DNA from: Roseovarius marisflavi | Lineage (GTDB): Bacteria > Pseudomonadota > Alphaproteobacteria > Rhodobacterales > Rhodobacteraceae | Direction: 5' to 3' | NCBI RefSeq assembly: GCF_900142625.1 | Contig: NZ_FRBN01000019.1 | Span: 1-64,000 of the forward strand | Length of the DNA: 64,000 bases | Position numbers and translations under genes: made by a program | The notes under the pieces: generated by a model | Databases searched by the model: none | Seen by the model: the letters and a program-made list of their open reading frames with translations, nothing else | Told to the model about the DNA's origin: nothing | Shown: positions 1 to 64,000 of the stretch, one piece after another | How the letters are laid out: every line of letters starts with the position of its first letter | How positions within the stretch are numbered: the first letter of the stretch is position 1

Positions 1-164
1 CCGCGTGCCTTTTCTTCGGGCGCGCCGTCGATCTGATCATAGGCTTTGAAATCGCCGAAGTATTTCGTGATCGCAGCCGTCAACGTCGTCTTGCCATGGT
101 CAACGTGACCAATGGTGCCGATGTTTACGTGCGGTTTTGAGCGGTCAAACTTTGCCTTAGCCAT
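1..164 (-). CDS. tuf: Elongation factor Tu, N-terminal part (runs off the window)
   Basis: EF-Tu carries aminoacyl-tRNA to the ribosomal A site as a GTP-bound complex. The minus strand reads [20 protein letters not shown] followed by VDHGKTT, the EF-Tu amino terminus with its P-loop. Only about 54 codons are inside the window. The ATG at 162-164 is preceded by GGAGG at a normal spacing. It lies downstream of fusA, completing the classical str order rpsL-rpsG-fusA-tuf. Identity is certain; the gene is cut by the window edge and is not itself truncated as far as can be seen. Confidence 0.97.
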
Positions 165-189
165 GGTGGCCTCCTTGATTGTCGTGTGC

Positions 190-243
190 GGTGCGTGACC
201 TCACGCACCCTACGGGGTTGGTAGGGTGGGCCAGTGGCCCACC
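190..243. repeat. Two adjacent perfect inverted repeats between fusA and tuf
   Basis: GGTGCGTG-acct-CACGCACC occupies 190-209 and GGTGGGCC-agt-GGCCCACC occupies 225-243. Both arms are perfect 8-bp matches. They fill most of the short fusA-tuf spacer. No T-run follows either stem on the minus strand, so they do not look like simple intrinsic terminators. They resemble dispersed intergenic palindromes of the REP kind, or mRNA processing or attenuation stems. Which of these applies cannot be told from one copy. Confidence 0.6.
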
Positions 244-247
244 GCAG

Positions 248-2371
248 TTATGCGTATTTCGCTTGGATTTCTTCCGAGATGTTGTGCGGGACCGGATCGT
301 AATGCGAGAATTGCATTGTGAACTGGGCACGCCCCGAAGACATCGAGCGCAGCGTGTTGATGTAGCCAAACATGTTGGCCAGCGGAACCTTCGCATCAAT
401 CGCGATGGCATTGCCGCGCTGTTCCTGGCCAGACACCTGACCACGACGCGAGGTCAAATCGCCAATGACGTTGCCGGTGTATTCTTCCGGTGTCACGACT
501 TCGACCTTCATGATCGGCTCAAGCAGCTTGGCGCCAGCTTTGCGCAGACCTTCACGCATGCCCATGCGGCCAGCGATCTCGAATGCCATGACGCTGGAGT
601 CAACATCGTGGAACTTACCGTCGATCAGGGCGACCTTGAAGTCGATGACCGGGAAGCCGGCAAGCGGGCCGCTGTCCATCACCGAACGGATACCTTTTTC
701 GACGCCCGGAATGTATTCCTTGGGCACGGCACCGCCGACGATGCGGCTCTCGAACGAGAAGCCTTCACCCGGCTCTGTCGGCGAGATGATAAGCTTGATC
801 TCAGCGAACTGACCCGAACCACCCGACTGTTTCTTGTGGGTGTAGCTGTGCTCGACTTCGTGGCCGATCGTCTCACGGTAGGCCACCTGAGGCGCACCGA
901 TGTTGGCGTCGACTTTGAATTCGCGGCGCAGACGGTCCACCAGGATATCGAGGTGAAGTTCGCCCATGCCCTTCATGATGGTCTGACCGGATTCGATGTC
1001 AGTTTCCACGCGGAAGGACGGATCCTCGGCGGCAAGACGCGCCAGACCGGTCGACATTTTTTCCTGGTCACCTTTGGTCTTCGGCTCGACCGCGATTTCG
1101 ATAACCGGATCGGGGAAGGTCATGGTTTCCAGAACAACCGGCTCTTTGGGATCGCAAAGCGTGTCACCAGTCGTGGTATCCTTGAGACCCGCAAGCGCGA
1201 TGATGTCGCCAGCAAAGGCTTCTTCAATCTCTTCGCGGTTGATCGAGTGCATCATCATCATACGACCGATACGCTCTTTCTTGCCTTTGGTGGCGTTCAG
1301 AAGCGTGTCGCCCTTTTTCATCATACCCGAGTAGATACGTGTGAAGGTCAGGGTGCCAACGAAGGGGTCGTTCATGATTTTGAACGCAAGACCCGAGAAC
1401 GGCATGCTATCATCCGCGCGGCGCGGGATGTTGCGTGTCTCGGTCTCGTCGTCAGGCGCAAAGCCCATGTAATCGACAACGTCCAGCGGGCTGGGCAGAT
1501 AGTCAATGACAGCGTTCAAAAGCGGCTGAACACCTTTGTTCTTAAAGGCAGAACCACACAGAACCGGGATAAAGGCGATTGCCAGCGTACCCTTGCGGAT
1601 CAGGCTGCGCAGGGTGGCTTCATCAGGCTCTTCGCCTTCAAGATAGGCCTCCATCGCGGCATCGTCCATCTCGACGGCGATCTCGATCATGTTGGCGCGC
1701 CATTCGTCAGCCTGATCCTTCAGGCTGTCGCGGATCGGTTTCTTGACCCAGCTCGCGCCAAGATCTTCACCTTCCCAGACCCACTCTTGCATGGTGACGA
1801 GGTCAACCATGCCTTCCAGCTCGTTCTCGGACCCGATCGGAATCTGGATCGGGCAGGGAATCGCGCCAGTGCGATCCTTGATCATCTTCACACAGTTGAA
1901 GAAGTCGGCACCAATCTTGTCCATCTTGTTGACGAAAACAATGCGCGGAACTTTATACCGGTCGGCCTGACGCCAAACGGTTTCTGTCTGCGGCTCAACA
2001 CCTGCGTTGGCGTCAAGCACGGCAACCGCGCCATCAAGAACCGCAAGCGAACGCTCGACCTCAATGGTGAAGTCAACGTGGCCGGGGGTGTCGATGATGT
2101 TCATCCGGTATTTCGTGTCGGATGTCGCCTCGGGTGTGGGCTCTTCCTGGCGCTGCCAGAAAGTGGTGGTCGCAGCCGAGGTGATCGTGATCCCGCGTTC
2201 CTGCTCCTGCTCCATCCAGTCCATGGTGGCCGCACCATCGTGCACCTCACCAATGTTGTGGGATTTGCCGGTATAAAACAGGATCCGTTCCGAGCAGGTC
2301 GTTTTGCCTGCGTCGATATGGGCCATGATGCCGAAGTTGCGATAGCGTTCGAGCGGATAATCGCGTGCCAT
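248..2371 (-). CDS. fusA: Elongation factor G
   Basis: EF-G is the translocation GTPase of protein synthesis and also helps recycle ribosomes. The 707-residue product has the full translational GTPase set: P-loop AHIDAGKT at 17-24, the switch I segment RGITIT at about 59-64, DTPGH at 94-98 and NKMDK at 148-152. Domains II to V follow, and the length is normal for bacterial EF-G. It sits between rpsG (20 nt upstream) and tuf in the str operon. A 741-codon open frame on the opposite strand is a shadow of this gene. Confidence 0.98.
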
Positions 2372-2391
2372 GATGAATTGCCTCTAGAGGT

Positions 2392-2865
<474 letters not shown>

Positions 2866-2874
2866 TTAATCCTC

Positions 2875-3246
2875 TTATTTCGGACGCTTGGCGCCGTATT
2901 TGGAACGGCGCTGTTTACGATCCTTGACGCCCTGGGTATCCAGAACACCGCGCAGGATGTGGTAACGCACACCGGGAAGGTCTTTCACACGGCCGCCACG
3001 GATCAGGACAACAGAGTGCTCCTGAAGGTTGTGGCTCTCACCGGGAATATAGGAAATGACCTCGAAGCCATTAGTCAGGCGCACTTTGGCAACCTTCCGC
3101 ATGGCCGAGTTCGGTTTCTTCGGCGTCGTGGTATAGACGCGTGTACAAACGCCACGTTTCTGAGGGCAACCCTGCAGGTGCTGTGACTTTGTGGTTCTGA
3201 CTTTTGGCTGCCGCGGCTTGCGGATCAGCTGTTGGATCGTTGGCAT
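2875..3246 (-). CDS. rpsL: 30S ribosomal protein S12
   Basis: S12 sits at the decoding centre and controls translational accuracy. The longest open frame starts at 3291, but the conserved terminus [13 protein letters not shown] begins at 3246. That gives the usual 123 residues, so 3246 is chosen. The PKKPNSA segment carries the wild-type lysine at the position where streptomycin-resistance mutations occur in other bacteria, so the sequence predicts a sensitive S12. The KDLPG loop, site of aspartate methylthiolation in some bacteria, is also present. It is the first gene of the str operon. Confidence 0.97.
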
Positions 3247-3588
3247 TCCGGTTCTTTCCCCGTCTCTCAACACATGTGTCTGCACGCTCACACGTGCGGT
3301 TAATCAAATACATATCGCGCGTCCGCAATACGCAAAGACCGCTATCGCACCCGGTAAATTTGGGTCCGACGCGGTGGGTTTCCAGAGGATCGGGGCATAG
3401 GCCCGGATCTTGACCACTTCAGTTCTGATATCGGCGACGGGGCGACCCCCAGTGCCGGGATGGGGCGCGTATATGGGGAGTCGCGGAGCTTGTCAACAGC
3501 CCGCGCCGCCCTTGCGCCAAAGCCCTGCGGGTGCGATGTATCTGACACGAGAGCGGCGAACAAGCGCCGCCAGCTGGAGCGTTTCAAG
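3247..3588. other. Divergent spacer upstream of the str operon
   Basis: This 342-bp stretch separates rpsL (minus) from a glycosyltransferase gene (plus). It must hold the promoter of the str operon and probably that of the plus-strand gene. Locally AT-rich sequence lies around 3301-3325. I see no convincing consensus promoter, RNA gene or conserved short reading frame. Open frames running through it are upstream extensions of the flanking genes. Confidence 0.5.
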
Positions 3589-4407
3589 ATGCGAGTGATC
3601 GGGATTTGCCGGTTTTCCTATCCTGCCGTTGGCGGGTTCAAGCGAATGCATGACACGGTCGAGGATCGTGAGGCCTATTTATATGCCCCGGAGCGGATGG
3701 AATTGCGGTTTCGCCACTTTGAAACCCTGACCCTGCCGTCGATTGCCGCCCAGAAGCGCAAGGATTTCACTTTTCTTGTGCTGATCGGTGAAAGCCTGCC
3801 GAGACCTTACCGCGACCGCCTCTATGATCTGACGGCGGGGATCGAACAGATCAAGATCGTCGAAAGCGTGCCGATGCGGCACCGCCTGGCGATGCAACTC
3901 GCGATCAAGGAAGAGCTTGGCGACGACAAAAGCGAATCAATCCAGTTCCGGCTGGATGACGATGATGCCGTCGGCGTTAACTTTATCCGAAGCCTGCGTT
4001 GGTTCGTCAAACACAGCGCCGCGATGCGCAAGAGATGGCGCTATATGGCGATTGAGTTCAATCACGGCTTCTCGGTAAAGCTCTCGGATCAGGGGATCAT
4101 GGCCGAGGATGTGCTAACTCCGTTCTGGGCCTGCGGTCTTGCGGTGCTGTTTCGTCCGGGCGATCCGCGCACGGTGATGAATTTCGCCCATCACAAGCTG
4201 CATCACAACATGGTCACGATGATCAATCCAACGCCCTATATGTATCTGCGCTCCAAGCATGACGATAATGATTCCGCCGCCAATTATCACCCCGGCCCGA
4301 TGCATCCGCTGACCGACAAGCAGCGCGCCATTTTCAAGGCGCAGTTCAACGTGGACGAGGACCAAGTGAAAGCCGTCTTTTCTGCTCCGCCCGTGCACGT
4401 CGGCTGA
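3589..4407 (+). CDS. Putative rhamnosyltransferase-like glycosyltransferase (PF11316 type)
   Basis: The 272-residue product starts MRVIGICRFSYPAVGGFKR and resembles the putative rhamnosyltransferase family PF11316 that is frequent in Rhodobacterales. It has an acidic RLDDDDAV motif around residue 122, consistent with the metal- and sugar-nucleotide-binding DxD of GT-A enzymes. Acceptor and donor are unknown. The open frame extends upstream to 3460, but the ATG at 3589 has GGAG in front and matches the expected family start. Its 3' end overlaps the convergent permease gene by 62 nt. It stands apart from the large polysaccharide locus further right. Confidence 0.75.
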   Translation: MRVIGICRFSYPAVGGFKRMHDTVEDREAYLYAPERMELRFRHFETLTLPSIAAQKRKDFTFLVLIGESLPRPYRDRLYDLTAGIEQIKIVESVPMRHRLAMQLAIKEELGDDKSESIQFRLDDDDAVGVNFIRSLRWFVKHSAAMRKRWRYMAIEFNHGFSVKLSDQGIMAEDVLTPFWACGLAVLFRPGDPRTVMNFAHHKLHHNMVTMINPTPYMYLRSKHDDNDSAANYHPGPMHPLTDKQRAIFKAQFNVDEDQVKAVFSAPPVHVG

Positions 4408-5266
4408 CCTGCATTTCGCGGTAAAGCGTGAACAGCCCGCTGGCCACCACGATGCCCGCGCCGACAAGGGTGATGGTCTGCGGCCAGTCGCCAAACACCA
4501 GCCAGCCAAGCGCAAGCGCCCAGATCAGGCTTGTATAGCGGAACGGCGCGATGAAGCCGATCTCGCCCACCCGCATCACCATGATCGAAAACAGATAACC
4601 GCCGATGATCATCACCGCCGCGCCGCCGATCACAAGCGCAGCGCGCGCATCCACCGGCGCCCAGGGCTCCGACAGGCTGGCGAGGCCGAAAAAGGTCATG
4701 ATGAACACAGAGGTGATCAAGGTCACGGTCATCGAGGGCACGTCGCGCGACAGCCGCCGCGTGGCCATGTCGCGCAGGGTGACGAACGACACAGCCGCCA
4801 GACCATAGACCGAATAGACATTGAACCCCTCGGTGCCCGGCCGCACGATAAGCATCACCCCGACAAACCCCACCATGATCGCCAGCATCCGACGCCAGCC
4901 CACCGGCTCGCGGAAAAAGAGGGCAGCGGCAAGGGTAATGGTCAGCGGCAGCGCCTGCATGATCGCGCTGATATTGGCGATCGGCATGTTGAACAGCGCG
5001 GTGACAAAGAAATAGGCAGAGCCGATTTCGCCCACCATGCGGAAAAACACCGGCCCCCAATCGGCGCGCGGCAAGCGCCGCCCGAGAACCCCCATGCGCC
5101 AGGCGATGATGGCCACCGCGATTGTGGTCACCACCCCGCGCATGAACATAACCTGAAACAGTGGGATTTCCCCGGCCAGCGTCTTGATCAGCGCATCGTT
5201 GAAGGTGAACGCCGCCATCGACGCCATCATCAGCAACGCGCCTGTTATGTTGTCCGAGCGGGCCAT
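4346..5266 (-). CDS. DMT-superfamily permease (EamA type)
   Basis: This 306-residue integral membrane protein has about ten hydrophobic segments arranged as two repeated halves, as in EamA-domain drug/metabolite transporters. The N-terminal half contains the usual FTFNDALIK and FMRG motifs. Such permeases export or take up small metabolites; the substrate cannot be predicted. The tail after the last membrane helix is basic (VSRRARAEQKRR) and its coding sequence overlaps the convergent glycosyltransferase by 62 nt. It lies 89 nt from the phosphatase gene and faces the same way. Confidence 0.85.
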   Translation of the reverse strand: MARSDNITGALLMMASMAAFTFNDALIKTLAGEIPLFQVMFMRGVVTTIAVAIIAWRMGVLGRRLPRADWGPVFFRMVGEIGSAYFFVTALFNMPIANISAIMQALPLTITLAAALFFREPVGWRRMLAIMVGFVGVMLIVRPGTEGFNVYSVYGLAAVSFVTLRDMATRRLSRDVPSMTVTLITSVFIMTFFGLASLSEPWAPVDARAALVIGGAAVMIIGGYLFSIMVMRVGEIGFIAPFRYTSLIWALALGWLVFGDWPQTITLVGAGIVVASGLFTLYREMQVSRRARAEQKRRLSLGPRPR

Positions 5267-5355
5267 TTTTGCCTGTTGTCTGATTAGCTAGGGGCGCATT
5301 GGACCCGGATCAGGGGGCGATGCAAGCAGAATTCCGCAAGACTGCTCGCGCGCGT

Positions 5356-6135
5356 CTACTTGGCCAGAGCGCCATGAAGCGCAAGGTGCAGCGCCGGGTT
5401 GGCGGCCACCACGCCATTTACCTGCGGCACGGGATTGTTGAAGATCAGTCTCCCGGCGCGGCGGTCCGAGGTCTGCGCGCCCGCCTCGCGCAGGATAAGA
5501 TCACCGGCGGCAATGTCCCATTCCCAACTTGGCCGCAGCGTGAGCATCGCATCAAAGCGCCCCTCGGCCACAAGGCTAAGGCGATAGGCCAGCGAGGGGC
5601 GATAGGCGCGCTTGACCTCTGGCACGATACCACCCTGCCAATGCTCGGGCGCATAATTGGGTTTCGCAGCCAGAATCGAGGCCCCGGCGAGGTCGGCCCG
5701 CCCGGCCGAACGGATCGGCTCGCCGTTCAGGAATGCCCCCTGCCCCGCCGCCGCAGAATAAAGCTTGTCGCGCAGCGGCAGATAGATGACGGCGGCCACC
5801 ACCACGCCTTTTTCGGCCACCGCAAGCGCATGCGCCCAGGTGTCAGAGCCCTCGATAAAGCTTCGGGTGCCGTCGATCGGATCGACAATGAACACCCGGT
5901 CATGGCCAAGGCGCGCCGCGCCATCCTCGGACTCTTCAGAGAGCCAGCCATAACCGGGCCGCGCCGCGCGCAGGCTCTCTGCCAGCATCGCATTCACGGC
6001 CAGATCGGCCTTGGTCACCGGGCCGGTGCCATCGGGCTTTTCCCAGGGATCAATCGGCCCCTTGGCATGGCGCGTCGCGATGCGCCCCGCCTCCTGGGCG
6101 GCCTCAATCAAAAGGCTCAGATCAGGTGCCGGCAA
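5356..6135 (-). CDS. Inositol monophosphatase-family phosphatase (CysQ/IMPase-like)
   Basis: This 259-residue member of the Mg-dependent, lithium-sensitive phosphatase family has the metal-binding signatures DPIDGTRSF around residues 85-93 and WEWDIAAG in the C-terminal half. Likely substrates are 3'-phosphoadenosine 5'-phosphate (CysQ role) or inositol phosphates; the sequence does not decide between them. Its start overlaps the end of the upstream PmbA-type gene by 14 nt, so the two are probably co-translated. Family assignment is firm; the substrate is open. Confidence 0.85.
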   Translation of the reverse strand: MPAPDLSLLIEAAQEAGRIATRHAKGPIDPWEKPDGTGPVTKADLAVNAMLAESLRAARPGYGWLSEESEDGAARLGHDRVFIVDPIDGTRSFIEGSDTWAHALAVAEKGVVVAAVIYLPLRDKLYSAAAGQGAFLNGEPIRSAGRADLAGASILAAKPNYAPEHWQGGIVPEVKRAYRPSLAYRLSLVAEGRFDAMLTLRPSWEWDIAAGDLILREAGAQTSDRRAGRLIFNNPVPQVNGVVAANPALHLALHGALAK

Positions 6136-7468
6136 GCGTCAGCCCCTCGACCAGAATAGAGGGCACAACGCGGCTCAGATGGGTGCGCGCATCGTTGCCG
6201 GGGATCATCGCCTTGAGCATCTCTGGCAGGCTTCCGGCGATGGTGCATTCGTTCACCGCATAGGTGATCTCGCCATTTTCCACCCAGAACCCCGCCGCGC
6301 CGCGCGAATAATCCCCGGTATTGGCGTTGATCGTCGAGCCGATCATCGAGGTCACCAAAAGCCCGGTGCCCATCTCTGCGATAAGGTCATCACGGCTCTG
6401 GCTGCCCTGGGTCAGGGCGATATTCCACGTGCCCGGCGAGGGCGGCGCCGATGTGCCGCGCACCGCGTTGCCGGTTGATTGCATGCCAAGCTTGCGCGCA
6501 TTCGCAAGATCAAGCGTCCAGCCCATCAACACACCGTTTTCGACAATCGCACGGCGGCGCGTCGGCAGCCCCTCGGCGTCAAACGGGCGCGAACCGCCGA
6601 TGCGCGGGCGGTGCGGGTCCTCAATAATCGACAGGCCCTCGGGCAGGACAACCTCGCCGAGCTTGTCACGCAGCCAGGACGAGCCGCGCGCCACCGACGC
6701 ACCATTGACCGCCGCCAGAAGGTGGCCGATCAGGGTCCCGGAAATACGCTCGTCAAACAGCACCGGATAGCTTCCGGTGGGCGGCTTGCGCGCGCCAAGG
6801 CGTTCGACCGCGCGCTCGCCTGCGATCCGGCCAATTTCGGCTGGGTCGCGCAGGTCGGCGGCGAAAACCCGGCTGTCACCATCATAATCGCGTTCCATTC
6901 CGGCACCGCTGTCGGCAATCGCCACACAGGACACGCCGGTATCGGTGCGCTTATAGCCGCCGGAAAACCCGTTGCTGGCCGCAATATGCATCGCCCGCCC
7001 GCTATAGGCGGCACTGGCGGATTGCACCTGTGTCACGCCACTTACGCCAAGCGCCGCCGCCTCGGCCTCTTGTGCCATCTGCGCAAGGGCATCGGGCGCG
7101 GGTTCACCCGCCGGATCACAAAGTTGCAGCGCCGAGACATCCCAGTCGCGGATAAGCTGATCCGGGTCGGCAAGCCCGACATTGGGATCCTCAGGCGCCT
7201 CATGCGCCATGGCAACGGCCCGCTCGGCCAGGGTGCTGATCGTCTCGGGCCGGGTATCCGAGGCCGACACATTGGCCTGTCGCCCGCCGATCAGCACGCG
7301 CAATCCGATCTCGACACCTTCGGCGCGCTCGGCCTGTTCAAGGGCGCCGCCGCGCATGTCGATCGTGACGGAACTGCCCCGGACCGCGATGGCATCCGCC
7401 GCCCCGGCACCGGCCTTGAGGGCGGCGTCAATCAGGGCCTGGGTCAGATCATTCAGCGCTTGGGACAT
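6122..7468 (-). CDS. pmbA: TldD/PmbA-family metalloprotease, PmbA branch
   Basis: TldD/PmbA proteins form a zinc protease that degrades unfolded peptides and matures microcin-like peptides or CcdA in other bacteria. The product has 448 residues when started at the ATG at 7468, which is preceded by AAGGAG; the open frame runs on to 7564 without support. It resembles the PmbA (TldE) subunit, which lacks the HExxxH metal site of TldD, and I see no such motif here. A TldD partner is not in the window. It is co-oriented and overlapping with the downstream phosphatase gene. Confidence 0.85.
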   Translation of the reverse strand: MSQALNDLTQALIDAALKAGAGAADAIAVRGSSVTIDMRGGALEQAERAEGVEIGLRVLIGGRQANVSASDTRPETISTLAERAVAMAHEAPEDPNVGLADPDQLIRDWDVSALQLCDPAGEPAPDALAQMAQEAEAAALGVSGVTQVQSASAAYSGRAMHIAASNGFSGGYKRTDTGVSCVAIADSGAGMERDYDGDSRVFAADLRDPAEIGRIAGERAVERLGARKPPTGSYPVLFDERISGTLIGHLLAAVNGASVARGSSWLRDKLGEVVLPEGLSIIEDPHRPRIGGSRPFDAEGLPTRRRAIVENGVLMGWTLDLANARKLGMQSTGNAVRGTSAPPSPGTWNIALTQGSQSRDDLIAEMGTGLLVTSMIGSTINANTGDYSRGAAGFWVENGEITYAVNECTIAGSLPEMLKAMIPGNDARTHLSRVVPSILVEGLTLAGT

Positions 7469-7534
7469 GGCACTCTCCTTGTTGCGGCTCAGAGGTAGAC
7501 CGCGCCGCCCGGTCGCGCAAGGGTTGGGCCTGTG

Positions 7535-7561
7535 AAAAGGCCGCAAGCAATGCCTGCGGCC
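7535..7561 (-). terminator. Intrinsic terminator after the DUF2125 gene
   Basis: On the minus strand a GGCCGCA / TGCGGCC stem with a 9-nt loop (7539-7561) is followed at once by TTTT. It starts 26 nt past the stop codon of the DUF2125 gene. It would separate that gene from the downstream pmbA-like gene. Confidence 0.7.
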
Positions 7562-7586
7562 CAATCCCCGTGCAAGGCTGGCGTGG

Positions 7587-9113
7587 TTACCTCAGCCGCT
7601 GACCATTGGCCAGAACATGGCCCTGATCATTGACCTCGATCCTGGAATTTAGCGTATCCTCGCCCTCGCCGACAACGGCGAACATGCCCACCATCATGCG
7701 CGCGACCATGGCCTGATCCTGCGGCACAAACCCCATGGCGATGAGCCGGTCCAACAGGCCGTTGCCGCCCACCAGTTTCAGATCAACGGCCCCTTCGGGG
7801 GCCGGGACGCCGTCAAAGCTTGTCAGGTCGGAATTATCAAAGGTGAACGCGCCATCCCCGGTCAGGGTGGCCCCCGCCGCCGCGACCGTCAGGCTATTGA
7901 GGCTGAGCGATTCAAGCTCGCCCGGGGTATCGCCGCTGGTGCCGAGGTCTTCCATCTGTTCGGGATCCATAAGATCGACAAAAAGCCGCCCCTTGCCGGT
8001 CAAATCAAAGGCAATTGTCGCCGGATCGCGCGGCAATTGGCCCGCCGGATCAAACAGCGACCAGATCATGTCGGAGAGGGTGAAATCGCCAAATTCCATC
8101 GCGATAGCAAAATCCTGGGTCTCTTCGCCCTGCGCCACCGGCATTTGCATGCGAAAACCGCTGCGCGCCATGCCGAAGGTCACCGGGAACGGCAATTCAT
8201 TGCCCGTGACGGCGATGCTGATGTCGCGCCCCTCGGCTTCATACTCAAGACCGTCAGGACCAAAGACCGATCTAAGGCCACCACCCGCAGAGGTGCTTGT
8301 GCCCTCAAGCGTATCGCCATCCCCCTCGATTCGGTAGGCGACACTGGCGTCTTCATAGGTCATGCCGCTGTCAAAGCGAAACCCGGCCTCAAGGCTTGCC
8401 ACCATGTCAGAGTTGTCGATCATTGGCGGCAGGCTGACATCACCATCAAAGGCCGCAGCTGCGATTGCGCCGGTCATCGCCAGGTGGCCTCCCTCGGTCG
8501 GGTCGGTGAAATCCAGCTTATAGGTCACCGGGCCTGCTGTCATTTTCTGGCGGACATCACGGATCCCGCCTGCGTCAACGCTCTGGCTGCTGCCTTTGAC
8601 ATTCGCCAGGGCAATGCTGGCCGCGCCAATGTCAACCGCTTCGCCATCGACATCCAACGCGTTCAGGCCAAGCGATATCTCTTTGGCGCCATAGGCGTAT
8701 TGCATCGCATCCGGGGTGCCCGAGACCGTCATGACCAAACCACTCTGCGCAATTTCCATAGTGGCCGTCGCGGTCTTGCCCGGTTCGACCTCGGTGATAA
8801 GGGCCATCGGGGTGGTGGCGGGCAGAACGACCGACACCGTGCCATCGGCGTTTTCGATCAGCTCCATCCGGTTCATGCGCAGGGTGGCAAATCCGGAGGT
8901 ATCAGGCACGGTGACCGTCATCGCGATATTGCTGATGGCAAGGGTATTGCCCGACTGTTGCTCGTCACCGGTGACCTCATAGCCAAAGGTGGTGAGATAA
9001 GCCTTCCAGTCCTGCCAGACCTGATCAGCCGTGACATCAGCCAGCGCCGCACTGCCCGAAAGCGCGACGGAAACCAGCGTCGCCGAGGCGATGAGAGAGT
9101 GGGAAGCGGCCAT
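7587..9113 (-). CDS. DUF2125-domain exported protein
   Basis: The 508-residue protein begins with a clear Sec signal peptide ending SGSAALA around residue 25. The rest is beta-rich and repetitive in style, with many short alternating hydrophobic segments, as in DUF2125 proteins of alphaproteobacteria, whose function is not established. The open frame begins at 9227, but the ATG at 9113 has AAAGGTG before it and places the signal peptide at the terminus. It is transcribed divergently from an SDR gene and ends at an intrinsic terminator. I infer a periplasmic or envelope-associated role only from the signal peptide. Confidence 0.75.
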   Translation of the reverse strand: MAASHSLIASATLVSVALSGSAALADVTADQVWQDWKAYLTTFGYEVTGDEQQSGNTLAISNIAMTVTVPDTSGFATLRMNRMELIENADGTVSVVLPATTPMALITEVEPGKTATATMEIAQSGLVMTVSGTPDAMQYAYGAKEISLGLNALDVDGEAVDIGAASIALANVKGSSQSVDAGGIRDVRQKMTAGPVTYKLDFTDPTEGGHLAMTGAIAAAAFDGDVSLPPMIDNSDMVASLEAGFRFDSGMTYEDASVAYRIEGDGDTLEGTSTSAGGGLRSVFGPDGLEYEAEGRDISIAVTGNELPFPVTFGMARSGFRMQMPVAQGEETQDFAIAMEFGDFTLSDMIWSLFDPAGQLPRDPATIAFDLTGKGRLFVDLMDPEQMEDLGTSGDTPGELESLSLNSLTVAAAGATLTGDGAFTFDNSDLTSFDGVPAPEGAVDLKLVGGNGLLDRLIAMGFVPQDQAMVARMMVGMFAVVGEGEDTLNSRIEVNDQGHVLANGQRLR

Positions 9114-9241
9114 GATGACACCTTTCAAATTCAAATTCGGCCATAGCTTCGGCTGTCGGGCCGGGCGGGTCAAGTGGCGATCTGGCTGGAACTTGGACCG
9201 GGTGCGGATTAGGTTGGGCGCAGACAAAGGAAGGGAAGACC

Positions 9242-9991
9242 ATGAGCATGCAGGGTAAATGCGTTCTGATCACCGGCGCCAGCAAGGGAATCGGCGCCGC
9301 CACTGCGCGGGTTTTCGCCGCCGCCGGAGCCAATGTCGCGCTCGTGGCGCGCAATGGCGATGCGATAGCCGAGATTGCCGGTGAAATCGGCACGCGGGCC
9401 ATCGCCATCCCCTGCGACGTCAGCCGCTATTGGGAGGTCGAGGCAGCCGTCGCGGCCTGTCACACCGCCTTTGGTCGGCTTGACGTGCTGATCGGCAATG
9501 CCGGGGTGATTGATCCGATCACCTCACTCAGCACCGCCGACCCCGATAGCTGGGGCCATGCCATCGACGTCAACCTCAAGGGGGTTTTCAACGGCATGCG
9601 CGCCGCCCTGCCCGGCATGCTGGCACAAGGCTCGGGCACGATCATCACCATAAGTTCCGGGGCCGCCCATAACGCGCTTGACGGCTGGAGCGCCTATTGC
9701 GCCTCCAAGGCGGGGGCGGCGATGCTGACCCAAAGCGCTGATCTGGAGAACCGCGATAAGGGTATCCGGGTGATGGGCCTTTCGCCGGGCACGGTGGCAA
9801 CCGATATGCAGCGCGAGATCAAGAAAAGCGGTGTCAATGCCGTGAGCCAGCTTGACTGGTCCGACCACATCCCGCCCGAGTGGCCTGCGAAGGCGCTTTT
9901 ATGGATGTGCTCGGCGGCGGCAGATGACTTTGCCGGCCAGGAAATCTCGCTGCGCGACGAGGATATTCGCAAGCGCGCGGGCCTGACATGA
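9242..9991 (+). CDS. Short-chain dehydrogenase/reductase
   Basis: This classical SDR has 249 residues. It shows the cofactor loop TGASKGIG near residues 11-18, NAG in the central region, the catalytic YCASK motif around 155-160 and the SPGTV segment after it. It would reduce or oxidise a small alcohol or ketone with NAD(P)H. The stop overlaps the start of an enoyl-CoA hydratase-like gene by 4 nt, which suggests a joint role in acyl-CoA or hydroxyacid metabolism. The substrate is unknown. Confidence 0.88.
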   Translation: MSMQGKCVLITGASKGIGAATARVFAAAGANVALVARNGDAIAEIAGEIGTRAIAIPCDVSRYWEVEAAVAACHTAFGRLDVLIGNAGVIDPITSLSTADPDSWGHAIDVNLKGVFNGMRAALPGMLAQGSGTIITISSGAAHNALDGWSAYCASKAGAAMLTQSADLENRDKGIRVMGLSPGTVATDMQREIKKSGVNAVSQLDWSDHIPPEWPAKALLWMCSAAADDFAGQEISLRDEDIRKRAGLT

Positions 9992-10620
9992 GCGGCTCTG
10001 ATCTTGTCACGCTTACCCGCGACGGCGGGCTCTGGACCGCAACGCTGAACCGGCCCGACAAGGCCAACGCCCTGACCGAGCCGATGCTGACAGAGCTGGC
10101 CGATATCGCCGAGGCTGCGCAAGATGCACGGGTTTTTGTGCTGACCGGCGCGGGCAAGGTGTTTTCCGCCGGGGCAGATCTTGCAGCCGCGCGTGCCGGT
10201 CTTGCCACAAGTCCCGAGTGGGAGCGCCTGTCAGGCGCGATTGCCAAGCTGCCGGGGCTAAGTATCGCCGCGCTCAACGGCACGGTCGCGGGGGGCGCGA
10301 TGGGCATGGTTCTGGCCTGTGACATACGCATCGCGGTCGAGGGCGCAGGGGCGTTTTATCCGGTGATGAAGCTCGGGTTTTTGCCGCAACCCAGTGACCC
10401 CGCGCGCCTTGCCGCGCTGATCGGGCCCGCACGGGCGCGCATGATCCTTTTGGCGGGCGCGAAGATAAAGACCGATGAGGCGCTTGGCTGGGGCCTGTTC
10501 GACCGAGTCGTGACGCGCGACGGCCTGATCGGGGCAGTGCATGAACTGGCGGAGGATGCGCTTGCCGCCAGTCCCGATCATGCGGCCGCGATCAAACGTC
10601 TTTGCCTCGGCGCGCACTGA
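9988..10620 (+). CDS. Enoyl-CoA hydratase/isomerase-family protein
   Basis: This 210-residue crotonase-fold protein is somewhat short for the family (about 250-260). It has the oxyanion-hole segments FSAGADLA and NGTVAGGAMGMVLACD. Where the classical hydratases carry catalytic glutamates, the region reads FYPVMKLGFLP, so the exact reaction (hydration, isomerisation or hydrolysis) is uncertain. The start ATG overlaps the SDR stop by 4 nt, so the two are almost certainly one operon. Two AT-rich inverted repeats follow. Confidence 0.82.
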   Translation: MSGSDLVTLTRDGGLWTATLNRPDKANALTEPMLTELADIAEAAQDARVFVLTGAGKVFSAGADLAAARAGLATSPEWERLSGAIAKLPGLSIAALNGTVAGGAMGMVLACDIRIAVEGAGAFYPVMKLGFLPQPSDPARLAALIGPARARMILLAGAKIKTDEALGWGLFDRVVTRDGLIGAVHELAEDALAASPDHAAAIKRLCLGAH

Positions 10621-10637
10621 CAGAGCGGGCTGGCGGT

Positions 10638-10684
10638 CATTTTCTTTGAAAGAAAATGGATCAGAAAATTCGTCTAATTTTCTG
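10638..10684. terminator. Two tandem perfect inverted repeats between convergent genes
   Basis: CATTTTCTTT-g-AAAGAAAATG at 10638-10658 and CAGAAAATT-cgtct-AATTTTCTG at 10662-10684 are both perfect. They lie in the gap between the plus-strand hydratase gene and the minus-strand HNH gene. The stems are AT-rich with T-runs in both directions, so a bidirectional terminator is the simplest reading. GC-rich stem bases typical of strong intrinsic terminators are missing. Confidence 0.5.
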
Positions 10685-10696
10685 GGCTCTGCGTGG

Positions 10697-10996
10697 CTAG
10701 CGCTTGCGCCGCCTGCCCGGTGTTTTCGAGTGGAAATCGGGCGGCCGCTTTGCCACCCAGGCAATGAATTTTGCAAGACGCGGATGCGCACGCAGCGCAG
10801 TGATCGTGCTAAAGTCGCGCGCCAGCTCGGCCTCGGTCAGCGTGGCATGGATTTCGTTGTGGCAGATCTGGTGCAACAAGATGGTGGCACCGCCCTTGCA
10901 GCCCTTAAGTTTCGGCACAAGGTGATGCAGGCTTTGCCGCGTGCCCGGCAGAATGCCCCGGCCACAAAGCGGGCAGATTGGTAATTCTGACGCTAT
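10697..10996 (-). CDS. Small HNH-type endonuclease-like protein with apparent ATA start
   Basis: The frame from 10996 encodes about 99 residues with a CPLC motif near the start, then SLHHLVPK and HQICHNEIH. This is the Cys-His pattern of small HNH nucleases common in Rhodobacterales. An ATG-initiated reading (10918) would begin after the CPLC and LHHL motifs and destroy the domain. Upstream there is an in-frame TGA and no ATG, GTG or TTG before CPLC. An ATA at 10994-10996 sits 7 nt after AAAGGA, exactly where a start belongs. So the gene either uses a rare ATA start or has lost its ATG by mutation or sequencing error. Confidence 0.65.
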   Translation of the reverse strand: MASELPICPLCGRGILPGTRQSLHHLVPKLKGCKGGATILLHQICHNEIHATLTEAELARDFSTITALRAHPRLAKFIAWVAKRPPDFHSKTPGRRRKR

Positions 10997-11064
10997 GACT
11001 TGATCCTTTCACCCACTGCGGGCAAGAGGATGGCGCGCAGTGGTTAAAAGACAAGAGGTATGTG

Positions 11065-12381
11065 ATGGACGGGCAACCAGAAATTATCACCCAGGCGATG
11101 GGTTATGCCCTTCAGGGGTGGGAGATGGCGCAGGCCTGGCTGCTGAGCCCCGCCGCTTGGTCGCAATTCGCGCTTTTGGTTGCCGCCTATCTTTTGGCCG
11201 TGCTGATCAGTCGCCGCCTTGTCCCCAGCCTGACCCGGTTTTTGACACCTCCCGCAGGGCAGGAGAACGTCATCGCCTCGGCGCGGCGCTTTGTGCTGAT
11301 ATTCCTACCGCTTTTGATGCCCTTGCTGGCCTATGGCCTGACTGGAATTGGCGAGGGCGTGACCCGTTCGATCTTTGGCTCGGGCGAGGTGATCGCCCTT
11401 GGCAAGCGGCTGTTCCTGTTTTTGGCAGCGCGCCTTTTCGTCCGGGAGATTCTGACCGACCCGTTCCTGCGCATGTTGGGGCGGTTCGTTCTGATGCCGG
11501 TTGCCGCTCTTTATCTTTTCGGCCTGCTTGACGTTGCCAATGCAAAGCTTGCGGCGATTTCGGTCAACCTTGGCAACATCAGCTTTTCGGTCCTCGCGCT
11601 GATCCGCGGGGCGGTTTCGGGCGCGCTTTTGTTCTGGCTTGGCCGCTGGTCGCACACGCAATCCGAGGATTACATCAAGCGCCAGGAAGAGCTGCGCCCC
11701 GCCACGCGGGAACTGGCGATGAAGGCCAGCCAGATCGTGATTTTCGGTGCCGCGTTCCTCTTGCTGATGTCGATCATGGGCATCGACCTGACGGCCATCG
11801 CCGTCTTGGGCGGCGCGCTTGGTGTTGGTATCGGGCTTGGCCTGCAACAGATCGCAGCGAATTTCGTCTCGGGTGTCATCCTGTTGCTCGAGGGGCAGAC
11901 CACCGTCGGCGATTACGTGGTACTGGACAATGGCGAGGAGGGCACGATTTTCAAAATGACCGCCCGCGCCGCCATTCTAGAAACTATCGATGGGCGCTGG
12001 ATCGTGGTGCCCAACGAGGATTTCATCACCAGCCGGGTGGTCAACTATTCCGATGCCGGCAAGCGCCACCGCTATGAGGCGGCGTTTTCCGTCAGCTACG
12101 AGACAGATATCAACCTGATCCCCGAGATGGTCGAGGCCGCCGTACGCAAGCTGCCCTTTATCCTGCAAGACCCCGACGGTCCGGAATGCGAGCTTAAGGC
12201 CTTCGCCGATAGCGGCGTGGAATTCAGCGTCGAATATTGGGTCGAAGGGATCGAGGATCTGACTCAGAAATACCGCTCTGGCGTGCTTTTTGCGATCTGG
12301 AACGTGCTCAAGGCCAACAGTATCGAAATCCCTTATCCGCAACGCGTCGTGCATCACAAAGGGGTGAACCCGCTGTCATGA
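11065..12381 (+). CDS. MscS-family mechanosensitive channel
   Basis: The 438-residue membrane protein has several N-terminal transmembrane helices followed by the MscS pore and beta domain. The pore helix region GGALGVGIGLGLQQIAANF is glycine/alanine-rich as expected, and VVPNEDFI with a soluble C-terminal domain follows. It would open under membrane tension to release osmolytes. GTG at 11062 is possible, but the ATG at 11065 has better spacing to AAGAGG. Its stop overlaps the next gene in an ATGA. Confidence 0.88.
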   Translation: MDGQPEIITQAMGYALQGWEMAQAWLLSPAAWSQFALLVAAYLLAVLISRRLVPSLTRFLTPPAGQENVIASARRFVLIFLPLLMPLLAYGLTGIGEGVTRSIFGSGEVIALGKRLFLFLAARLFVREILTDPFLRMLGRFVLMPVAALYLFGLLDVANAKLAAISVNLGNISFSVLALIRGAVSGALLFWLGRWSHTQSEDYIKRQEELRPATRELAMKASQIVIFGAAFLLLMSIMGIDLTAIAVLGGALGVGIGLGLQQIAANFVSGVILLLEGQTTVGDYVVLDNGEEGTIFKMTARAAILETIDGRWIVVPNEDFITSRVVNYSDAGKRHRYEAAFSVSYETDINLIPEMVEAAVRKLPFILQDPDGPECELKAFADSGVEFSVEYWVEGIEDLTQKYRSGVLFAIWNVLKANSIEIPYPQRVVHHKGVNPLS

Positions 12382-13550
12382 CAGGGGCGCTTGTCATCGG
12401 GGCCGGGCCTGCGGGGCTCATCGCGGCGGACGTGCTGGCGCGCGCGGGGCACCGGGTTGTGGTCACGGAGGCCAAACCATCGGTCGGGCGCAAATTTCTG
12501 ATGGCGGGTAAATCCGGGTTGAACCTGACCAAGGTGGAAAGTGCCGACAGCTTTCTTGCCGCTTACGGCGCGGCCGCCCCGCACTTGCGCCCGATGCTGG
12601 CCGAGTTTGGGCCGGACGCGGTGCAGGCCTGGGCGCGTGGCCTTGGCCAGGATCTCTTTACCGGCACCACGGGGCGGGTATTCCCGCGCGTGATGAAGGC
12701 CTCGCCGCTGTTGCGCGCCTGGCTCAAGCACCTGCGCGAAGTGGGGGTCGACATCCGCACCCGCTGGTCCTGGCAGGGCTGGGATGAGGGCGCCGTTTTC
12801 GACACGCCTGAGGGGGTGCAACGACTTACGCCCGACGTGACGGTTCTGGCCTGTGGCGGCGCAAGCTGGGCGCGGCTTGGATCGAGCGGGGCCTGGGCCA
12901 GGCAAATGAACCCCGAGGATATCGAGGCGTTCAAACCGGCGAATGTCGGTGCCCGGGTCGAGTGGTCCGCGCATATGAAACGTCATTTCGGACAGCCCGT
13001 CAAAGGCGTTGCACTTGGGGCCGGGCCGCTTCACTCACGTGGCGAATTTATCATCTCAGCAAGCGGGATTGAGGGCGGCGGGGTGTATGAGGTCAGTGCC
13101 GCGCTGCGCGAGGGCGCGCCGCTTGTGCTTGATCTTCTACCCAACATGACAGAGGCGCAGATCGCCGATAAGCTGAATAAGGTCAGAGGCCGCGACAGCC
13201 TGCAAAACCGGCTGCGCAAGGCGCTGAAGCTTGATCCGGTGAAACAGGCGCTGTTGATGGAATTTGGCCACCCCCTGCCCGATGATCCCGCACAACTTTT
13301 GAAAGCATTGCCCCTTCGCCTTGCCGGGATGCGCCCGATGGACGAGGCGATTTCAACCGCCGGGGGGCTGCGGTTCGAGGCTTTGGATCGAGGCTTGATG
13401 ATCCGCCATCGCCCCGGCGTTTTTGCCGCCGGAGAGATGCTTGACTGGGAGGCGCCGACAGGCGGCTATCTGTTGACCGCCTGCCTTGCGACCGGGCGTT
13501 GGGCCGGGCGCCACGCCGCCGCCTATCAGGGCAGTGCCGCCGCTTTCTGA
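12378..13550 (+). CDS. FAD-dependent oxidoreductase, HI0933/TIGR03862-like flavoprotein
   Basis: The 390-residue flavoprotein begins MTGALVIGAGPAGL, a Rossmann FAD-binding motif, followed by KFLMAGKSGLNLTK, typical of the YhiN/HI0933 group. A C-terminal motif GGLRFEALD...FAAGEMLDWEAPTGGY completes the FAD site. The reaction of this branch is not established. The ATG overlaps the MscS stop by 4 nt, and the longer frame from 12237 runs inside the channel gene. Its 3' end overlaps the convergent GST gene by 25 nt. Confidence 0.82.
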   Translation: MTGALVIGAGPAGLIAADVLARAGHRVVVTEAKPSVGRKFLMAGKSGLNLTKVESADSFLAAYGAAAPHLRPMLAEFGPDAVQAWARGLGQDLFTGTTGRVFPRVMKASPLLRAWLKHLREVGVDIRTRWSWQGWDEGAVFDTPEGVQRLTPDVTVLACGGASWARLGSSGAWARQMNPEDIEAFKPANVGARVEWSAHMKRHFGQPVKGVALGAGPLHSRGEFIISASGIEGGGVYEVSAALREGAPLVLDLLPNMTEAQIADKLNKVRGRDSLQNRLRKALKLDPVKQALLMEFGHPLPDDPAQLLKALPLRLAGMRPMDEAISTAGGLRFEALDRGLMIRHRPGVFAAGEMLDWEAPTGGYLLTACLATGRWAGRHAAAYQGSAAAF

Positions 13551-14113
13551 AAGGCCGGACGCTCCATGATGGTCGCCGCATAGGCATTCAGCTTGTCACC
13601 GGCATCCGGGAAACCCGCCTTTTTGGCCCAGCCCATGCAATGAACCAAGAGCATGTCCGGAATGGTCATTTCTTCGCCCTTCAGGAACGGCCCGTCAAGC
13701 GCATCGGACAGGCGCGCGATATTGCGGGCATATTCCCATTTCAGTGACTCCTTGACCTCGGGCACGCGCTGCTCTTCGGGCAAGACAAAGCTGTGGCGCG
13801 CGGCGGTCCAGAGAACGCCGTCGATGTCATCCAGAATCTGGTGGGTGAAGGCATCCTGACGGGCGCGCGCAACGGTGCCCGGCGCATTGGTCAGCGCGCG
13901 ATGCTTGTCGGCCAGAAAGGTCATGATCGCGGCGGAATCGGTCAGCACCGCATCACCATCCCGCAGCGCCGGGATCTTGCCCGACGGGTTGGCGGCAAGC
14001 GCCTCGGGCGAGCGGGGCGCGGCCGGGATGTGGTTATAGTCCTGGCCAAGTTCTTCTAGCATCCAAAGCACGCGAAAGGCGCGGCTGGCGCGGGTGCCGA
14101 TGACGTCATACAT
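13526..14113 (-). CDS. Glutathione S-transferase-family protein
   Basis: This 195-residue protein has an N-terminal thioredoxin-like domain, starting MYDVIGTRASRAFRVLWML, with NPSGKIPAL and DSAAI as the glutathione-binding cis-proline and SNAIL-type segments. An all-helical C-terminal domain follows. It likely conjugates or reduces small electrophiles with glutathione. A longer frame starts at 14152, but the ATG at 14113 follows AGGGAA and fits the family start. It is convergent with the flavoprotein gene. Confidence 0.85.
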   Translation of the reverse strand: MYDVIGTRASRAFRVLWMLEELGQDYNHIPAAPRSPEALAANPSGKIPALRDGDAVLTDSAAIMTFLADKHRALTNAPGTVARARQDAFTHQILDDIDGVLWTAARHSFVLPEEQRVPEVKESLKWEYARNIARLSDALDGPFLKGEEMTIPDMLLVHCMGWAKKAGFPDAGDKLNAYAATIMERPAFQKAAALP

Positions 14114-14183
14114 ACGAAATTTCCCTGTTGTGAGTGATTGGCACAGCTTCACCTAAAGGGAAGGCAGGTGCAATGCCTAGCGG

Positions 14184-15212
14184 TTAGCGCATTGCCGCGA
14201 GCATCGCCAGACGGATCAGGGCGCGCTCGACAAGGGCCATGCCCGGCGCGCGTTGCCCGGCCGAGCGCAATTGTAGGTCGGTATCGGTGAGGATCGTCAG
14301 CGCCTGTTCAAGCTTGGGCGCGCCCCAGCCCTGTGCCTGGCGCAGCATGCGATCACGGCGCGGGCCAAAGATCGGCGGGCGCATGCGGCCGATGCCCTGT
14401 GCCGCGCCACCGGGATCAGAAGCCGCCGTATAGAGCGCGCGAAAATGCCGGGTGGCGCCGATGCAAAGCGTCACCGGCTGGGTGCCCTGCGCCTTGAGGC
14501 GCCGCATCACCGGGCCGATTTCGGGCGAGCGGCCTTCAGCCACGATATTGAGCACATCATCAAGATCGGCCTCGGTCGAGGCAGGCGCGCAGGCAGTGAT
14601 GTCATCCGCCGTCACCGGGGTGTCATCGTCGATCTTGTAGAGCGCAAGCTTTTCCATGGTCTGGCGGAAATCACCGGGGTCAAGATCCTGCGCAAGCGCC
14701 GTCAGATCGGTCATCGCGCCAGAGCCGACATTGCTCAACCCGACCTTGGCCAGGGACGCCTCGATATCCGCGCGCGAGGGCGGATCGTCGTAAATCCCGA
14801 CGGCATAGGCGTTGGGGTGGCCCTCGAACGCCTTGCGCAATTTCGATGTCGCCTTGAGCTGGTTGGCGCTCACGATGATCTGGGCGTCGCCCTCTGCCCA
14901 ATCGGCAAGGGCGGCAAGAATCGGGGCTGAAAGCACCTCGGTCGCCTCTTCGACAAAGGCGACGCGCGGGCCGGGGAAAAACCCCTGCGCCTTGATCGCA
15001 TCAAGCAACAGGGCCGGATCTTTGCGCAGATCACCCGCCGACATGCGGGTCAGGCGCATTTCCTCTTCGCCGGTGGGGCCGATCAGGGCGGCAATCACCT
15101 CTTGCCGTTTGAGGGCAATGCGCATGGCATCGGGGCCATAGATCAACAGGCCGGCGCGCCCCGGTTCGGGCCGCGAGAAATACCGCGGCGCATCACGGGG
15201 CGAAAGTTTCAT
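14184..15212 (-). CDS. holA: DNA polymerase III delta subunit
   Basis: The delta subunit opens the sliding clamp within the clamp loader. The 342-residue protein has the expected three-domain AAA+-like length and begins [12 protein letters not shown]. Lacking a P-loop is normal for delta. Its ATG overlaps the stop of lptE by 4 nt, and leuS-lptE-holA is a common alphaproteobacterial order, which supports the call beyond sequence similarity. Confidence 0.9.
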   Translation of the reverse strand: MKLSPRDAPRYFSRPEPGRAGLLIYGPDAMRIALKRQEVIAALIGPTGEEEMRLTRMSAGDLRKDPALLLDAIKAQGFFPGPRVAFVEEATEVLSAPILAALADWAEGDAQIIVSANQLKATSKLRKAFEGHPNAYAVGIYDDPPSRADIEASLAKVGLSNVGSGAMTDLTALAQDLDPGDFRQTMEKLALYKIDDDTPVTADDITACAPASTEADLDDVLNIVAEGRSPEIGPVMRRLKAQGTQPVTLCIGATRHFRALYTAASDPGGAAQGIGRMRPPIFGPRRDRMLRQAQGWGAPKLEQALTILTDTDLQLRSAGQRAPGMALVERALIRLAMLAAMR

Positions 15213-15700
15213 TGCGCCGGGGTTGGCGCGGCGGCCAGAAGGCGGGTGCTTATCTGTTCGCTCAGAATGTTCATCAGGCGCGTTTCGGCGTCGCGTTCGG
15301 CGGCCAGCGTGGCAACCGGCGTGCCCGAGGCGGAATAGCTTGTAAAGCTGTCAACCTTGCCCGAGGTCACCACCGCGCCGGTTTCAAGATCGCGCAGGGC
15401 ATAGGTCACGTTGCCCAGAACATTAAACCGGGTGGCCACGTTGCTGGCGCTGATCGCGCTCGAATCCTGCCGGATATCAATGCCATAGCTAAGCCCAAAG
15501 CGCCCCGCAGAGGTTCGCCCAAAACGCTCTTCAAGCGCGCGGGTCAGAAGATACCCTGCGCGGGTGTTGGGCGCGTCAATCTCGATCTGCCCCCGAAGGG
15601 CACTGCCCGCCCCGCCCGGCGCATAGGCCGGGGTAAACCCGCAGGCTCCAAGGGCAGCGGCCCCCAGCAAAAGCAGATGGCGGCGGTTAAATGACAACAT
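15209..15700 (-). CDS. lptE: LPS-assembly lipoprotein LptE
   Basis: LptE is the outer-membrane lipoprotein plugged into LptD for lipopolysaccharide insertion. The 163-residue protein starts [20 protein letters not shown], a lipoprotein signal with the cysteine at residue 20, and the mature region begins [10 protein letters not shown], typical of the family. It overlaps leuS by 14 nt and holA by 4 nt, giving a tight operon. Family similarity is modest at sequence level, as usual for LptE, but the context is strong. Confidence 0.88.
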
Positions 15701-18248
15701 TCACGATCCGTCCGGGGACGACGATGACCTTCTTGGGCTGGGCCCCATCCAGCGCCTTGACCACAGCATCATGGGCCAGCGCGATTTTTTCAACCTCAGA
15801 CTTCGGCATATCATGCGGAACGCTGATTTCTGCGCGCCGCTTGCCGTTGATCTGAATCGGCAGGGTCACGTTTTCATCGACCAGCATCGCCGGGTCGGCC
15901 ACAGGCCAGGGCGCGGTGGCGACAAGCCCGGTGCCGCCCAGCATCGCCCAGATATCTTCGGACAGGTGCGGCGTCATCGGCGACATAAGCTGTGCCAGGG
16001 TCAGGGTGGCCTTGGTCTTGGCCGCCTTGCCCGCATTTGAGCGCGCCAGCGTGTTGGTGAAGGCGTAAAGCCGGGCGATTGCCGCGTTGAAGCCAAAGGA
16101 TTCGACGCCCTTGGTGACCTCGTCCACGGCCTTGTGCATCTCGCGCAGAAGGGCCTCGTCGGCCTCTGGCGTGGCCGCCTCGGAGGCATTGGCGATCTCG
16201 GAGGCGATACGCCAGACGCGGGCAAGGTGCTTGGAGGCCGCCTCGGCGCCAGAGGCGGTCCATTCCACATCACGCTCGGGGGGGCTGTCGCTCAACACGA
16301 ACCAGCGCGCTGTATCGGCGCCATAGGCCGAGATGATGCTGGCCGGATCGACCACGTTCTTCTTGGATTTCGACATTTTCGCCGACGGGATGATCTCGAC
16401 CGGGGTGCCATCGGCCAGTTTGCCGTCGCTGACCTCTTCGGGCAGGTGATAGACCGGGCGATCACTGGCATCGCGGGTCTGATAGATTTCATGCGTGACC
16501 ATGCCTTGGGTGAACAGCGCATTGAAAGGCTCGATTGCCTTTTTCGGCAAATGCCCGGTGATGTGCATCGCGCGGGCAAAGAAGCGCGAATAAAGCAGGT
16601 GCAAAATAGCGTGCTCGATGCCGCCGATATATTGATCGACGTTCATCCAGTATTCGGCCTCGGCCATGTCGGTGGGCGTCGCGGCATGCGGCGCCGTGAA
16701 GCGGGCGTAATACCACGAGCTATCGACAAAGGTATCCATCGTGTCGGTTTCGCGGGTCGCGGGCGCGCCGCAGGCGGGGCAGGTGCAATCGCGCCATGTG
16801 GGATGGCGGTCAAGCGGATTGCCGGGAACCGAGAAATCAATCGGCGTGCCATCCTCATCGTAGGGCAATTGGACGGGAAGGTTTTCCTTGGCCTCGGGCA
16901 CCACGCCGCAGGCCTCGCAATGCACCACCGGAATCGGACAGCCCCAATAGCGTTGCCGCGACAGGCCCCAATCGCGCAGGCGGAACTTGGTCACGCCCTG
17001 CCCGACGCCATTGGCTTCGCAGAACTCGATCGCGGCACTCACCGCCGCTTCGCCGGTCTGCTCCTCGTCGCCCGCAAAGCCGCGCACAAAGCGGGTTTTC
17101 TCGGATTTCGCGGGCACAAAGGCCTCGCTCAGCGGCTCGGCACCTCCGTCAAGCGGCTCAAACACCGGGATGATCGGCAGCTCGTACTTGGTGGCAAACT
17201 CAAAGTCGCGCTGATCATGCGCCGGACAGCCGAAAATCGCGCCGGTGCCATAGTCCATCAGGATGAAATTGGCGATATAGACCGGCAATTCACAGGATGT
17301 GTCGAACGGGTGGCGCGCGCGCAGGCCAGTGTCAAAGCCCATCTTTTCGGCCTTTTCGATGGCCTCGGCGGTGGTGCCGCCTTTGCGGGCCTCAACGCAA
17401 AAGGTGGCCACATCCTCGCGGTCGCGTTCAAGCGTCTTGGCAAGCGGATGATCCGGCGAAATGCCCACGAAAGACGCGCCCATCAAGGTGTCGGGACGGG
17501 TGGTATAAACCTCAACCCGGTCATGCCCGTCAAATCCGTCGACAAGACCAAAGGCAAACTGAAGCCCGCGCGATTTGCCGATCCAGTTTTCCTGCATCAG
17601 GCGCACCTTGGCGGGCCAGTTTTCAAGCCCGTCCAGCGCCTCAAGAAGCTCTTCGGCCATATCGGAAATGCGGAAGAACCACTGCGTCAGCTCGCGGCGC
17701 TCCACCTCGGCACCAGAACGCCAGCCCTTGCCGTCAATCACCTGCTCATTGGCCAGAACGGTCATATCGACCGGATCCCAGTTGACCACGGCATTCTTGC
17801 GATAGACCAGACCCTCGGCGAGCATATCGAGAAAGAGCGCCTGTTGCTGGCCGTAATATTCCGGATCGCAGGTCGCGAATTCGCGGCTCCAGTCGATGCT
17901 GAGGCCAAGCGGCTTCATCTGGGCGCGCATGTCGGCGATGTTCTGATAGGTCCAGTCCTTGGGATGCCCGCCAATCGCCATCGCGGCGTTTTCGGCCGGC
18001 ATGCCGAACGCGTCCCAGCCCATGGGGTGCAGCACGTTATGCCCGGTCGCGATCTTGTAGCGCGCCACGACATCGCCCATCGTATAGTTGCGCACATGGC
18101 CCATATGGATGCGCCCCGAGGGATAGGGGAACATTTCCAGCACATAGTATTTTGGCTTGCCGCCCTCGCGGGCGGCCTTGAAAATACCGGCCTGATCCCA
18201 GGCCTGTTGCCATTTCGCTTCGATTTCAGCGGCTGAATAGCGCGACAT
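15687..18248 (-). CDS. leuS: Leucyl-tRNA synthetase
   Basis: This class I synthetase charges tRNA-Leu. The 853-residue protein has the HIGH-type signature HMGH in [13 protein letters not shown] near residue 45 and the KMSKS loop in [10 protein letters not shown] in the C-terminal half. The CP1 editing insertion lies between them. Cysteine pairs HCEAC and CPAC may form a zinc site. Length is normal. It heads the leuS-lptE-holA operon and is divergent from a glycosyltransferase gene. A 700-codon antisense frame is a shadow. Confidence 0.97.
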
Positions 18249-18400
18249 GGACGGCGCCCCTTATCTGTGATGACGGTGTTGGGGCGGTGATAGGGCCTCG
18301 CTGCACGCGGGTCCAGTGGGTAGGGCCAAAAATGCAGGGCTTTGCAGCACGCAGTGGCAGTATTATAAGCCCACAAGTGACAGAGGCAGCGGCAATTTAC

Positions 18401-19645
18401 ATGAAAATCCTTTTCATCCATCAGAATTTCCCCGGACAATACAAGCATCTGGCCCCGCTTTTGGCGCGGCAGGGGCATAAATGCGTGGCCTTGACCCTGC
18501 GGGTGAAAGAGGCGACCAACTGGCAAGGGGTGCGGGTTCTGCCCTATGCCCTGCCGGAGCGGGACGGTCAAAAGCTTCATCCTTGGCTGGTTGATCTCGA
18601 TACCAAGATCACGCGCGGCGAGGCCTGTTATCGCGCGGCCTGCAAGATACGCGATGCGGGATTCGAGCCGGATCTTATCCTGGCGCATCCCGGTTGGGGC
18701 GAATCGATGTTTCTGCGCGATGTCTGGCCAAAGGCGCGCATGGGCCTGTACTGCGAGCTTTATCACCACGCAGGCTTTCCGCATCTGAATTTCGACCCGG
18801 AATTCGCCAGCAAATCCCCCGAGGTCGAGCCGCTGCGCATTCGGATGAAGAACCTCAACAACCATCTGCATTTCGAGTTTGCCCATGCCGGGATAAGCCC
18901 GACGGCGTTTCAGGCCGATACATTTCCCGCGCCCTTCCGCGAGCGCATCACCCTGAGCCACGATGGCATCAACACGGTTCAGGCCCGTCCTGCCCCGGAT
19001 GTGCGCCTTACCATCGAAGGGCAATGCGACGTCACCCGCAAGGACGAGGTGATCACCTTCGTGAACCGCAACCTGGAACCTTACCGCGGCTATCACATCT
19101 TCATGCGCGCCCTGCCCCGGCTTTTGCGCGAACGCCCGAATGCGACCGTGCTTGTCGTGGGCGGCGACGAGGTAAGCTATGGCGCGCGCGCGCCGATGGG
19201 GAAAACCTGGAAACAGATTTTCATCGACGAGGTGCGCGACCAGATTTCAGATGCCGATTGGGAAAGGGTCCGGTTCCTTGGGCGCATCCCCTATGATCAG
19301 TTCCTGCGCCTGATTCAGGTCACCCGCGTTCACGTCTATCTGACCTATCCGTTTGTTCTGAGCTGGAGCTTGCTTGAGGCGATGAGCTGTGGCGCGGCTA
19401 TCGTGGCCGGCGATACCGCGCCGGTGCGCGAAGTGATCCGCGATGATGAAACCGGGCGGCTTGTCGATTTCTTTGACGGCGACGGCCTTGTCGATCAGGT
19501 CTGTGATCTGCTCGAGGACGATGCCGCGCGCAGGCGCCTGGGCGATACCGCCCGCAAGATGATCCGCGCGCAGTATGATCTTCAAACAATCTGCCTGCCC
19601 CGGCAAATCGACTGGGTCAAGGATGTGATGGATCAGCCGCTCTAG
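18401..19645 (+). CDS. Glycosyltransferase, GT4 family (GT-B fold)
   Basis: The 414-residue protein starts MKILFIHQNFPGQYKHLAP and ends with a Rossmann-like C-terminal half typical of group 1 glycosyltransferases. There SWSLLEAMSCGAAIVAGD carries the nucleotide-sugar binding E-x7-E-like region. Substrates are unknown. The ATG at 18401 is chosen over 18287 because AGAGG precedes it and the family start motif begins there. It lies alone between leuS and the DUF3576 gene, about 6 kb left of the polysaccharide locus, and may or may not serve the same polymer. Confidence 0.85.
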   Translation: MKILFIHQNFPGQYKHLAPLLARQGHKCVALTLRVKEATNWQGVRVLPYALPERDGQKLHPWLVDLDTKITRGEACYRAACKIRDAGFEPDLILAHPGWGESMFLRDVWPKARMGLYCELYHHAGFPHLNFDPEFASKSPEVEPLRIRMKNLNNHLHFEFAHAGISPTAFQADTFPAPFRERITLSHDGINTVQARPAPDVRLTIEGQCDVTRKDEVITFVNRNLEPYRGYHIFMRALPRLLRERPNATVLVVGGDEVSYGARAPMGKTWKQIFIDEVRDQISDADWERVRFLGRIPYDQFLRLIQVTRVHVYLTYPFVLSWSLLEAMSCGAAIVAGDTAPVREVIRDDETGRLVDFFDGDGLVDQVCDLLEDDAARRRLGDTARKMIRAQYDLQTICLPRQIDWVKDVMDQPL

Positions 19646-19705
19646 CCAAAACGGGGTGCAAAGCGCCGTGCCGAGGAGAACGCCCCGGCATGCATTTTGC
19701 CCAAA

Positions 19706-20200
19706 TCAGAACTTCGCCGCGTTGATCCGCAACTGACGGGCCCGATTCAGGATCGCGTCCTCGACCGCGCGCTCGGTGGCGGCGCTGACTGGTCCACCGC
19801 GCGATTGTAACGCAACGTTCAGGGACCGCGCATCCAAGGCCGGATCACTGATCAACACTGTGGCACGATAGGCCTGACCGCCCCCCGGAGGGGTTCCATA
19901 GCCGGTCGAAATCAGACCGGTAAACGGATCAGCGGCCTCAACAGGCAGGAAATCGAGCACCTGAAGCGTCGCCGTCCAGAGAAAGCGGTTGACCTTGACC
20001 TCATCCTTGGCGCCCTTGAAGGCATCAAAAATCGAACCGCCAGCGCCACGCGCGTTGGACTCGCGCCCGCCCTTGACCGTCATCGCGTCAGGATCAAGTT
20101 TTGCATCCTGAAACCCGGCGCAACCGGCCAATAGCACAAGGCAGGCCACACTAAGGCCAGCGATATTCATACGGGGTTTGATCATGGCACCGTCCGACAC
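19706..20200 (-). CDS. DUF3576 lipoprotein
   Basis: The protein is 164 residues long from a GTG start at 20200, or 159 from the ATG at 20185. A hydrophobic stretch ends LVLLAGC, a lipobox with the cysteine as probable acylated residue. The mature part resembles DUF3576, a family of unknown function often encoded close to leuS in alphaproteobacteria. GTG 20200 is kept because AGGGAAGAG precedes it; the ATG has no clear ribosome-binding site. Likely an outer-membrane lipoprotein. Confidence 0.75.
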   Translation of the reverse strand: MSDGAMIKPRMNIAGLSVACLVLLAGCAGFQDAKLDPDAMTVKGGRESNARGAGGSIFDAFKGAKDEVKVNRFLWTATLQVLDFLPVEAADPFTGLISTGYGTPPGGGQAYRATVLISDPALDARSLNVALQSRGGPVSAATERAVEDAILNRARQLRINAAKF

Positions 20201-20328
20201 TGTTTCTCTTCCCTACTATCCAAGCTGGGCCAGAGGGGCAAGGCGTTTGACAGGCCTGCATGCACTTGTGCCCGATCCGGCGGTTGTGGCATGGGTGAAA
20301 CACCGCCACTTCTGAAAGGAAATGACCC

Positions 20329-20982
20329 ATGGGCCTGAGCGAGATCAAAGAGCGCGTTCAAAAAGCCGAGGCAGAGGCCGGGCGTGCGCCCGGCAGCGTA
20401 ACCCTGATCGCGGTGTCCAAGGTACAGCCCGATGCGCGCGTCGAGGCAGTGCTTGAAGAGGGTCACCGCACATTCGGCGAAAACCGCGTGCAGGAGGCGG
20501 CCGGCAAATGGCCCGGCTTTCGCGAGCGTTATGAGGGGATCGACCTGCATCTTATCGGCCCGCTTCAGACCAACAAGGCGCGTCAGGCTTTTGATCTGTT
20601 TCAGGCGATCCACTCGGTTGACCGCCCCAAACTGGCCCAGACCATCGCCCGGCTGGCTCAGGAAACCGGGCATTGCCCCGATCTCTTCCTTCAGGTCAAC
20701 ACCGGCGAAGAAGACCAGAAAGCCGGCGTTCTGCCGGGTGACACCGATGCCTTTGTGGCCGACTGCCGCGCGCTTGATTTGCCGGTCAAGGGCCTGATGT
20801 GCATCCCTCCCGTAGACGAAGAACCAAGCCTGCATTTCGCGCTTCTGGCAAAAATGGCGGCGCGCAACGGGCTTAGCGGTCTGTCGATGGGCATGAGCGG
20901 CGATTTCGAGCGTGCCATCGCCCTTGGCGCCACACATATCCGGGTCGGCAGCGCGATCTTCGGCGAACGCGACTACACCTAG
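20329..20982 (+). CDS. YggS-family pyridoxal phosphate homeostasis protein
   Basis: The 217-residue PLP-binding alanine-racemase-fold protein (PLPBP/YggS/PROSC) has the cofactor lysine segment IAVSKVQP near residue 30. FGENRVQEA, HLIGPLQTNKA and the C-terminal LSMGMSGDFERAIALG motif follow. It buffers intracellular PLP rather than acting as an enzyme. The start has a good AAAGGAAATGACC leader. It ends 4 nt inside the convergent L,D-transpeptidase gene. Confidence 0.93.
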   Translation: MGLSEIKERVQKAEAEAGRAPGSVTLIAVSKVQPDARVEAVLEEGHRTFGENRVQEAAGKWPGFRERYEGIDLHLIGPLQTNKARQAFDLFQAIHSVDRPKLAQTIARLAQETGHCPDLFLQVNTGEEDQKAGVLPGDTDAFVADCRALDLPVKGLMCIPPVDEEPSLHFALLAKMAARNGLSGLSMGMSGDFERAIALGATHIRVGSAIFGERDYT

Positions 20983-21476
20983 CCCCTGACGATCAACCGC
21001 GTCCTTTCGGTGATCTGCCCGGCAATCCGGCGCAGGTGATCCGGGCGCAGCCCGATGCATCCCTCCGTCGGATAGCCGGGCCGCCGCCAGCGATGGATAA
21101 AGATGCAGGACCCCCGCCGCGGCACCGCCTCGGGCCAGTTCCAATCCGTGATCAGCACCAGATCATAAAGCGGGTCGCCCCGGCGCAGCGCCTCGTGACT
21201 ATGAGGATAGGGCGCGCGCACCATCATGTTATAGTCTTCATGGCCCGCATCATCCGACCAAAGATCGCCGGGCCGGATCGGCACGGCCCAATCGGCGGGC
21301 CGCGCCATGCGATCAGGCCGGTACATCATGCCAACAATCCGGTGCACCCCGACTGGCGTCGCCCCGTCGCCCTCACGCTTGCGTGCCGATATCCCGCCCC
21401 GCCCGATGGTACAGGGATAACGGAGCCCGCGAAATCGCAGGCCTAGCGGGCTCAGGACAAGGTCATCAGGCGTCAT
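20979..21476 (-). CDS. L,D-transpeptidase family protein (YkuD fold)
   Basis: The 165-residue protein contains the YkuD catalytic arrangement: a histidine in IFIHRW followed by the TEGCIGL motif with the active cysteine. The second motif position is Thr-Glu-Gly rather than the usual Ser-x-Gly. Members cross-link peptidoglycan or anchor proteins to it. No signal peptide is visible, and the protein starts MTPDDLVLSPLGLRF. An alternative TTG start at 21494 exists; neither start has a strong ribosome-binding site. Confidence 0.8.
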   Translation of the reverse strand: MTPDDLVLSPLGLRFRGLRYPCTIGRGGISARKREGDGATPVGVHRIVGMMYRPDRMARPADWAVPIRPGDLWSDDAGHEDYNMMVRAPYPHSHEALRRGDPLYDLVLITDWNWPEAVPRRGSCIFIHRWRRPGYPTEGCIGLRPDHLRRIAGQITERTRLIVRG

Positions 21477-21663
21477 CCATTCGTTGTGCCGCAAATCCCC
21501 GCACAGGGAAAGCCGCGACAGGTCTGTTTTTCGCAGCCTGATCTTTCATCTTTCCAAAAATACTCAACGCCACGCCCGGCCAAGAGCACTGGCGCCTGTG
21601 GCAAGGCGCGCCCACTGCGCCTATATTGCCCCGAGTGGGGGCTTTGCGGGACATCGGAACGAT

Positions 21664-24558
21664 ATGAACTGGATACGAATTTTCATCACCGGGCTTGCCA
21701 TGCTGACGGCCACCCCGGCCCTGGCCGGGCGCGACAGCGTCAAAAGCTATATTTTCGGCAATAGTCTGATCAATCACCTGAGCGACAGCCCCGGCACGGC
21801 CGTGCCCTATTGGCTTGGCCAATTGGCGCGCGCGGATGGCAGATCTTTCGCGACGGCGGGTCAATGGGGCTTTCTGCGCGATTTTGCCGATCTGCCCCCC
21901 AAGCCGAACTGGTCCTTTCCCGGCGTCAAATCCGCCGGTGCGCCGCGCGCAGGCGCCGGGTTTGACACGGTGATGATCAACCCGGCGAATTTCATTCAAT
22001 ATCAGGCCCCCGATGCCGCCTTTGAGGGCGACAACCCCGACGCCCAAAGCCCGCTCTCCGCGACGCTCAAGGTGCTTGACTGGACCCAAGAGGCCTGGCC
22101 CGGCGCGCGCGTCATGATTTACGAGGGCTGGCCCGACATAGGTGGCTTTGCCCGCACGTTTCCGCCCTCCAGGCGCGGATTACGCCGCTGGCATGCCTAT
22201 GCGACGGGCGACTACCGCAACTGGTATGACAGCTACCTCGCGGCGCTTGGCGCCGCGCGCCCGGGCGTGGATGTGACGCTCGTGCCGGTCTCGTCGATCC
22301 TGTCCGCCCTGCAAACCGGGCTTCTGGCGGATGTGCCCGTAGAGGCGCTTTTTACCGACAATGCGCCGCATGGCACCGACACGCTTTATTTCCTCGCCGC
22401 CCTCGTGACCTATGGCGCGTTTTACGAGGCCCCGGCGCCCAAGGGATTTGATCTGCCCGACACGCTGCACCCGCTGGTGCGCGAGAGGTATCCGCAGATC
22501 GTCGACGATATCTCAAAAGCCCTTGGGCTAGCCCCCGAGCAGGCAAATGCCGCTGCCGCGGGCCGGCAAACGGCAAGTACCGCCCTGCCCGGCATCGGGG
22601 TTCAGTCTCCAAGCCTCGGGATGGGCCTGAATGGTGTGTCGGACTGGTCAAGCCAGCACCCGTTTCTTGACGTGATGAAAACCGCGCGCCCCTGGATCGG
22701 CCATAGCACCGAGGACTGGGGCGCATTCACCACCGAGGCCCTGCGCGCGGGCGGCTATCTTGACGCCAACGGCTGGCCCCTTGCGATCCCTGAAGGTGCG
22801 CGCGCGCTTGAGGGCTTTATTCTGAGCGATCAACCGACCGGGGCAAGCCATCTCAATGGCCGCTATCTCTTGCGGTACGAGGGCGATGGTGTGATCCGGG
22901 TCACCGGGCGGGCCGATAATGTGCGCTATAACTATCGCCTCCGCGAGGTCCGCTTTGACGTGACGCCCGGTGATGGGCCGGTCGCACTCAGCCTGTTGAA
23001 AACCGATCCTGATGATCCGCTGCGCAACATCACGATCATACGCGAGGACCAACTGGCGCTGAGCGACCTTGGGGTGAACTTCAACCCGCTCTGGCTTGAT
23101 CGTATCGACGATATGCGGGTGCTGCGGTTCATGGACTGGATGTTCACCAACGGCTCGGTTCAGACCACATGGGATGACCGGCCAACCCTGAACGATGCAA
23201 GCTATGTCTGGCGCGGCGTGCCGGTCGAGGTGATGGTGGCGCTTGCAAATGAGGTCGGCGCCGATCCGTGGTTCAACATGCCCCACGCCGCCGATGATGC
23301 CTATATGCGTGCCTTTGCCGGATATGTGCGCGATCACCTTGATCCCGACCTGCGCGCGCATGTGGAATATTCCAACGAGGTCTGGAATTTCATCTTTCCC
23401 CAGGCGGTCTGGGCGCGCGACGCCGCCGCCGACCTTTGGGGTGAAGAGGCGGGCGAGGATGGTTGGATTCAATTCACCGGCCTGCGCGGCGCGCAGATGT
23501 CGGCGATCTGGCGCGAGGTGTTTGGCGACGGGGCCAATACGCGCCTTGTCATGGTCGTGGCCACCCATACCGGCTGGCCCGGTCTGGAAGAGCCGCTGTT
23601 GCAGGCGCCTTTGGCGATTGCCGGGGGCCAATTGTCCCGCCCGCCCGCCGAAGGCTTTGATGCCTATGCCGTCACTGGCTATTTCGGTCATGATCTGGGC
23701 GGTGAGGACACGGTTGAAAGCGTGCTCTCGTGGATCGCGGCAAGTCGCGCAGTGGCCGAGGCCAAGACCGTCGAGATGGGGCTTACCGGCGTGGCGCGCG
23801 AGGCCTATCTTGACGCGCATGCAAGCGATCTTGCCTATGATCTGGCGGCGGCGAGCCTGCGGCAAGGATCGTTTCGCGAACTGACGCAAGAACTTTTGCC
23901 CTATCACGCCGATGTCGCCCGCCGCCATGATCTGCGCCTTGTGATGTACGAAGGCGGAAGCCATGTCACCGGCCATGGCACGGCAGTGGAAAACGAGGCG
24001 CTGACCCGGTTCTTTACCGCGTTCAATTACACCCCGCAGATGGGCGCGCTTTATGACGACCTGCTGGCGGGATGGTCAGAGGCCGGGGGCACCCTGTTCA
24101 ACGCCTTTGTCGATGTCGCCGCCCCTTCGAAATGGGGAAGCTGGGGCGCGCTGCGCCATCTCAACGACACCAACCCGCGATGGGACGCCTTGATGCGCGC
24201 CAATAAAACCGCCCCCGAATGGGCCGAGCCGCGCACGCCGGATGCGTTTTTGCAGGGGATAACGCGGCAGGCAAGCGAGAGCGGCGTGACGCTGAATGGC
24301 ACCGCCAAGGCCGATATCCTGTTGGGCGGCGCGGGGGATGATACCCTGCGCGGCCATGGCGGCAATGACCGTCTGCATGGCGGCGCGGGGCGCGATATTG
24401 CGGTTTTGACCGGCGCGCGCGCCGATTTCACAAGTCGGCGTGACGGCCCCCGCGTGATCCTGAAAGGGCCGGACAGCGAGGTCACGCTTGTCGCCATCGA
24501 AGCCGTGGAATTCACCGCAGAGCCGGGTGCAGAGCGCGCCCTTAACGATCTGATGTAA
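21664..24558 (+). CDS. Large exported protein: SGNH-like, glycosidase-like and RTX regions
   Basis: The 964-residue protein begins with a Sec signal peptide (MNWIRIFITGLAMLTATPALA). An SGNH-hydrolase-like segment starts around the FGNSL motif. A central region has VEYSNEVWNF (about residue 567), reminiscent of the acid/base Asn-Glu of clan A glycoside hydrolases. It ends with two to three RTX nonapeptides (GGAGDDTLRGHGGNDRLHG, about residue 890) and a short C-terminal tail. It may cut or bind the neighbouring exopolysaccharide, which is inferred from position. Sec signal and RTX repeats together are unusual because RTX proteins normally leave by type I secretion. The ATG at 21664 is chosen because it creates the signal peptide. 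Confidence 0.65.
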   Translation: MNWIRIFITGLAMLTATPALAGRDSVKSYIFGNSLINHLSDSPGTAVPYWLGQLARADGRSFATAGQWGFLRDFADLPPKPNWSFPGVKSAGAPRAGAGFDTVMINPANFIQYQAPDAAFEGDNPDAQSPLSATLKVLDWTQEAWPGARVMIYEGWPDIGGFARTFPPSRRGLRRWHAYATGDYRNWYDSYLAALGAARPGVDVTLVPVSSILSALQTGLLADVPVEALFTDNAPHGTDTLYFLAALVTYGAFYEAPAPKGFDLPDTLHPLVRERYPQIVDDISKALGLAPEQANAAAAGRQTASTALPGIGVQSPSLGMGLNGVSDWSSQHPFLDVMKTARPWIGHSTEDWGAFTTEALRAGGYLDANGWPLAIPEGARALEGFILSDQPTGASHLNGRYLLRYEGDGVIRVTGRADNVRYNYRLREVRFDVTPGDGPVALSLLKTDPDDPLRNITIIREDQLALSDLGVNFNPLWLDRIDDMRVLRFMDWMFTNGSVQTTWDDRPTLNDASYVWRGVPVEVMVALANEVGADPWFNMPHAADDAYMRAFAGYVRDHLDPDLRAHVEYSNEVWNFIFPQAVWARDAAADLWGEEAGEDGWIQFTGLRGAQMSAIWREVFGDGANTRLVMVVATHTGWPGLEEPLLQAPLAIAGGQLSRPPAEGFDAYAVTGYFGHDLGGEDTVESVLSWIAASRAVAEAKTVEMGLTGVAREAYLDAHASDLAYDLAAASLRQGSFRELTQELLPYHADVARRHDLRLVMYEGGSHVTGHGTAVENEALTRFFTAFNYTPQMGALYDDLLAGWSEAGGTLFNAFVDVAAPSKWGSWGALRHLNDTNPRWDALMRANKTAPEWAEPRTPDAFLQGITRQASESGVTLNGTAKADILLGGAGDDTLRGHGGNDRLHGGAGRDIAVLTGARADFTSRRDGPRVILKGPDSEVTLVAIEAVEFTAEPGAERALNDLM

Positions 24559-25777
24559 TCGCGCGCCTCGCGCCCTTGATCAGGGTCTCGGCGCCAAGGG
24601 ACGAGCGGAAATGATCCACCACCCGGCGCCGCCCCGCCTCTGACAAAGCCGCACAAAGCGCGGGATCACCCGCCAAAGCGGCAATCGCATCGGCCAGCAT
24701 TTCCGGCTCTTTCGGGGGCACAAGCATGCCGTCCTTGCCGTGGGTGATAAGCTCTCGCACGCCGCCCGCATCGGTGCCGAGTGTAGGCACGCCACAGGCC
24801 ATCGCCTCCATATAGGCAACGCCAAGCGGTTCGTGCCAGCTTGCCAGCACGAAAACATCCGCCGCCAAAAGATGGCGGCGCACCTCGGCGGCGCTTATCG
24901 CACCCAAAAGGCGCGCGTTCCGGCCAAGGCCAAGGCCGTCAAGATGCGCCTGAAGCGCCTGATGATAGCCCGCGCCGCCCGCGTCATCCTCGCCCGCGAT
25001 ATCAAGTTGCACGTCAATCCCGCGATCAAGCAGAACGCGCAGCGCGCTCAGCACATCCTGATGCCCCTTGACCACATTAAGCCGCCCGCAGGCAAAAAGC
25101 CGCAAGGGCGCGCCGGGTTTGGGCGGGATGTAGGGCGCGCTGCGTTTGAAATCTTGCGTATCGACTCCCATCGGCTGAATCATGACATCGCGCGGAAGGT
25201 CGGGACCAAGCACCGCCTCGGCCTCGGCCAGCAATTTGCGGGTGATGATCGTGGCAAAGCTGGCATGGCGCCACTTGAAGCCCTGACCGGGACCATAATC
25301 GGACATCGGCCCATGCAGGGTCAGGCTATAGTTCGGCCCGCCCATCCGCCGCGCAAGCGCGCAGATAAGCGCGGCGCGACCACAGGAATGGGCATGCACG
25401 TGACCAATCCCGCGCGCCCGGCACTCGGCCATCAAGCGGCGCGCGGCAGGCAGGCAAATCAGGGCATCGCGCAAGAACGCCTTGCCACCACCCTCGCCCA
25501 GAATATCGCCCCAGGGCGCGCGCAACAGGCCCGCAACCGCTGGCAAGGGCGCGATTTCCCCAAGATAGGTGGTGCGTGCCATCGCCTCTTTTGACCAGTC
25601 ATGCGAGATCAGGCCCGTTGGCGGCGGGCGGGTGCTAAACAAAGTGGCCTCAACACCCAACCGCGCAAGATCGGCCAGCTCACGCCAGAAAAAGATATGC
25701 GTCTGGCCCGGAAACTGGGGCACGAGATAGCCAAGTTTCAGCGGCGCATCCTGTTTTGTCGGCGGGAATTCTGGCAT
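24542..25777 (-). CDS. Glycosyltransferase, GT4 family (exopolysaccharide type)
   Basis: The 411-residue GT-B enzyme starts MPEFPPTKQDAPLKLGYLVP. It has HVHAHSCGRAA in the N-terminal domain and RLNVVKGHQD, SWHEPLGVAYMEAMACGVP and GGVRELI in the C-terminal nucleotide-sugar domain, where EPLGVAYME is the E-x7-E pair. It resembles cytoplasmic glycosyltransferases of colanic-acid-like pathways. The frame is open to 26335, but that part runs antisense into the next gene. The start has only a weak ribosome-binding site. It is the first gene of the polysaccharide locus, divergent from the GT2 gene 100 bp away. Confidence 0.85.
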   Translation of the reverse strand: MPEFPPTKQDAPLKLGYLVPQFPGQTHIFFWRELADLARLGVEATLFSTRPPPTGLISHDWSKEAMARTTYLGEIAPLPAVAGLLRAPWGDILGEGGGKAFLRDALICLPAARRLMAECRARGIGHVHAHSCGRAALICALARRMGGPNYSLTLHGPMSDYGPGQGFKWRHASFATIITRKLLAEAEAVLGPDLPRDVMIQPMGVDTQDFKRSAPYIPPKPGAPLRLFACGRLNVVKGHQDVLSALRVLLDRGIDVQLDIAGEDDAGGAGYHQALQAHLDGLGLGRNARLLGAISAAEVRRHLLAADVFVLASWHEPLGVAYMEAMACGVPTLGTDAGGVRELITHGKDGMLVPPKEPEMLADAIAALAGDPALCAALSEAGRRRVVDHFRSSLGAETLIKGARRAITSDR

Positions 25778-25876
25778 CTGCTGTTTCGCTTTTGAAAGGT
25801 TTGCTAAATAGGGGCTTAGCACAGGACGCGCGGGCGCATAAGATTTGCGCAAGAAAGAATTGGAAACCCTCTGTTG

Positions 25877-26719
25877 ATGGATCACGCCAAACCCGCGCTG
25901 AGCGTCATTATCCCCGCCCATAACGAGGCCGGGTTGATCGGGCCTTGCCTTGACGCGCTTTTGACCTCGGATTGGGCCGGGGGCGGACTCGAGGTGATCG
26001 TTGTGGCCAATGGCTGCACCGACACCACCGTGCCCGAGGCCGAAACGCGGCGCGCGCGCACAGAGGCGCGGGGCTGGCGCATGCAGATGCTTGATCTTGC
26101 TCAGGGAAGTAAGCCCGGCGCGCTTAACGCGGGCGAGCGGGCGGCGACGGGTCAGGTGCTTGCCTATCTTGATGCCGACGTAGAGGTGACACCGCCCCTG
26201 TTGGCCGAGATCGCACAGGCCCTGAGCGGCCCGGACCCGGCCCATGCCAGCGGGCGAGTGATCATTCCGCCGCCGCAAACCGCCTTTAGCCGCACCTATG
26301 CGCGGTTTTACCGACAGGTGCCGTTCTTTCATCATGGCGTGCCCGGTTGCGGGTTTTTCGCCATGAACCGCGCCGGGCGCGCGCGGTGGGGCGAGTGGCC
26401 CGGTATCATTTCGGATGATACATTTGCGCGGCTGAATTTCGCCCCGAATGAACGCATCGCGGTCAAAGCCGGGTATCGCTGGCCCCTCGTCGAGGGGTTT
26501 GGCGCGCTTGTCAAAGTGCGGCGCAGACAGGATCGCGGCGTCGCCGAGCTTGCCGAGGCCTATCCCGCGCTTTTGGCCAATGACGATACCCGCCCCTCGG
26601 GGCGTGACTGGATCATCGGCGCCGCGCGGCGCGCGCCGATGGCGTTTCTGGCCTATGTCACCGTCGCGCTTGCCGTGCGCACGGGCAAAGGCAGCGGCGA
26701 ATGGACACGCGGGCGCTAA
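25877..26719 (+). CDS. Glycosyltransferase, GT2 family
   Basis: The 280-residue GT-A enzyme begins MDHAKPALSVIIPAHNEAG, the classical GT2 N-terminus, with YLDADVEV as the DxD metal site around residue 100 and ISDDTFARL further on. It adds one sugar to a lipid-linked intermediate at the cytoplasmic face. TTG at 25874 just before the ATG is less likely. It opens the plus-strand block that continues with the flippase and the PKS gene. Confidence 0.87.
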   Translation: MDHAKPALSVIIPAHNEAGLIGPCLDALLTSDWAGGGLEVIVVANGCTDTTVPEAETRRARTEARGWRMQMLDLAQGSKPGALNAGERAATGQVLAYLDADVEVTPPLLAEIAQALSGPDPAHASGRVIIPPPQTAFSRTYARFYRQVPFFHHGVPGCGFFAMNRAGRARWGEWPGIISDDTFARLNFAPNERIAVKAGYRWPLVEGFGALVKVRRRQDRGVAELAEAYPALLANDDTRPSGRDWIIGAARRAPMAFLAYVTVALAVRTGKGSGEWTRGR

Positions 26720-26851
26720 TGCCCGGCGATTTCAATGGATTCGCCGCAGAACTGCCGTAATGCTGCGGCAGTTCGGTTTGGAGCCGCTATCAGGGTTAAC
26801 ACGGGGTTTAGAGTGCGCGTTGTAACGCAGGTTTTCTCAGGAGACGGGCTT

Positions 26852-28180
26852 TTGGCCCGGGCGATGCGCTCTTCGGCGCTGACCGTGGCAAGCTTTGGCA
26901 GCTCACAGGTGCTCCGGCTTGCCTCGAACCTTATCCTCGCGCGGCTGTTGTTTCCCGAGGCCTTTGGCATCATGGCGATTGTCAGCGTGATCATTCAGGG
27001 CCTGATGCAGTTTTCCGATGTCGGCGTCAGCCCGGCGATCATGCAGAGCAAACGTGGCGACGATCCGGATTTCCTGAACACCGCCTGGACCATTCAGATG
27101 ATACGCGGGGTCGGCCTCTGGCTGGCGGCCTGTGCTCTGGCCTGGCCGGTGGCGCAGATCTACGACGCGCCCCTCTTGATGCAGCTTTTGCCGGTCGCGG
27201 GGCTGTCTCTGCTGATCACCGGGTTCAACCCGACGCGGCTTGATAGCGCCAAGCGACACTTGCGCTTTGGCCGGGTGACGGCGATTGATTTCGCCGTGCA
27301 GATCGCGGGCATTCTGGCCGCCGTGGGGCTTGCCTTGTGGCTTCAATCGGTCTGGGCCCTTGTCATTTCGGGATTGATCAGCGCGCTTGTGGGGCTGGTA
27401 CTCTACTGGGTGTTTCTGCCCGGACCGGGCAACCGGGTGCGGTGGGAAAAGCCCGCCGCGCAAGAGCTTGTCAATTTCGGCAAATGGATTTTTCTGAGTA
27501 CGATTTGCGGTTTTCTGTTCAATCAGGCGGATAAGATTATCCTTGGCAAATACCTTAGTTTCTCGGTCTTTGGCGTCTATAACATCGGGTTTTTTCTGGC
27601 CTCTTTCCCGATGCTCCTGGGCAATATGCTCACCTGGCGGTTGCTGATCCCGATTTACCGCGAATTGCCACCCGGCGAGAGCCCCGAGAACTTTGCCAAG
27701 CTCAGACGCATGCGCTTTGCCGTCACCCTTGCGCTTTTGGCGCTTGTGGCGATCTTTGCGCTTTTGGGGGTCTGGCTTGCCGGGGTGATGTATGATGACC
27801 GCTATGAAATGGCCGGCGCGGTGGTGGTCATGATGGCGGTCATGCAAATCCCGCAGATCGTTGTGATGACCTATGATCAGGCCTCGCTTGCCGCCGGGGA
27901 TTCGCGCCGCTTTTTCATCCTGACACTGGTCAAGGCCGTGGTGATGATCGCCGCGCTAATCCTTGGCCTTGAATGGGGTGGATTGATGGGAGCGCTGATA
28001 AGTTACGGCGTGGCCATGCTCTTTGCCTATCCGGTGGTGGTCTGGCTTGCGCGCCGGATGCGCGCGTGGGACCCTTTGCATGACGCGTCGATGGCGCTTG
28101 TCGGGCTTGGGGTCGGCGCCTTGGCGGTCTGGGTCAATCTTGACGCGGTTGGCAATCTGGCGCGTGCTTCGGGGTGGTAG
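26852..28180 (+). CDS. Polysaccharide (lipid-linked repeat unit) flippase, Wzx-like
   Basis: The 442-residue polytopic membrane protein has about twelve hydrophobic segments and starts ARAMRSSALTVASFGSSQVLRLASN after the initiator. This is the usual beginning of MOP-superfamily polysaccharide exporters. It moves undecaprenyl-linked repeats across the inner membrane. The frame is open from 26735, but a TTG at 26852 lies 8 nt after AGGAG and gives the family start; GTG 26813 has no good ribosome-binding site. The next gene in the block is the PKS. Confidence 0.85.
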   Translation: MARAMRSSALTVASFGSSQVLRLASNLILARLLFPEAFGIMAIVSVIIQGLMQFSDVGVSPAIMQSKRGDDPDFLNTAWTIQMIRGVGLWLAACALAWPVAQIYDAPLLMQLLPVAGLSLLITGFNPTRLDSAKRHLRFGRVTAIDFAVQIAGILAAVGLALWLQSVWALVISGLISALVGLVLYWVFLPGPGNRVRWEKPAAQELVNFGKWIFLSTICGFLFNQADKIILGKYLSFSVFGVYNIGFFLASFPMLLGNMLTWRLLIPIYRELPPGESPENFAKLRRMRFAVTLALLALVAIFALLGVWLAGVMYDDRYEMAGAVVVMMAVMQIPQIVVMTYDQASLAAGDSRRFFILTLVKAVVMIAALILGLEWGGLMGALISYGVAMLFAYPVVVWLARRMRAWDPLHDASMALVGLGVGALAVWVNLDAVGNLARASGW

Positions 28181-28205
28181 GGCGCAGGGCCAAGGGACAA
28201 AAACT

Positions 28206-28274
28206 ATGGTATTGCCAAGGAGTTGCCCCGAATTCTTCGCATTGTTTGGCGATATCAAAGCATCTATATTTTAA
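28206..28274 (+). CDS. Putative 22-codon leader ORF in front of the PKS gene
   Basis: A short frame ATG (28206) to TAA (28272-28274) has AAGGGA 8 nt upstream. It is in frame with the PKS gene, whose GTG follows the stop after one codon. The PKS start itself has no ribosome-binding site. The arrangement fits termination-reinitiation coupling. It could also mean that the PKS once began here and acquired a stop. The peptide is not recognisable. Confidence 0.35.
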   Translation: MVLPRSCPEFFALFGDIKASIF

Positions 28275-28277
28275 GCA

Positions 28278-31200
28278 GTGGATTTGATGAAAGATGACAT
28301 GATCCCCCAATCTGTCGACGACAATGACATTGCGATTGTCGGCATGGCTGCGCATCTGCCGGGTGCGCAGACGGTCGCGCAGTATTGGGAAAATCTGCGC
28401 AACGGCATAAGCTCGATCCGCAAACTGTCGCAAGACGAGCTTTTGGCGAGCGGCGAAAGTCAGCACATGATCCGCCAGAAAAACTATGTCCCTTTCGGCG
28501 CGCCGCTGGACGGGTTCGAGATGTTCGATGGCGAGTTTTTCGGCTTTGGCCCCAAGGAAAGCGCCATTCTCGACCCTCAACATCGCCATTTCCTTGAAAC
28601 CGCCTGGGAGGCGCTTGAAGATGCCGGGCACCCGCCGGAAAAATTTGACGGCAACATCGGGGTGTTTGCGGGCTGCGGCATGGGCAGCTATTTCTATTTC
28701 AACCTGTGTTCCAACCCTGATCTGGTCGACAATGTCGGCATGTTCCTGTTGCGCCACACCGGCAATGACAAGGATTTCCTGACCACGCGGCTTAGCCATA
28801 TTCTTGATCTCAAAGGGCCGAGCCTGTCGATCCAGACCGCCTGCTCCACCTCTCTGGTGGCGGTGCATTACGCGGCGCAATCGCTTTTGAATGGCGAATG
28901 CGACATGGCGCTTGCCGGTGGCGTGACCATCGAGCTGCCGCAAAAGCGCGGCTATCTTTACAAGGACGGCGAGATTCTTTCGCCTGACGGGCAATGCCAC
29001 GCCTTTGATCATCGCGCCCAAGGCACGGTCTTTGGCTCGGGCTCCAGCGTTGTCGTGCTGCGCCGTTTGGCCGATGCACTGGCCGATGGCGATCACATCT
29101 GGGGCGTGATCAAAGGCACGGCGGTCAATAACGACGGTGCCGCCAAGGCCGGTTACCTGGCCCCCTCGGTCGACGGTCAGGCGATTGCCGTGGCCGAGGC
29201 ACAGGCGATTGCCGGAATAAGCGCCGAAACCGTGGATTATGTGGAATGCCATGGCACCGGCACCTATCTTGGCGACCCGATCGAGGTTGCCGCCCTCACA
29301 CAGGCGTTTCGCGAGACCACCCAAGCGGTGGATTTTTGCCGCATCGGCAGTGTGAAGACCAACATCGGCCATCTCGATACCGCCGCTGGTGTGGCCAGCC
29401 TGATCAAGGCGACGCTGGCGCTTTATAACAAGGAAATGCCGCCCTCTCTTGGCTATGAGGCGCCCAATCCCGCGATTGGCTTTGACGGAAGCCCGTTTGC
29501 CGTCAATGAGCGGCTGAGGCCATGGCCGCAGCGCGATCATCCGCGCCGCGCCGGGGTCAATTCACTTGGCGTTGGCGGCACCAATGCCCATGCGGTTTTG
29601 CAGGAGCCGCCCGAGCGCCCCGCGTCAGAGCCCGGCGATTGGCCGTTTCAGCTTTTCACCCTTTCGGCGCGCAACAAGGCGGCTCTTGACGGTGGCGCGG
29701 CGCGGCTGGCCAGCCATCTGCGCGCGCATCCCGAGCAACCGCTGGCCGATATCGCCTGGACCCTGAAAGAGGGCCGACGCGCCTTTGATCACCGCCGCGT
29801 CGTGGTCGCCGACAGCCACGAGGCCGCCGCCGCGCTTTTGGAAAAGGGCGATCCGCGCCGGGTGTTTACCCACGAGGTGTTGGGCCATGACCCGCAGGTC
29901 GTGTTCATGTTCCCCGGCGGTGGTGCGCAATATGCGGGCATGGCGCGCGACCTTTATGAGACAGAGCCGGTCTTTGCCGAATGGATGGATCGCGGACTCG
30001 ACCTGCTTCAGCCCAGGCTTGATTACGATATTCGCGCGATCTGGTTGCCGGACGGCGCAGGGCTGGCCGAGGCGCAAGAGCGGCTCAAGCGCCCTTCGGT
30101 GCAATTGCCCCTGATCATGATCACCGAATTTGCGCTTGCCCAACTCTGGCAAAGTTGGGGCGTGACCCCCACCGCGCTTATCGGTCATTCGATGGGCGAA
30201 AACACCGCCGCCTGTCTGGCCGGGGTGATGAGCTTTGAGGATTGCATCGGCCTTGTGCATCTGCGCGGACAACTGTTTGACGAGGTTGCGCCGGGGGGCA
30301 TGCTGAGCGTGCCGTTGGCCGCCGACGCCCTGCGCCCCTGGCTTGGGGACGACCTTGATCTGGCGGCGGTGAATGCGCCCGAATTGTCGGTCGCCTCTGG
30401 TCCGCAGGCCGCCCTTGATGATCTGGCCGCGCGCCTTGCCTCCGAGGGGATCGAGGCACAGCGCATTCCAATCGACATCGCCGCCCATAGCCGGATGCTC
30501 GCGCCGATCCTTGACCGGTTCCGCGCCTATCTCGCCTCTATCACGCTCAATCCGCCACAAATCCCGCTGATCTCGAACCGCACCGGCGATTACATGACGC
30601 CGCAGCAGGCCACCGATCCGGATTACTGGGTTGGGCACCTACGCCATACGGTAGCGTATGCAAAGGGCCTTGGCCGCCTTGCCGAGGGCGAGGCACGGGT
30701 GTTTCTTGAGGTCGGCCCCGGCAAGGCGCTGTCCTCCCTGGCTCAGGCGCATGACGCGATCACCGCCAATCAGGTGATCGGCACCCTGCGCCATCCCGAT
30801 GACGTGGCGCCCGATGACGAATATTTCATGGCGATGCTTGGCCGGATGTGGGCGGTGGGGGTCACCATCGACTGGGATCAGATCTGGGGTGAGGTACGGC
30901 GTCAGCGCGTGCCGCTTCCGAGTTATGCCTTTCAGCACAAACCCTATTTCATCGCCCCCGGCGCGGCGCGGCACGAGGCAGCAACCGATTTTCCGCTGCG
31001 GCGCGATGATATTGCCGACTGGGGATACCGTCCGCATTGGCGGCCCAAACTTTCCGACATAGATCTTAGCGACGGCGCCGACCTTGACGCGATCCCGACC
31101 GAGAGTTGGCTTGTCTTTGAGGACGATGCAGGACTTGCCAAGGCGGTCGGTCAACGGCTTGAAGATGCCGGACATACGGTAACGTATGTTATCCCCGGCG

Positions 31201-34200
31201 ACGCCTTTGCCGCACTTGCGCCGGGGCGCTATGCGCTCTCGCTTGAACGCGGGCGCGAGGGCTATGATCATCTGATCCGCGCGTTGGTCGCCGAGGGCCG
31301 TGCGCCCACCCGGATCGCGCATTTCTGGCAAGTCACGGCGGATGAACGCCACCGCCCCGGATCAAGCTTTTTCCACCGGCTTCAGGAACAGGGGTTCTAT
31401 TGCCTGCTGTTTCTCGCTCAGGCCATGGCCGACGAGGGCCTGCCGACGCCGATCCATATCACCGCGATCACCTCTGGCGCGGCGCAGGTCAAGAATGAGC
31501 CGCTTGCTCACCCGGCCAAGGCCACTGCGATGGGCCCGCTGCGGGTGATCCCGCGCGAGATGCCCGGCGTGACCTGCGCCAGCCTTGATATCCCCATGCC
31601 CGACACCCGGCGCGGGATGCCCGACGCACTTGTCATGCAGGTGCTTGAGGATCTGCTGCAAGAGCCCGGCAACCGCGTGGCGGTCCTGCGCGGCGCGCGG
31701 CGCTATGAACAAGAGTACCGCGCCCAGCCGATCCCCGAGGGCAAGACACCGATTTGCGGCGGCGATACGGTGCTGATCACCGGCGGGTTCGGCGGCATCG
31801 GCCTGACCCTGGCCGAAGACCTGATCCGCAGGAATGGCGCCAGTATCGTGCTGATGTCGCGCGGTGCCCTGCCCGCGCGCGACGACTGGCCGCGCTATGT
31901 TGCGACCCGTGGCGCGGGCGATCCGCTGGCGCGCCGGATTGCCGCGATCGAGCGGTTAGAGGGGCTTGGCGGGCGCGTGATGGTGGTCACGGCAGACGTC
32001 TGTAACATCGAGGATATGCGCGCCGCACGGGCGCAGATCGAGGCCGGGTTTGGCCCCGTCAACGGCGTGATCCACGCCGCCGGCGTGATCGCCGATGCGC
32101 CACTTCTGAGCAAAGGGCCGGACAGCATCGAGGATGTGTTTACCCCGAAAATTCATGGCACACAGGTGCTTGAACAGGTATTCCCCGATGGAACGCTTGA
32201 CTGGCTCGTGCTGTTTTCCTCGACCTCGACGGTGACCGCCCCTGCGGGGCAGGTCGATTACGTGGCGGCGAACGAATACCTCAACGCCTATGCCAAATCG
32301 CGCAGCGCCGACAAGACCCGCGTGCTTGCGCTCAACTGGGGGATCTGGGCCAAGGTCGGCATGGCCGCCGAGGCGGTTGCGCGCCAAAAGGGCGATGTCA
32401 TCCCCGCCCCGCGTGTGCCCGTCACGGCGCCGCTGATCGACACGGCAAGCCATGACGCCGAGGGCAACCGGCTTTTCCACGCGAGCTATAGCGCGGCCCA
32501 AACCTGGGTGTTTGACGAGCATCGCACCAAGGCCGGTCAGGCGCTTTTGCCCGGCACCGGCTATCTGGAGCTTTTGGCCGAAGCCCTGCGCGCGCAAGGC
32601 GAAGAGGGCGCGTTTGAAATCCGCGACCTGTGGTTTTTGCGGCCCTTCGACATGCCGGATCAAGGCCCCCGCGACATGCGCCTGCGCTTGACGCGCAGCA
32701 ACGCGGGCTATGACGCAGAAGTGCAAAGCGCGTCGACCCTGGCCGGGCGTCACGGCTGGCAAAGCAACGCACAGGCGGGCGTAACCCTTGTGCCGCTCAC
32801 GGCTCCTGCGCCGCTTGATCTTGCGACCATTCGCAAGCGTATGGACAACTGGCAAGAGGCGGGCGATATTCCCCTGACCGCCCCGCAAGAGGCGCATCTT
32901 GAGTTCGGGCCTCGCTGGCGGGTTTTGCGCGCCATGGGATTTGGCCAAGGCGAGGCGCTTGCACATCTGCGCCTGCCAGAGATGGCGGTGGGCGATCTCG
33001 CGCAGGGCTATCTGTTGCATCCGGCCCTGATGGACATCGCGACTGGCTGGGCGATGAAGCTGATCGAGGGCTATGCGCCGACGCATCTCTGGGTGCCGAT
33101 GTCTTATGGCGCGGTCCGGGTCTATGGGCCGCTGACGGGCGAGGTCTTTAGCCATGTGCGCAATGCGGGCGACAACCGCGCCGGGGCCGAAACCGCAAGT
33201 TTCGACATCACGATCTGCGATGCAAGCGGCCGTGTTCTTGTCGATATCCAGAATTTCGCGATCCGTCGGCAAGAGGGCGGGCTTGCGCTCAGCGCGCCGA
33301 CCGCGCGGGATATTGAATTTGACCCCGGTCAAGACGGCGAGGCGCAAAACCTGTCGCCCGCAAAGGAACGGCTTCAGCACAACCTTGAACAGGGGATTTT
33401 GCCAAGCGAGGGCCCAGAGGCGTTTCGCCGCGCGCTTGCCAGCAGGTTGTCACAGGTGGTCGTATCCTCGCTTGACCTCGACACGCTGTGCACACAGGCC
33501 GAGCACGCCGCGCATGGCCACGATGAGGGCGGGCAAAAGTTCGACCGCCCCGACCTTGCAAGCGATTTCGTCGCGCCCGAGGGCGAGATCGAAACCCGAT
33601 TGGCAGAGTTCTGGAGTGGGCTTTTGGGTCTTCAAACCGTCGGGGTCGAGGATAGTTTCTTTGATCTCGGCGGGCATTCCCTGATTGCCGTGCGGCTGTT
33701 CGGGATGATCCGCAAGGCGTGGCAGGTCGATTTCCCGATTTCGGTGCTGTTCGAGGCGCCCACGATCCGCGCCTGCGCCGCGCTGATCGAGGCGCGTATC
33801 GGGCCGCAAGAGGCCAGCACAAACACCGCCCCCGCCAAGCCAAGCACGCCAGAGCGCCGATTCACCCATCTGGTGCCGATGCACCGGGGCGAAGGCGGGC
33901 CGAAACGGCCGTTTTTCCTTGTTGCGGGGATGTTCGGCAACGTGCTTAACCTACGTCACCTTGCGCATCTTCTGGGCGATGACCGGCCATTTTATGGGCT
34001 TCAGGCGCGCGGGCTTTATGGCGGCGAGGCGCCGCATGACGATCTTGTCGAGGCGGCGCGCGACTACATCAAGGAAATGCGCCAGATTCAGCCGCATGGC
34101 CCCTATCTTTTGGGTGGGTTTTCCGGTGGCGGTATCACCGCCTATGAGATGGCACAGCAACTGCGCGTGGCGGGTGAAGAGGCGGGCGCGGTGGTCATGC

Positions 34201-34715
34201 TTGACACGCCCCTGCCCCAGCGGCGTGCGCTGTCGCGCAAGGATCGCCTGCTTATCCAATGGCAGGAACTGCGCGCGCGCGGCCCGCTTTACCCGCTGCA
34301 CTGGGCGCGCAACCGGATCAGATGGGAGCAGGCCAAGCGCCGCCCGCAAGAGGCCGCGACAAACACCGAACATCAGTTTCACGACAGCGAGATCGAGGCC
34401 GCGTTTTACCGCGCGATTGCACGCTATGACCTGCGCCCATGGGATGGCCCGCTCTCCCTGTTCCGCCCGCCGCTTGTGGGCAAATGGCAGGTCTCGAACC
34501 GGCTCTGGGTGAATTCAGAGCGCGCTTATGTTCTGCCCGACAACGACTGGACGGCCCATGCGCCGCAGGTTCAGGTGACAGAGGTGCCGGGCGATCACGA
34601 TTCCATGGTGCTAGAGCCCAATGTGCGGGTTCTGGCCGCGCGCATCCGCCGCGCGATTGAGAGAGCCGAGGCGGATATCCCCGACGCGCCTGTTGCCCAG
34701 AGGGCCACGGAATGA
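28278..34715 (+). CDS. Type I polyketide synthase, KS-AT-KR-DH-ACP-TE
   Basis: This 2145-residue single-module PKS is complete. KS (about 17-445) has Cys189 in TACSTS, His325 in CHGTGT and His365 in NIGHLD. AT (about 541-850) has Ser638 in GHSMGE; the specificity motif reads AAHS, not clearly malonyl or methylmalonyl. A KR structural half (about 905-1150) precedes the KR (TGGFGGIG about 1165; Ser1315, Tyr1328). DH (about 1395-1670) has His1415 and Asp1586. ACP has Ser1801 in LGGHSL. TE has Ser1949 in GFSGGG and His2107 in GDHDS. KR before DH is not the usual order. No dedicated ribosome-binding site is seen at GTG 28278; ATG 28287 and 28299 are alternatives. It overlaps the following glycosyltransferase by 4 nt. 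Confidence 0.93.
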   Translation: MDLMKDDMIPQSVDDNDIAIVGMAAHLPGAQTVAQYWENLRNGISSIRKLSQDELLASGESQHMIRQKNYVPFGAPLDGFEMFDGEFFGFGPKESAILDPQHRHFLETAWEALEDAGHPPEKFDGNIGVFAGCGMGSYFYFNLCSNPDLVDNVGMFLLRHTGNDKDFLTTRLSHILDLKGPSLSIQTACSTSLVAVHYAAQSLLNGECDMALAGGVTIELPQKRGYLYKDGEILSPDGQCHAFDHRAQGTVFGSGSSVVVLRRLADALADGDHIWGVIKGTAVNNDGAAKAGYLAPSVDGQAIAVAEAQAIAGISAETVDYVECHGTGTYLGDPIEVAALTQAFRETTQAVDFCRIGSVKTNIGHLDTAAGVASLIKATLALYNKEMPPSLGYEAPNPAIGFDGSPFAVNERLRPWPQRDHPRRAGVNSLGVGGTNAHAVLQEPPERPASEPGDWPFQLFTLSARNKAALDGGAARLASHLRAHPEQPLADIAWTLKEGRRAFDHRRVVVADSHEAAAALLEKGDPRRVFTHEVLGHDPQVVFMFPGGGAQYAGMARDLYETEPVFAEWMDRGLDLLQPRLDYDIRAIWLPDGAGLAEAQERLKRPSVQLPLIMITEFALAQLWQSWGVTPTALIGHSMGENTAACLAGVMSFEDCIGLVHLRGQLFDEVAPGGMLSVPLAADALRPWLGDDLDLAAVNAPELSVASGPQAALDDLAARLASEGIEAQRIPIDIAAHSRMLAPILDRFRAYLASITLNPPQIPLISNRTGDYMTPQQATDPDYWVGHLRHTVAYAKGLGRLAEGEARVFLEVGPGKALSSLAQAHDAITANQVIGTLRHPDDVAPDDEYFMAMLGRMWAVGVTIDWDQIWGEVRRQRVPLPSYAFQHKPYFIAPGAARHEAATDFPLRRDDIADWGYRPHWRPKLSDIDLSDGADLDAIPTESWLVFEDDAGLAKAVGQRLEDAGHTVTYVIPGDAFAALAPGRYALSLERGREGYDHLIRALVAEGRAPTRIAHFWQVTADERHRPGSSFFHRLQEQGFYCLLFLAQAMADEGLPTPIHITAITSGAAQVKNEPLAHPAKATAMGPLRVIPREMPGVTCASLDIPMPDTRRGMPDALVMQVLEDLLQEPGNRVAVLRGARRYEQEYRAQPIPEGKTPICGGDTVLITGGFGGIGLTLAEDLIRRNGASIVLMSRGALPARDDWPRYVATRGAGDPLARRIAAIERLEGLGGRVMVVTADVCNIEDMRAARAQIEAGFGPVNGVIHAAGVIADAPLLSKGPDSIEDVFTPKIHGTQVLEQVFPDGTLDWLVLFSSTSTVTAPAGQVDYVAANEYLNAYAKSRSADKTRVLALNWGIWAKVGMAAEAVARQKGDVIPAPRVPVTAPLIDTASHDAEGNRLFHASYSAAQTWVFDEHRTKAGQALLPGTGYLELLAEALRAQGEEGAFEIRDLWFLRPFDMPDQGPRDMRLRLTRSNAGYDAEVQSASTLAGRHGWQSNAQAGVTLVPLTAPAPLDLATIRKRMDNWQEAGDIPLTAPQEAHLEFGPRWRVLRAMGFGQGEALAHLRLPEMAVGDLAQGYLLHPALMDIATGWAMKLIEGYAPTHLWVPMSYGAVRVYGPLTGEVFSHVRNAGDNRAGAETASFDITICDASGRVLVDIQNFAIRRQEGGLALSAPTARDIEFDPGQDGEAQNLSPAKERLQHNLEQGILPSEGPEAFRRALASRLSQVVVSSLDLDTLCTQAEHAAHGHDEGGQKFDRPDLASDFVAPEGEIETRLAEFWSGLLGLQTVGVEDSFFDLGGHSLIAVRLFGMIRKAWQVDFPISVLFEAPTIRACAALIEARIGPQEASTNTAPAKPSTPERRFTHLVPMHRGEGGPKRPFFLVAGMFGNVLNLRHLAHLLGDDRPFYGLQARGLYGGEAPHDDLVEAARDYIKEMRQIQPHGPYLLGGFSGGGITAYEMAQQLRVAGEEAGAVVMLDTPLPQRRALSRKDRLLIQWQELRARGPLYPLHWARNRIRWEQAKRRPQEAATNTEHQFHDSEIEAAFYRAIARYDLRPWDGPLSLFRPPLVGKWQVSNRLWVNSERAYVLPDNDWTAHAPQVQVTEVPGDHDSMVLEPNVRVLAARIRRAIERAEADIPDAPVAQRATE

Positions 34716-35716
34716 CAGACACCCCGCGCGTTCTCTGCATCATCCTGAATTGGCGCACACCAGAGATGAGCCTGAAATCCTGCGCTGCGGCGCAGGTCGC
34801 GATGCAGGGTATCGCGGGCGAGATTGTCATGGTCGACAACGAGTCCGGTGATGGGTCATTCGAGGCCATGCAAGAGGGCATCAAGGGCCAGAGCCGGGTG
34901 CGGGTGGTGCAATCGGGCCACAATGGCGGCTTTGGCGCGGGCAATAACGCGGGCATGCGTGCCGGACTGTCCGATGGCACACCACCCGATTACGTCTATA
35001 TCCTGAATTCCGATGCCTTTCCGGCGCCGGATGCGATAGCGCGGCTTCTGGCGCATCTTGAAAACACGCCCGAGGCGGGCCTTGCTGGCGGCTATATCCA
35101 TGGCTCTGACGGGGCGGCGCATGTGTCCTGTTTTCGCTTTCCCTCGATCGCTGGTGACTTTGAAGGGGCCGCACGCATGGGCCCGGTGAGCCGGGTGTTG
35201 AAGCGCCACATCGTGCCCCTTCCCGTGCCCGAGGCCAATCGCCCGATCGATTGGCTGGCGGGTGCAAGCCTTATGATCCGGCAAGAGGTACTGCACCAGA
35301 TCGGCGGGTTTGATGAACAGTTTTTCCTCTATTTCGAGGAAACCGACCTCTGCCTGCGCGCAGCGCGGGCCGGGTGGCAAACCCATTTCGTGCGCCAGAG
35401 CGAGGTCGAGCATATCGGCTCGGTCAGCACCGGCATGAAAACCTGGGCGCGGGTGCCCGATTACTGGTTCGCCTCGCGGCGGCATTATTTCGTGAAAAAC
35501 CACGGGCGCGCCTATGCCGTGGCGGCAACGCTGGCGCATTTGGGCGGCGGGCTGCTGGGACAGGTCTGGCGCATCGCCCGGCGCAAACGGGCCGCTGGTC
35601 CGCCGCATTTCCTGCGAAGCTTACTGGTAAGTGACCTGCGCGCGGCGCTGCGGGATATTGCAGGTCGCGGGCCTCAAAGTGCCCGCAAGGGCGCGCGTGC
35701 CGTGGCTGAAGAATGA
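34712..35716 (+). CDS. Glycosyltransferase, GT2 family (rhamnosyltransferase-like)
   Basis: The 334-residue GT-A protein starts MTDTPRVLCIILNWRTPEM. It has VDNESGDGS, GFGAGNNAG, ILNSDAF (the DxD position) and an FFLYFEETDLCLRA motif around residue 210, typical of WbbL-like rhamnosyltransferases. The ATG overlaps the PKS stop (ATGA), and the NRPS start follows 7 nt after its stop. It is thus translated with the assembly line and may glycosylate its product or a lipid-linked sugar carrying it. This role is inferred from position only. Confidence 0.88.
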   Translation: MTDTPRVLCIILNWRTPEMSLKSCAAAQVAMQGIAGEIVMVDNESGDGSFEAMQEGIKGQSRVRVVQSGHNGGFGAGNNAGMRAGLSDGTPPDYVYILNSDAFPAPDAIARLLAHLENTPEAGLAGGYIHGSDGAAHVSCFRFPSIAGDFEGAARMGPVSRVLKRHIVPLPVPEANRPIDWLAGASLMIRQEVLHQIGGFDEQFFLYFEETDLCLRAARAGWQTHFVRQSEVEHIGSVSTGMKTWARVPDYWFASRRHYFVKNHGRAYAVAATLAHLGGGLLGQVWRIARRKRAAGPPHFLRSLLVSDLRAALRDIAGRGPQSARKGARAVAEE

Positions 35717-35723
35717 GGATAAG

Positions 35724-38700
35724 ATGATGCTGAGCGCCCTTCTGATCGGGAATGAATCGCTGACCCTCAACTGTGGCGAAGGCTGGCTTGAACGCGGGCA
35801 TGCGATCACGGCCGTGGTCACGCGCAACGCCGATGTAAGGGCCTGGGCCGAGGCCAAGGGCCTGCCCCTGATGGCCCCCGGCGCGGGCTTGGCCGAGGCG
35901 TTAAGCGGCGTGTCGTTTGACTGGCTTTTGTCGATTGCCAACCTGTCGGTTCTCCCCGACAGCGTGCTGGCAGGGGCAACCAGGGGCGCGGTGAATTTTC
36001 ACGACGGGCCATTGCCGCGCTATGCGGGTCTGAACGCGCCGGTCTGGGCGTTGATGCAGGGCGAGGCGCGCCACGGCATCACCTGGCATCTGATCGAGGG
36101 CGGGGTGGATGAGGGCCGCATCATCGAGCAGCGCCTGTTTGATATCGCGCCCGATGACACCGCCTTTACCCTCAACGCGAAATGCTATGGCGCGGCGCTG
36201 GATAGCTTTGATGCCGTGATGGATCAGCTAGAGCGCGGCCTGCCCGGTGCCGTGGCGCAGGACCTTGACGCGCGCTCCTATTTCGCGCGCGCCGACCGGC
36301 CCGAAGCCGCCGCCTGGCTGGATTTCACCAAGCCCGCAAGCAATCTTGCCCGGCTGGTGCGCGCGCTGGATCATGGCGGGTATCTGAACCCGCTGTGCAT
36401 GCCCCGGATCATGCTGGGCGATCAGGTGGTTCTGGTAGGGCGGGCCGAAATTTTGGCCGGTGAAACCACCGCCCCCGAAACCGTTCTTGAGGTCACCAAA
36501 AACCACCTGAGCGTTGCGACACGCGACGGCGCGCTGCGACTAAGCGATCTGCGCGCCGGGGATGGGACAGCGATTGATCTGGTCAAACTGGCCACGCCGG
36601 GCATGATCTTGAGCCGGGACAATACGGCGGACGATCTGACCCGGATCATGGCCGATCTTGCGCCGAATGACGGCTATTGGCGCGGGGCCTTGCGGGCCAT
36701 GCGGCCTGTGATCCTGCCGCTTGCGGCGGGGGATGGCGCGGGCGTAGAGCGCCGCGCACTTGACCTTGCGGGCAACACGCTGCTTGGCGTTGCGGCCCTC
36801 TGGGCAAGCCGCCTTGCGGGTGAGGCGGGCGCGACGCTGGCCTATCGCGGCAAGGCGGTCAGCGCAGCCGAACAGCCCGGTCATACCTGTCCCTGGGTGC
36901 CGCTGACCCTGCCCGAGGGCAACACATTGGCGGACTTGCAGACAGCAATGGAGGCGGCTTTTGGACGCGCCGAGAGCAAAGGCGCCTTTGCGCTTGATAT
37001 CTTTGCGCGCGACCCCGGCCTTGACGCCGGGCACCGGCCCAACCTTGGCCTGCGGGTTGAGGGCAGCGGGCTTATCCCCGGCACGGTGCTCACGCTGGAC
37101 CTTGGACCCGAGCCAGGCCTTGTCTATGATCCCGCGCGCCTCTCGCCCGCGATGGCCGACCTACTTGCCAAACGGCTAGAGGATTTGGGTCGCGCCGCCC
37201 CCGACAGCACGATCGGCGACTTGCCCCCCCTGCCCGAGGGCGAGCATCGTCTTGTCACCCAAAGCTGGAACCGCACCGCGCGCACCTATGACCCCTTGCC
37301 GCTTCACAAGATGATCGAGGCCCGCGCCGCGCGCACCCCCGATACCACGGCCCTGGTGTTCGAGGATCAGGCCCTGACCCACGCCGAGCTTGAGGCACGT
37401 GCCAATCGCGCCGCGCATGTGCTGCGTCAAATGGGGGTTGGCCCCGGCGTTCTGGTCGGGCTTTGCCTGCCGCGCTCGGCCGATATGATCGTGGCGGCGC
37501 TTGCCATCTGGAAGGCCGGAGGGGCCTATGTGCCGATGGACCCGGCCTATCCCGCCGAGCGGCTTGCGCTTTACCTGGAAGACAGTGGCGCGCCCGTGGT
37601 CATAACACATGCCTCGCTGGCCCCGACCCTTCCCAAGACTGGCGCAGAGGTGCTCTGCCTTGATAACGATCCGCGCCTTGAGCGCGCGCCCGCCACTGCC
37701 CCCGAAGGCGGTGCCGGTGTGGATGACCTTGCTTATGTGATCTATACATCCGGCTCGACCGGGCGGCCCAAGGGGGTTATGGTCGAACACCGCAACGTGG
37801 CGAATTTCTTTGCCGGGATGGACGAGCGCATTGCGCATGATCCGCCGGGGGTTTGGCTTGCGGTGACAAGCCTCAATTTCGACATTTCGGTGCTGGAACT
37901 TTTCTATGCCCTCGCGCGCGGCTTCAAGCTTGTGCTGAGCGGCGATGAAACCCGCGCGCTTGTCTCGTCGGGGCATCTTGCCACCTCTGATCGCGGAATG
38001 GAATTCAGCCTTTATTACTGGGGCAATGACGATGGCACCGGGCGTGACAAATACAAATCCCTGCTGGAAGGCGCCCAATTTGCCGACACCCACGGCTTTT
38101 GCGCGGTTTGGACGCCCGAGCGGCACTTTCACGCCTTTGGCGGCCCCTATCCCAATCCTTCGGTAACCGGGGCGGCGGTGGCGGCGGTAACGCAAAACAT
38201 CGGCGTGCGCGCCGGAAGCTGTGTCGCGCCGCTGCATCATCCCGCCCGCATCGCCGAGGAATGGGCGGTGATCGACAACCTCACCAACGGGCGCGCGGGC
38301 CTTGCCATTGCCAGCGGCTGGCAGCCGGATGATTTCGTGCTGCGCCCCGAAAACACCCCGCCCGACAACAAGCCCGCCATGTTCGACGCGATCCGCGATC
38401 TGCGCAAGCTGTGGAAGGGCGAGGCAGTCGAATACCCGCGCGCCGATGGCAGCCTGCATAGCGTCGTGACCCAACCGCGCCCGGTGTCAAAAGATGTTCC
38501 GATCTGGGTGACAACGGCGGGCAATCCGGCCACCTGGAAAGAGGCCGGGGCGCATGGCGCCAATGTTCTGACCCATCTGCTTGGCCAATCCGTCAGCGAA
38601 GTGCATCAGAAAATCGGCCTCTATCATGCGGCGCTGCGCGAGGCAGGGCATGATCCGGCTGATTTCACCGTGACGCTGATGCTGCATACCTATGTGGCGC

Positions 38701-40310
38701 AATCGCGCGACGAGGCCGAGCGCGTGGCGCGCGAACCGATGAAGGATTACCTGCGCTCTGCGGCTGGTCTGATCAAGCAATATGCCTGGGCCTTTCCCGC
38801 CTTCAAGAAACCCGAAGGGGTCAGCAATCCGTTCGAGCTTGATCTTGGGTCGCTCTCCGAAGAGGAATTGGATGGCATCCTTGATTTCGCCTTTCTGCGG
38901 TATTTCGAGGACTCGGGCCTGTTCGGCACGGTCGAGGATTGCGTCGCGCGGGTTGAGGAACTCAAGCGGATCGGCGTGGACGAGGTTGCCTGTCTGATTG
39001 ATTACGGCATCCCGGTGCGTCAGGTTCTGGACGGGTTGCGCCCGCTGGCGCAGGTGCTTGAGCGAAGCAATCGCGTGGGCAGCATCCGTGAGGATGACTT
39101 TTCCATCGCAGCACAGATTTTACGCCATGGCGTGACGCATCTGCAGTGCACGCCGTCGATGGCGCGGATGATCGCGATGAATGACGAGGCGCGCCATGCG
39201 CTTGGGCGCATCAAGCATCTGATGCTCGGTGGAGAGCCTTTGCCCGGTGCGCTTATAGGTGAACTGGCGCAGATTTCCGGCGCTAGAATCGAGAATATGT
39301 ACGGGCCGACCGAAACCACGATCTGGTCCACCACCGCCCCTGCCGCCGCGGGCACAGGCGTGGCGCCGATCGGCACCCCGATTGCCAATACCCAGACCTA
39401 TGTTCTTGACGACACGATGCGTCCCGTGCCAGTTGGCGCGCCCGGCGAATTGTGGATTGGCGGCGACGGGGTGACGCGCGGCTATCTGCATCGCGATGAT
39501 CTGACCGCAGACCGGTTTCGCGCTGATCCCTTCCGCCCCGGCGGTCGGATTTACGGCACGGGCGATCTTGTGCGATGGCGCGCCGATGGGCAGATCGAGT
39601 TTATCGGGCGGGCCGACACGCAGGTCAAATTGCGCGGCTATCGAATCGAGCTTGGCGAGATTGAAAGCGCGCTGGAGGCCTGCGCCGGTGTCGATCAGGC
39701 GGCCGTTCTGGCGCGCGAAGACAGCCCCGGCGATACCCGCCTGGTGGCCTATCTGCGTGGCTCTGCCGAGATTGAGGCGCTCAAGCCACAGCTTGCGCGC
39801 GTTCTGCCCGCGCATATGGTGCCTGCGCATTTCGTGCGCCTTGATGCCTTTCCGCTGACGCCCAACCGCAAGGTGGACCGCAAGGCGCTTCCGGCGCCGA
39901 CGCTGGCACAGCCCGCGCCGCACACCATGGTCAGCTCTGCCGCATCGGGCAGCACCCTTGAGCGCGATATCGCAGCGATCTGGTCGCGCATTCTCGGCAT
40001 GGCGCAGATCGGCCCGCAGGACAGTTTCTTTGACCTTGGCGGGCACTCGCTTTTGGCGGTGCAGGCGCATCGCGAAATCCGACAGGAATTGGCGGCGAGC
40101 GCGTTGAGCATCACCGACATTTTCCGCTTTCCCAAGCTGGCGGCCCTGGCCGCGCGGGTGGCAGAGGCGCGCGGCGATGTCCCCGTTGGCGCTATTGTGA
40201 CGCCAGAACAGGCCAAGCCAACCGCGCCAGAGGTGCTTGGTGCGCGCGCCACCTCGCGGGCCGATGCGATGTCGCGGCGGCGCGCCATGCGTGCGGCGCG
40301 CCAAGGCTAG
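35724..40310 (+). CDS. NRPS: formyltransferase - degenerate condensation - adenylation with inserted luciferase-like monooxygenase - PCP
   Basis: The protein has 1528 residues. The N-terminal formyltransferase has the catalytic trio Asn91, His93 and Asp129 (NFHDGPLPRYAG, GGVDEG). About 310-520 resembles the C-terminal half of a condensation domain, without HHxxxDG. Adenylation follows: YTSGSTGRPKG near 675 and FDIS with Asp720. An FMN-dependent luciferase-like monooxygenase (about 755-1110, MupA/TIGR04020 type) is inserted, then adenylation resumes with YGPTET at 1193-1198, YGTGDL and NRKVDRKALP. PCP has Ser1442 in LGGHSL. No TE is present. The split pocket reads D720 I L Q1141 M1167 G M1192 I W1201 K, close to the published glycine code. 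It probably loads the PKS encoded upstream. GAGGAT precedes the ATG pair at 35724. Confidence 0.93.
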   Translation: MMLSALLIGNESLTLNCGEGWLERGHAITAVVTRNADVRAWAEAKGLPLMAPGAGLAEALSGVSFDWLLSIANLSVLPDSVLAGATRGAVNFHDGPLPRYAGLNAPVWALMQGEARHGITWHLIEGGVDEGRIIEQRLFDIAPDDTAFTLNAKCYGAALDSFDAVMDQLERGLPGAVAQDLDARSYFARADRPEAAAWLDFTKPASNLARLVRALDHGGYLNPLCMPRIMLGDQVVLVGRAEILAGETTAPETVLEVTKNHLSVATRDGALRLSDLRAGDGTAIDLVKLATPGMILSRDNTADDLTRIMADLAPNDGYWRGALRAMRPVILPLAAGDGAGVERRALDLAGNTLLGVAALWASRLAGEAGATLAYRGKAVSAAEQPGHTCPWVPLTLPEGNTLADLQTAMEAAFGRAESKGAFALDIFARDPGLDAGHRPNLGLRVEGSGLIPGTVLTLDLGPEPGLVYDPARLSPAMADLLAKRLEDLGRAAPDSTIGDLPPLPEGEHRLVTQSWNRTARTYDPLPLHKMIEARAARTPDTTALVFEDQALTHAELEARANRAAHVLRQMGVGPGVLVGLCLPRSADMIVAALAIWKAGGAYVPMDPAYPAERLALYLEDSGAPVVITHASLAPTLPKTGAEVLCLDNDPRLERAPATAPEGGAGVDDLAYVIYTSGSTGRPKGVMVEHRNVANFFAGMDERIAHDPPGVWLAVTSLNFDISVLELFYALARGFKLVLSGDETRALVSSGHLATSDRGMEFSLYYWGNDDGTGRDKYKSLLEGAQFADTHGFCAVWTPERHFHAFGGPYPNPSVTGAAVAAVTQNIGVRAGSCVAPLHHPARIAEEWAVIDNLTNGRAGLAIASGWQPDDFVLRPENTPPDNKPAMFDAIRDLRKLWKGEAVEYPRADGSLHSVVTQPRPVSKDVPIWVTTAGNPATWKEAGAHGANVLTHLLGQSVSEVHQKIGLYHAALREAGHDPADFTVTLMLHTYVAQSRDEAERVAREPMKDYLRSAAGLIKQYAWAFPAFKKPEGVSNPFELDLGSLSEEELDGILDFAFLRYFEDSGLFGTVEDCVARVEELKRIGVDEVACLIDYGIPVRQVLDGLRPLAQVLERSNRVGSIREDDFSIAAQILRHGVTHLQCTPSMARMIAMNDEARHALGRIKHLMLGGEPLPGALIGELAQISGARIENMYGPTETTIWSTTAPAAAGTGVAPIGTPIANTQTYVLDDTMRPVPVGAPGELWIGGDGVTRGYLHRDDLTADRFRADPFRPGGRIYGTGDLVRWRADGQIEFIGRADTQVKLRGYRIELGEIESALEACAGVDQAAVLAREDSPGDTRLVAYLRGSAEIEALKPQLARVLPAHMVPAHFVRLDAFPLTPNRKVDRKALPAPTLAQPAPHTMVSSAASGSTLERDIAAIWSRILGMAQIGPQDSFFDLGGHSLLAVQAHREIRQELAASALSITDIFRFPKLAALAARVAEARGDVPVGAIVTPEQAKPTAPEVLGARATSRADAMSRRRAMRAARQG

Positions 40311-40314
40311 GGCG

Positions 40315-40962
40315 GTGCTGGTCTCCGCGTTACGTGCGGTCCTGCCGCCGGGTGTCGCGCTTGGCAGCGCCGATCCCACCGCGCCCGAGACCGGGCTTTG
40401 GCCCGGAGAAAGCGCCGCGATGCGCCGCGCCATCCCTTCCCGGCGGCGCGAATTTGCCGCCGGCCGACGCGCGGCACGTGATGCCATGGCCACGTTTGAC
40501 GTGCCCGGCACCGCAATTTTTCCCGGCCCGGATCGTGCGCCGATCTGGCCCGACGGGATCACTGGCAGCATCAGCCATGGCGGCGGCACCTGCCTTGCCC
40601 TGGTGGCGCGGCGGGGTGCGATCACCGGCCTTGGGATTGATATTGAACCGGCAGAGGTATTGCCAGCGGACATGGTTGAGACGGTCTGCACCGGGCCGGA
40701 ACGCGCAGCGGTCAAGGATCATGACCTTATGGGCCGGGTGATCTTTTGCGCAAAAGAGGCTGCCTATAAGGCGCAATATCCGCTCAGCCGCGAGATGCTT
40801 GAGTTTCACGATCTGGAAACCGGCATCGACCTTGACAAGAGGCAGTTCGAGGCGCGGTTCACGCGCGCTTGCCCGCCCTTTCAGGCGGGCGCGCGGATGG
40901 TCGGCCGCATCGTCATCGCCCAGGGCCTTGTCGCGGCCGTTGTGGTGCTGTCCGCGCCGTGA
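40315..40962 (+). CDS. 4'-Phosphopantetheinyl transferase (EntD/Sfp type)
   Basis: This enzyme transfers phosphopantetheine from CoA to the active serines of carrier proteins. The 215-residue product has the two hallmarks: GLGIDIEP (magnesium ligands) around residue 105 and FCAKEAAYKA around residue 145. SRRREFAAGRRAA near residue 40 and SISHGGG also fit the EntD subgroup. It starts with GTG 4 nt after the NRPS stop, preceded by AGGG. It is therefore very probably dedicated to Ser1801 of the PKS and Ser1442 of the NRPS. Confidence 0.9.
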   Translation: MLVSALRAVLPPGVALGSADPTAPETGLWPGESAAMRRAIPSRRREFAAGRRAARDAMATFDVPGTAIFPGPDRAPIWPDGITGSISHGGGTCLALVARRGAITGLGIDIEPAEVLPADMVETVCTGPERAAVKDHDLMGRVIFCAKEAAYKAQYPLSREMLEFHDLETGIDLDKRQFEARFTRACPPFQAGARMVGRIVIAQGLVAAVVVLSAP

Positions 40963-41183
40963 AGCCGCCCAAGAACAGAGTGTTTCCATTCCCGGTCAAA
41001 TAAACTGTGGCGGGATTGTGGCCAAATCGCTAAATTAAGGCGAAGATTAGACAAAAATCTGTCAGGGCCGTTTGGGGGCATTCGGTCGGCAGGGTGTTTG
41101 AGGTGGGCATTGCCCCCGGCACTTGGCCGATGTTTACGCACCTCGGGCGGTTTTTCGTTTCAAACGACGCTGAAAGGTGGATG

Positions 41184-42476
41184 ATGGGTTCGATCCAATC
41201 CTTACCCGGTTTATTTCGCATGCTACGCCGCAGGATCTGGCTTATTGCATTTGTGACGCTGGCCGGGTGCGTCGGTGCGGTGTTTTTCGCGCTCAATCAA
41301 CCACGTGCCTTCGAGGCAACGGCGGTCATCCAGATTGAAACCCCGCAAGTGGGCCGCGATATCACCGGACGCGTCGTGCCGACGGATGCGATGCAACGGC
41401 TGCAATTGATCGAACAGCGGCTGATGGCCCGCGACAACCTGATCAAGGTGATCGACGAGCATGCGCTTTTTGCCAAAGCCCAAAACATGCCGCTGACGCA
41501 AAAGATCTATGACCTGCGGATTTCGACACGGATCGAACAGATTTCCGTCGGGCTTCAGGGTGTGGCCACAATCCCCTCGGGGCTAAGCGTCACGGTGCGC
41601 CTTGATGATCCGCAAAAGGCCGCCGATATTGCCAATGAATTTGTCGATACCGTACTCACTCAGAACCGCGAACGCCGCCTGGCGCTTGTGCGCGAAACCC
41701 TCGGATTTTATAGCGCGGAAGAGGCCAGCGTCAGCGAACAGATCGGCGATATTGAGGCCCAGATCGCGGAATTCAAGCGCGCCAATGCCGATGCTCTGCC
41801 GACCAGTGTTGGTGCGGCGCGCACGCAATTGAACATGCTGAATGAAACCATGCTGGAGATTGACCGCCAGATCATCGCGCTTGAAACCGACAGTTCGCGC
41901 CAACGCCAAGCGGTGTTCGCGCGCCAGGTCGAGCAGCTTACCGATCAGCGCAACCTTGTGGGGGAGCGCATCGCCCGGATCGAAGAGGCGATTGCCGCCG
42001 CCCCGCGGGTCGAGCGCGAATTGGGCGCTCTGGTGCGCAAGCAGACCCAGTTGCAGGAGCAGTTCAACACCATCACCCGCAACCGCGTTGAGGCCGAAAT
42101 GTCGAGTGTTCTGGAAAACCGCCAGCAGCAAGAACGCTTCGAAATTCTGGAAACCGCGATTCCGCCTGCTATTCCGGTCTCGACCAGCCGCAAAAAGCTT
42201 GCGCTCGCGGGCAGTGTGGCCAGCCTTCTTGTTGGGCTTGGCCTTGCGTTCCTGCTTGAGATCATGAATCCGGCGTTGCGCACCGCCGCGCAGCTTGAGC
42301 AAGAGCTAGACATCAGCCCGGTGGTGACAATTCCGGTCGTGCGTCTGCGTCACGAGCGGCGCAAGCAGGCGGCAAAAGCGATTGGCGCTTTTATCCTTGC
42401 CTTGATCAGCCTGCCCTTGATCTTGCGCTTTATCCACGAGCGGGTCATCCCGCTTCGGATCCTGGGCAATCAGTAA
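41184..42476 (+). CDS. Polysaccharide chain-length determinant / Wzz-type co-polymerase
   Basis: The 430-residue protein has one N-terminal transmembrane helix (about 17-38), a long coiled-coil periplasmic region rich in Glu/Gln/Arg, and a proline-containing IPPAIPVSTSRKK stretch before a second helix near 350. A further hydrophobic helix lies near 400-416. Wzz/GumC proteins set polymer length. It lacks a kinase domain; the kinase is encoded separately and convergently, overlapping by 7 nt. Start chosen at 41184 after AAAGG; 41181 is equally possible and 41094 is not supported. An upstream 221-bp gap after the PPTase gene suggests its own promoter. Confidence 0.85.
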   Translation: MGSIQSLPGLFRMLRRRIWLIAFVTLAGCVGAVFFALNQPRAFEATAVIQIETPQVGRDITGRVVPTDAMQRLQLIEQRLMARDNLIKVIDEHALFAKAQNMPLTQKIYDLRISTRIEQISVGLQGVATIPSGLSVTVRLDDPQKAADIANEFVDTVLTQNRERRLALVRETLGFYSAEEASVSEQIGDIEAQIAEFKRANADALPTSVGAARTQLNMLNETMLEIDRQIIALETDSSRQRQAVFARQVEQLTDQRNLVGERIARIEEAIAAAPRVERELGALVRKQTQLQEQFNTITRNRVEAEMSSVLENRQQQERFEILETAIPPAIPVSTSRKKLALAGSVASLLVGLGLAFLLEIMNPALRTAAQLEQELDISPVVTIPVVRLRHERRKQAAKAIGAFILALISLPLILRFIHERVIPLRILGNQ

Positions 42477-43582
42477 CCGTATTTCGCGATGTCACCATCT
42501 TCGGCGCGGTTCATCACCACCCCAAGCAGCGGGGTCTCTGCGCCAAAGCGGCGTTTGACATCGCGCACCTCCTGGGCCGTGCTGCGCCCGCCGCCGATCA
42601 CCAAAAGCACCCCGTCGAATTGCGGGCGGAACCCGAGAGCATCGTCATAGTAAAGCGCGGGCGGCATGTCGAACAGCACGACATCGGGGCGCAGGCGGGC
42701 ATAAAGATTGTCAAGCACCTCGCCGGTCCGGGGCGCCTGCAAAAGTTCGGCGGCATAGGATTCGACGCGATCATTCAGGCCAAAGGCAAGGTTCTCGCCA
42801 ATATTCAGCGCATTTTCGGCGGGGCGGACAAACTGTTGTTCAAGCGAGGTATCGCCCTTCAGAAAGGACGCAATCGGCCCCGGCGCAGACAGGCCGAGGG
42901 TACGCGCAAGCGACGGGCGGCGCAGATCAAGATCCATAAGCACGGTATGCACGCTTGGCTGACGCGAGAGGCTAATCGCGAGATTGGCGGCGACGAAAGA
43001 CTTGCCGCAATCCGGCGTCGGCGAGGTGATCGCAACGCGATGCCACCCCTTCGCGCGCAGGGCGGCCAAAAGCTTGGTGCGCAGCACGTCAAAGGCCACG
43101 TGAGCGGGGTCTTCGCGCGTGGCAGTGATCAGGCGGTTGCGCGTCAGATGTCTGGCGTCAAGCGGCACGGACCGCAGGTTTGGCCAGAGCAGAGGTAACG
43201 GCGCAGGCACCTCATCGACCGCGTCTTCTGGTGCCTGTTCGACAGGGCCATTGACCACGGCAACCTCTGGCACAGGGACGACGATAACCTCTGACTCGTC
43301 TTCGGCCGCATCTGCAACGTTCGGTGCGTCTTCGACGTCAGGCTCAGGCTCAGGCTCAGGCAGTTGCCCGTCGGCCTCTGCCACAAGCGGTTTTTCATCG
43401 AGCGGCGGCGCGATCATCTCGGGGCTCAGCGCAAAGGGCGCCTCGTCGGCCTCTTGCGTGGCTTCATCGGCCTCGGGCGACAGGATATCCTCTTGATCCG
43501 GACTATGGGAGTGAGGGTTTTCCAGGGCATCACGGCGCGCGGCGCGGCGGCGCATGTGGGCCTCATAGCGCGACAGTTTCAT
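42470..43582 (-). CDS. Bacterial tyrosine kinase / CpsD-CapB-like ATPase
   Basis: The 370-residue cytoplasmic P-loop protein has Walker A SPTPDCGKS at 187-195, Walker A' VLMDLDLRRP and Walker B VVLFDMPP. Such kinases phosphorylate themselves and control polymerisation together with a Wzz partner, here the convergent 41184 gene. The C-terminus has only two tyrosines (AKYGY), so the usual Tyr cluster is minimal. Residues about 20-130 are a Pro/Glu/Asp-rich, probably disordered linker. ATG 43582 follows GGGGA; a GTG at 43630 with GGAG is a real alternative. A 181-bp gap separates it from the fused dehydrogenase gene. Confidence 0.85.
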   Translation of the reverse strand: MKLSRYEAHMRRRAARRDALENPHSHSPDQEDILSPEADEATQEADEAPFALSPEMIAPPLDEKPLVAEADGQLPEPEPEPDVEDAPNVADAAEDESEVIVVPVPEVAVVNGPVEQAPEDAVDEVPAPLPLLWPNLRSVPLDARHLTRNRLITATREDPAHVAFDVLRTKLLAALRAKGWHRVAITSPTPDCGKSFVAANLAISLSRQPSVHTVLMDLDLRRPSLARTLGLSAPGPIASFLKGDTSLEQQFVRPAENALNIGENLAFGLNDRVESYAAELLQAPRTGEVLDNLYARLRPDVVLFDMPPALYYDDALGFRPQFDGVLLVIGGGRSTAQEVRDVKRRFGAETPLLGVVMNRAEDGDIAKYGY

Positions 43583-43763
43583 GGCGCCATCCCCCGACAG
43601 CGCCCAAAGCGAAGTGGCGCGCCAAGGCACGTGATCTCCGCCAACCTGAAAAGGCCCTGCTCAGCCATTTGAAATTCCTTTGCCTGCCCGATCAGGTAGA
43701 CAGGATAAATCCGGCGACAATGCGACCGAAAAAGAGAGATTGTATGCCCCTTGCAGGGGAGCC

Positions 43764-45869
43764 TCAGAAGCCCATCAAATTGGCCTCATCCACCGCCTTT
43801 TGCAAAAAACCCTCGTGATCGGATATCGGCGCCCAGCCCAGAACCGATTTCGGCTGACTGTTGTCAAACGGCGAAAAATGCGCCCGCGATTTCCAGTCAC
43901 GCAAAGAGGCCCGGATCACGCCGGGGCGGCGCAGGGCATAGGTTTTCAGCGCCGATTTCACCGCATCCGCCGCCCAAAGCGCGGTCAGGTTGCCCGATGT
44001 GACGCGAATGCGCGCACCAAGGCGATTGTGAATGGCGTCGAAATAGGCGCGCGCCGACAGCTGAACGTCGCCGACAAGATTGAACGACTGACCAAGGGCC
44101 GCGTCCTGTTCGCCCATACGAATAAGCCCATCGGACACATCGCCGATCATTACAAACGGCAAAGGGTTGTTGCCCGGTCCCCAGATCCGAACCGCACCTG
44201 CCCCATGCCAGCGGCCAATCCCCCAATGTTGCAGAGGCCCCCCGCGCCCGACCACGATACCGGGGCGCGCGATGCAAAGGGGCAGCCCCTCGTTGCGGTG
44301 CATCGCCCAAAGCCGCGCCTCGCATTCCGCCTTGGAGCGGGCATAGAGGTTACGATCCCTCATATCGGCGGCAAAGCCGGTCGCTTCGGTGATCCGTTGG
44401 GCCGGGTCGGACATATCATAAGAGGCAATCGTGCCGGTATAGACAAAGCGTTTGACCCCCGCCGCAAGCGCCGCACGCGCGATCCGGTCAGACACCGCCA
44501 CGTCGTTTTCAAGACAGTCCTCCCAGGTCGTGCCAAGGGCGCGGGCAAGGTTGAAGACTACGTCGATCCCCTCCATCGCGGCGACAAGCCCGGCCTCGTC
44601 ATTGAGCGAGACAGGACAGGTTTCGACCTGCTCGGCAAGATCGGCAAAGGGGCCATGCGCACCGCGCGACAGCACCCGCACATCACGCCCCTGCGCGACC
44701 AGAGCACGGGTCAGATCGCGGCCCAGGAACCCGGTGCCGCCAATGACCAAAGCGGTGGGTTTGGGCGCCCGACGCGGGGCGGGGAAAACCCTTGTTTCGC
44801 GGCCCTGATCGGGCATCAGGGCAATCGTCGCATCAATCGCGCGCATCACCGATCCCGCCGCCGCCCCGTCAAAGCGCGCGTCCATTGGGGTATTGGTGCG
44901 AATAGCGTCGTAAAACCCGGCAAACAGCCCCTGAAAACTAAGCGCGTAGGGCGATTTGCGGTTGAGCGAGGTAAATTGCCGAGCGGCGTTCACCGTGCCT
45001 TCGCGCCAATGCTCCCAGCCGGCGGCCATCTGCCGCGTAAGCGGGTTCAGCACAAGATCGGCGGTGTTTTCATGCGCCAGCGTCAGAACATCCGCCGCGT
45101 AATCAAGCCGCGCGACCCCCGATGATCCGCGCACCGTCAGAGACCGGTCATCCAGCGTTTCCACCAGTTGCAGGTTGAACGCGATATCCACATCCCCCGC
45201 CCGCGCCGTGATCCGCCAGCTTTGCGGGCGCGTCCCGCTTCCGGGCAGATCAATCGGCTTGCCAAGGCTCAGCCCCGTTACCGTGACCGGGCCGAAAAGG
45301 TCATGCGCAAAGGCAAAAAGATGCGGGCCCAGTTCGAGGATAAGATTGCGCGGCTCGCGCAGCATCCAGAGGCCAAACGGCCCCGAGCGCAGCGGCGCCA
45401 GCGGGAACGACCAGGTGATCTCGGCACTCGACAAACACCCCAGATCGCCCGCCGCGATTTTGCGCTTGAGGCGGGCATAGGCGGGCAGCCCCATGAAATT
45501 ATGCCCGGCGGCGAAATGGCGGCCCGAGGCCTTTGCGGCGGCGTTGATCTCGGCCACCTCATCGCCCGAAAGGGCCACGGGTTTTTCCACCAGAACATGC
45601 AGACCAGCGGCAAGACAAGTCTTGGCCAGGGCGCCGTGGCTTTGCGGCGGGGTCAGGATATGCACGGCCTCAACCGCGCCCGAAGCGATCAAATCCTCGA
45701 CCGAGCCAAAGGCGCGCGCACCATGCGCCGAGGCAAGCGCTTCGGCCGCGCCGCGCGAGACGTCACAGACCGCCGCCAGCCGCACGCCGGGCGTGGCGCG
45801 CAAAGCATCGGCATGCCAGCCCGCGATATAGCCCGCCCCGATCAACCCGACCTTGATATCACTGGCCAT
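43764..45869 (-). CDS. Fusion of Gfo/Idh/MocA oxidoreductase and NAD-dependent epimerase/dehydratase
   Basis: This 701-residue two-domain protein has an N-terminal Gfo/Idh/MocA half (1 to about 365) with GLIGAGYIAG at residues 8-17 and the VEKPVALS motif. The second half is an extended SDR with VIGGTGFLG at about 371-380 and an active-site YARSK. Both halves look catalytically complete. It should oxidise and epimerise or dehydrate a nucleotide sugar used for the polymer. The neighbouring 48089/49045 genes encode the same two families as separate proteins. It is the last gene of a five-gene minus-strand operon, 13 nt after the GT2 gene. Confidence 0.88.
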   Translation of the reverse strand: MASDIKVGLIGAGYIAGWHADALRATPGVRLAAVCDVSRGAAEALASAHGARAFGSVEDLIASGAVEAVHILTPPQSHGALAKTCLAAGLHVLVEKPVALSGDEVAEINAAAKASGRHFAAGHNFMGLPAYARLKRKIAAGDLGCLSSAEITWSFPLAPLRSGPFGLWMLREPRNLILELGPHLFAFAHDLFGPVTVTGLSLGKPIDLPGSGTRPQSWRITARAGDVDIAFNLQLVETLDDRSLTVRGSSGVARLDYAADVLTLAHENTADLVLNPLTRQMAAGWEHWREGTVNAARQFTSLNRKSPYALSFQGLFAGFYDAIRTNTPMDARFDGAAAGSVMRAIDATIALMPDQGRETRVFPAPRRAPKPTALVIGGTGFLGRDLTRALVAQGRDVRVLSRGAHGPFADLAEQVETCPVSLNDEAGLVAAMEGIDVVFNLARALGTTWEDCLENDVAVSDRIARAALAAGVKRFVYTGTIASYDMSDPAQRITEATGFAADMRDRNLYARSKAECEARLWAMHRNEGLPLCIARPGIVVGRGGPLQHWGIGRWHGAGAVRIWGPGNNPLPFVMIGDVSDGLIRMGEQDAALGQSFNLVGDVQLSARAYFDAIHNRLGARIRVTSGNLTALWAADAVKSALKTYALRRPGVIRASLRDWKSRAHFSPFDNSQPKSVLGWAPISDHEGFLQKAVDEANLMGF

Positions 45870-45882
45870 GAAGCCCCCTCTT

Positions 45883-46848
45883 TCACTTGTACTCGATGAT
45901 CCGCATCGCCTGTCCGCGCCATTTGCGCAGGTGATAGGTCAGCATGCCGATCAGGTTTGGAAATTTCGATAAGCTCAGGAAAACCGAATGGTGCAGCGCG
46001 GTTCGTGTGGCCATGCCTTCGCGGCGCAACCCCTGAACGGTGCGCAGATAGGACAGGACATAGAGCGCCAGTGCAGCCGCCAAGAGCGGCCAGAACACCA
46101 GCCCCAATAGCGCCAAAACCGGCAAAACCGCGCCGTAAAGCCAGACCCGGCGCCGTTCGCGGGTAAAGTACTCTGGGTGCAGATCGCCGACCTGCGCAAA
46201 GCCATGGCCAGAGCGTACCGCGCGTTGCCACCATTGGCCAAAGCGCGTCATATCTGCGTCGTGCCGCGTCATCGCGAGAGGCAGGCGCACAAGCCGCCAA
46301 CCGGCCTTGCGCAGGCGCGTGCAAAACTCGTCATCCTCGGCGGCGATCACCGTCGGGTCAAACCCGCCAACGCCCGCAAAGGCCGATGTGCGCACCATCA
46401 TATCGCCGCCACAGGCCATGATCTCACCTGCCGGGCGGTGCCATTCGTGATCGCAAAGCGCGTTATAAACGCTGCGTTCGGGGTAAAGCTCGGAGCGCCA
46501 GCCGGTGACAAGGCCAAGGTCAGGGTCGTCCTGCAAGGCGCGCGCGCCCGCCGCGATCCAGCCCGGCACAACCGCGCAATCGCCATCGACGAATTGCACC
46601 GCATCGGGCATATCCCCCGCCAATGCCGCCACCCCGGCAGAGCGCGCACGCGCCGCCGTAAAGGGCGTCGCAGGGTCAAGTTCCACCACCTCGGCCCCTG
46701 CCGCCCGCGCCGCCGCGACGCTATTGTCGCGCGACCCGCTATCGACATAGATCAGCCGCAGGCCCTGGCCCGAAAGCGAGGCAAGACAGCGTTCAAGCCG
46801 CGCGCCCTCGTTGCGCCCGATGATCACGGCGGCGATCGACAGGCTCAT
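45883..46848 (-). CDS. Glycosyltransferase, GT2 family, membrane-associated
   Basis: The 321-residue protein begins MSLSIAAVIIGRNEGARLER. It has VDSGSRDNS, FVDGDC (DxD), and AAEDDEFCTRLRKAGWRL in the acceptor region. Two C-terminal hydrophobic helices around residues 245-285 should anchor it to the inner membrane. Its ATG overlaps the stop of the upstream GT4 gene by 4 nt. A longer frame to 46920 lies inside that gene and is not used. Confidence 0.87.
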   Translation of the reverse strand: MSLSIAAVIIGRNEGARLERCLASLSGQGLRLIYVDSGSRDNSVAAARAAGAEVVELDPATPFTAARARSAGVAALAGDMPDAVQFVDGDCAVVPGWIAAGARALQDDPDLGLVTGWRSELYPERSVYNALCDHEWHRPAGEIMACGGDMMVRTSAFAGVGGFDPTVIAAEDDEFCTRLRKAGWRLVRLPLAMTRHDADMTRFGQWWQRAVRSGHGFAQVGDLHPEYFTRERRRVWLYGAVLPVLALLGLVFWPLLAAALALYVLSYLRTVQGLRREGMATRTALHHSVFLSLSKFPNLIGMLTYHLRKWRGQAMRIIEYK

Positions 46849-48092
46849 GCGCGCGCCGCCGGTCGTTTGGTCAATGGCGGGGTGCCTGTGGCGTATCCCT
46901 CGAAGAGCTCTGCCAGCCATGCGCCCTCGGCGTCCGAGGTAAACTCGGCCAGCACTCTGGCGCGCCCGGCCTCGCCCATGGCGCGGCGCAAATCGGCATC
47001 GTCAAGGATCAACGCGAGCGCCGCGCTCAAAGCGCCCTCATCCCCCGGCGCCACCACAAACCCGCTTTTGCCATGCTCGACAAGTTCCGGCACCCCGGCG
47101 ATGCGGGTGGTGATCACCGGCAGGCGGGCGGCCATCGCCTCCATCAACACGACCGGCACGCCTTCGGCAAAGCTTGGCAGGACAAGCGCGGTCGATTGCG
47201 CCAAAAGCCCGGCCACCTCGGATTGCGAGCGATAGCCCGCGAAAGTGAGATGCGCGGCAAGGCCCATGGCCTGCGCGACCCGTTCCAAATCGCCGCGTTC
47301 GGGGCCGTCACCCACAAGCGTCAGGTGCAAATCGGGATGCGCAGGCAACAGATCGCTCAGCGCCGCGAACAGCACCGGCACGCCCTTGACCGCCGCCAGA
47401 CGCCCGACAAACAACAGATGCGCGGGCGCGTCCGGCGCAGCGGCGTCATAGCGCGCCGGATCAACCCCGCAATGCACGATATGCAGCTTGGCCCAGTGCT
47501 TGGGCGCCGAAAACGCCATCGCCTGCGAGCGGCAGAAGTCGCTTATGCAAGCTACAAACCGGGCGCGGGCGATCTTTTCATCCAAACGCCAGCGATAGGG
47601 TTCGAAAAAGATATCCGGGCCATGCAGCGTGAAACTAAACGGAATGCCCGACATCTCGCTCATCAACATGGCGACGGTACAGCTTGATTTGGCAATGTGG
47701 TTGTGCAGATGGGTGATGCCGCGACGGCGCAGGTGATCGGCCAGAACCGCCGCCTCGGCCAGATAGATAAGCTGGTAAAGCGTCGATTTGATCCCACCGG
47801 AACTTGTGCGCCACGCAAGGCAGAGCGCGCGGAACCAGCGTTTCGGCCGCTTGAACGCCGCCAGATGCGCGCGGATAAGGCGCAGCGGCGATGTGGTGGC
47901 CTCAAGCACGTGAAAGGTTTGGCACGCCTCAAGGCGTTGCTCGGGGCCGGTATGATGCTCGGGGCCCGTCCGGCGCATCGAGCAGGTCTCGACCACCATG
48001 CCATGGGCGCGCAGGGCGGCAACCTCGCGCTGGATAAAGGTATCTGTGGCGCGGGGGTATTCGCCGGTGAGATAGGCAATCGGGCCGCTCAT
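46845..48092 (-). CDS. Glycosyltransferase, GT4 family
   Basis: The 415-residue GT-B enzyme starts MSGPIAYLTGEYPRATDTFIQRE, a beginning shared by colanic-acid-like GT4 enzymes. HLHNHIAKSS and SFTLHGPDIFF occur in the N-terminal domain. VGRLAAVKG and SFAEGVPVVLMEAMAARLP in the C-terminal domain form the nucleotide-sugar site. It overlaps both neighbours by 4 nt, so it is firmly within the operon. Confidence 0.9.
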   Translation of the reverse strand: MSGPIAYLTGEYPRATDTFIQREVAALRAHGMVVETCSMRRTGPEHHTGPEQRLEACQTFHVLEATTSPLRLIRAHLAAFKRPKRWFRALCLAWRTSSGGIKSTLYQLIYLAEAAVLADHLRRRGITHLHNHIAKSSCTVAMLMSEMSGIPFSFTLHGPDIFFEPYRWRLDEKIARARFVACISDFCRSQAMAFSAPKHWAKLHIVHCGVDPARYDAAAPDAPAHLLFVGRLAAVKGVPVLFAALSDLLPAHPDLHLTLVGDGPERGDLERVAQAMGLAAHLTFAGYRSQSEVAGLLAQSTALVLPSFAEGVPVVLMEAMAARLPVITTRIAGVPELVEHGKSGFVVAPGDEGALSAALALILDDADLRRAMGEAGRARVLAEFTSDAEGAWLAELFEGYATGTPPLTKRPAARA

Positions 48093-49054
48093 GGCGTGGC
48101 CTCAAGAGCGGCGCGCAGTGCGGGCTCAAAGGTTTGTTCGGGGTGCCAGCCAAGGCCAGATTTGGCGTGGGCGTTGGAATATCGGACCGGCATCATTCGT
48201 GCGCGCAGCGTGGCGGGGCGCAACAGCCCCGGAAGGCGCGGGCCAAGCGGCGCAAGGGCGCGCGCCAGCCCGTGCAAAATCCGCCAGCTGAGCGGGATCA
48301 CACCGCGCGGCCAACCGCCCTTGCGCAAGGCGGTGACATACTCTGTCCGGGTCGGACAGGCATCGCCAAGAATGTTGTAAACACCCCCTGCGCCAGTGCC
48401 CTCTGCGGCCAGACCAAAGGCCCGCGCGCAATCAGAGACGGCCACAACCGGCACCTCGCCGCGCGTTTCAAGCAGGATCAGGACCGGACCGATACCAACG
48501 CCCAGATGGGCGTTGATCACCCGACCGGGGCCGAGGATCGCACCGGGGCGCAGAATGGTCAGCATGAGGCCCGCGCTCTGCGCGATCTGCTCTTGCGCAA
48601 GCTTGGCGCGGGCATAGCTGTCACGCCCCAGAGGGGTCGTTTCAAGCGGGGCATCCTCGTCGATCACCGCGCCTTCAAGCGCTGCATCGGCGCTATAGAC
48701 CGCGATCGAACTGGCCAGCACAAGGCGCGGCGGGTTCGGCGCGGCGCCCATGGCGCGGGTCAGACGGCGGGTGGCCTCAAGCGTGTCACGCTCTTGTACG
48801 CTCCAATCCCCGGACAACGCAGTTGCCAGATGGATAACCACGTCAACGCCTGCCAGCACTTTCGCCAATTGCGCAGCGCTGGCCACCGCAAGGTCAAGCG
48901 CCACCGTTTCGGCGCCATCCCTGCGTGCGCCGGGCTGTGAGGCCCGGACAAGCGCCCGCACCGCATCGCCCCGACCAAGAATGTCGGCGACCACCGCGCG
49001 CCCCAGGAACCCACCGGCACCGGTCACAAGAACGGTTTGCGGTGTCACGCCCAT
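48089..49054 (-). CDS. NAD-dependent epimerase/dehydratase (extended SDR)
   Basis: The 321-residue protein has VLVTGAGGFLG near the start and the catalytic YARAK in the middle, with the usual serine upstream (LASSIAVYS). It should act on a nucleotide-linked or lipid-linked sugar. It is the stand-alone counterpart of the second half of the 43764 fusion protein. It overlaps the upstream Gfo/Idh/MocA gene by 10 nt and the downstream GT4 gene by 4 nt. Confidence 0.88.
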   Translation of the reverse strand: MGVTPQTVLVTGAGGFLGRAVVADILGRGDAVRALVRASQPGARRDGAETVALDLAVASAAQLAKVLAGVDVVIHLATALSGDWSVQERDTLEATRRLTRAMGAAPNPPRLVLASSIAVYSADAALEGAVIDEDAPLETTPLGRDSYARAKLAQEQIAQSAGLMLTILRPGAILGPGRVINAHLGVGIGPVLILLETRGEVPVVAVSDCARAFGLAAEGTGAGGVYNILGDACPTRTEYVTALRKGGWPRGVIPLSWRILHGLARALAPLGPRLPGLLRPATLRARMMPVRYSNAHAKSGLGWHPEQTFEPALRAALEATP

Positions 49055-50163
49055 GGCAAAAGCTCCATCCGCTCACAGCTGCTCTGCATGGCCTGCGGTC
49101 CGGTTGTGCGCCCGGCATTCTGAATCGCCAATGTGACCTCGGTCAGGTGAAGCGCCATATCATTGGACAAACGACAGGCGCGCCCCTCGCCAAGGGCCGC
49201 CAGCATCTCGACCGGGCCAAGCGCGAAATTCATCGAGGCCGCGCCCCAGCGTCCCGGCTTGGGGTGGCTCGGCCCGCGCGCGCGGATGCGGCGACCGAAG
49301 GGATGCTCCAACAACCGGCGCCGGATCGTCAGGCGGCGAAAGAACCGCACCGGCGCGCCGTTGTCCCAGGCGCGTGCCACCTGCAACACGCCCTTGTCGC
49401 CGATCACCCTGATCCGGTGGTCATGCGGCGCGGCAATCGAACAGGTCAGCCGCGTCACCGGGCCTTTCGCGAAAAACAGCGTCGCCACCGAGAAATCCGG
49501 CGTTGCGCCCGCGCCGGGCTTGTCGGGGATCACACTGGCCGAGGCTGCAACCACGGTCTCCACCCGGCCAAACATCGCGATCAACCAACTCAGGTAATAA
49601 CCCGCATGCTCCAACGTACAGCCGACCTGAAACTCGTCCTGATAGGGCCATGGCGCGCCGCTTTCGCTCTGCCATCTGCGATAGGGCGCCTGCGGGATGA
49701 ACCCGTCATCCAGCTCTGCGTAGACAAGGCGCGGCGTGCCCGCCACATCACGGCGCACGGCGGTGGCCAGAACCTGCGCCGCCTCGCCAAGCACCGAACA
49801 GGGCGCCGAGGCAAGCATAAGCCCCCGCGTCGCGGCCAGATCATAAAGTGCGCGCGCCTGCGCCAGGTCCATCGCCAGCGGCTTTTCGGAATAGACATGA
49901 TGCCCGGCTTCAAGGCAGGCGCGATTAACCTCGTAATGCGCATCCGGGTTGGTCAGGTTCAGGATCACACCCTCCGCGCCAAGCGCTGCAAAAAGCGCGT
50001 CGAACCCGGCGGCAGGCGTCACATCCCAATGGGCGCAAAACGCCGCCAGCCGCGCATGATCCCGATCATAGGCGGCGCAAACCGTCACCTCGGGGTGGCT
50101 GGCCAGCGAGCGCATGTAAAGGTCGGCCACGAATCCGCAGCCTATGATCGCAACCCGGCTCAT
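49045..50163 (-). CDS. Gfo/Idh/MocA-family sugar oxidoreductase
   Basis: The 372-residue protein starts MSRVAIIGCGFVADLYMRSL, an NAD-binding motif, and has the catalytic YSEKPLAMD around residue 90. It probably oxidises a hydroxyl of a nucleotide sugar, giving a keto-sugar for the epimerase encoded next. ATG 50163 with GAGG 8 nt upstream is preferred over 50187. It is the first gene of the minus-strand operon 50163-43764 and is divergent from the WecG-type gene. Confidence 0.88.
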   Translation of the reverse strand: MSRVAIIGCGFVADLYMRSLASHPEVTVCAAYDRDHARLAAFCAHWDVTPAAGFDALFAALGAEGVILNLTNPDAHYEVNRACLEAGHHVYSEKPLAMDLAQARALYDLAATRGLMLASAPCSVLGEAAQVLATAVRRDVAGTPRLVYAELDDGFIPQAPYRRWQSESGAPWPYQDEFQVGCTLEHAGYYLSWLIAMFGRVETVVAASASVIPDKPGAGATPDFSVATLFFAKGPVTRLTCSIAAPHDHRIRVIGDKGVLQVARAWDNGAPVRFFRRLTIRRRLLEHPFGRRIRARGPSHPKPGRWGAASMNFALGPVEMLAALGEGRACRLSNDMALHLTEVTLAIQNAGRTTGPQAMQSSCERMELLPWA

Positions 50164-50413
50164 GCCGCTCGCCTCACTTTGGCACATTTCACCAAGGCCA
50201 TTGCCCGTTCCCCTGCATCATCCCCCGCTAAGCACATGAAAATGGCGACAATTCGACCTTTTTTCCAGATTTCGGGGTTTTTGCCGCCCCGTGATGCCAC
50301 CTGGCCACGTCAAGGCGACAAAAACGCAAAAATGCCGCGTTTTTCCCCATGGTCAGCCTTGTTTCAAGACTGATATAGGTGTTTTACGCAAATCGCGTAT
50401 CCGGGTCATCATC

Positions 50414-51169
50414 GTGGAATTCAAGATCAAAGAACAGTTTATCCGAATCGCCCCACAGGATCGCGCGGCGCTTGAGCAGGCTGTCGCGACACGCCTTATC
50501 GAGGGGCAGGGCTTTGTCCTTGCAACGCTAAACCTTGATCATCTGGTAAAGCTGCCACGAGATCCGGCGTTTCTTGCGGCCTACGCAAGGCACGATATGA
50601 TCGTGGCTGACGGAAATCCGATTGTCTGGCTGTCCTGGCTGGCGGGGCGGCCCGTTGGCCTGGTTCCCGGCTCTGACATGGTGATGCCGCTGGCGCGGAT
50701 CGCGGCAGAGTGTGGCGCCCCTCTGGCCTTGCTGGGCAGCACGCCGCCGGTTTTGGGCAAGGCCGCAAATGCCCTGCAAGCGCAGGTGCCGGGGCTACAG
50801 ATCGCGGCGCAGATTGCCCCGCCGAGGGGCTTTGATCCGGCAGGCCCCGAGGCCGACGCCATGATCACCCAACTGGAGCAGTCCGGCGCGCGGTTCTGCC
50901 TTCTGGCGCTTGGAGCCCCGAAACAGGAAATCTTTGCCGCACGCGCCTGTGCGCGCCTGCCGGGTGTGGGCTTTGCCGCCTTTGGCGCGGGGCTAGATTT
51001 CATTGCCGGTGAGCAGATGCGCGCGCCTGAATGGATGCGGGCGATGGCGCTGGAATGGCTGTGGCGGATGTGGAGCCACCCGCGCCGGATGGTGCCGCGC
51101 TATGCCCGCTGTGTTGTGATCTTTCCGCAGCATGTAGTGCGCGCGCTGCGCTTGCGAACATCAGCCTGA
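50414..51169 (+). CDS. WecG/TagA/CpsF-family glycosyltransferase (GT26)
   Basis: The 251-residue protein has the family pattern TLNLDHLVKL, the aspartate-containing IVADGNPIVWLS segment, VPGSDMV, LLGSTPPVL and LGAPKQEIF, with a basic C-terminal tail that associates with the membrane. Members add the second sugar (often ManNAcA or GlcNAc-like) to a polyprenyl-pyrophosphate-linked sugar. It would act right after the initiating transferase encoded at 59710. The start is taken as GTG 50414; no strong ribosome-binding site is visible, so it is uncertain. It overlaps the convergent SDR gene by 9 nt. Confidence 0.87.
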   Translation: MEFKIKEQFIRIAPQDRAALEQAVATRLIEGQGFVLATLNLDHLVKLPRDPAFLAAYARHDMIVADGNPIVWLSWLAGRPVGLVPGSDMVMPLARIAAECGAPLALLGSTPPVLGKAANALQAQVPGLQIAAQIAPPRGFDPAGPEADAMITQLEQSGARFCLLALGAPKQEIFAARACARLPGVGFAAFGAGLDFIAGEQMRAPEWMRAMALEWLWRMWSHPRRMVPRYARCVVIFPQHVVRALRLRTSA

Positions 51170-51928
51170 GACCTGCCGGGGGCGACGCCGCCGCAGCAAT
51201 AGCGCATCCTTGACCCGCCCCTTCAATCCACGTGGCGGCAATATCTCGAGGTCTTGTTCAAACACGCTTCCGGTCAGGGCCGGATCGTGCCAGAGTGCCA
51301 GCGTCGCGCCCCATTTCGCCGATTGCGCCGGGTCAAGCCCATGCGCTATGCCCATCCTTGTCGCCAGCATTCCGGGCATCCAGTCATTGATCACGATATC
51401 GGGGAAACGGTCGGCAAGATCGGCAATCATCGCACGGCTCAGAATACGCGCCGCACCCTTTGAAACCGCATAGCCGGACGAGGCCGGCAGCGGCGCGATA
51501 TCGGCAAAGGTCGAGACATTCATGATCCGGCCAAACCCGGCCTCAACCATCCCTTCAAGCGCGGCGTGGCTGCAATTGACCATGCCGCCAAGATTGATCG
51601 CGACCGTGTCCATAAAGCTATCTGGCGTCTCGTCGAGAAAATCACGGCGCGGATAGACGGCGGCATTGTTGATCAGCAGGGTGATCGGCATCTCATCGGT
51701 GATCTGGCTAAGGCCTTCGCGCACCGCGCCCGCATCGGCAACATCGACCTGAAGCACCTCGACCTTACCTTTGGGCGCCATCGCAGCGGTTTCCTCGATC
51801 CCGTCGCGCCGACGGCCAAGCGCCACCACGCGCATGCCGCGCGCCGCAAGCTCAAGCACAAGCGCCCGGCCAAGCCCGCTTCCTGCGCCGGTGACCACGG
51901 CAATCCCGGATTTGATCCTGTCATTCAT
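51161..51928 (-). CDS. Short-chain dehydrogenase/reductase of the polysaccharide locus
   Basis: The 255-residue classical SDR has VVTGAGSGLGRAL near residue 10, INNAAVYPRRDF, and the catalytic SGYAVSKGAAR motif. The C-terminus is unusually basic (LLLRRRRPRQ). The ATG overlaps the stop of the GMC oxidoreductase gene, so the two are translated together and may act on the same alcohol/ketone pair. A longer frame to 52078 lies inside the GMC gene and is not used. Confidence 0.87.
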   Translation of the reverse strand: MNDRIKSGIAVVTGAGSGLGRALVLELAARGMRVVALGRRRDGIEETAAMAPKGKVEVLQVDVADAGAVREGLSQITDEMPITLLINNAAVYPRRDFLDETPDSFMDTVAINLGGMVNCSHAALEGMVEAGFGRIMNVSTFADIAPLPASSGYAVSKGAARILSRAMIADLADRFPDIVINDWMPGMLATRMGIAHGLDPAQSAKWGATLALWHDPALTGSVFEQDLEILPPRGLKGRVKDALLLRRRRPRQVSG

Positions 51929-53508
51929 TCGGTTTCGTCCTTCGGGAGGCTTGCGCCAATCGCTTCGGCCACGCGGAGCGCATTTGCGGCAATGGTCAGG
52001 CTCGGGTTCACCCCCATCGACGAGGGCATGAAAGAGGCATCCGCTACATAAAGATTGTCCAGCCCATGCGCGCGGCAATCGGCGTTCAGAACGCTGGTTT
52101 TCGGATCGGTCCCAAATCGCAGCGTGCCACAGGGATGGCCAAAGTTCAACTCGGGCTGACGGGTCAGGAACACCCGCCGATGCCCGCGCAGCGCCTTTGA
52201 GATGGCCCGGCGAAAGGCGCGGCGGCGGGCAAGCAGCTCGTCATGCAGGTGATAGGTGAAATCAAGCGCATCCGGCGCGCTCGCATCCCATGTGACGCGG
52301 TTTTCGGGGTATCCCAGATCCTCCATCAGGCCGACAAAGACCTTGGCCTGCCCCATAAGACGCGCGGCAATTACCGCCGGAATGCGCGTCAGATGGCGCA
52401 GGGGCCGCAAGTGACGCAGTACCGAGCGGTCAAACATCCCGTTAAGAAAATGCACAATTTCGCCGTATCCGGCATCAATCCCCATCGCCTGCACCGTGCC
52501 AAAACGCTGCCCATCCCGGTGGTAAAGATCGCGCAGCGAAATCGCCTTGCCGGGGCCTTGCCCGCGCGCGGCGCGCGGTGGCCAGAGGGCGAAAATCTCA
52601 TTGAGGTGAAACATCAGGTTGCGCCCGACAAGCCCGCTTTGATTGGCGCAGCCCTCGGGCCATTGCGCGGATGTCGACGCCAGGAGCAAACGCGGCGACC
52701 CGAACGCCCCCGCCGCCAGAACAAATCGGCGCGCGCGCAGATCAAACGCCTCGCCATCGCGCAGCACCTCGATATGGCTTATCCGGCCCGCATCGCCGTG
52801 AAATCGCCGTACCGTGCACTTATCAAGCACCTTCGCGCGCCCCGTCGCAAGCGCCGGTTCTACCCCGGCCGAGCGGCCATCCATCTTGCAGCGGCGCGGA
52901 CATTTGACGCCAAGGCAATCACGGCATCCCTCGACATAGCGGATCGCGGAATGCAGGCGATAGGGATGCAACCCGGCGCGCGCCAGGCTTGCCATCAGAG
53001 CGCTGTCACCCTCGCTCAGCGGCGGCGGCTTGGCCAGATCGGCGGGTGGCTCTGGCGACAGAGGATCGGCCTCGCCACAGACATGCAACAGCGCCTCGGC
53101 GCGCGCGTACCAGGGCCGCATCACGTCAAACCCGACAGGCCAGCCACCGGTGGGATGGGGGCAGCCATCGGTGGTCTCAAGATCGTGGCGTTCGGGGCGC
53201 TCAAGCGTGGCGGCATAAAACACCGAAGAGCCGCCAACCCCGGCCCCGATCGGGCCGAAGAATTCAGACGCCCGCCCGTTGATCGTCGCCCTCATCGGCC
53301 CCGGCCAATAGCCGCGCAACTGTCGCGCCACCGGATCGGCCATATCGGGATTGAGGCCCTGGCGTTCGGCGCGATGCCCGCTTGGGCCTTTCTCGACGAA
53401 CAGCACCGACAGACCCATTTCCGCCAGCCGACGCCCGACAATGCCGCCGCCCATGCCGGCCCCGATCACGATCACGTCCCAAACGGTATCGCGGATATCG
53501 GCGTTCAT
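51925..53508 (-). CDS. GMC-family FAD oxidoreductase with a cysteine cluster
   Basis: The 527-residue protein begins with an FAD-binding VIVIGAGMGGGIVGRRLAEMG motif. GAGVGGSSVFYAA is the second FAD contact, and C-terminal LNFGHPCGTLRFG and VADASFMPSSMGVNPSLTI segments contain the catalytic-site histidine and FAD closure. It would oxidise an alcohol, possibly a sugar. Around residues 190-206 it carries GCRDCLGVKCPRRC, a C-x2-C-x4-C-x3-C pattern. This cluster is not part of the core GMC fold. It overlaps the acyltransferase gene by 4 nt upstream and the SDR gene by 4 nt downstream. Confidence 0.87.
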   Translation of the reverse strand: MNADIRDTVWDVIVIGAGMGGGIVGRRLAEMGLSVLFVEKGPSGHRAERQGLNPDMADPVARQLRGYWPGPMRATINGRASEFFGPIGAGVGGSSVFYAATLERPERHDLETTDGCPHPTGGWPVGFDVMRPWYARAEALLHVCGEADPLSPEPPADLAKPPPLSEGDSALMASLARAGLHPYRLHSAIRYVEGCRDCLGVKCPRRCKMDGRSAGVEPALATGRAKVLDKCTVRRFHGDAGRISHIEVLRDGEAFDLRARRFVLAAGAFGSPRLLLASTSAQWPEGCANQSGLVGRNLMFHLNEIFALWPPRAARGQGPGKAISLRDLYHRDGQRFGTVQAMGIDAGYGEIVHFLNGMFDRSVLRHLRPLRHLTRIPAVIAARLMGQAKVFVGLMEDLGYPENRVTWDASAPDALDFTYHLHDELLARRRAFRRAISKALRGHRRVFLTRQPELNFGHPCGTLRFGTDPKTSVLNADCRAHGLDNLYVADASFMPSSMGVNPSLTIAANALRVAEAIGASLPKDETE

Positions 53509-55523
53509 TTCGCCACCTCCGGGGTGGCAAAGACCGGCGCGAACAGATCGCTGAGCACGATGGCGGCGCGGTTGGTGAGATGGTTATTGTCGAAATACCA
53601 CGCCTCGCCGCCCTGCATCACCGAACAGTCGCGCGCATCGCACAGGCGCGGCCAGCCGTCGATCAGGGTGATCCGCCCGGCGCGGGCAAGTGCGAAAAGC
53701 GGCGCTTCGGCCTGCGCGGCGCGGGCCTTGGCGGCAAAGCGCGGCACCACAAAGCGGCTTTGATCGTCGCGCGCCATGCGCCCATGGGCCAGATCGCGGG
53801 CAATCTCGCGAGAGTCATAGTCGGGCACTTCGGGCATCTGGCGCAGCACGAAAACGGGACCGAATTGCGCCCGCAGCTCTGCCACCGTTCGGGTCAGGGC
53901 GGCGTTGAACAGCGTGTGCTGCGGGCGCACCGGAAGATTGCTGTCAGGCGCCGGGGCAAGGGTGATGCGGTTATGGGCGTCAAGCCCGCTGCCCTGCCCC
54001 TCGGCATAATAGCTCCAGCGGCCGACAAGCAGCAGGGCTTTGAGGCTTTCGATTTGCGCAAGGCCCGCGCGGATCGTTTCAGTGGCGCGGGTGCAATCGG
54101 CATCCTGCGCCGGGGTGGCGGCGCTCTCGGTCTTGGTCACCCCAAAGAGCGGCGGACAGCCGGCATTCCAGATCACCAGAGCGGGGCGATTGGCGGCAAA
54201 GGCGGCGCTCTCAATCCCCTCTTTCATCGCGCGCAGGTGGCTATCGCCCCAGATCAGAACCTCAGGCGGGCCATCAGGGCCAATCGGGCAGGTTTCCACC
54301 CCCGCCAGCGGCCCGGTCTCGGGCACCGTGCAGCGCGACCAATCCTGATTGAAATCGGCAGAGGCCTCGATATGGGTGCGCACAAAGGGCGGGAACCGCC
54401 CTGCCATGCCATCGGTTTTCCAGACCAGAGCGCCAAGCGCCAGCAAGGCAACGGAGGCAAGAACCGTACCGCCCACCAAAGGCAGGGTCGCGGGGCCGCG
54501 CATGCGCCGCACGGGCCGCTCGACATAGCGCCAGGACAGCACAGCAAGCCCAAAGGCAAGCGCCAGCCAAAGCGCCGCCTCGACCGCGCCGGAATAGCCG
54601 CCCCGCCAGTATTGCGAAAGGGTCAGAACCGGCCAGTGCCAGAGGTAAAGCGAATAGGAAATCACCCCGATGAACACCGGCGCGGGATGCGACAGCGCGC
54701 GATTGACCGGGTTCACATCGCGCCCGTTGGCGAGGATCAGAACCGTGCCGATCACCGGCACAAGCGCCTGAAGACCCGGAAATCCCGGCCCCGGCGTGAT
54801 CATCACGATCCCTGCCAGAACAAGGCCAAGCCCGGCCCATGAGAGGGCCGGATGCACCACCCACCGCAGGTTTTTCTGATGCCCGGCGATGGCCAAAAGC
54901 ACCCCGGCCAAAAGTTCCCATGCGCGGAACGGGAACAGGTAAAAGGCCGCTATCGGCGATGTGCCGGTCAGGCGCACACAGGCCAGAAGCGAGAGGATCG
55001 CCGCGCCCGCCAAAAGCACAGGCAAGGCGCGCCGCCACCGCATCAAGAGCAAGAGGGCAAACGGCAGGACGATATAGAACTGTTCCTCGACCGCGAGCGA
55101 CCATGTGTGCAACAGCACCTTATCCTCGGCGCCGATGTCGAAATATCCCGCCTCGCGGTAAAAATGCACATTCGACAGATACACCGTCGCCGCAATCAGA
55201 GCCTTGCCAAAGGCGCGGAATTCAAACGGCAAAAGCACGAACCACGCTACGAGGAACGACACCACCGCCATGGCGAAATAGGCAGGCGCCAGCCGCCTGA
55301 TCCGGCGCAGGTAGAACGCGCCAAGACGGATGCGCCCGGTCTCGATCAGCTCGGACCAGAGGATGCCCCCGATCAGGAACCCCGACAGCACGAAGAAAAC
55401 ATCGACACCGACAAACCCGCCCGACAGCCCCGGCAGGCCAAAGTGATAGAGCACCACCGCCAGGACCGCGATCGAGCGCAGTCCGTCGATCTCGGGGCGA
55501 TAGCCAGAAAGGCGCGCGCTCAT
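53505..55523 (-). CDS. Membrane acyltransferase 3 with C-terminal SGNH domain (OafA/YrhL-like)
   Basis: The 672-residue protein starts with the acyltransferase 3 motif YRPEIDGLRSIAVLAVVLYHF (catalytic histidine region), followed by GGFVGVDVFFVLSGF and about ten membrane helices. A C-terminal periplasmic SGNH domain has IWGDSHLRAMKEG and DNNHLTNRAA near the end. Such proteins O-acetylate or otherwise acylate polysaccharide. It overlaps neighbours by 4 nt on both sides. The acyl donor is normally acetyl-CoA; transfer of another acyl group made by the PKS/NRPS is only a speculation. Confidence 0.9.
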   Translation of the reverse strand: MSARLSGYRPEIDGLRSIAVLAVVLYHFGLPGLSGGFVGVDVFFVLSGFLIGGILWSELIETGRIRLGAFYLRRIRRLAPAYFAMAVVSFLVAWFVLLPFEFRAFGKALIAATVYLSNVHFYREAGYFDIGAEDKVLLHTWSLAVEEQFYIVLPFALLLLMRWRRALPVLLAGAAILSLLACVRLTGTSPIAAFYLFPFRAWELLAGVLLAIAGHQKNLRWVVHPALSWAGLGLVLAGIVMITPGPGFPGLQALVPVIGTVLILANGRDVNPVNRALSHPAPVFIGVISYSLYLWHWPVLTLSQYWRGGYSGAVEAALWLALAFGLAVLSWRYVERPVRRMRGPATLPLVGGTVLASVALLALGALVWKTDGMAGRFPPFVRTHIEASADFNQDWSRCTVPETGPLAGVETCPIGPDGPPEVLIWGDSHLRAMKEGIESAAFAANRPALVIWNAGCPPLFGVTKTESAATPAQDADCTRATETIRAGLAQIESLKALLLVGRWSYYAEGQGSGLDAHNRITLAPAPDSNLPVRPQHTLFNAALTRTVAELRAQFGPVFVLRQMPEVPDYDSREIARDLAHGRMARDDQSRFVVPRFAAKARAAQAEAPLFALARAGRITLIDGWPRLCDARDCSVMQGGEAWYFDNNHLTNRAAIVLSDLFAPVFATPEVAK

Positions 55524-56863
55524 GTCGTGGCCTCGGGATTGGTGCAGGGCGCACAGGTGGCGGGCGTCGCGGGCGCGTCAAAGAACACGGGCATCGGCGC
55601 GCCCGAAAGCACGGCCTGATAGACCGAAAGCACCTGTTCGGCCTTGCGGCCCCAAGTGAAATTCTGAGTCACCCAGTCCCGTGCCGTCTGGCCGGTTTGC
55701 GCCAGGGCTGCGCGATCCTCTGCGAGGAAGTCCAACGCGCGGCGGAACCCGGAAATGATGCTTTCGCGCGACCCGATTGGCACCTTATAGCCGCGCCCGG
55801 CCTGCACCAATTCGCCGGGACCGGCGTAGTCGACAATCAAGGGCGGCACGCCAAGCGCCATCGCCTCTAGCACAACGCCGCCGCCGAATTCGCGGATCGA
55901 GGGAAAGGCGAGCAGGTGACAACCGGCCAGCACGTTCTGCACGTCCTTGTGGGGTAACCAGCCGTGAAAGGTGATCGCGTGGCTCACGCCGCGGGCCTCG
56001 GCCTGCGCACGCAGATCGGCCATCATCGGCCCGTCGCCTACCAGATCAAGCAATAGCCTGCCCGCGCGCAGCATCGGCGCGGCGGCCTCGATCAGCATGT
56101 CAGGGCCCTTGTAGGGCACAAGTCGGCCGACAAATCCGGCGCGCATTGGCCCGTCGGCCTGCGTGGCGGCGCGCGAAAACCGCGCCGGATCAATCGCATT
56201 TTCCGGCAGGTAGACGCATTTGCCGCGCAGCGCCTCTGGCATCTCGCCAAGCGTGTGGCGCGACCCGGCAAGGATGGCGCTTGCGTGACGCAAGGTGGCG
56301 CGCCGCCCCGGCAGGGCTTTGTAGGCGCTGCGCAGATAGCTTAGCCATTCGCGTTCGCGCCGCCGCTCGCGATCAAACCCCTGCGGCCAGGGCACCCCGC
56401 CATTGAGCGGGCCCAACACGAACGGCACGCCTGCGCGCGCGCAATTGGCGGCAATCGGGCTCGACAGGGTCGGGCTTAGCGGGGTGATGCGATGTACGAT
56501 GTCATAGGCCCCGGCGCGGATATCCGCGCCAAAGGTCTTCCAGACGAGATGTTCAAACCACGGATAAGACAGCGCGTTGATCAGTTGCAGCGTGGTCCAG
56601 CCCTTGCCCTCGCCCATCCGAAGCTTTTGCCCTAGCGCCCAGAGCGGGCGGGCAAGCGCCTCGGAGTCGATGGCGGTGAAATCACGGCCCTCGCAAAGCC
56701 CCGCGCACAGGAATGCCTCGCGGTTGCGCACCTGCGTGACGATATGCACATCCGCCACCTCGCGCAGCGCGCTTGCCAGCGACCATCCGACAAGCGGCAC
56801 GCTGACCCATTCGGGGTTGGCGGCCTCGGCAATTGCCAGAACGCGCAGTCTCTGCCCTGTCAT
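55520..56863 (-). CDS. Glycosyltransferase, GT4 family
   Basis: The 447-residue GT-B enzyme starts MTGQRLRVLAIAEAANPEW. It has GPLNGGVPWP in the N-terminal half and GRLVPYKGPDM, FPSIREFGGGVVLEAMALGVPP (nucleotide-sugar glutamates) in the C-terminal half. AGGGG precedes the ATG. It follows the polymerase gene after 10 nt and overlaps the acyltransferase gene by 4 nt. The donor and acceptor are not predictable. Confidence 0.9.
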   Translation of the reverse strand: MTGQRLRVLAIAEAANPEWVSVPLVGWSLASALREVADVHIVTQVRNREAFLCAGLCEGRDFTAIDSEALARPLWALGQKLRMGEGKGWTTLQLINALSYPWFEHLVWKTFGADIRAGAYDIVHRITPLSPTLSSPIAANCARAGVPFVLGPLNGGVPWPQGFDRERRREREWLSYLRSAYKALPGRRATLRHASAILAGSRHTLGEMPEALRGKCVYLPENAIDPARFSRAATQADGPMRAGFVGRLVPYKGPDMLIEAAAPMLRAGRLLLDLVGDGPMMADLRAQAEARGVSHAITFHGWLPHKDVQNVLAGCHLLAFPSIREFGGGVVLEAMALGVPPLIVDYAGPGELVQAGRGYKVPIGSRESIISGFRRALDFLAEDRAALAQTGQTARDWVTQNFTWGRKAEQVLSVYQAVLSGAPMPVFFDAPATPATCAPCTNPEATT

Positions 56864-56873
56864 CGCGTGCCCC

Positions 56874-58268
56874 TCACATCACCGGACGCCAGCCAAGCGA
56901 GCGCGGCGCCTTGCGTGACGGTTTTTGATCGCGCATCTTTTCGGCAATCCCAAGAAGCGTGCCCGCGAACAACCATGTCATCGGCGTCAGCGTCGCATTC
57001 GGCAGCATGTCAATCAGGTTGATCGCCAGCAAAAGCGCCACCGGCCCCAAAAGCGGCGAGAGGTCATGGCGGCCAAGTCGACGGCTATTGATCAAGAGCA
57101 TCAGGATCGGCAGGATGATCAGACCAAACTCGGCCATATATCCAGCCCAGCCATAGATCCCGATCAGGATAATCCAGCGCCCGTCGGTTATGGTTTCGAT
57201 AATGCCTGTCGTCGGGTTCAGGATGTGATTGCGCCCCCAGCTTCCCCAACCAAACAGCGGCTTGAGATAGGCACGCTCCATCAGGATATCCTCGTTCTCA
57301 AGCCGAAAGTGCAGCGAATTGGCGCGCTCGGAGCTGGCGCGCCCCGCCTGCTCCAGAATCCAGTCAACCGGGACAAGCCCGGCACCCTTGAGCACCGGAT
57401 AACTTATCGCGACAAGCGCCATCAGTGCCGCGATGCGAAGCTGCATTCGCACCGGCAGCAAAAGCGCCAGCGGCGCGAGGTAGATGCCATAGATCAGCGA
57501 GCCAAGCGATTTGCACAGCACCAGCACCAGGCCCAGGTAAAGCGCCGCCCCGATCAGGATGATCCGATGGCGGCCATCGGCCTCGCGCGCGAGGGCAATC
57601 GCACAGGTGATCGCCATGACGGTAAAGAACGCCACCCACAGCCCGTGATACATGAACACGATCGGGCGAAACCCGCCATCGCGGATCATCTGTTCGAAAT
57701 TGTGCTGGAAATAGCCGTAAATCCAGATGTTGAGCTGTGGCGACAGGCGCACCTCAAGCAGCATCGGAAGCGAATAGATCATCCCGCCGATAAACAGCGC
57801 GCCGACAAGTTCGCGCAAGCCCTGCGGCGTGGCCAGGATTTGTCGCGCCATCAGGAACGGCAGGATCAGGATGAACTGGAGTAAGACCAGCGCCACCATA
57901 TCCTTGAGGCCAAGGGCGGGCAGGCCGATGTTGCCGTAAAAAACCGGCTCTGTGTTGCCCAGAACGGTGGCAATGGGGCTGAAGATGAACAAGAGGACGA
58001 GTGCCTTTGCCAGTCGTCCGCGCGGCAAGAGCGGTGCCTGTCGGCCATAATAGAACAGGCAAATGGCGAAGGTGACCACGCTTGGCAGGGATTCCTTGGT
58101 CAGCGGCGGCATCATCGGAAAGTCAAACGCGGCGGGCGGCGGCGGCAGGAACATATAGGCCCCGAGCAAAGACCAGATCAGCGCACGCTCGATCGGCCAG
58201 CGACGGAACATTACCAGCGTCACAAGCGGCCAGACCGCCAGCATCAGATAGGCCAATCCATTCGGCAT
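56874..58268 (-). CDS. O-antigen ligase / polysaccharide polymerase-like membrane protein (Wzy-like)
   Basis: The 464-residue protein has about eleven to twelve hydrophobic segments and a large extracytoplasmic loop around residues 290-365. The loop contains RLENEDILMERAYLKPLFGWG, typical of the Wzy/WaaL O-antigen ligase domain just before a conserved GWG. It would polymerise flipped repeat units in the periplasm, acting with the 26852 flippase and 41184 chain-length protein. No strong ribosome-binding site is visible. It is the first gene of the operon running down to 51161. Confidence 0.8.
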   Translation of the reverse strand: MPNGLAYLMLAVWPLVTLVMFRRWPIERALIWSLLGAYMFLPPPPAAFDFPMMPPLTKESLPSVVTFAICLFYYGRQAPLLPRGRLAKALVLLFIFSPIATVLGNTEPVFYGNIGLPALGLKDMVALVLLQFILILPFLMARQILATPQGLRELVGALFIGGMIYSLPMLLEVRLSPQLNIWIYGYFQHNFEQMIRDGGFRPIVFMYHGLWVAFFTVMAITCAIALAREADGRHRIILIGAALYLGLVLVLCKSLGSLIYGIYLAPLALLLPVRMQLRIAALMALVAISYPVLKGAGLVPVDWILEQAGRASSERANSLHFRLENEDILMERAYLKPLFGWGSWGRNHILNPTTGIIETITDGRWIILIGIYGWAGYMAEFGLIILPILMLLINSRRLGRHDLSPLLGPVALLLAINLIDMLPNATLTPMTWLFAGTLLGIAEKMRDQKPSRKAPRSLGWRPVM

Positions 58269-58521
58269 AACGCGCCGGGCACCTCTTTTTGTTTACAACC
58301 ACGCCATCTGTCGTTGATCAAAGCGCGGGCCAATTCGCGACCCTAGCGCGCCTCATTCCCCGCCCCGGCCCCACCGCGGGGTTGATTTCATGCTTACTCT
58401 ATGCTCCAAAAGGGGCAGATATCAACAAATTCAACGTGCTAGCGTCCTATTTCGCGCATGGCATGCATCAATGCCCGTGTATGGGGCCAATTGTTTTGAC
58501 AAGTCCAAGGATCGCCGCAGC

Positions 58522-59697
58522 ATGGCGCAGGCACAGCCCATTCGGATCGCCTATTTGTGCGATCAAAGCCCCGAGGATCGCCAAAGCTATTCCGGCGGCA
58601 ATGCCCGGCTTTTGGCGGCGTTGCGCGATCATGTCGGCGATGTCACCGTGCTTGGCACCGGCTGGCATGCGGCCCAGCCCGCCCGACAGATGATCGAGGC
58701 CCTGCCCGACCCTGTGACCATCCGCGCCCGCTGGCGCGCGCATCTTGCCCTTGGACGGGTTATAGCGCGCGGTGTGGCCAATGAATTGCGGCAGGGGCAA
58801 TATGAAGTTCTGTTCTGCGCCTATAGCTTTCAGTCGCTGCATCGGCTGCGCCTGCCGTATCCGATGGTCACGGCCTATACATCCGACGCCACACCGACGG
58901 TTTACAAACGCTCAAAGGTGGGCGAGGCGTTCGGATCATTCCTCAAGGTGTCACGCCTTATCGACCCGCTGATCCTGCGGGCGGAACGACAGGTGTTTCA
59001 GGAAACCGACCTTTTGTTCTGGCCAAGTGAGTGGCTCAAATCCAATGCGGACCCGCTCTATGGGCTTGATCCGGTAAAATCGCTTGCCGTGCCATGGGGC
59101 GCCAATATTGCCGACCCCGGCCCGCCCGACGCGCCACCCCACCTTGGGCAAGGTGCGCCGATAGACCTTTTGGTTCTGGGGCGCGACTGGTTTGCCAAAG
59201 GTGGCCCGGTGGCCTTTGAAACCATGGAGCGGTTGCGCGCCTTGGGCCACGATGCGCGGCTTACGGTCATCGGCTGTACCCCGCCCGAGTTTCACCGCAA
59301 CGCCCATGTCACCGTGCATCCGCATCTGGACAAATCCAAACCCGACGAACGTGCAACGCTCGACGCCTGTCTCAAATCGGCGCATTTCATGGTGATGGCA
59401 TCGTTTGAATCCTACGGCTTTGCCTTTTGCGAGGCCTCGGCGCATGGGCTTCCGTCGCTTTGTCTGAAGGTGGGGGGGGTGCCGGTGCGCGACGGTGTGA
59501 ACGGTCATGCCATCGCCGCCGAAGGCGACAGCGTGGCGGCCTTCACGATGCTGATCAGCGGCTATCTGCAAGACCCCGCCGCCTATGTCAGGCTGCGCGC
59601 CACCAGCCGACAGGAATATGAGACCCGGCTAAACTGGCGTGCCTGGGGGCAAACGGTGCGCAACCGGCTTGTTGCGGCGCGCACCGGGATCATTTGA
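58522..59697 (+). CDS. Glycosyltransferase, GT4 family (GT-B fold)
   Basis: The 391-residue protein starts MAQAQPIRIAYLCDQSPEDR. It has LGRDWFAKGG and MASFESYGFAFCEASAHGLPSL in its C-terminal domain, the normal place of the nucleotide-sugar site. It resembles GT1/GT4 group enzymes but is divergent from the other GT4 enzymes here. The frame extends to 58390; ATG 58522 is chosen because AAGGA precedes it, although at a long spacing. It converges on the initiating transferase gene with 12 nt between them. Confidence 0.82.
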   Translation: MAQAQPIRIAYLCDQSPEDRQSYSGGNARLLAALRDHVGDVTVLGTGWHAAQPARQMIEALPDPVTIRARWRAHLALGRVIARGVANELRQGQYEVLFCAYSFQSLHRLRLPYPMVTAYTSDATPTVYKRSKVGEAFGSFLKVSRLIDPLILRAERQVFQETDLLFWPSEWLKSNADPLYGLDPVKSLAVPWGANIADPGPPDAPPHLGQGAPIDLLVLGRDWFAKGGPVAFETMERLRALGHDARLTVIGCTPPEFHRNAHVTVHPHLDKSKPDERATLDACLKSAHFMVMASFESYGFAFCEASAHGLPSLCLKVGGVPVRDGVNGHAIAAEGDSVAAFTMLISGYLQDPAAYVRLRATSRQEYETRLNWRAWGQTVRNRLVAARTGII

Positions 59698-59709
59698 CCG
59701 TTCGGCCGC

Positions 59710-60399
59710 TCAGCACCCCGTGCCACACAGAACCACGCGGAAGGTACGCAGAATTACCGACACATCGGTGACAAACGACATCTCCTTGAAATAGCTGTTG
59801 TCGAATTCTACGCGCTCGGCAAAGCTGCTTTCGTTGCGCACCGAAATTTGCCAGAAACCGGTGATACCCGGACGCATGGCAAAATAGGCAAGGCCCGGAT
59901 ACATCGCGCGCTGTGACGGCATCATCGGACGCGGGCCAACGATCGACATATCGCCCTTGAGCACGTTGAAAAGCTGCGGCAGCTCGTCCAGAGATGTCTT
60001 GCGTATGATTCGTCCGATGGGCGTGATCCGCGGGTCATGGCGCAGTTTCTGATGCTCGTCCCATTCGCGGCGATGCTCGGGGTTCGCATTCAGATAGGTT
60101 TCAAGCTGCGCCTCGGCATCGTTGACCATGCTGCGCAATTTCCACATCCGGAAAGTCACGCCATTCCGGCCAACGCGGTTTTGCGCGAAAAACGGTGACT
60201 TCCCGTCCAAGGCGACCAGAGCCGCCAAGACCGCCACAACGGCGGCGACCGGCAAAGCCGCAATAATGACAATCACGATGTCCATAAGGCGCTTGAAAAA
60301 CCCGGTGTAAATCCGCGTCCGATGACGCCGAACAACTCTGTTTTGAATAAAATCATTTGTATTCAGACTTGACTGCGCCCGAAGCATTCTAAAAGTCAT
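59710..60399 (-). CDS. Initiating undecaprenyl-phosphate sugar transferase (ExoY/WcaJ-type)
   Basis: This 229-residue bacterial sugar transferase moves a sugar-1-phosphate onto polyprenyl phosphate, the first committed step of repeat-unit synthesis. It has one N-terminal membrane helix (RLMDIVIVIIAALPVAAVVA), then PFFAQNRVGRNG, FRMWKLRSM, RKTSLDELPQLFNVLKGDMS and VGPRP, the complete family signature. GGGAG lies 7 nt before ATG 60399; the frame to 60429 is not needed. Its upstream region is the long spacer 60400-61239, so it is a likely regulatory target. Confidence 0.92.
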   Translation of the reverse strand: MTFRMLRAQSSLNTNDFIQNRVVRRHRTRIYTGFFKRLMDIVIVIIAALPVAAVVAVLAALVALDGKSPFFAQNRVGRNGVTFRMWKLRSMVNDAEAQLETYLNANPEHRREWDEHQKLRHDPRITPIGRIIRKTSLDELPQLFNVLKGDMSIVGPRPMMPSQRAMYPGLAYFAMRPGITGFWQISVRNESSFAERVEFDNSYFKEMSFVTDVSVILRTFRVVLCGTGC

Positions 60400-60549
60400 T
60401 TTTGCACTCCCCAGAAGAACACGATCCACAAACTAATAAACGTCACGCTTCCGGGTGCTCTTTGCCCCCGTCAGCGACCGGACAGCCCGGCCGACACTTT
60501 CTGAATTGCGACCCAATTGCGGCACAAGCTGCACCGAATTACGACGCTC

Positions 60550-60567
60550 CGGATTGCACGCAATCCG
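60550..60567. promoter_or_regulatory. Inverted repeat CGGATTG-cacg-CAATCCG
   Basis: Perfect 7-bp arms with a 4-nt spacer lie about 150 bp upstream of the sugar transferase start. It could be an operator or a 5' UTR hairpin. No protein can be named. Confidence 0.4.
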
Positions 60568-60762
60568 ACGGCATTGCATATGACATCAAGTTTTCTCGGC
60601 AGCCTTCTCGACAGTTAGACAGATGCCCCCACACCTAGCTCGCCGGGAAATTATTCAGCCTTTAAGACCACTTACACAGGATCGCGCATAACGGGGGGCA
60701 AGTCAATAACTCAACAAAAACACAACCCTAGCGATACATCTGCAGATCAGGACCGCAGACTG

Positions 60763-60848
60763 ATCTTGCCACATCTCCACCCACGCCCCAAATTTGCCCT
60801 ATACGTTACCTTTCGCGCTCCCACCCGTTGATCCAAATCTTGCCACAT
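60763..60848. repeat. Pair of 12-bp direct repeats ATCTTGCCACAT
   Basis: Identical copies occur at 60763-60774 and 60837-60848. The start-to-start distance is 74 bp, close to seven helical turns, so a protein could bind both on the same DNA face. They lie about 360-450 bp upstream of the sugar transferase start. No known consensus is matched. Confidence 0.5.
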
Positions 60849-60874
60849 TTCATCCCCAAGCGCCGCGACACACT

Positions 60875-60888
60875 GTTGCCATGGCAAC
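60875..60888. promoter_or_regulatory. Perfect 14-bp palindrome GTTGCCATGGCAAC
   Basis: An uninterrupted palindrome lies in the gene-free spacer, 27 bp from the second direct repeat. It has the size of an operator for a dimeric regulator. Confidence 0.4.
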
Positions 60889-61239
60889 GCCACTTAACCG
60901 CGAGCGCATTAAAGATTACCACCATATCCGAAACAGTGAACGCGTAATCCCAACATTGCTTTGGGAAAAGGGGAAAGTTCGGCCTTTGATCCCATAATCG
61001 CCCCGTTATGAGGCCATTTTTGTCGCCACTTGCGAAACGGACGCGGGGGCTGAGGTCAGCCTGCGCAACGCAAAACGCCCAAAACCAGGCCGCCGCATCA
61101 TCGCCGCATTTCTGACACGTTTAACGAGAGTTTTAAAATCACTCCGAAGCACGCGGTTCTCACGGCGCGGAAGGCCCTACCCCGAATCATCCCGCGCAGA
61201 GGGGGCATTCAACCCAAAGCAGGGAGCTGTAACGCACGC

Positions 61240-61272
61240 AAAAAACGCCGCCCGAGAGTATCCCGGGCGGCG
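61240..61272 (-). terminator. Intrinsic terminator of ilvE
   Basis: On the minus strand CGCCGCCCG pairs perfectly with CGGGCGGCG around a 9-nt loop (61246-61272) and is followed by six T residues (61240-61245). It lies 28 nt after the ilvE stop codon. This is a textbook rho-independent terminator. Confidence 0.9.
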
Positions 61273-61299
61273 CATAAAACCTGAGTTTGAAAAGACGCT

Positions 61300-62166
61300 T
61301 CAGGCGCGCACAAGTGCCTCATAGCCTTCAGAGACCTCGCGGGTCAGGGCGCCCACCTCGAAGTGATAATCACCGATCTGACCCACCGGGGTCACCTCGG
61401 CGGCAGAGCCGGTCAGAAAGCATTGCTCAAAGCCTTCAAGCTCTTCGGGCATGATGTGGCGCTCATGCACCTTGATCTGGCGATCGCGCAGCATGCCGAT
61501 CACCGTCTGACGGGTGAGGCCGTTGAGGATCGAATCCGCAAGCGGCGTGTGGATCTCGCCATCCTTGACGAAAAAGATATTCGCGCCGGTCGCCTCGGCC
61601 ACATAACCGCGATAGTCGAGAAACATCGCATCCGAGCATCCCTTGGCTTCGGCCGCGTGCTTGGACATGGTGCAGATCATGTAAAGACCGGCCGCCTTGG
61701 CCGCCACCGGGATGGTCTCGGGGCTGGGGCGTTTCCACTTGGCGATATCGAGCTTGGCGCCTTTCATTTTGGCGTCGCCGTAATAGTTGCCCCATTCCCA
61801 GGCGGTGACGGCCATGCGAATCGGGTTGCGCGAGGCGGCGACACCCATGTCTTCGCCCGCGCCGCGAAACGCCACGACGCGCAGATAGGCGTTGGTCAGG
61901 TTGTTGGCCTCAAGCACCGCGCGCTTGGCGGCCTCGATCTCATCCACGGTGTAAGGGATCGCCATGTCCATAAGCTCGCCCGATTTCAAAAGCCGCGCCG
62001 AATGTTCGCGGCTTTTGAACACCTTGCCATCATAACAGCGCTCGCCCTCGAAAACCGAGCTGGCATAGTGCAGCGCATGGGTCAGGACATGGACATTGGC
62101 ATCGCGCCAATCGACAAGGCCACCATCCATCCAGATCTTTCCGTCGCGATCATCATAGCCAGACAT
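61300..62166 (-). CDS. ilvE: Branched-chain amino acid aminotransferase
   Basis: The 288-residue class IV PLP aminotransferase interconverts Leu, Ile and Val with their 2-oxo acids. It starts SGYDDRDGKIWMDG after the initiator and has FEGERCYDGKVFKSREH, KAAGLYMICTMSKHAAEAKGC and VAEATGANIFFVKDG, all family segments. AGGAG sits before two consecutive ATGs (62169, 62166); the second has better spacing. The frame to 62226 is not supported. It is divergent from petP and ends at a strong terminator. Confidence 0.92.
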   Translation of the reverse strand: MSGYDDRDGKIWMDGGLVDWRDANVHVLTHALHYASSVFEGERCYDGKVFKSREHSARLLKSGELMDMAIPYTVDEIEAAKRAVLEANNLTNAYLRVVAFRGAGEDMGVAASRNPIRMAVTAWEWGNYYGDAKMKGAKLDIAKWKRPSPETIPVAAKAAGLYMICTMSKHAAEAKGCSDAMFLDYRGYVAEATGANIFFVKDGEIHTPLADSILNGLTRQTVIGMLRDRQIKVHERHIMPEELEGFEQCFLTGSAAEVTPVGQIGDYHFEVGALTREVSEGYEALVRA

Positions 62167-62197
62167 CATCCGTCTCCTCTTGGCTGTCTTTGCATTT

Positions 62198-62207
62198 GTT
62201 GCGCAAC
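62198..62207. promoter_or_regulatory. Palindrome GTTGCGCAAC, candidate MarR-type operator
   Basis: A perfect 10-bp palindrome lies in the ilvE/petP divergent spacer. MarR-family regulators commonly bind TTG-N-CAA palindromes near their own genes, so PetP autoregulation is possible. This is inferred from position and shape only. Confidence 0.35.
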
Positions 62208-62332
62208 TTACGTCCGTTTCGGACATAAAATTACGTTAAAACTGAGATTCGCTACCAGTTTGACCTTGGAATGTCAATAAAGCTGACTTAATATGAAACA
62301 TATCGCGTGCGTATTGTGAACGGAGACTGGTC

Positions 62333-62830
62333 ATGGCCGAATTTCAGGGTGGCGAAAACCTTCTGTTTCTGACCGATGAACAGCTGCGTCAGGGGATTGA
62401 AGCAATGTTCTTTGCCTATCGCGGCTTTACCGCCGATCCTGACCGTATTCTGACCACCATGGCCTATGGGCGGGCGCATCACCGCGCGATTCACTTTATT
62501 TCGCGCAGTCCGGGGACGACGGTGAACAATCTGCTGAATATCTTGGGCGTGACCAAACAATCACTCAATCGGGTGCTGCGCACGCTTGTCGAGGACGGGC
62601 TGGTGGACAGCCGTGTGGGCAAGGCCGATAAACGCGAACGCCATCTGTTTCTGACCGAAGAGGGCGAGGCGCTGGAACGCAAGCTGTCCGATGCCCAACG
62701 CGCCCGGATGCGCGCCGCCTATCGCGCAGCAGGGCCTGAGGCGGTCGCGGGATTTCGTCAGGTGCTCGAAGCGATGATGGAACCGGACCTGCGTCGCCGC
62801 TATTATGGTATCAGGGAGAATGAGGCATGA
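62333..62830 (+). CDS. petP: MarR-family transcriptional regulator, PetP-like
   Basis: The 165-residue winged-helix protein has NNLLNILGVTKQSLNRVLRTLVEDGLVDSRVGKADKRERHLFLTEEG, cited here by residues about 60-110. This is the recognition helix plus wing of MarR regulators. The gene overlaps an OmpR-type response regulator gene by 4 nt, the same arrangement as petP-petR in Rhodobacter capsulatus. There the pair affects cytochrome bc1 and c2 expression. Naming rests on this arrangement. Confidence 0.78.
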   Translation: MAEFQGGENLLFLTDEQLRQGIEAMFFAYRGFTADPDRILTTMAYGRAHHRAIHFISRSPGTTVNNLLNILGVTKQSLNRVLRTLVEDGLVDSRVGKADKRERHLFLTEEGEALERKLSDAQRARMRAAYRAAGPEAVAGFRQVLEAMMEPDLRRRYYGIRENEA

Positions 62831-63528
62831 GTGACCCGGCGCCGCATTTGCTGATTGTTGACGATGACGAACGTATTCGTGGCCTGCTGCGCAAATTTTT
62901 GATGCGCCACGGGTTTCTTGTCTCTGTCGCGCGCGATGCGGGTCATGCCCGCCGGGTCCTGGCGGGGCTGGATTTTGATCTGATCGTGATGGATGTGATG
63001 ATGCCCGGCGAAACCGGGATCGACCTGACGCGCGCTCTGCGCGAGACCCATAGCACGCCGATCCTGTTGCTGACCGCGCGCGGTGAAACCCCGGATCGCA
63101 TTGAGGGGCTGGAGGCCGGGGCCGATGATTACCTCTCAAAACCTTTTGAGCCCAAGGAACTTTTGCTTCGGATCAATGCGATCCTGCGCCGGGTGCCCGA
63201 ACCAGAGCCCGAAACCGCCACCCTCAAGGTCGTGCAAATGGGGCCCGTGCGCTATGACATCGAGCGCGCAGAGCTGAGCCGCGGCGGCACGCCGGTCCGG
63301 CTGACCGCGACCGAGGTTCAGCTTATGCGCATCTTTGCCGAGAACCTGCGCCAGCCGGTGACGCGCACCAAGCTTGTCGAGGACCTGGGTCGCGATGGCG
63401 GTCAGGCACAGGAACGCGCCGTTGACGTGCAAATCACACGGCTGCGCCGGAAAATCGAATCTGACCCCAAACAGCCGCGCTATCTTCAGACCGTGCGCGG
63501 CGAGGGCTATATGCTCTCGCCCGACTAG
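62827..63528 (+). CDS. petR: OmpR-family response regulator, PetR-like
   Basis: The 233-residue protein has a receiver domain with acidic LIVDDDE, phosphoacceptor Asp56 in VMDVMMPG and LSKPFEP with the conserved lysine. A winged-helix DNA-binding domain follows, ending RYLQTVRGEGYML. The ATG overlaps the petP stop. No histidine kinase is adjacent in the window, consistent with PetR being described without a linked sensor. Confidence 0.85.
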   Translation: MSDPAPHLLIVDDDERIRGLLRKFLMRHGFLVSVARDAGHARRVLAGLDFDLIVMDVMMPGETGIDLTRALRETHSTPILLLTARGETPDRIEGLEAGADDYLSKPFEPKELLLRINAILRRVPEPEPETATLKVVQMGPVRYDIERAELSRGGTPVRLTATEVQLMRIFAENLRQPVTRTKLVEDLGRDGGQAQERAVDVQITRLRRKIESDPKQPRYLQTVRGEGYMLSPD

Positions 63529-63667
63529 GCAGTTACACGCTTAAGTGATCACGCCTCCCCTACTCTGGGATTGAAACGAGGGCCCCTCGGCAGGCATGCT
63601 GCGGGCACCTGAACACATGCAGCAATTTGCATGCAATATTTCAACCTAAGTATAATGGGAGATGACC

Positions 63668-64000
63668 ATGAGATTTGGAAAACGTATCGGGGCCGCCACG
63701 CTTGGCCTGTCTTTGCTGGCAAGCATGGCATTCGCCGAAGAGGTTTCAGTCAAGGCGGTCATGGTGCCGCAGGAACAGATGAAATTCGACATGAACGATG
63801 GCACCAAGCATTTCGTGCTGGCGGTGCATCGTCAGGGCGATGCCACCGGCGACGGCCCGTTGGCAGGGGCCAAGGTCGACGAATTCGGCTGGCACGACAT
63901 CAAGCCGCCGATGGCCGGTGATCCGCGCGGCTATTTGCGCTTTGAAACCGCAAGCGGTGATGTGGCGATCGTGAAATTCACCGTCCGCGCCGTGTTCATG
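63668..64000 (+). CDS. Exported protein of unknown function, N-terminal part
   Basis: The gene runs off the window after 111 codons. It starts MRFGKRIGAATLGLSLLASM, a Sec signal peptide probably cut after AFA. The visible mature part is hydrophilic and I do not recognise the family. GGGAGAT precedes the ATG. A different frame (63631-63921) is a shadow. It follows petR by 139 bp in the same direction but has room for its own promoter, so it need not be in the petPR operon. Confidence 0.7.
   Translation, partial: MRFGKRIGAATLGLSLLASMAFAEEVSVKAVMVPQEQMKFDMNDGTKHFVLAVHRQGDATGDGPLAGAKVDEFGWHDIKPPMAGDPRGYLRFETASGDVAIVKFTVRAVFM

Follow-up and report, generated by a model that had tools for sequence, protein, structure and literature searches.

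Gene Content of the Locus

The window analyzed here, a stretch of 64,000 nt from Roseovarius marisflavi (NZ_FRBN01000019.1, positions 1 to 64,000), carries a type I PKS, a GT2 glycosyltransferase (named GT2x), an NRPS and a phosphopantetheinyl transferase (PPTase) all on the same strand and flanked by genes for a Wzx flippase and a Wzz chain-length determinant. This arrangement, proposed in an initial annotation, was confirmed by domain calls with Pfam/NCBIfam profiles (Table 1). Components of Wzx/Wzy-dependent exopolysaccharide (EPS) synthesis lie around the set in one locus: Wzx, Wzz/BY-kinase, an initiating sugar transferase and glycosyltransferases, with the kinase and initiating transferase models scoring below their cut-offs. 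The candidate polymerase gave no Pfam or NCBIfam match and belongs to a family in which most of 33 members have 7-11 hydrophobic segments. The NRPS is composed of, in order, Formyl_trans, AMP-binding split by the TIGR04020 domain, AMP-binding_C and PP-binding domains (Pfam/NCBIfam).

The PKS and GT2x overlap by 4 nt, and a gap of 97 nt separates Wzx from the PKS. As listed, the NRPS ORF overlaps GT2x; its likely start is the ATG at 35724, 7 nt past the GT2x stop, since alignments to homologues mostly start at residues 26-36. The listed PPTase ORF overlaps the NRPS in turn, and its true start is probably just after 40310. In a scan of 25600-43700, promoter-like and terminator-like sites were no more frequent than at the shuffled level. 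That the line has a PPTase of its own agrees with the rest of the genome, in which only one other PF01648 protein was found, in an AcpS-sized frame of 143 aa.

Table 1. Features of the PKS/NRPS set and the surrounding EPS genes in the window.
Feature	Position	Strand	Basis
SGNH-like N-terminal motifs and RTX calcium-binding C-terminus, recurring neighbour	21484..24558	+	N-terminal motifs by eye
GT2 glycosyltransferase upstream of Wzx	25874..26719	+	Hits each of the 41 members of neighbour cluster 8
Wzx-type flippase, phylogenetic partner of the set	26735..28180	+	Pfam/NCBIfam; the genome has one further PF13440 match
Type I PKS, one module, KS-AT-KR-DH-ACP-TE	28278..34715	+	Pfam/NCBIfam: KS, AT, KR, PKS-DH, PP-binding, thioesterase
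GT2x, GT2 glycosyltransferase, usual partner between PKS and NRPS	34712..35716	+	Pfam/NCBIfam
NRPS starter module, formyltransferase-A(Gly, embedded MOX)-PCP	35724..40310 (ORF listed from 35631)	+	Pfam/NCBIfam
MOX, embedded FMN-dependent luciferase-like monooxygenase domain	38004..39056 (NRPS residues 792-1142)	+	TIGR04020
Basic C-terminal tail of NRPS, conserved beyond a variable linker	40254..40307	+	R-[AS]-[DE]-[AT]-M-[AS]-[RK]-R-R-[AE]-M-R
Sfp-type PPTase	40237..40962 (as listed)	+	4PPT_N and ACPS
Wzz chain-length determinant	41094..42476	+	Pfam/NCBIfam; cluster 7, in 49/81 loci including the window
BY-kinase-type polysaccharide tyrosine autokinase	42470..43630	-	TIGR03018, below cut-off
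Gfo/Idh/MocA-epimerase fusion, sugar metabolism	43764..45869	-	
GT2c, GT2 common to EPS loci with and without PKS/NRPS; control in comparisons	45883..46920	-	
GT4 glycosyltransferase	46845..48092	-	
NAD-dependent epimerase and Gfo/Idh/MocA oxidoreductase, two genes	48089..50187	-	
WecG/TagA/CpsF-type glycosyltransferase	50291..51169	+	TIGR00696, 98.3 bits (cut-off 69)
AT3-SGNH acyltransferase	53505..55523	-	
Wzy-like polytopic membrane protein, candidate polymerase	56874..58268	-	
Initiating undecaprenyl-phosphate sugar transferase	59710..60429	-	WbaP/EPS_sugtrans models, below cut-off

Catalytic Positions and Substrate Code

Aligned positions, which we take to be catalytic from the families, were counted in 117 NRPS rows (110 groups at 98% identity) and 86 PKS rows. 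The active-site residues are complete in the window, as first reported, and the positions are kept in relatives: the formyltransferase N/H/D residues and PCP serine in 116 of 117 NRPSs, the KS, AT, KR, DH His/Pro/Asp, ACP and TE positions in 82-85 of 86 PKSs, and the DH Gly position in 79 of 86. The one NRPS exception (L123, genome G097) has lost the formyltransferase residues, the PCP serine and the MOX domain, and is degenerate. The NRPS of G085 is the sole remaining case without a MOX domain, so oxidation is not essential everywhere; MOX loss as a common variant was dropped, as the degenerate G097 leaves G085 alone of two cases.

The A-domain code reads DILQMGMIWK in the window and DILQ[MFLY]GMIWK in 116 of the 117 rows, while all four published glycine domains with an embedded MOX that are given in the accessible text share DILQLGMIWK (PMC12283262). 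Both features of a Gly-A-MOX module, the glycine signature and a monooxygenase between the halves of the A domain, are present. The MOX domain scores 475.6 bits against TIGR04020 (cut-off 244.45), and its nearest solved relative is PuwE (6ket, E 3.6e-97). The best PDB matches of the NRPS are LgrA, and the solved proteins nearest to the PKS include hybrid NRPS/PKS lines. The NRPS lacks a C domain and must therefore hand its product to the ketosynthase of the PKS; the NRPS gene precedes the PKS gene in Methylobacterium (L154), G421 and G1077.

Conservation and Linkage to EPS Genes

Relatives were fetched by their NRPS, giving 81 loci (80 relatives and the window). PKS, GT2x and NRPS lie on the same strand in 78 of these and are contiguous in that order in 75. 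Of the 80 relatives, 76 have EPS genes next to the set, the reverse of a set found mostly away from polysaccharide genes, and three of the four remaining relatives lie on contigs of 10-14 kb. EPS genes also adjoin the set in most divergent genomes read, and polysaccharide genes do so in Hydrogenophaga, Aminobacter and Methylobacterium. The Methylobacterium Wzz match falls just under the Pfam cut-off. No EPS genes are seen beside the set in G217, G185 C4, G1077 and G144, nor within 25 kb at L069, and only weak ones are found beside it in G421. GT2x has moved out from between PKS and NRPS in G285, G191 and G646, still within the same EPS locus; the NRPS-bearing genomes G217 and G158 have no GT2x match at 1e-40, and G185 and G118 have a distant match only.

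Co-occurrence with the flippase was counted in 394 genomes of one family, nearly one per genus, 143 of which carry the NRPS set. At an identity of at least 48% to Wzx, 129 genomes have both, 14 NRPS only, 1 Wzx only and 250 neither; at 50% or above, 119 have both, 24 NRPS only and none Wzx only, counts for which a Fisher p-value overstates independence because the genomes are related. Wzx and NRPS are 78 kb to 1.87 Mb apart in four genomes (G034, G055, G243, G303), where the PKS/NRPS genes are still among other EPS genes. Distance correlations with the NRPS (PKS 0.89, Wzz 0.88, Wzx 0.79, PPTase 0.78, GT2x 0.76, GT2c 0.61) fit this picture but prove little, as genes inherited side by side should show them anyway and GT2x does not rank first.

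The GT2x proteins linked to a PKS fall into a single clade (49 rows, support 100/99), and EPS loci without PKS/NRPS hold a distant relative. Median GT2x identity to the window is 59% in 100 loci with the set and 34% in 11 without; the identities in the former are inflated because those loci were selected by similarity to the NRPS of the window. WecG has no such gap (54 vs 53%, in 46 loci with and 6 without the set). The GT2c, Wzy-like and Wzx identities likewise differ between loci with and without the set, and the GT2c control tree has 3 label changes, as few as the GT2x tree.

Proposed Function and Alternatives

We favor, at a probability of roughly 60%, the explanation that the four genes serve as a dedicated branch within a Wzx/Wzy-type EPS pathway and decorate the lipid-linked repeat. 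As the set sits within EPS genes and is inherited with them, its product is probably an unusual chemical modification of the surface polymer and not a free drug-like molecule. The earlier proposal that the line serves the surface polymer is partly supported, by the neighbourhood and the profile shared with the flippase. Domains, catalytic positions, the glycine-type A code and EPS co-inheritance were read from sequence; the product and its covalent attachment are inferred. No NRPS/PKS-decorated exopolysaccharide pathway, or EPS link, was found in the literature searched (open-licence PMC papers).

In the proposed pathway, the PPTase would arm both carriers. The NRPS would load glycine, the embedded MOX would oxidise it (N-hydroxylation being the first choice, alpha-hydroxylation the second) and the formyltransferase would N-formylate it, giving an oxidised N-formylglycyl starter. 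This would pass to the PKS ketosynthase for a single extension, probably with malonate, and ketoreduction and dehydration would lead to a 4-(N-hydroxy)formamido-butenoyl-type acyl or its 3-hydroxy precursor. The TE may then transfer or release the acyl, which would become a substituent on a sugar of the lipid-linked EPS repeat; GT2x may add or extend the sugar carrying it, Wzx would flip the decorated repeat and Wzy/Wzz would polymerise it. A TE often releases a free acid, which counts against the favored explanation. A more specific and rather speculative version is that an N-formyl-N-hydroxy (hydroxamate) acyl is placed on each EPS repeat before flipping, resulting in a polymeric, multidentate metal-binding coat. 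In support, necroxime is proposed to involve an oxygenase that turns a glycine primer into an oxime (PMC7318616). Backbone cleavage to an amide is a role published for other glycine MOX modules (PMC12283262). An amide-forming role here would mean a different product and counts against the favored explanation.

The AT3-SGNH gene at 53505 had been put forward as a possible attachment enzyme; it was rejected as specific to the set, since relatives of it also occur in 5 of 10 EPS loci without PKS/NRPS. It is found in the flanks (~10 kb) of at least 9 of the 80 relatives. No acyl-activating transferase was identified.

The alternative that survives best, though unlikely, is a free secreted molecule (signal, antibiotic or hydroxamate metallophore) that merely shares the EPS locus and may be glycosylated by GT2x or use Wzx for export. 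The starter module is also found away from EPS genes, next to large NRPS/PKS proteins in G144 and as an NRPS-PKS pair in G1077; the TE could release a free acid, and in the accessible text on Phaeobacter inhibens the PKS/NRPS genes Inhi_1972 and Inhi_1974 are filed under secondary metabolism (PMC4062626). Against this, those recurring neighbour clusters within ~10 kb that were typed contain no exporter, TonB-type receptor or iron regulation, whereas EPS genes are among them; a LysR regulator is among the neighbours in 5 loci. In the 394 family genomes the flippase homologue at 50% identity or more was not found without the set, and the set itself, with 143 of these genomes from almost as many genera, is more widespread than secondary-metabolite clusters usually are.

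It is improbable that the product serves as a lipid-like anchor or primer of the polymer, a role ascribed to RkpA/WcbR in capsule loci. RkpA/WcbR are stand-alone PKSs, a feature absent in the window, where an NRPS adjoins the PKS (the relatives, fetched by NRPS, add no test). The idea draws on RkpA/WcbR as an earlier case of a type I PKS gene lying inside rhizobial and Burkholderia capsule loci, for which the available part of the source mentions no NRPS starter, GT2 partner or PPTase (PMC3908369). The present locus differs in its formyl-Gly-MOX starter, its KS-AT-KR-DH-ACP-TE order and its Wzx/Wzy-type EPS setting, and is best filed as akin to these PKS-bearing polysaccharide loci, with an added NRPS starter. 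An anchor fits poorly with a starter predicted to be a polar formylated glycine, with a single-module PKS that has no ER domain, and with related EPS loci that manage without the set.

It is very improbable that the product is part of the polymer backbone, with GT2x glycosylating its hydroxyl and the repeat containing a non-sugar unit; the usual place of GT2x between PKS and NRPS and its unlikeness to relatives in loci without the set speak for this, but the GT2c and WecG glycosyltransferases are common to loci without the set, and an active DH would leave no hydroxyl to glycosylate. Chance co-location of unrelated genes, suggested only by the few unlinked genomes (G217, G185), can be set aside given the shared strand (78/81), contiguity (75/81), adjoining EPS genes (76/80) and Wzx co-occurrence.

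Comparison to Known Systems and Implications

The starter resembles known Gly-A-MOX modules (oxime-forming primers as proposed for necroxime, and amide-forming modules) in a glycine code that equals DILQLGMIWK or differs from it by one residue and in the MOX inserted in the A domain; here, in contrast, it stands behind a formyltransferase, has no C domain and has a single-module PKS as its partner within an EPS locus. LgrA, from linear gramicidin, likewise has an FT-A-PCP starter with the FT N/H/D residues, and the present NRPS differs in its glycine code, its embedded MOX and the need to feed a PKS instead of a C domain. In the butirosin side chain, a small carrier-bound amino-acyl unit is moved to a sugar amine; the likeness would lie in acyl transfer to a sugar, whereas the enzymes differ and the product is a free aminoglycoside, not a polymer.

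Over a third of the genera sampled in one family carry the PKS/NRPS set, and such hybrid clusters are normally classed as antibiotics or siderophores. If decoration of the polymer is correct, many orphan Rhodobacteraceae clusters would gain a testable job, a new type of building block would enter polysaccharide chemistry, and a polyketide-peptide substituent would have candidate recognisers in the flippase and the glycosyltransferase. A natural comparison is available between related EPS loci that carry the set and those that lack it.

Recurring Neighbours and the NRPS Tail

Neighbour cluster 16, which is absent from the window, has an SGNH fold (model pLDDT 90.9), with 4i8i (DUF4886, TM 0.53) as its best PDB match, followed by GDSL hydrolases. 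The RTX protein of the window has weak similarity to it (E 0.006), and taken together the two recur in 50 of 80 loci, some of the RTX matches covering the C-terminal part only, where the locus ends. These SGNH-fold neighbours may act on acyl groups outside the cell.

The conserved basic tail of the NRPS is a possible docking or membrane motif. Its pattern is found in 102 of 117 NRPS rows (97/110 non-redundant), and the 15 misses consist of 12 near variants and 3 proteins that stop short (L008, L010, L085). Shuffled tails carry the pattern in 6 of 5850 cases, and a stricter form matched 53 NRPSs and 0 other selected proteins of the loci.

Organization of the gene set

The window is from contig C72; the genome comprises 4.08 Mb in 82 contigs. 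The initial annotation had placed a PKS, a GT2 glycosyltransferase, a formyltransferase-NRPS and a PPTase between flippase and chain-length determinant genes, and this arrangement was recovered in the same order, all on the plus strand (26735–42476). The A domain of the NRPS additionally contains a luciferase-like monooxygenase (MOX) matching model TIGR04020. Around the set (PKS, the glycosyltransferase GT2x, NRPS and PPTase) are genes for glycosyltransferases, BY-kinase, Gfo/Idh/MocA, epimerase, WecG, GMC oxidoreductase, AT3-SGNH, a Wzy-like membrane protein and an initiating sugar transferase. PF01648 matches in the genome are limited to this PPTase and one other, in a 143-aa frame.

Features of the set and its neighbors in the window
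Feature	Position	Strand	Basis or domains
RTX protein with SGNH-like motifs	21484–24558		
Wzx flippase	26735–28180	+	domain models
One-module PKS	28278–34715	+	KS-AT-KR-DH-ACP-TE
GT2 (GT2x)	34712–35716	+	domain models
NRPS	35724–40310	+	formyltransferase-A-PCP, MOX inserted in A domain
NRPS basic tail	40254–40307		
Sfp-type PPTase	ends 40962	+	domain models
Wzz	41094–42476	+	domain models

Conservation within exopolysaccharide loci

A scan of genome contigs gave 360 NRPS relatives, the best 80 of which were kept for locus comparison; these are from Rhodobacteraceae, Hydrogenophaga and one Curvibacter MAG, with those of Roseovarius being closest. Of the 81 loci (80 relatives and the window), 78 have PKS, GT2x and NRPS on the same strand; the PPTase joins them there in 63 of these, and in 75 of the 81 the three genes are contiguous in the order seen in the window. 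Rather than lying mostly away from polysaccharide genes, which the initial annotation took as speaking against its reading, the set has at least one exopolysaccharide (EPS) gene cluster in its flanks in 76 of the 80 relatives and at least three in 70, among the neighbor clusters typed with Pfam and NCBIfam. Three of the four remaining relatives are contigs of 10–14 kb, and the fourth is the Curvibacter MAG (L069, 25 kb of sequence).

The phylogenetic profile covered 394 family genomes, nearly all from different genera. An NRPS match at 1e-50 is present in 182; carriers were defined as the 145 genomes with strong matches minus G144 and G022, giving 143. A homolog of the window Wzx at ≥48% identity occurs in 130 genomes, with 129 having both, one Wzx only (G080), 14 NRPS only and 250 neither (Fisher p = 1.6e-86, not to be taken literally as genomes are not independent). 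At 50% identity the counts are 119 both, 24 NRPS only and none Wzx only; at 38% they are 134, 9 and 10, with 241 having neither. Where a genome matches Wzx, 108 of 136 NRPS copies are on the Wzx contig: 87 lie no more than 15 kb away, 104 no more than 50 kb, and four at 78 kb to 1.87 Mb; the 28 on other contigs may reflect fragmented assemblies. In the four far-apart genomes, as in G285 and G191, which have no Wzx match, the PKS/NRPS genes still lie amid WecG, Wzz, BY-kinase or GT2c genes (GT2c being another GT2 of these loci). Among the loci read, no EPS neighbors were seen in G217, G185 C4, G1077 and G144, those in G421 are weak, and in G118 the set is at a contig end.

The link of the set to EPS is strong. 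The set is most simply read as a conserved sub-pathway for an acyl substituent of the EPS repeat unit, with the acceptor and covalent attachment being presumed. Among the open-licence PMC papers listed in searches, none links such a set to EPS. The nearest precedent found for a PKS in a polysaccharide locus is the RkpA/WcbR PKSs, located in capsule loci (PMC3908369). Phaeobacter inhibens Inhi_1972 (PKS) and Inhi_1974 (NRPS), two locus tags apart and reported as secondary metabolism in PMC4062626, may be the same set.

Comparison with loci lacking the set

Ten genomes lacking the set, with a more distant Wzx (38–49%), were read around the Wzx gene; a GT2x relative is present in 10/10, GT2c in 9/10, a Wzy-like gene in 9/10 and a WecG-like gene in 6/10. 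Identities to the window are inflated for loci with the set, which were picked by NRPS closeness: GT2x has a median of 59% (5th percentile 52.5) in 100 loci with the set versus 34% (maximum 40.6) in 11 without (G742 added). The gap is moderate for Wzx (59 vs 44%) and the Wzy-like protein (47 vs 38%), overlapping for GT2c (59 vs 46%) and absent for WecG (54 vs 53%; 46 vs 6 loci). In a 62-row tree, PKS-linked GT2x form one clade of 49 rows (support 100/99), with G646 and G185 outside. The GT2c control tree has three label changes, the same number as the GT2x tree; the GT2x contrast is therefore one of depth, not count. These sequence comparisons suggest, without proving, that GT2x evolved to suit the PKS/NRPS product or the sugar that carries it.

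Predicted chemistry

The A-domain signature, DILQMGMIWK by alignment in the window, is DILQ[MFLY]GMIWK in 116 of 117 NRPS rows (110 groups at 98% identity) and DILQLGLIWK in the other; the same type occurs in G144 and eight distant or further relatives. PMC12283262 gives DILQLGMIWK for all four Gly-activating domains with MOX, which is described as hydroxylating the glycine backbone and then cleaving it to an amide. In PMC7318616 an oxygenase is proposed to assist in converting a glycine primer to an oxime. There is good support for a glycine-derived, formylated starter; the oxidation site and number of extensions are predictions. As the NRPS module has neither condensation domain nor TE, its product must pass to the PKS KS; hybrid lines are among solved proteins close to the PKS, and the order NRPS-PKS occurs in three distant relatives. 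Oxidised N-formylglycine, extended once, ketoreduced and dehydrated, would give a 4-formamido- or 4-(N-hydroxyformamido)-butenoyl unit. Glycine N-hydroxylation would place a hydroxamate on the polymer, which could then bind metals; this bold reading, of hydroxamate acyl groups on EPS repeats forming a metal-binding coat, is unlikely.

One relative (G085) has, within an EPS locus, an otherwise intact-looking NRPS without MOX. In the EPS locus of G097 (L123/L124) the NRPS frame is open with formyltransferase triad, MOX domain and PCP serine lost, and the PKS is in two ORFs; this NRPS is a degenerate or repurposed copy. In G144 (L113–L114), an FT-A(Gly)-MOX-PCP module (44% identity) has two large NRPS/PKS proteins as neighbors and no EPS genes, indicating that the starter module serves other natural-product lines too.

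Wider distribution and accessory features

Among 367 genomes of the class, seven 1e-150 matches were found, including the window's own, two being outside the family. In Methylobacterium bullatum (44% identity), an NRPS and a PKS that share this architecture are close to an epimerase gene, GT4-like genes and a Wzz-kinase-like fusion, whose Wzz match scores 25.0 bits against a cut-off of 25.5. Plasmid records hold the set with annotated EPS neighbors in Ruegeria, Paracoccus and Aminobacter; in Aminobacter pUSP1, PKS, NRPS and PPTase are near an O-antigen ligase family protein, export protein, flippase and glycosyltransferases. A 787-kb plasmid of Ruegeria conchae (L155) carries the set in the vicinity of dTDP-rhamnose genes and of a gene for the VPLPA-CTERM exosortase XrtD. 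In Hydrogenophaga (L013–L018, L027) it stands alongside an XrtA-associated ATPase and EPS genes; its presence in these Betaproteobacteria at ~60% NRPS identity to the window suggests transfer between classes.

Behind a variable linker, the NRPS C-terminus forms a conserved basic tail of the RADAMSRRRAMR type, the pattern being present in 102 of 117 rows; a stricter form matches 53 NRPSs but nothing else among the proteins selected from the loci, and Hyphomicrobiales relatives have other basic tails. It is possibly a docking or membrane motif. RTX proteins bearing SGNH-like motifs and members of cluster 16, which has an SGNH fold (L082, 17510–18457), together recur as neighbors of the set in 50 of 80 loci; the polymer's acyl groups are their possible targets.
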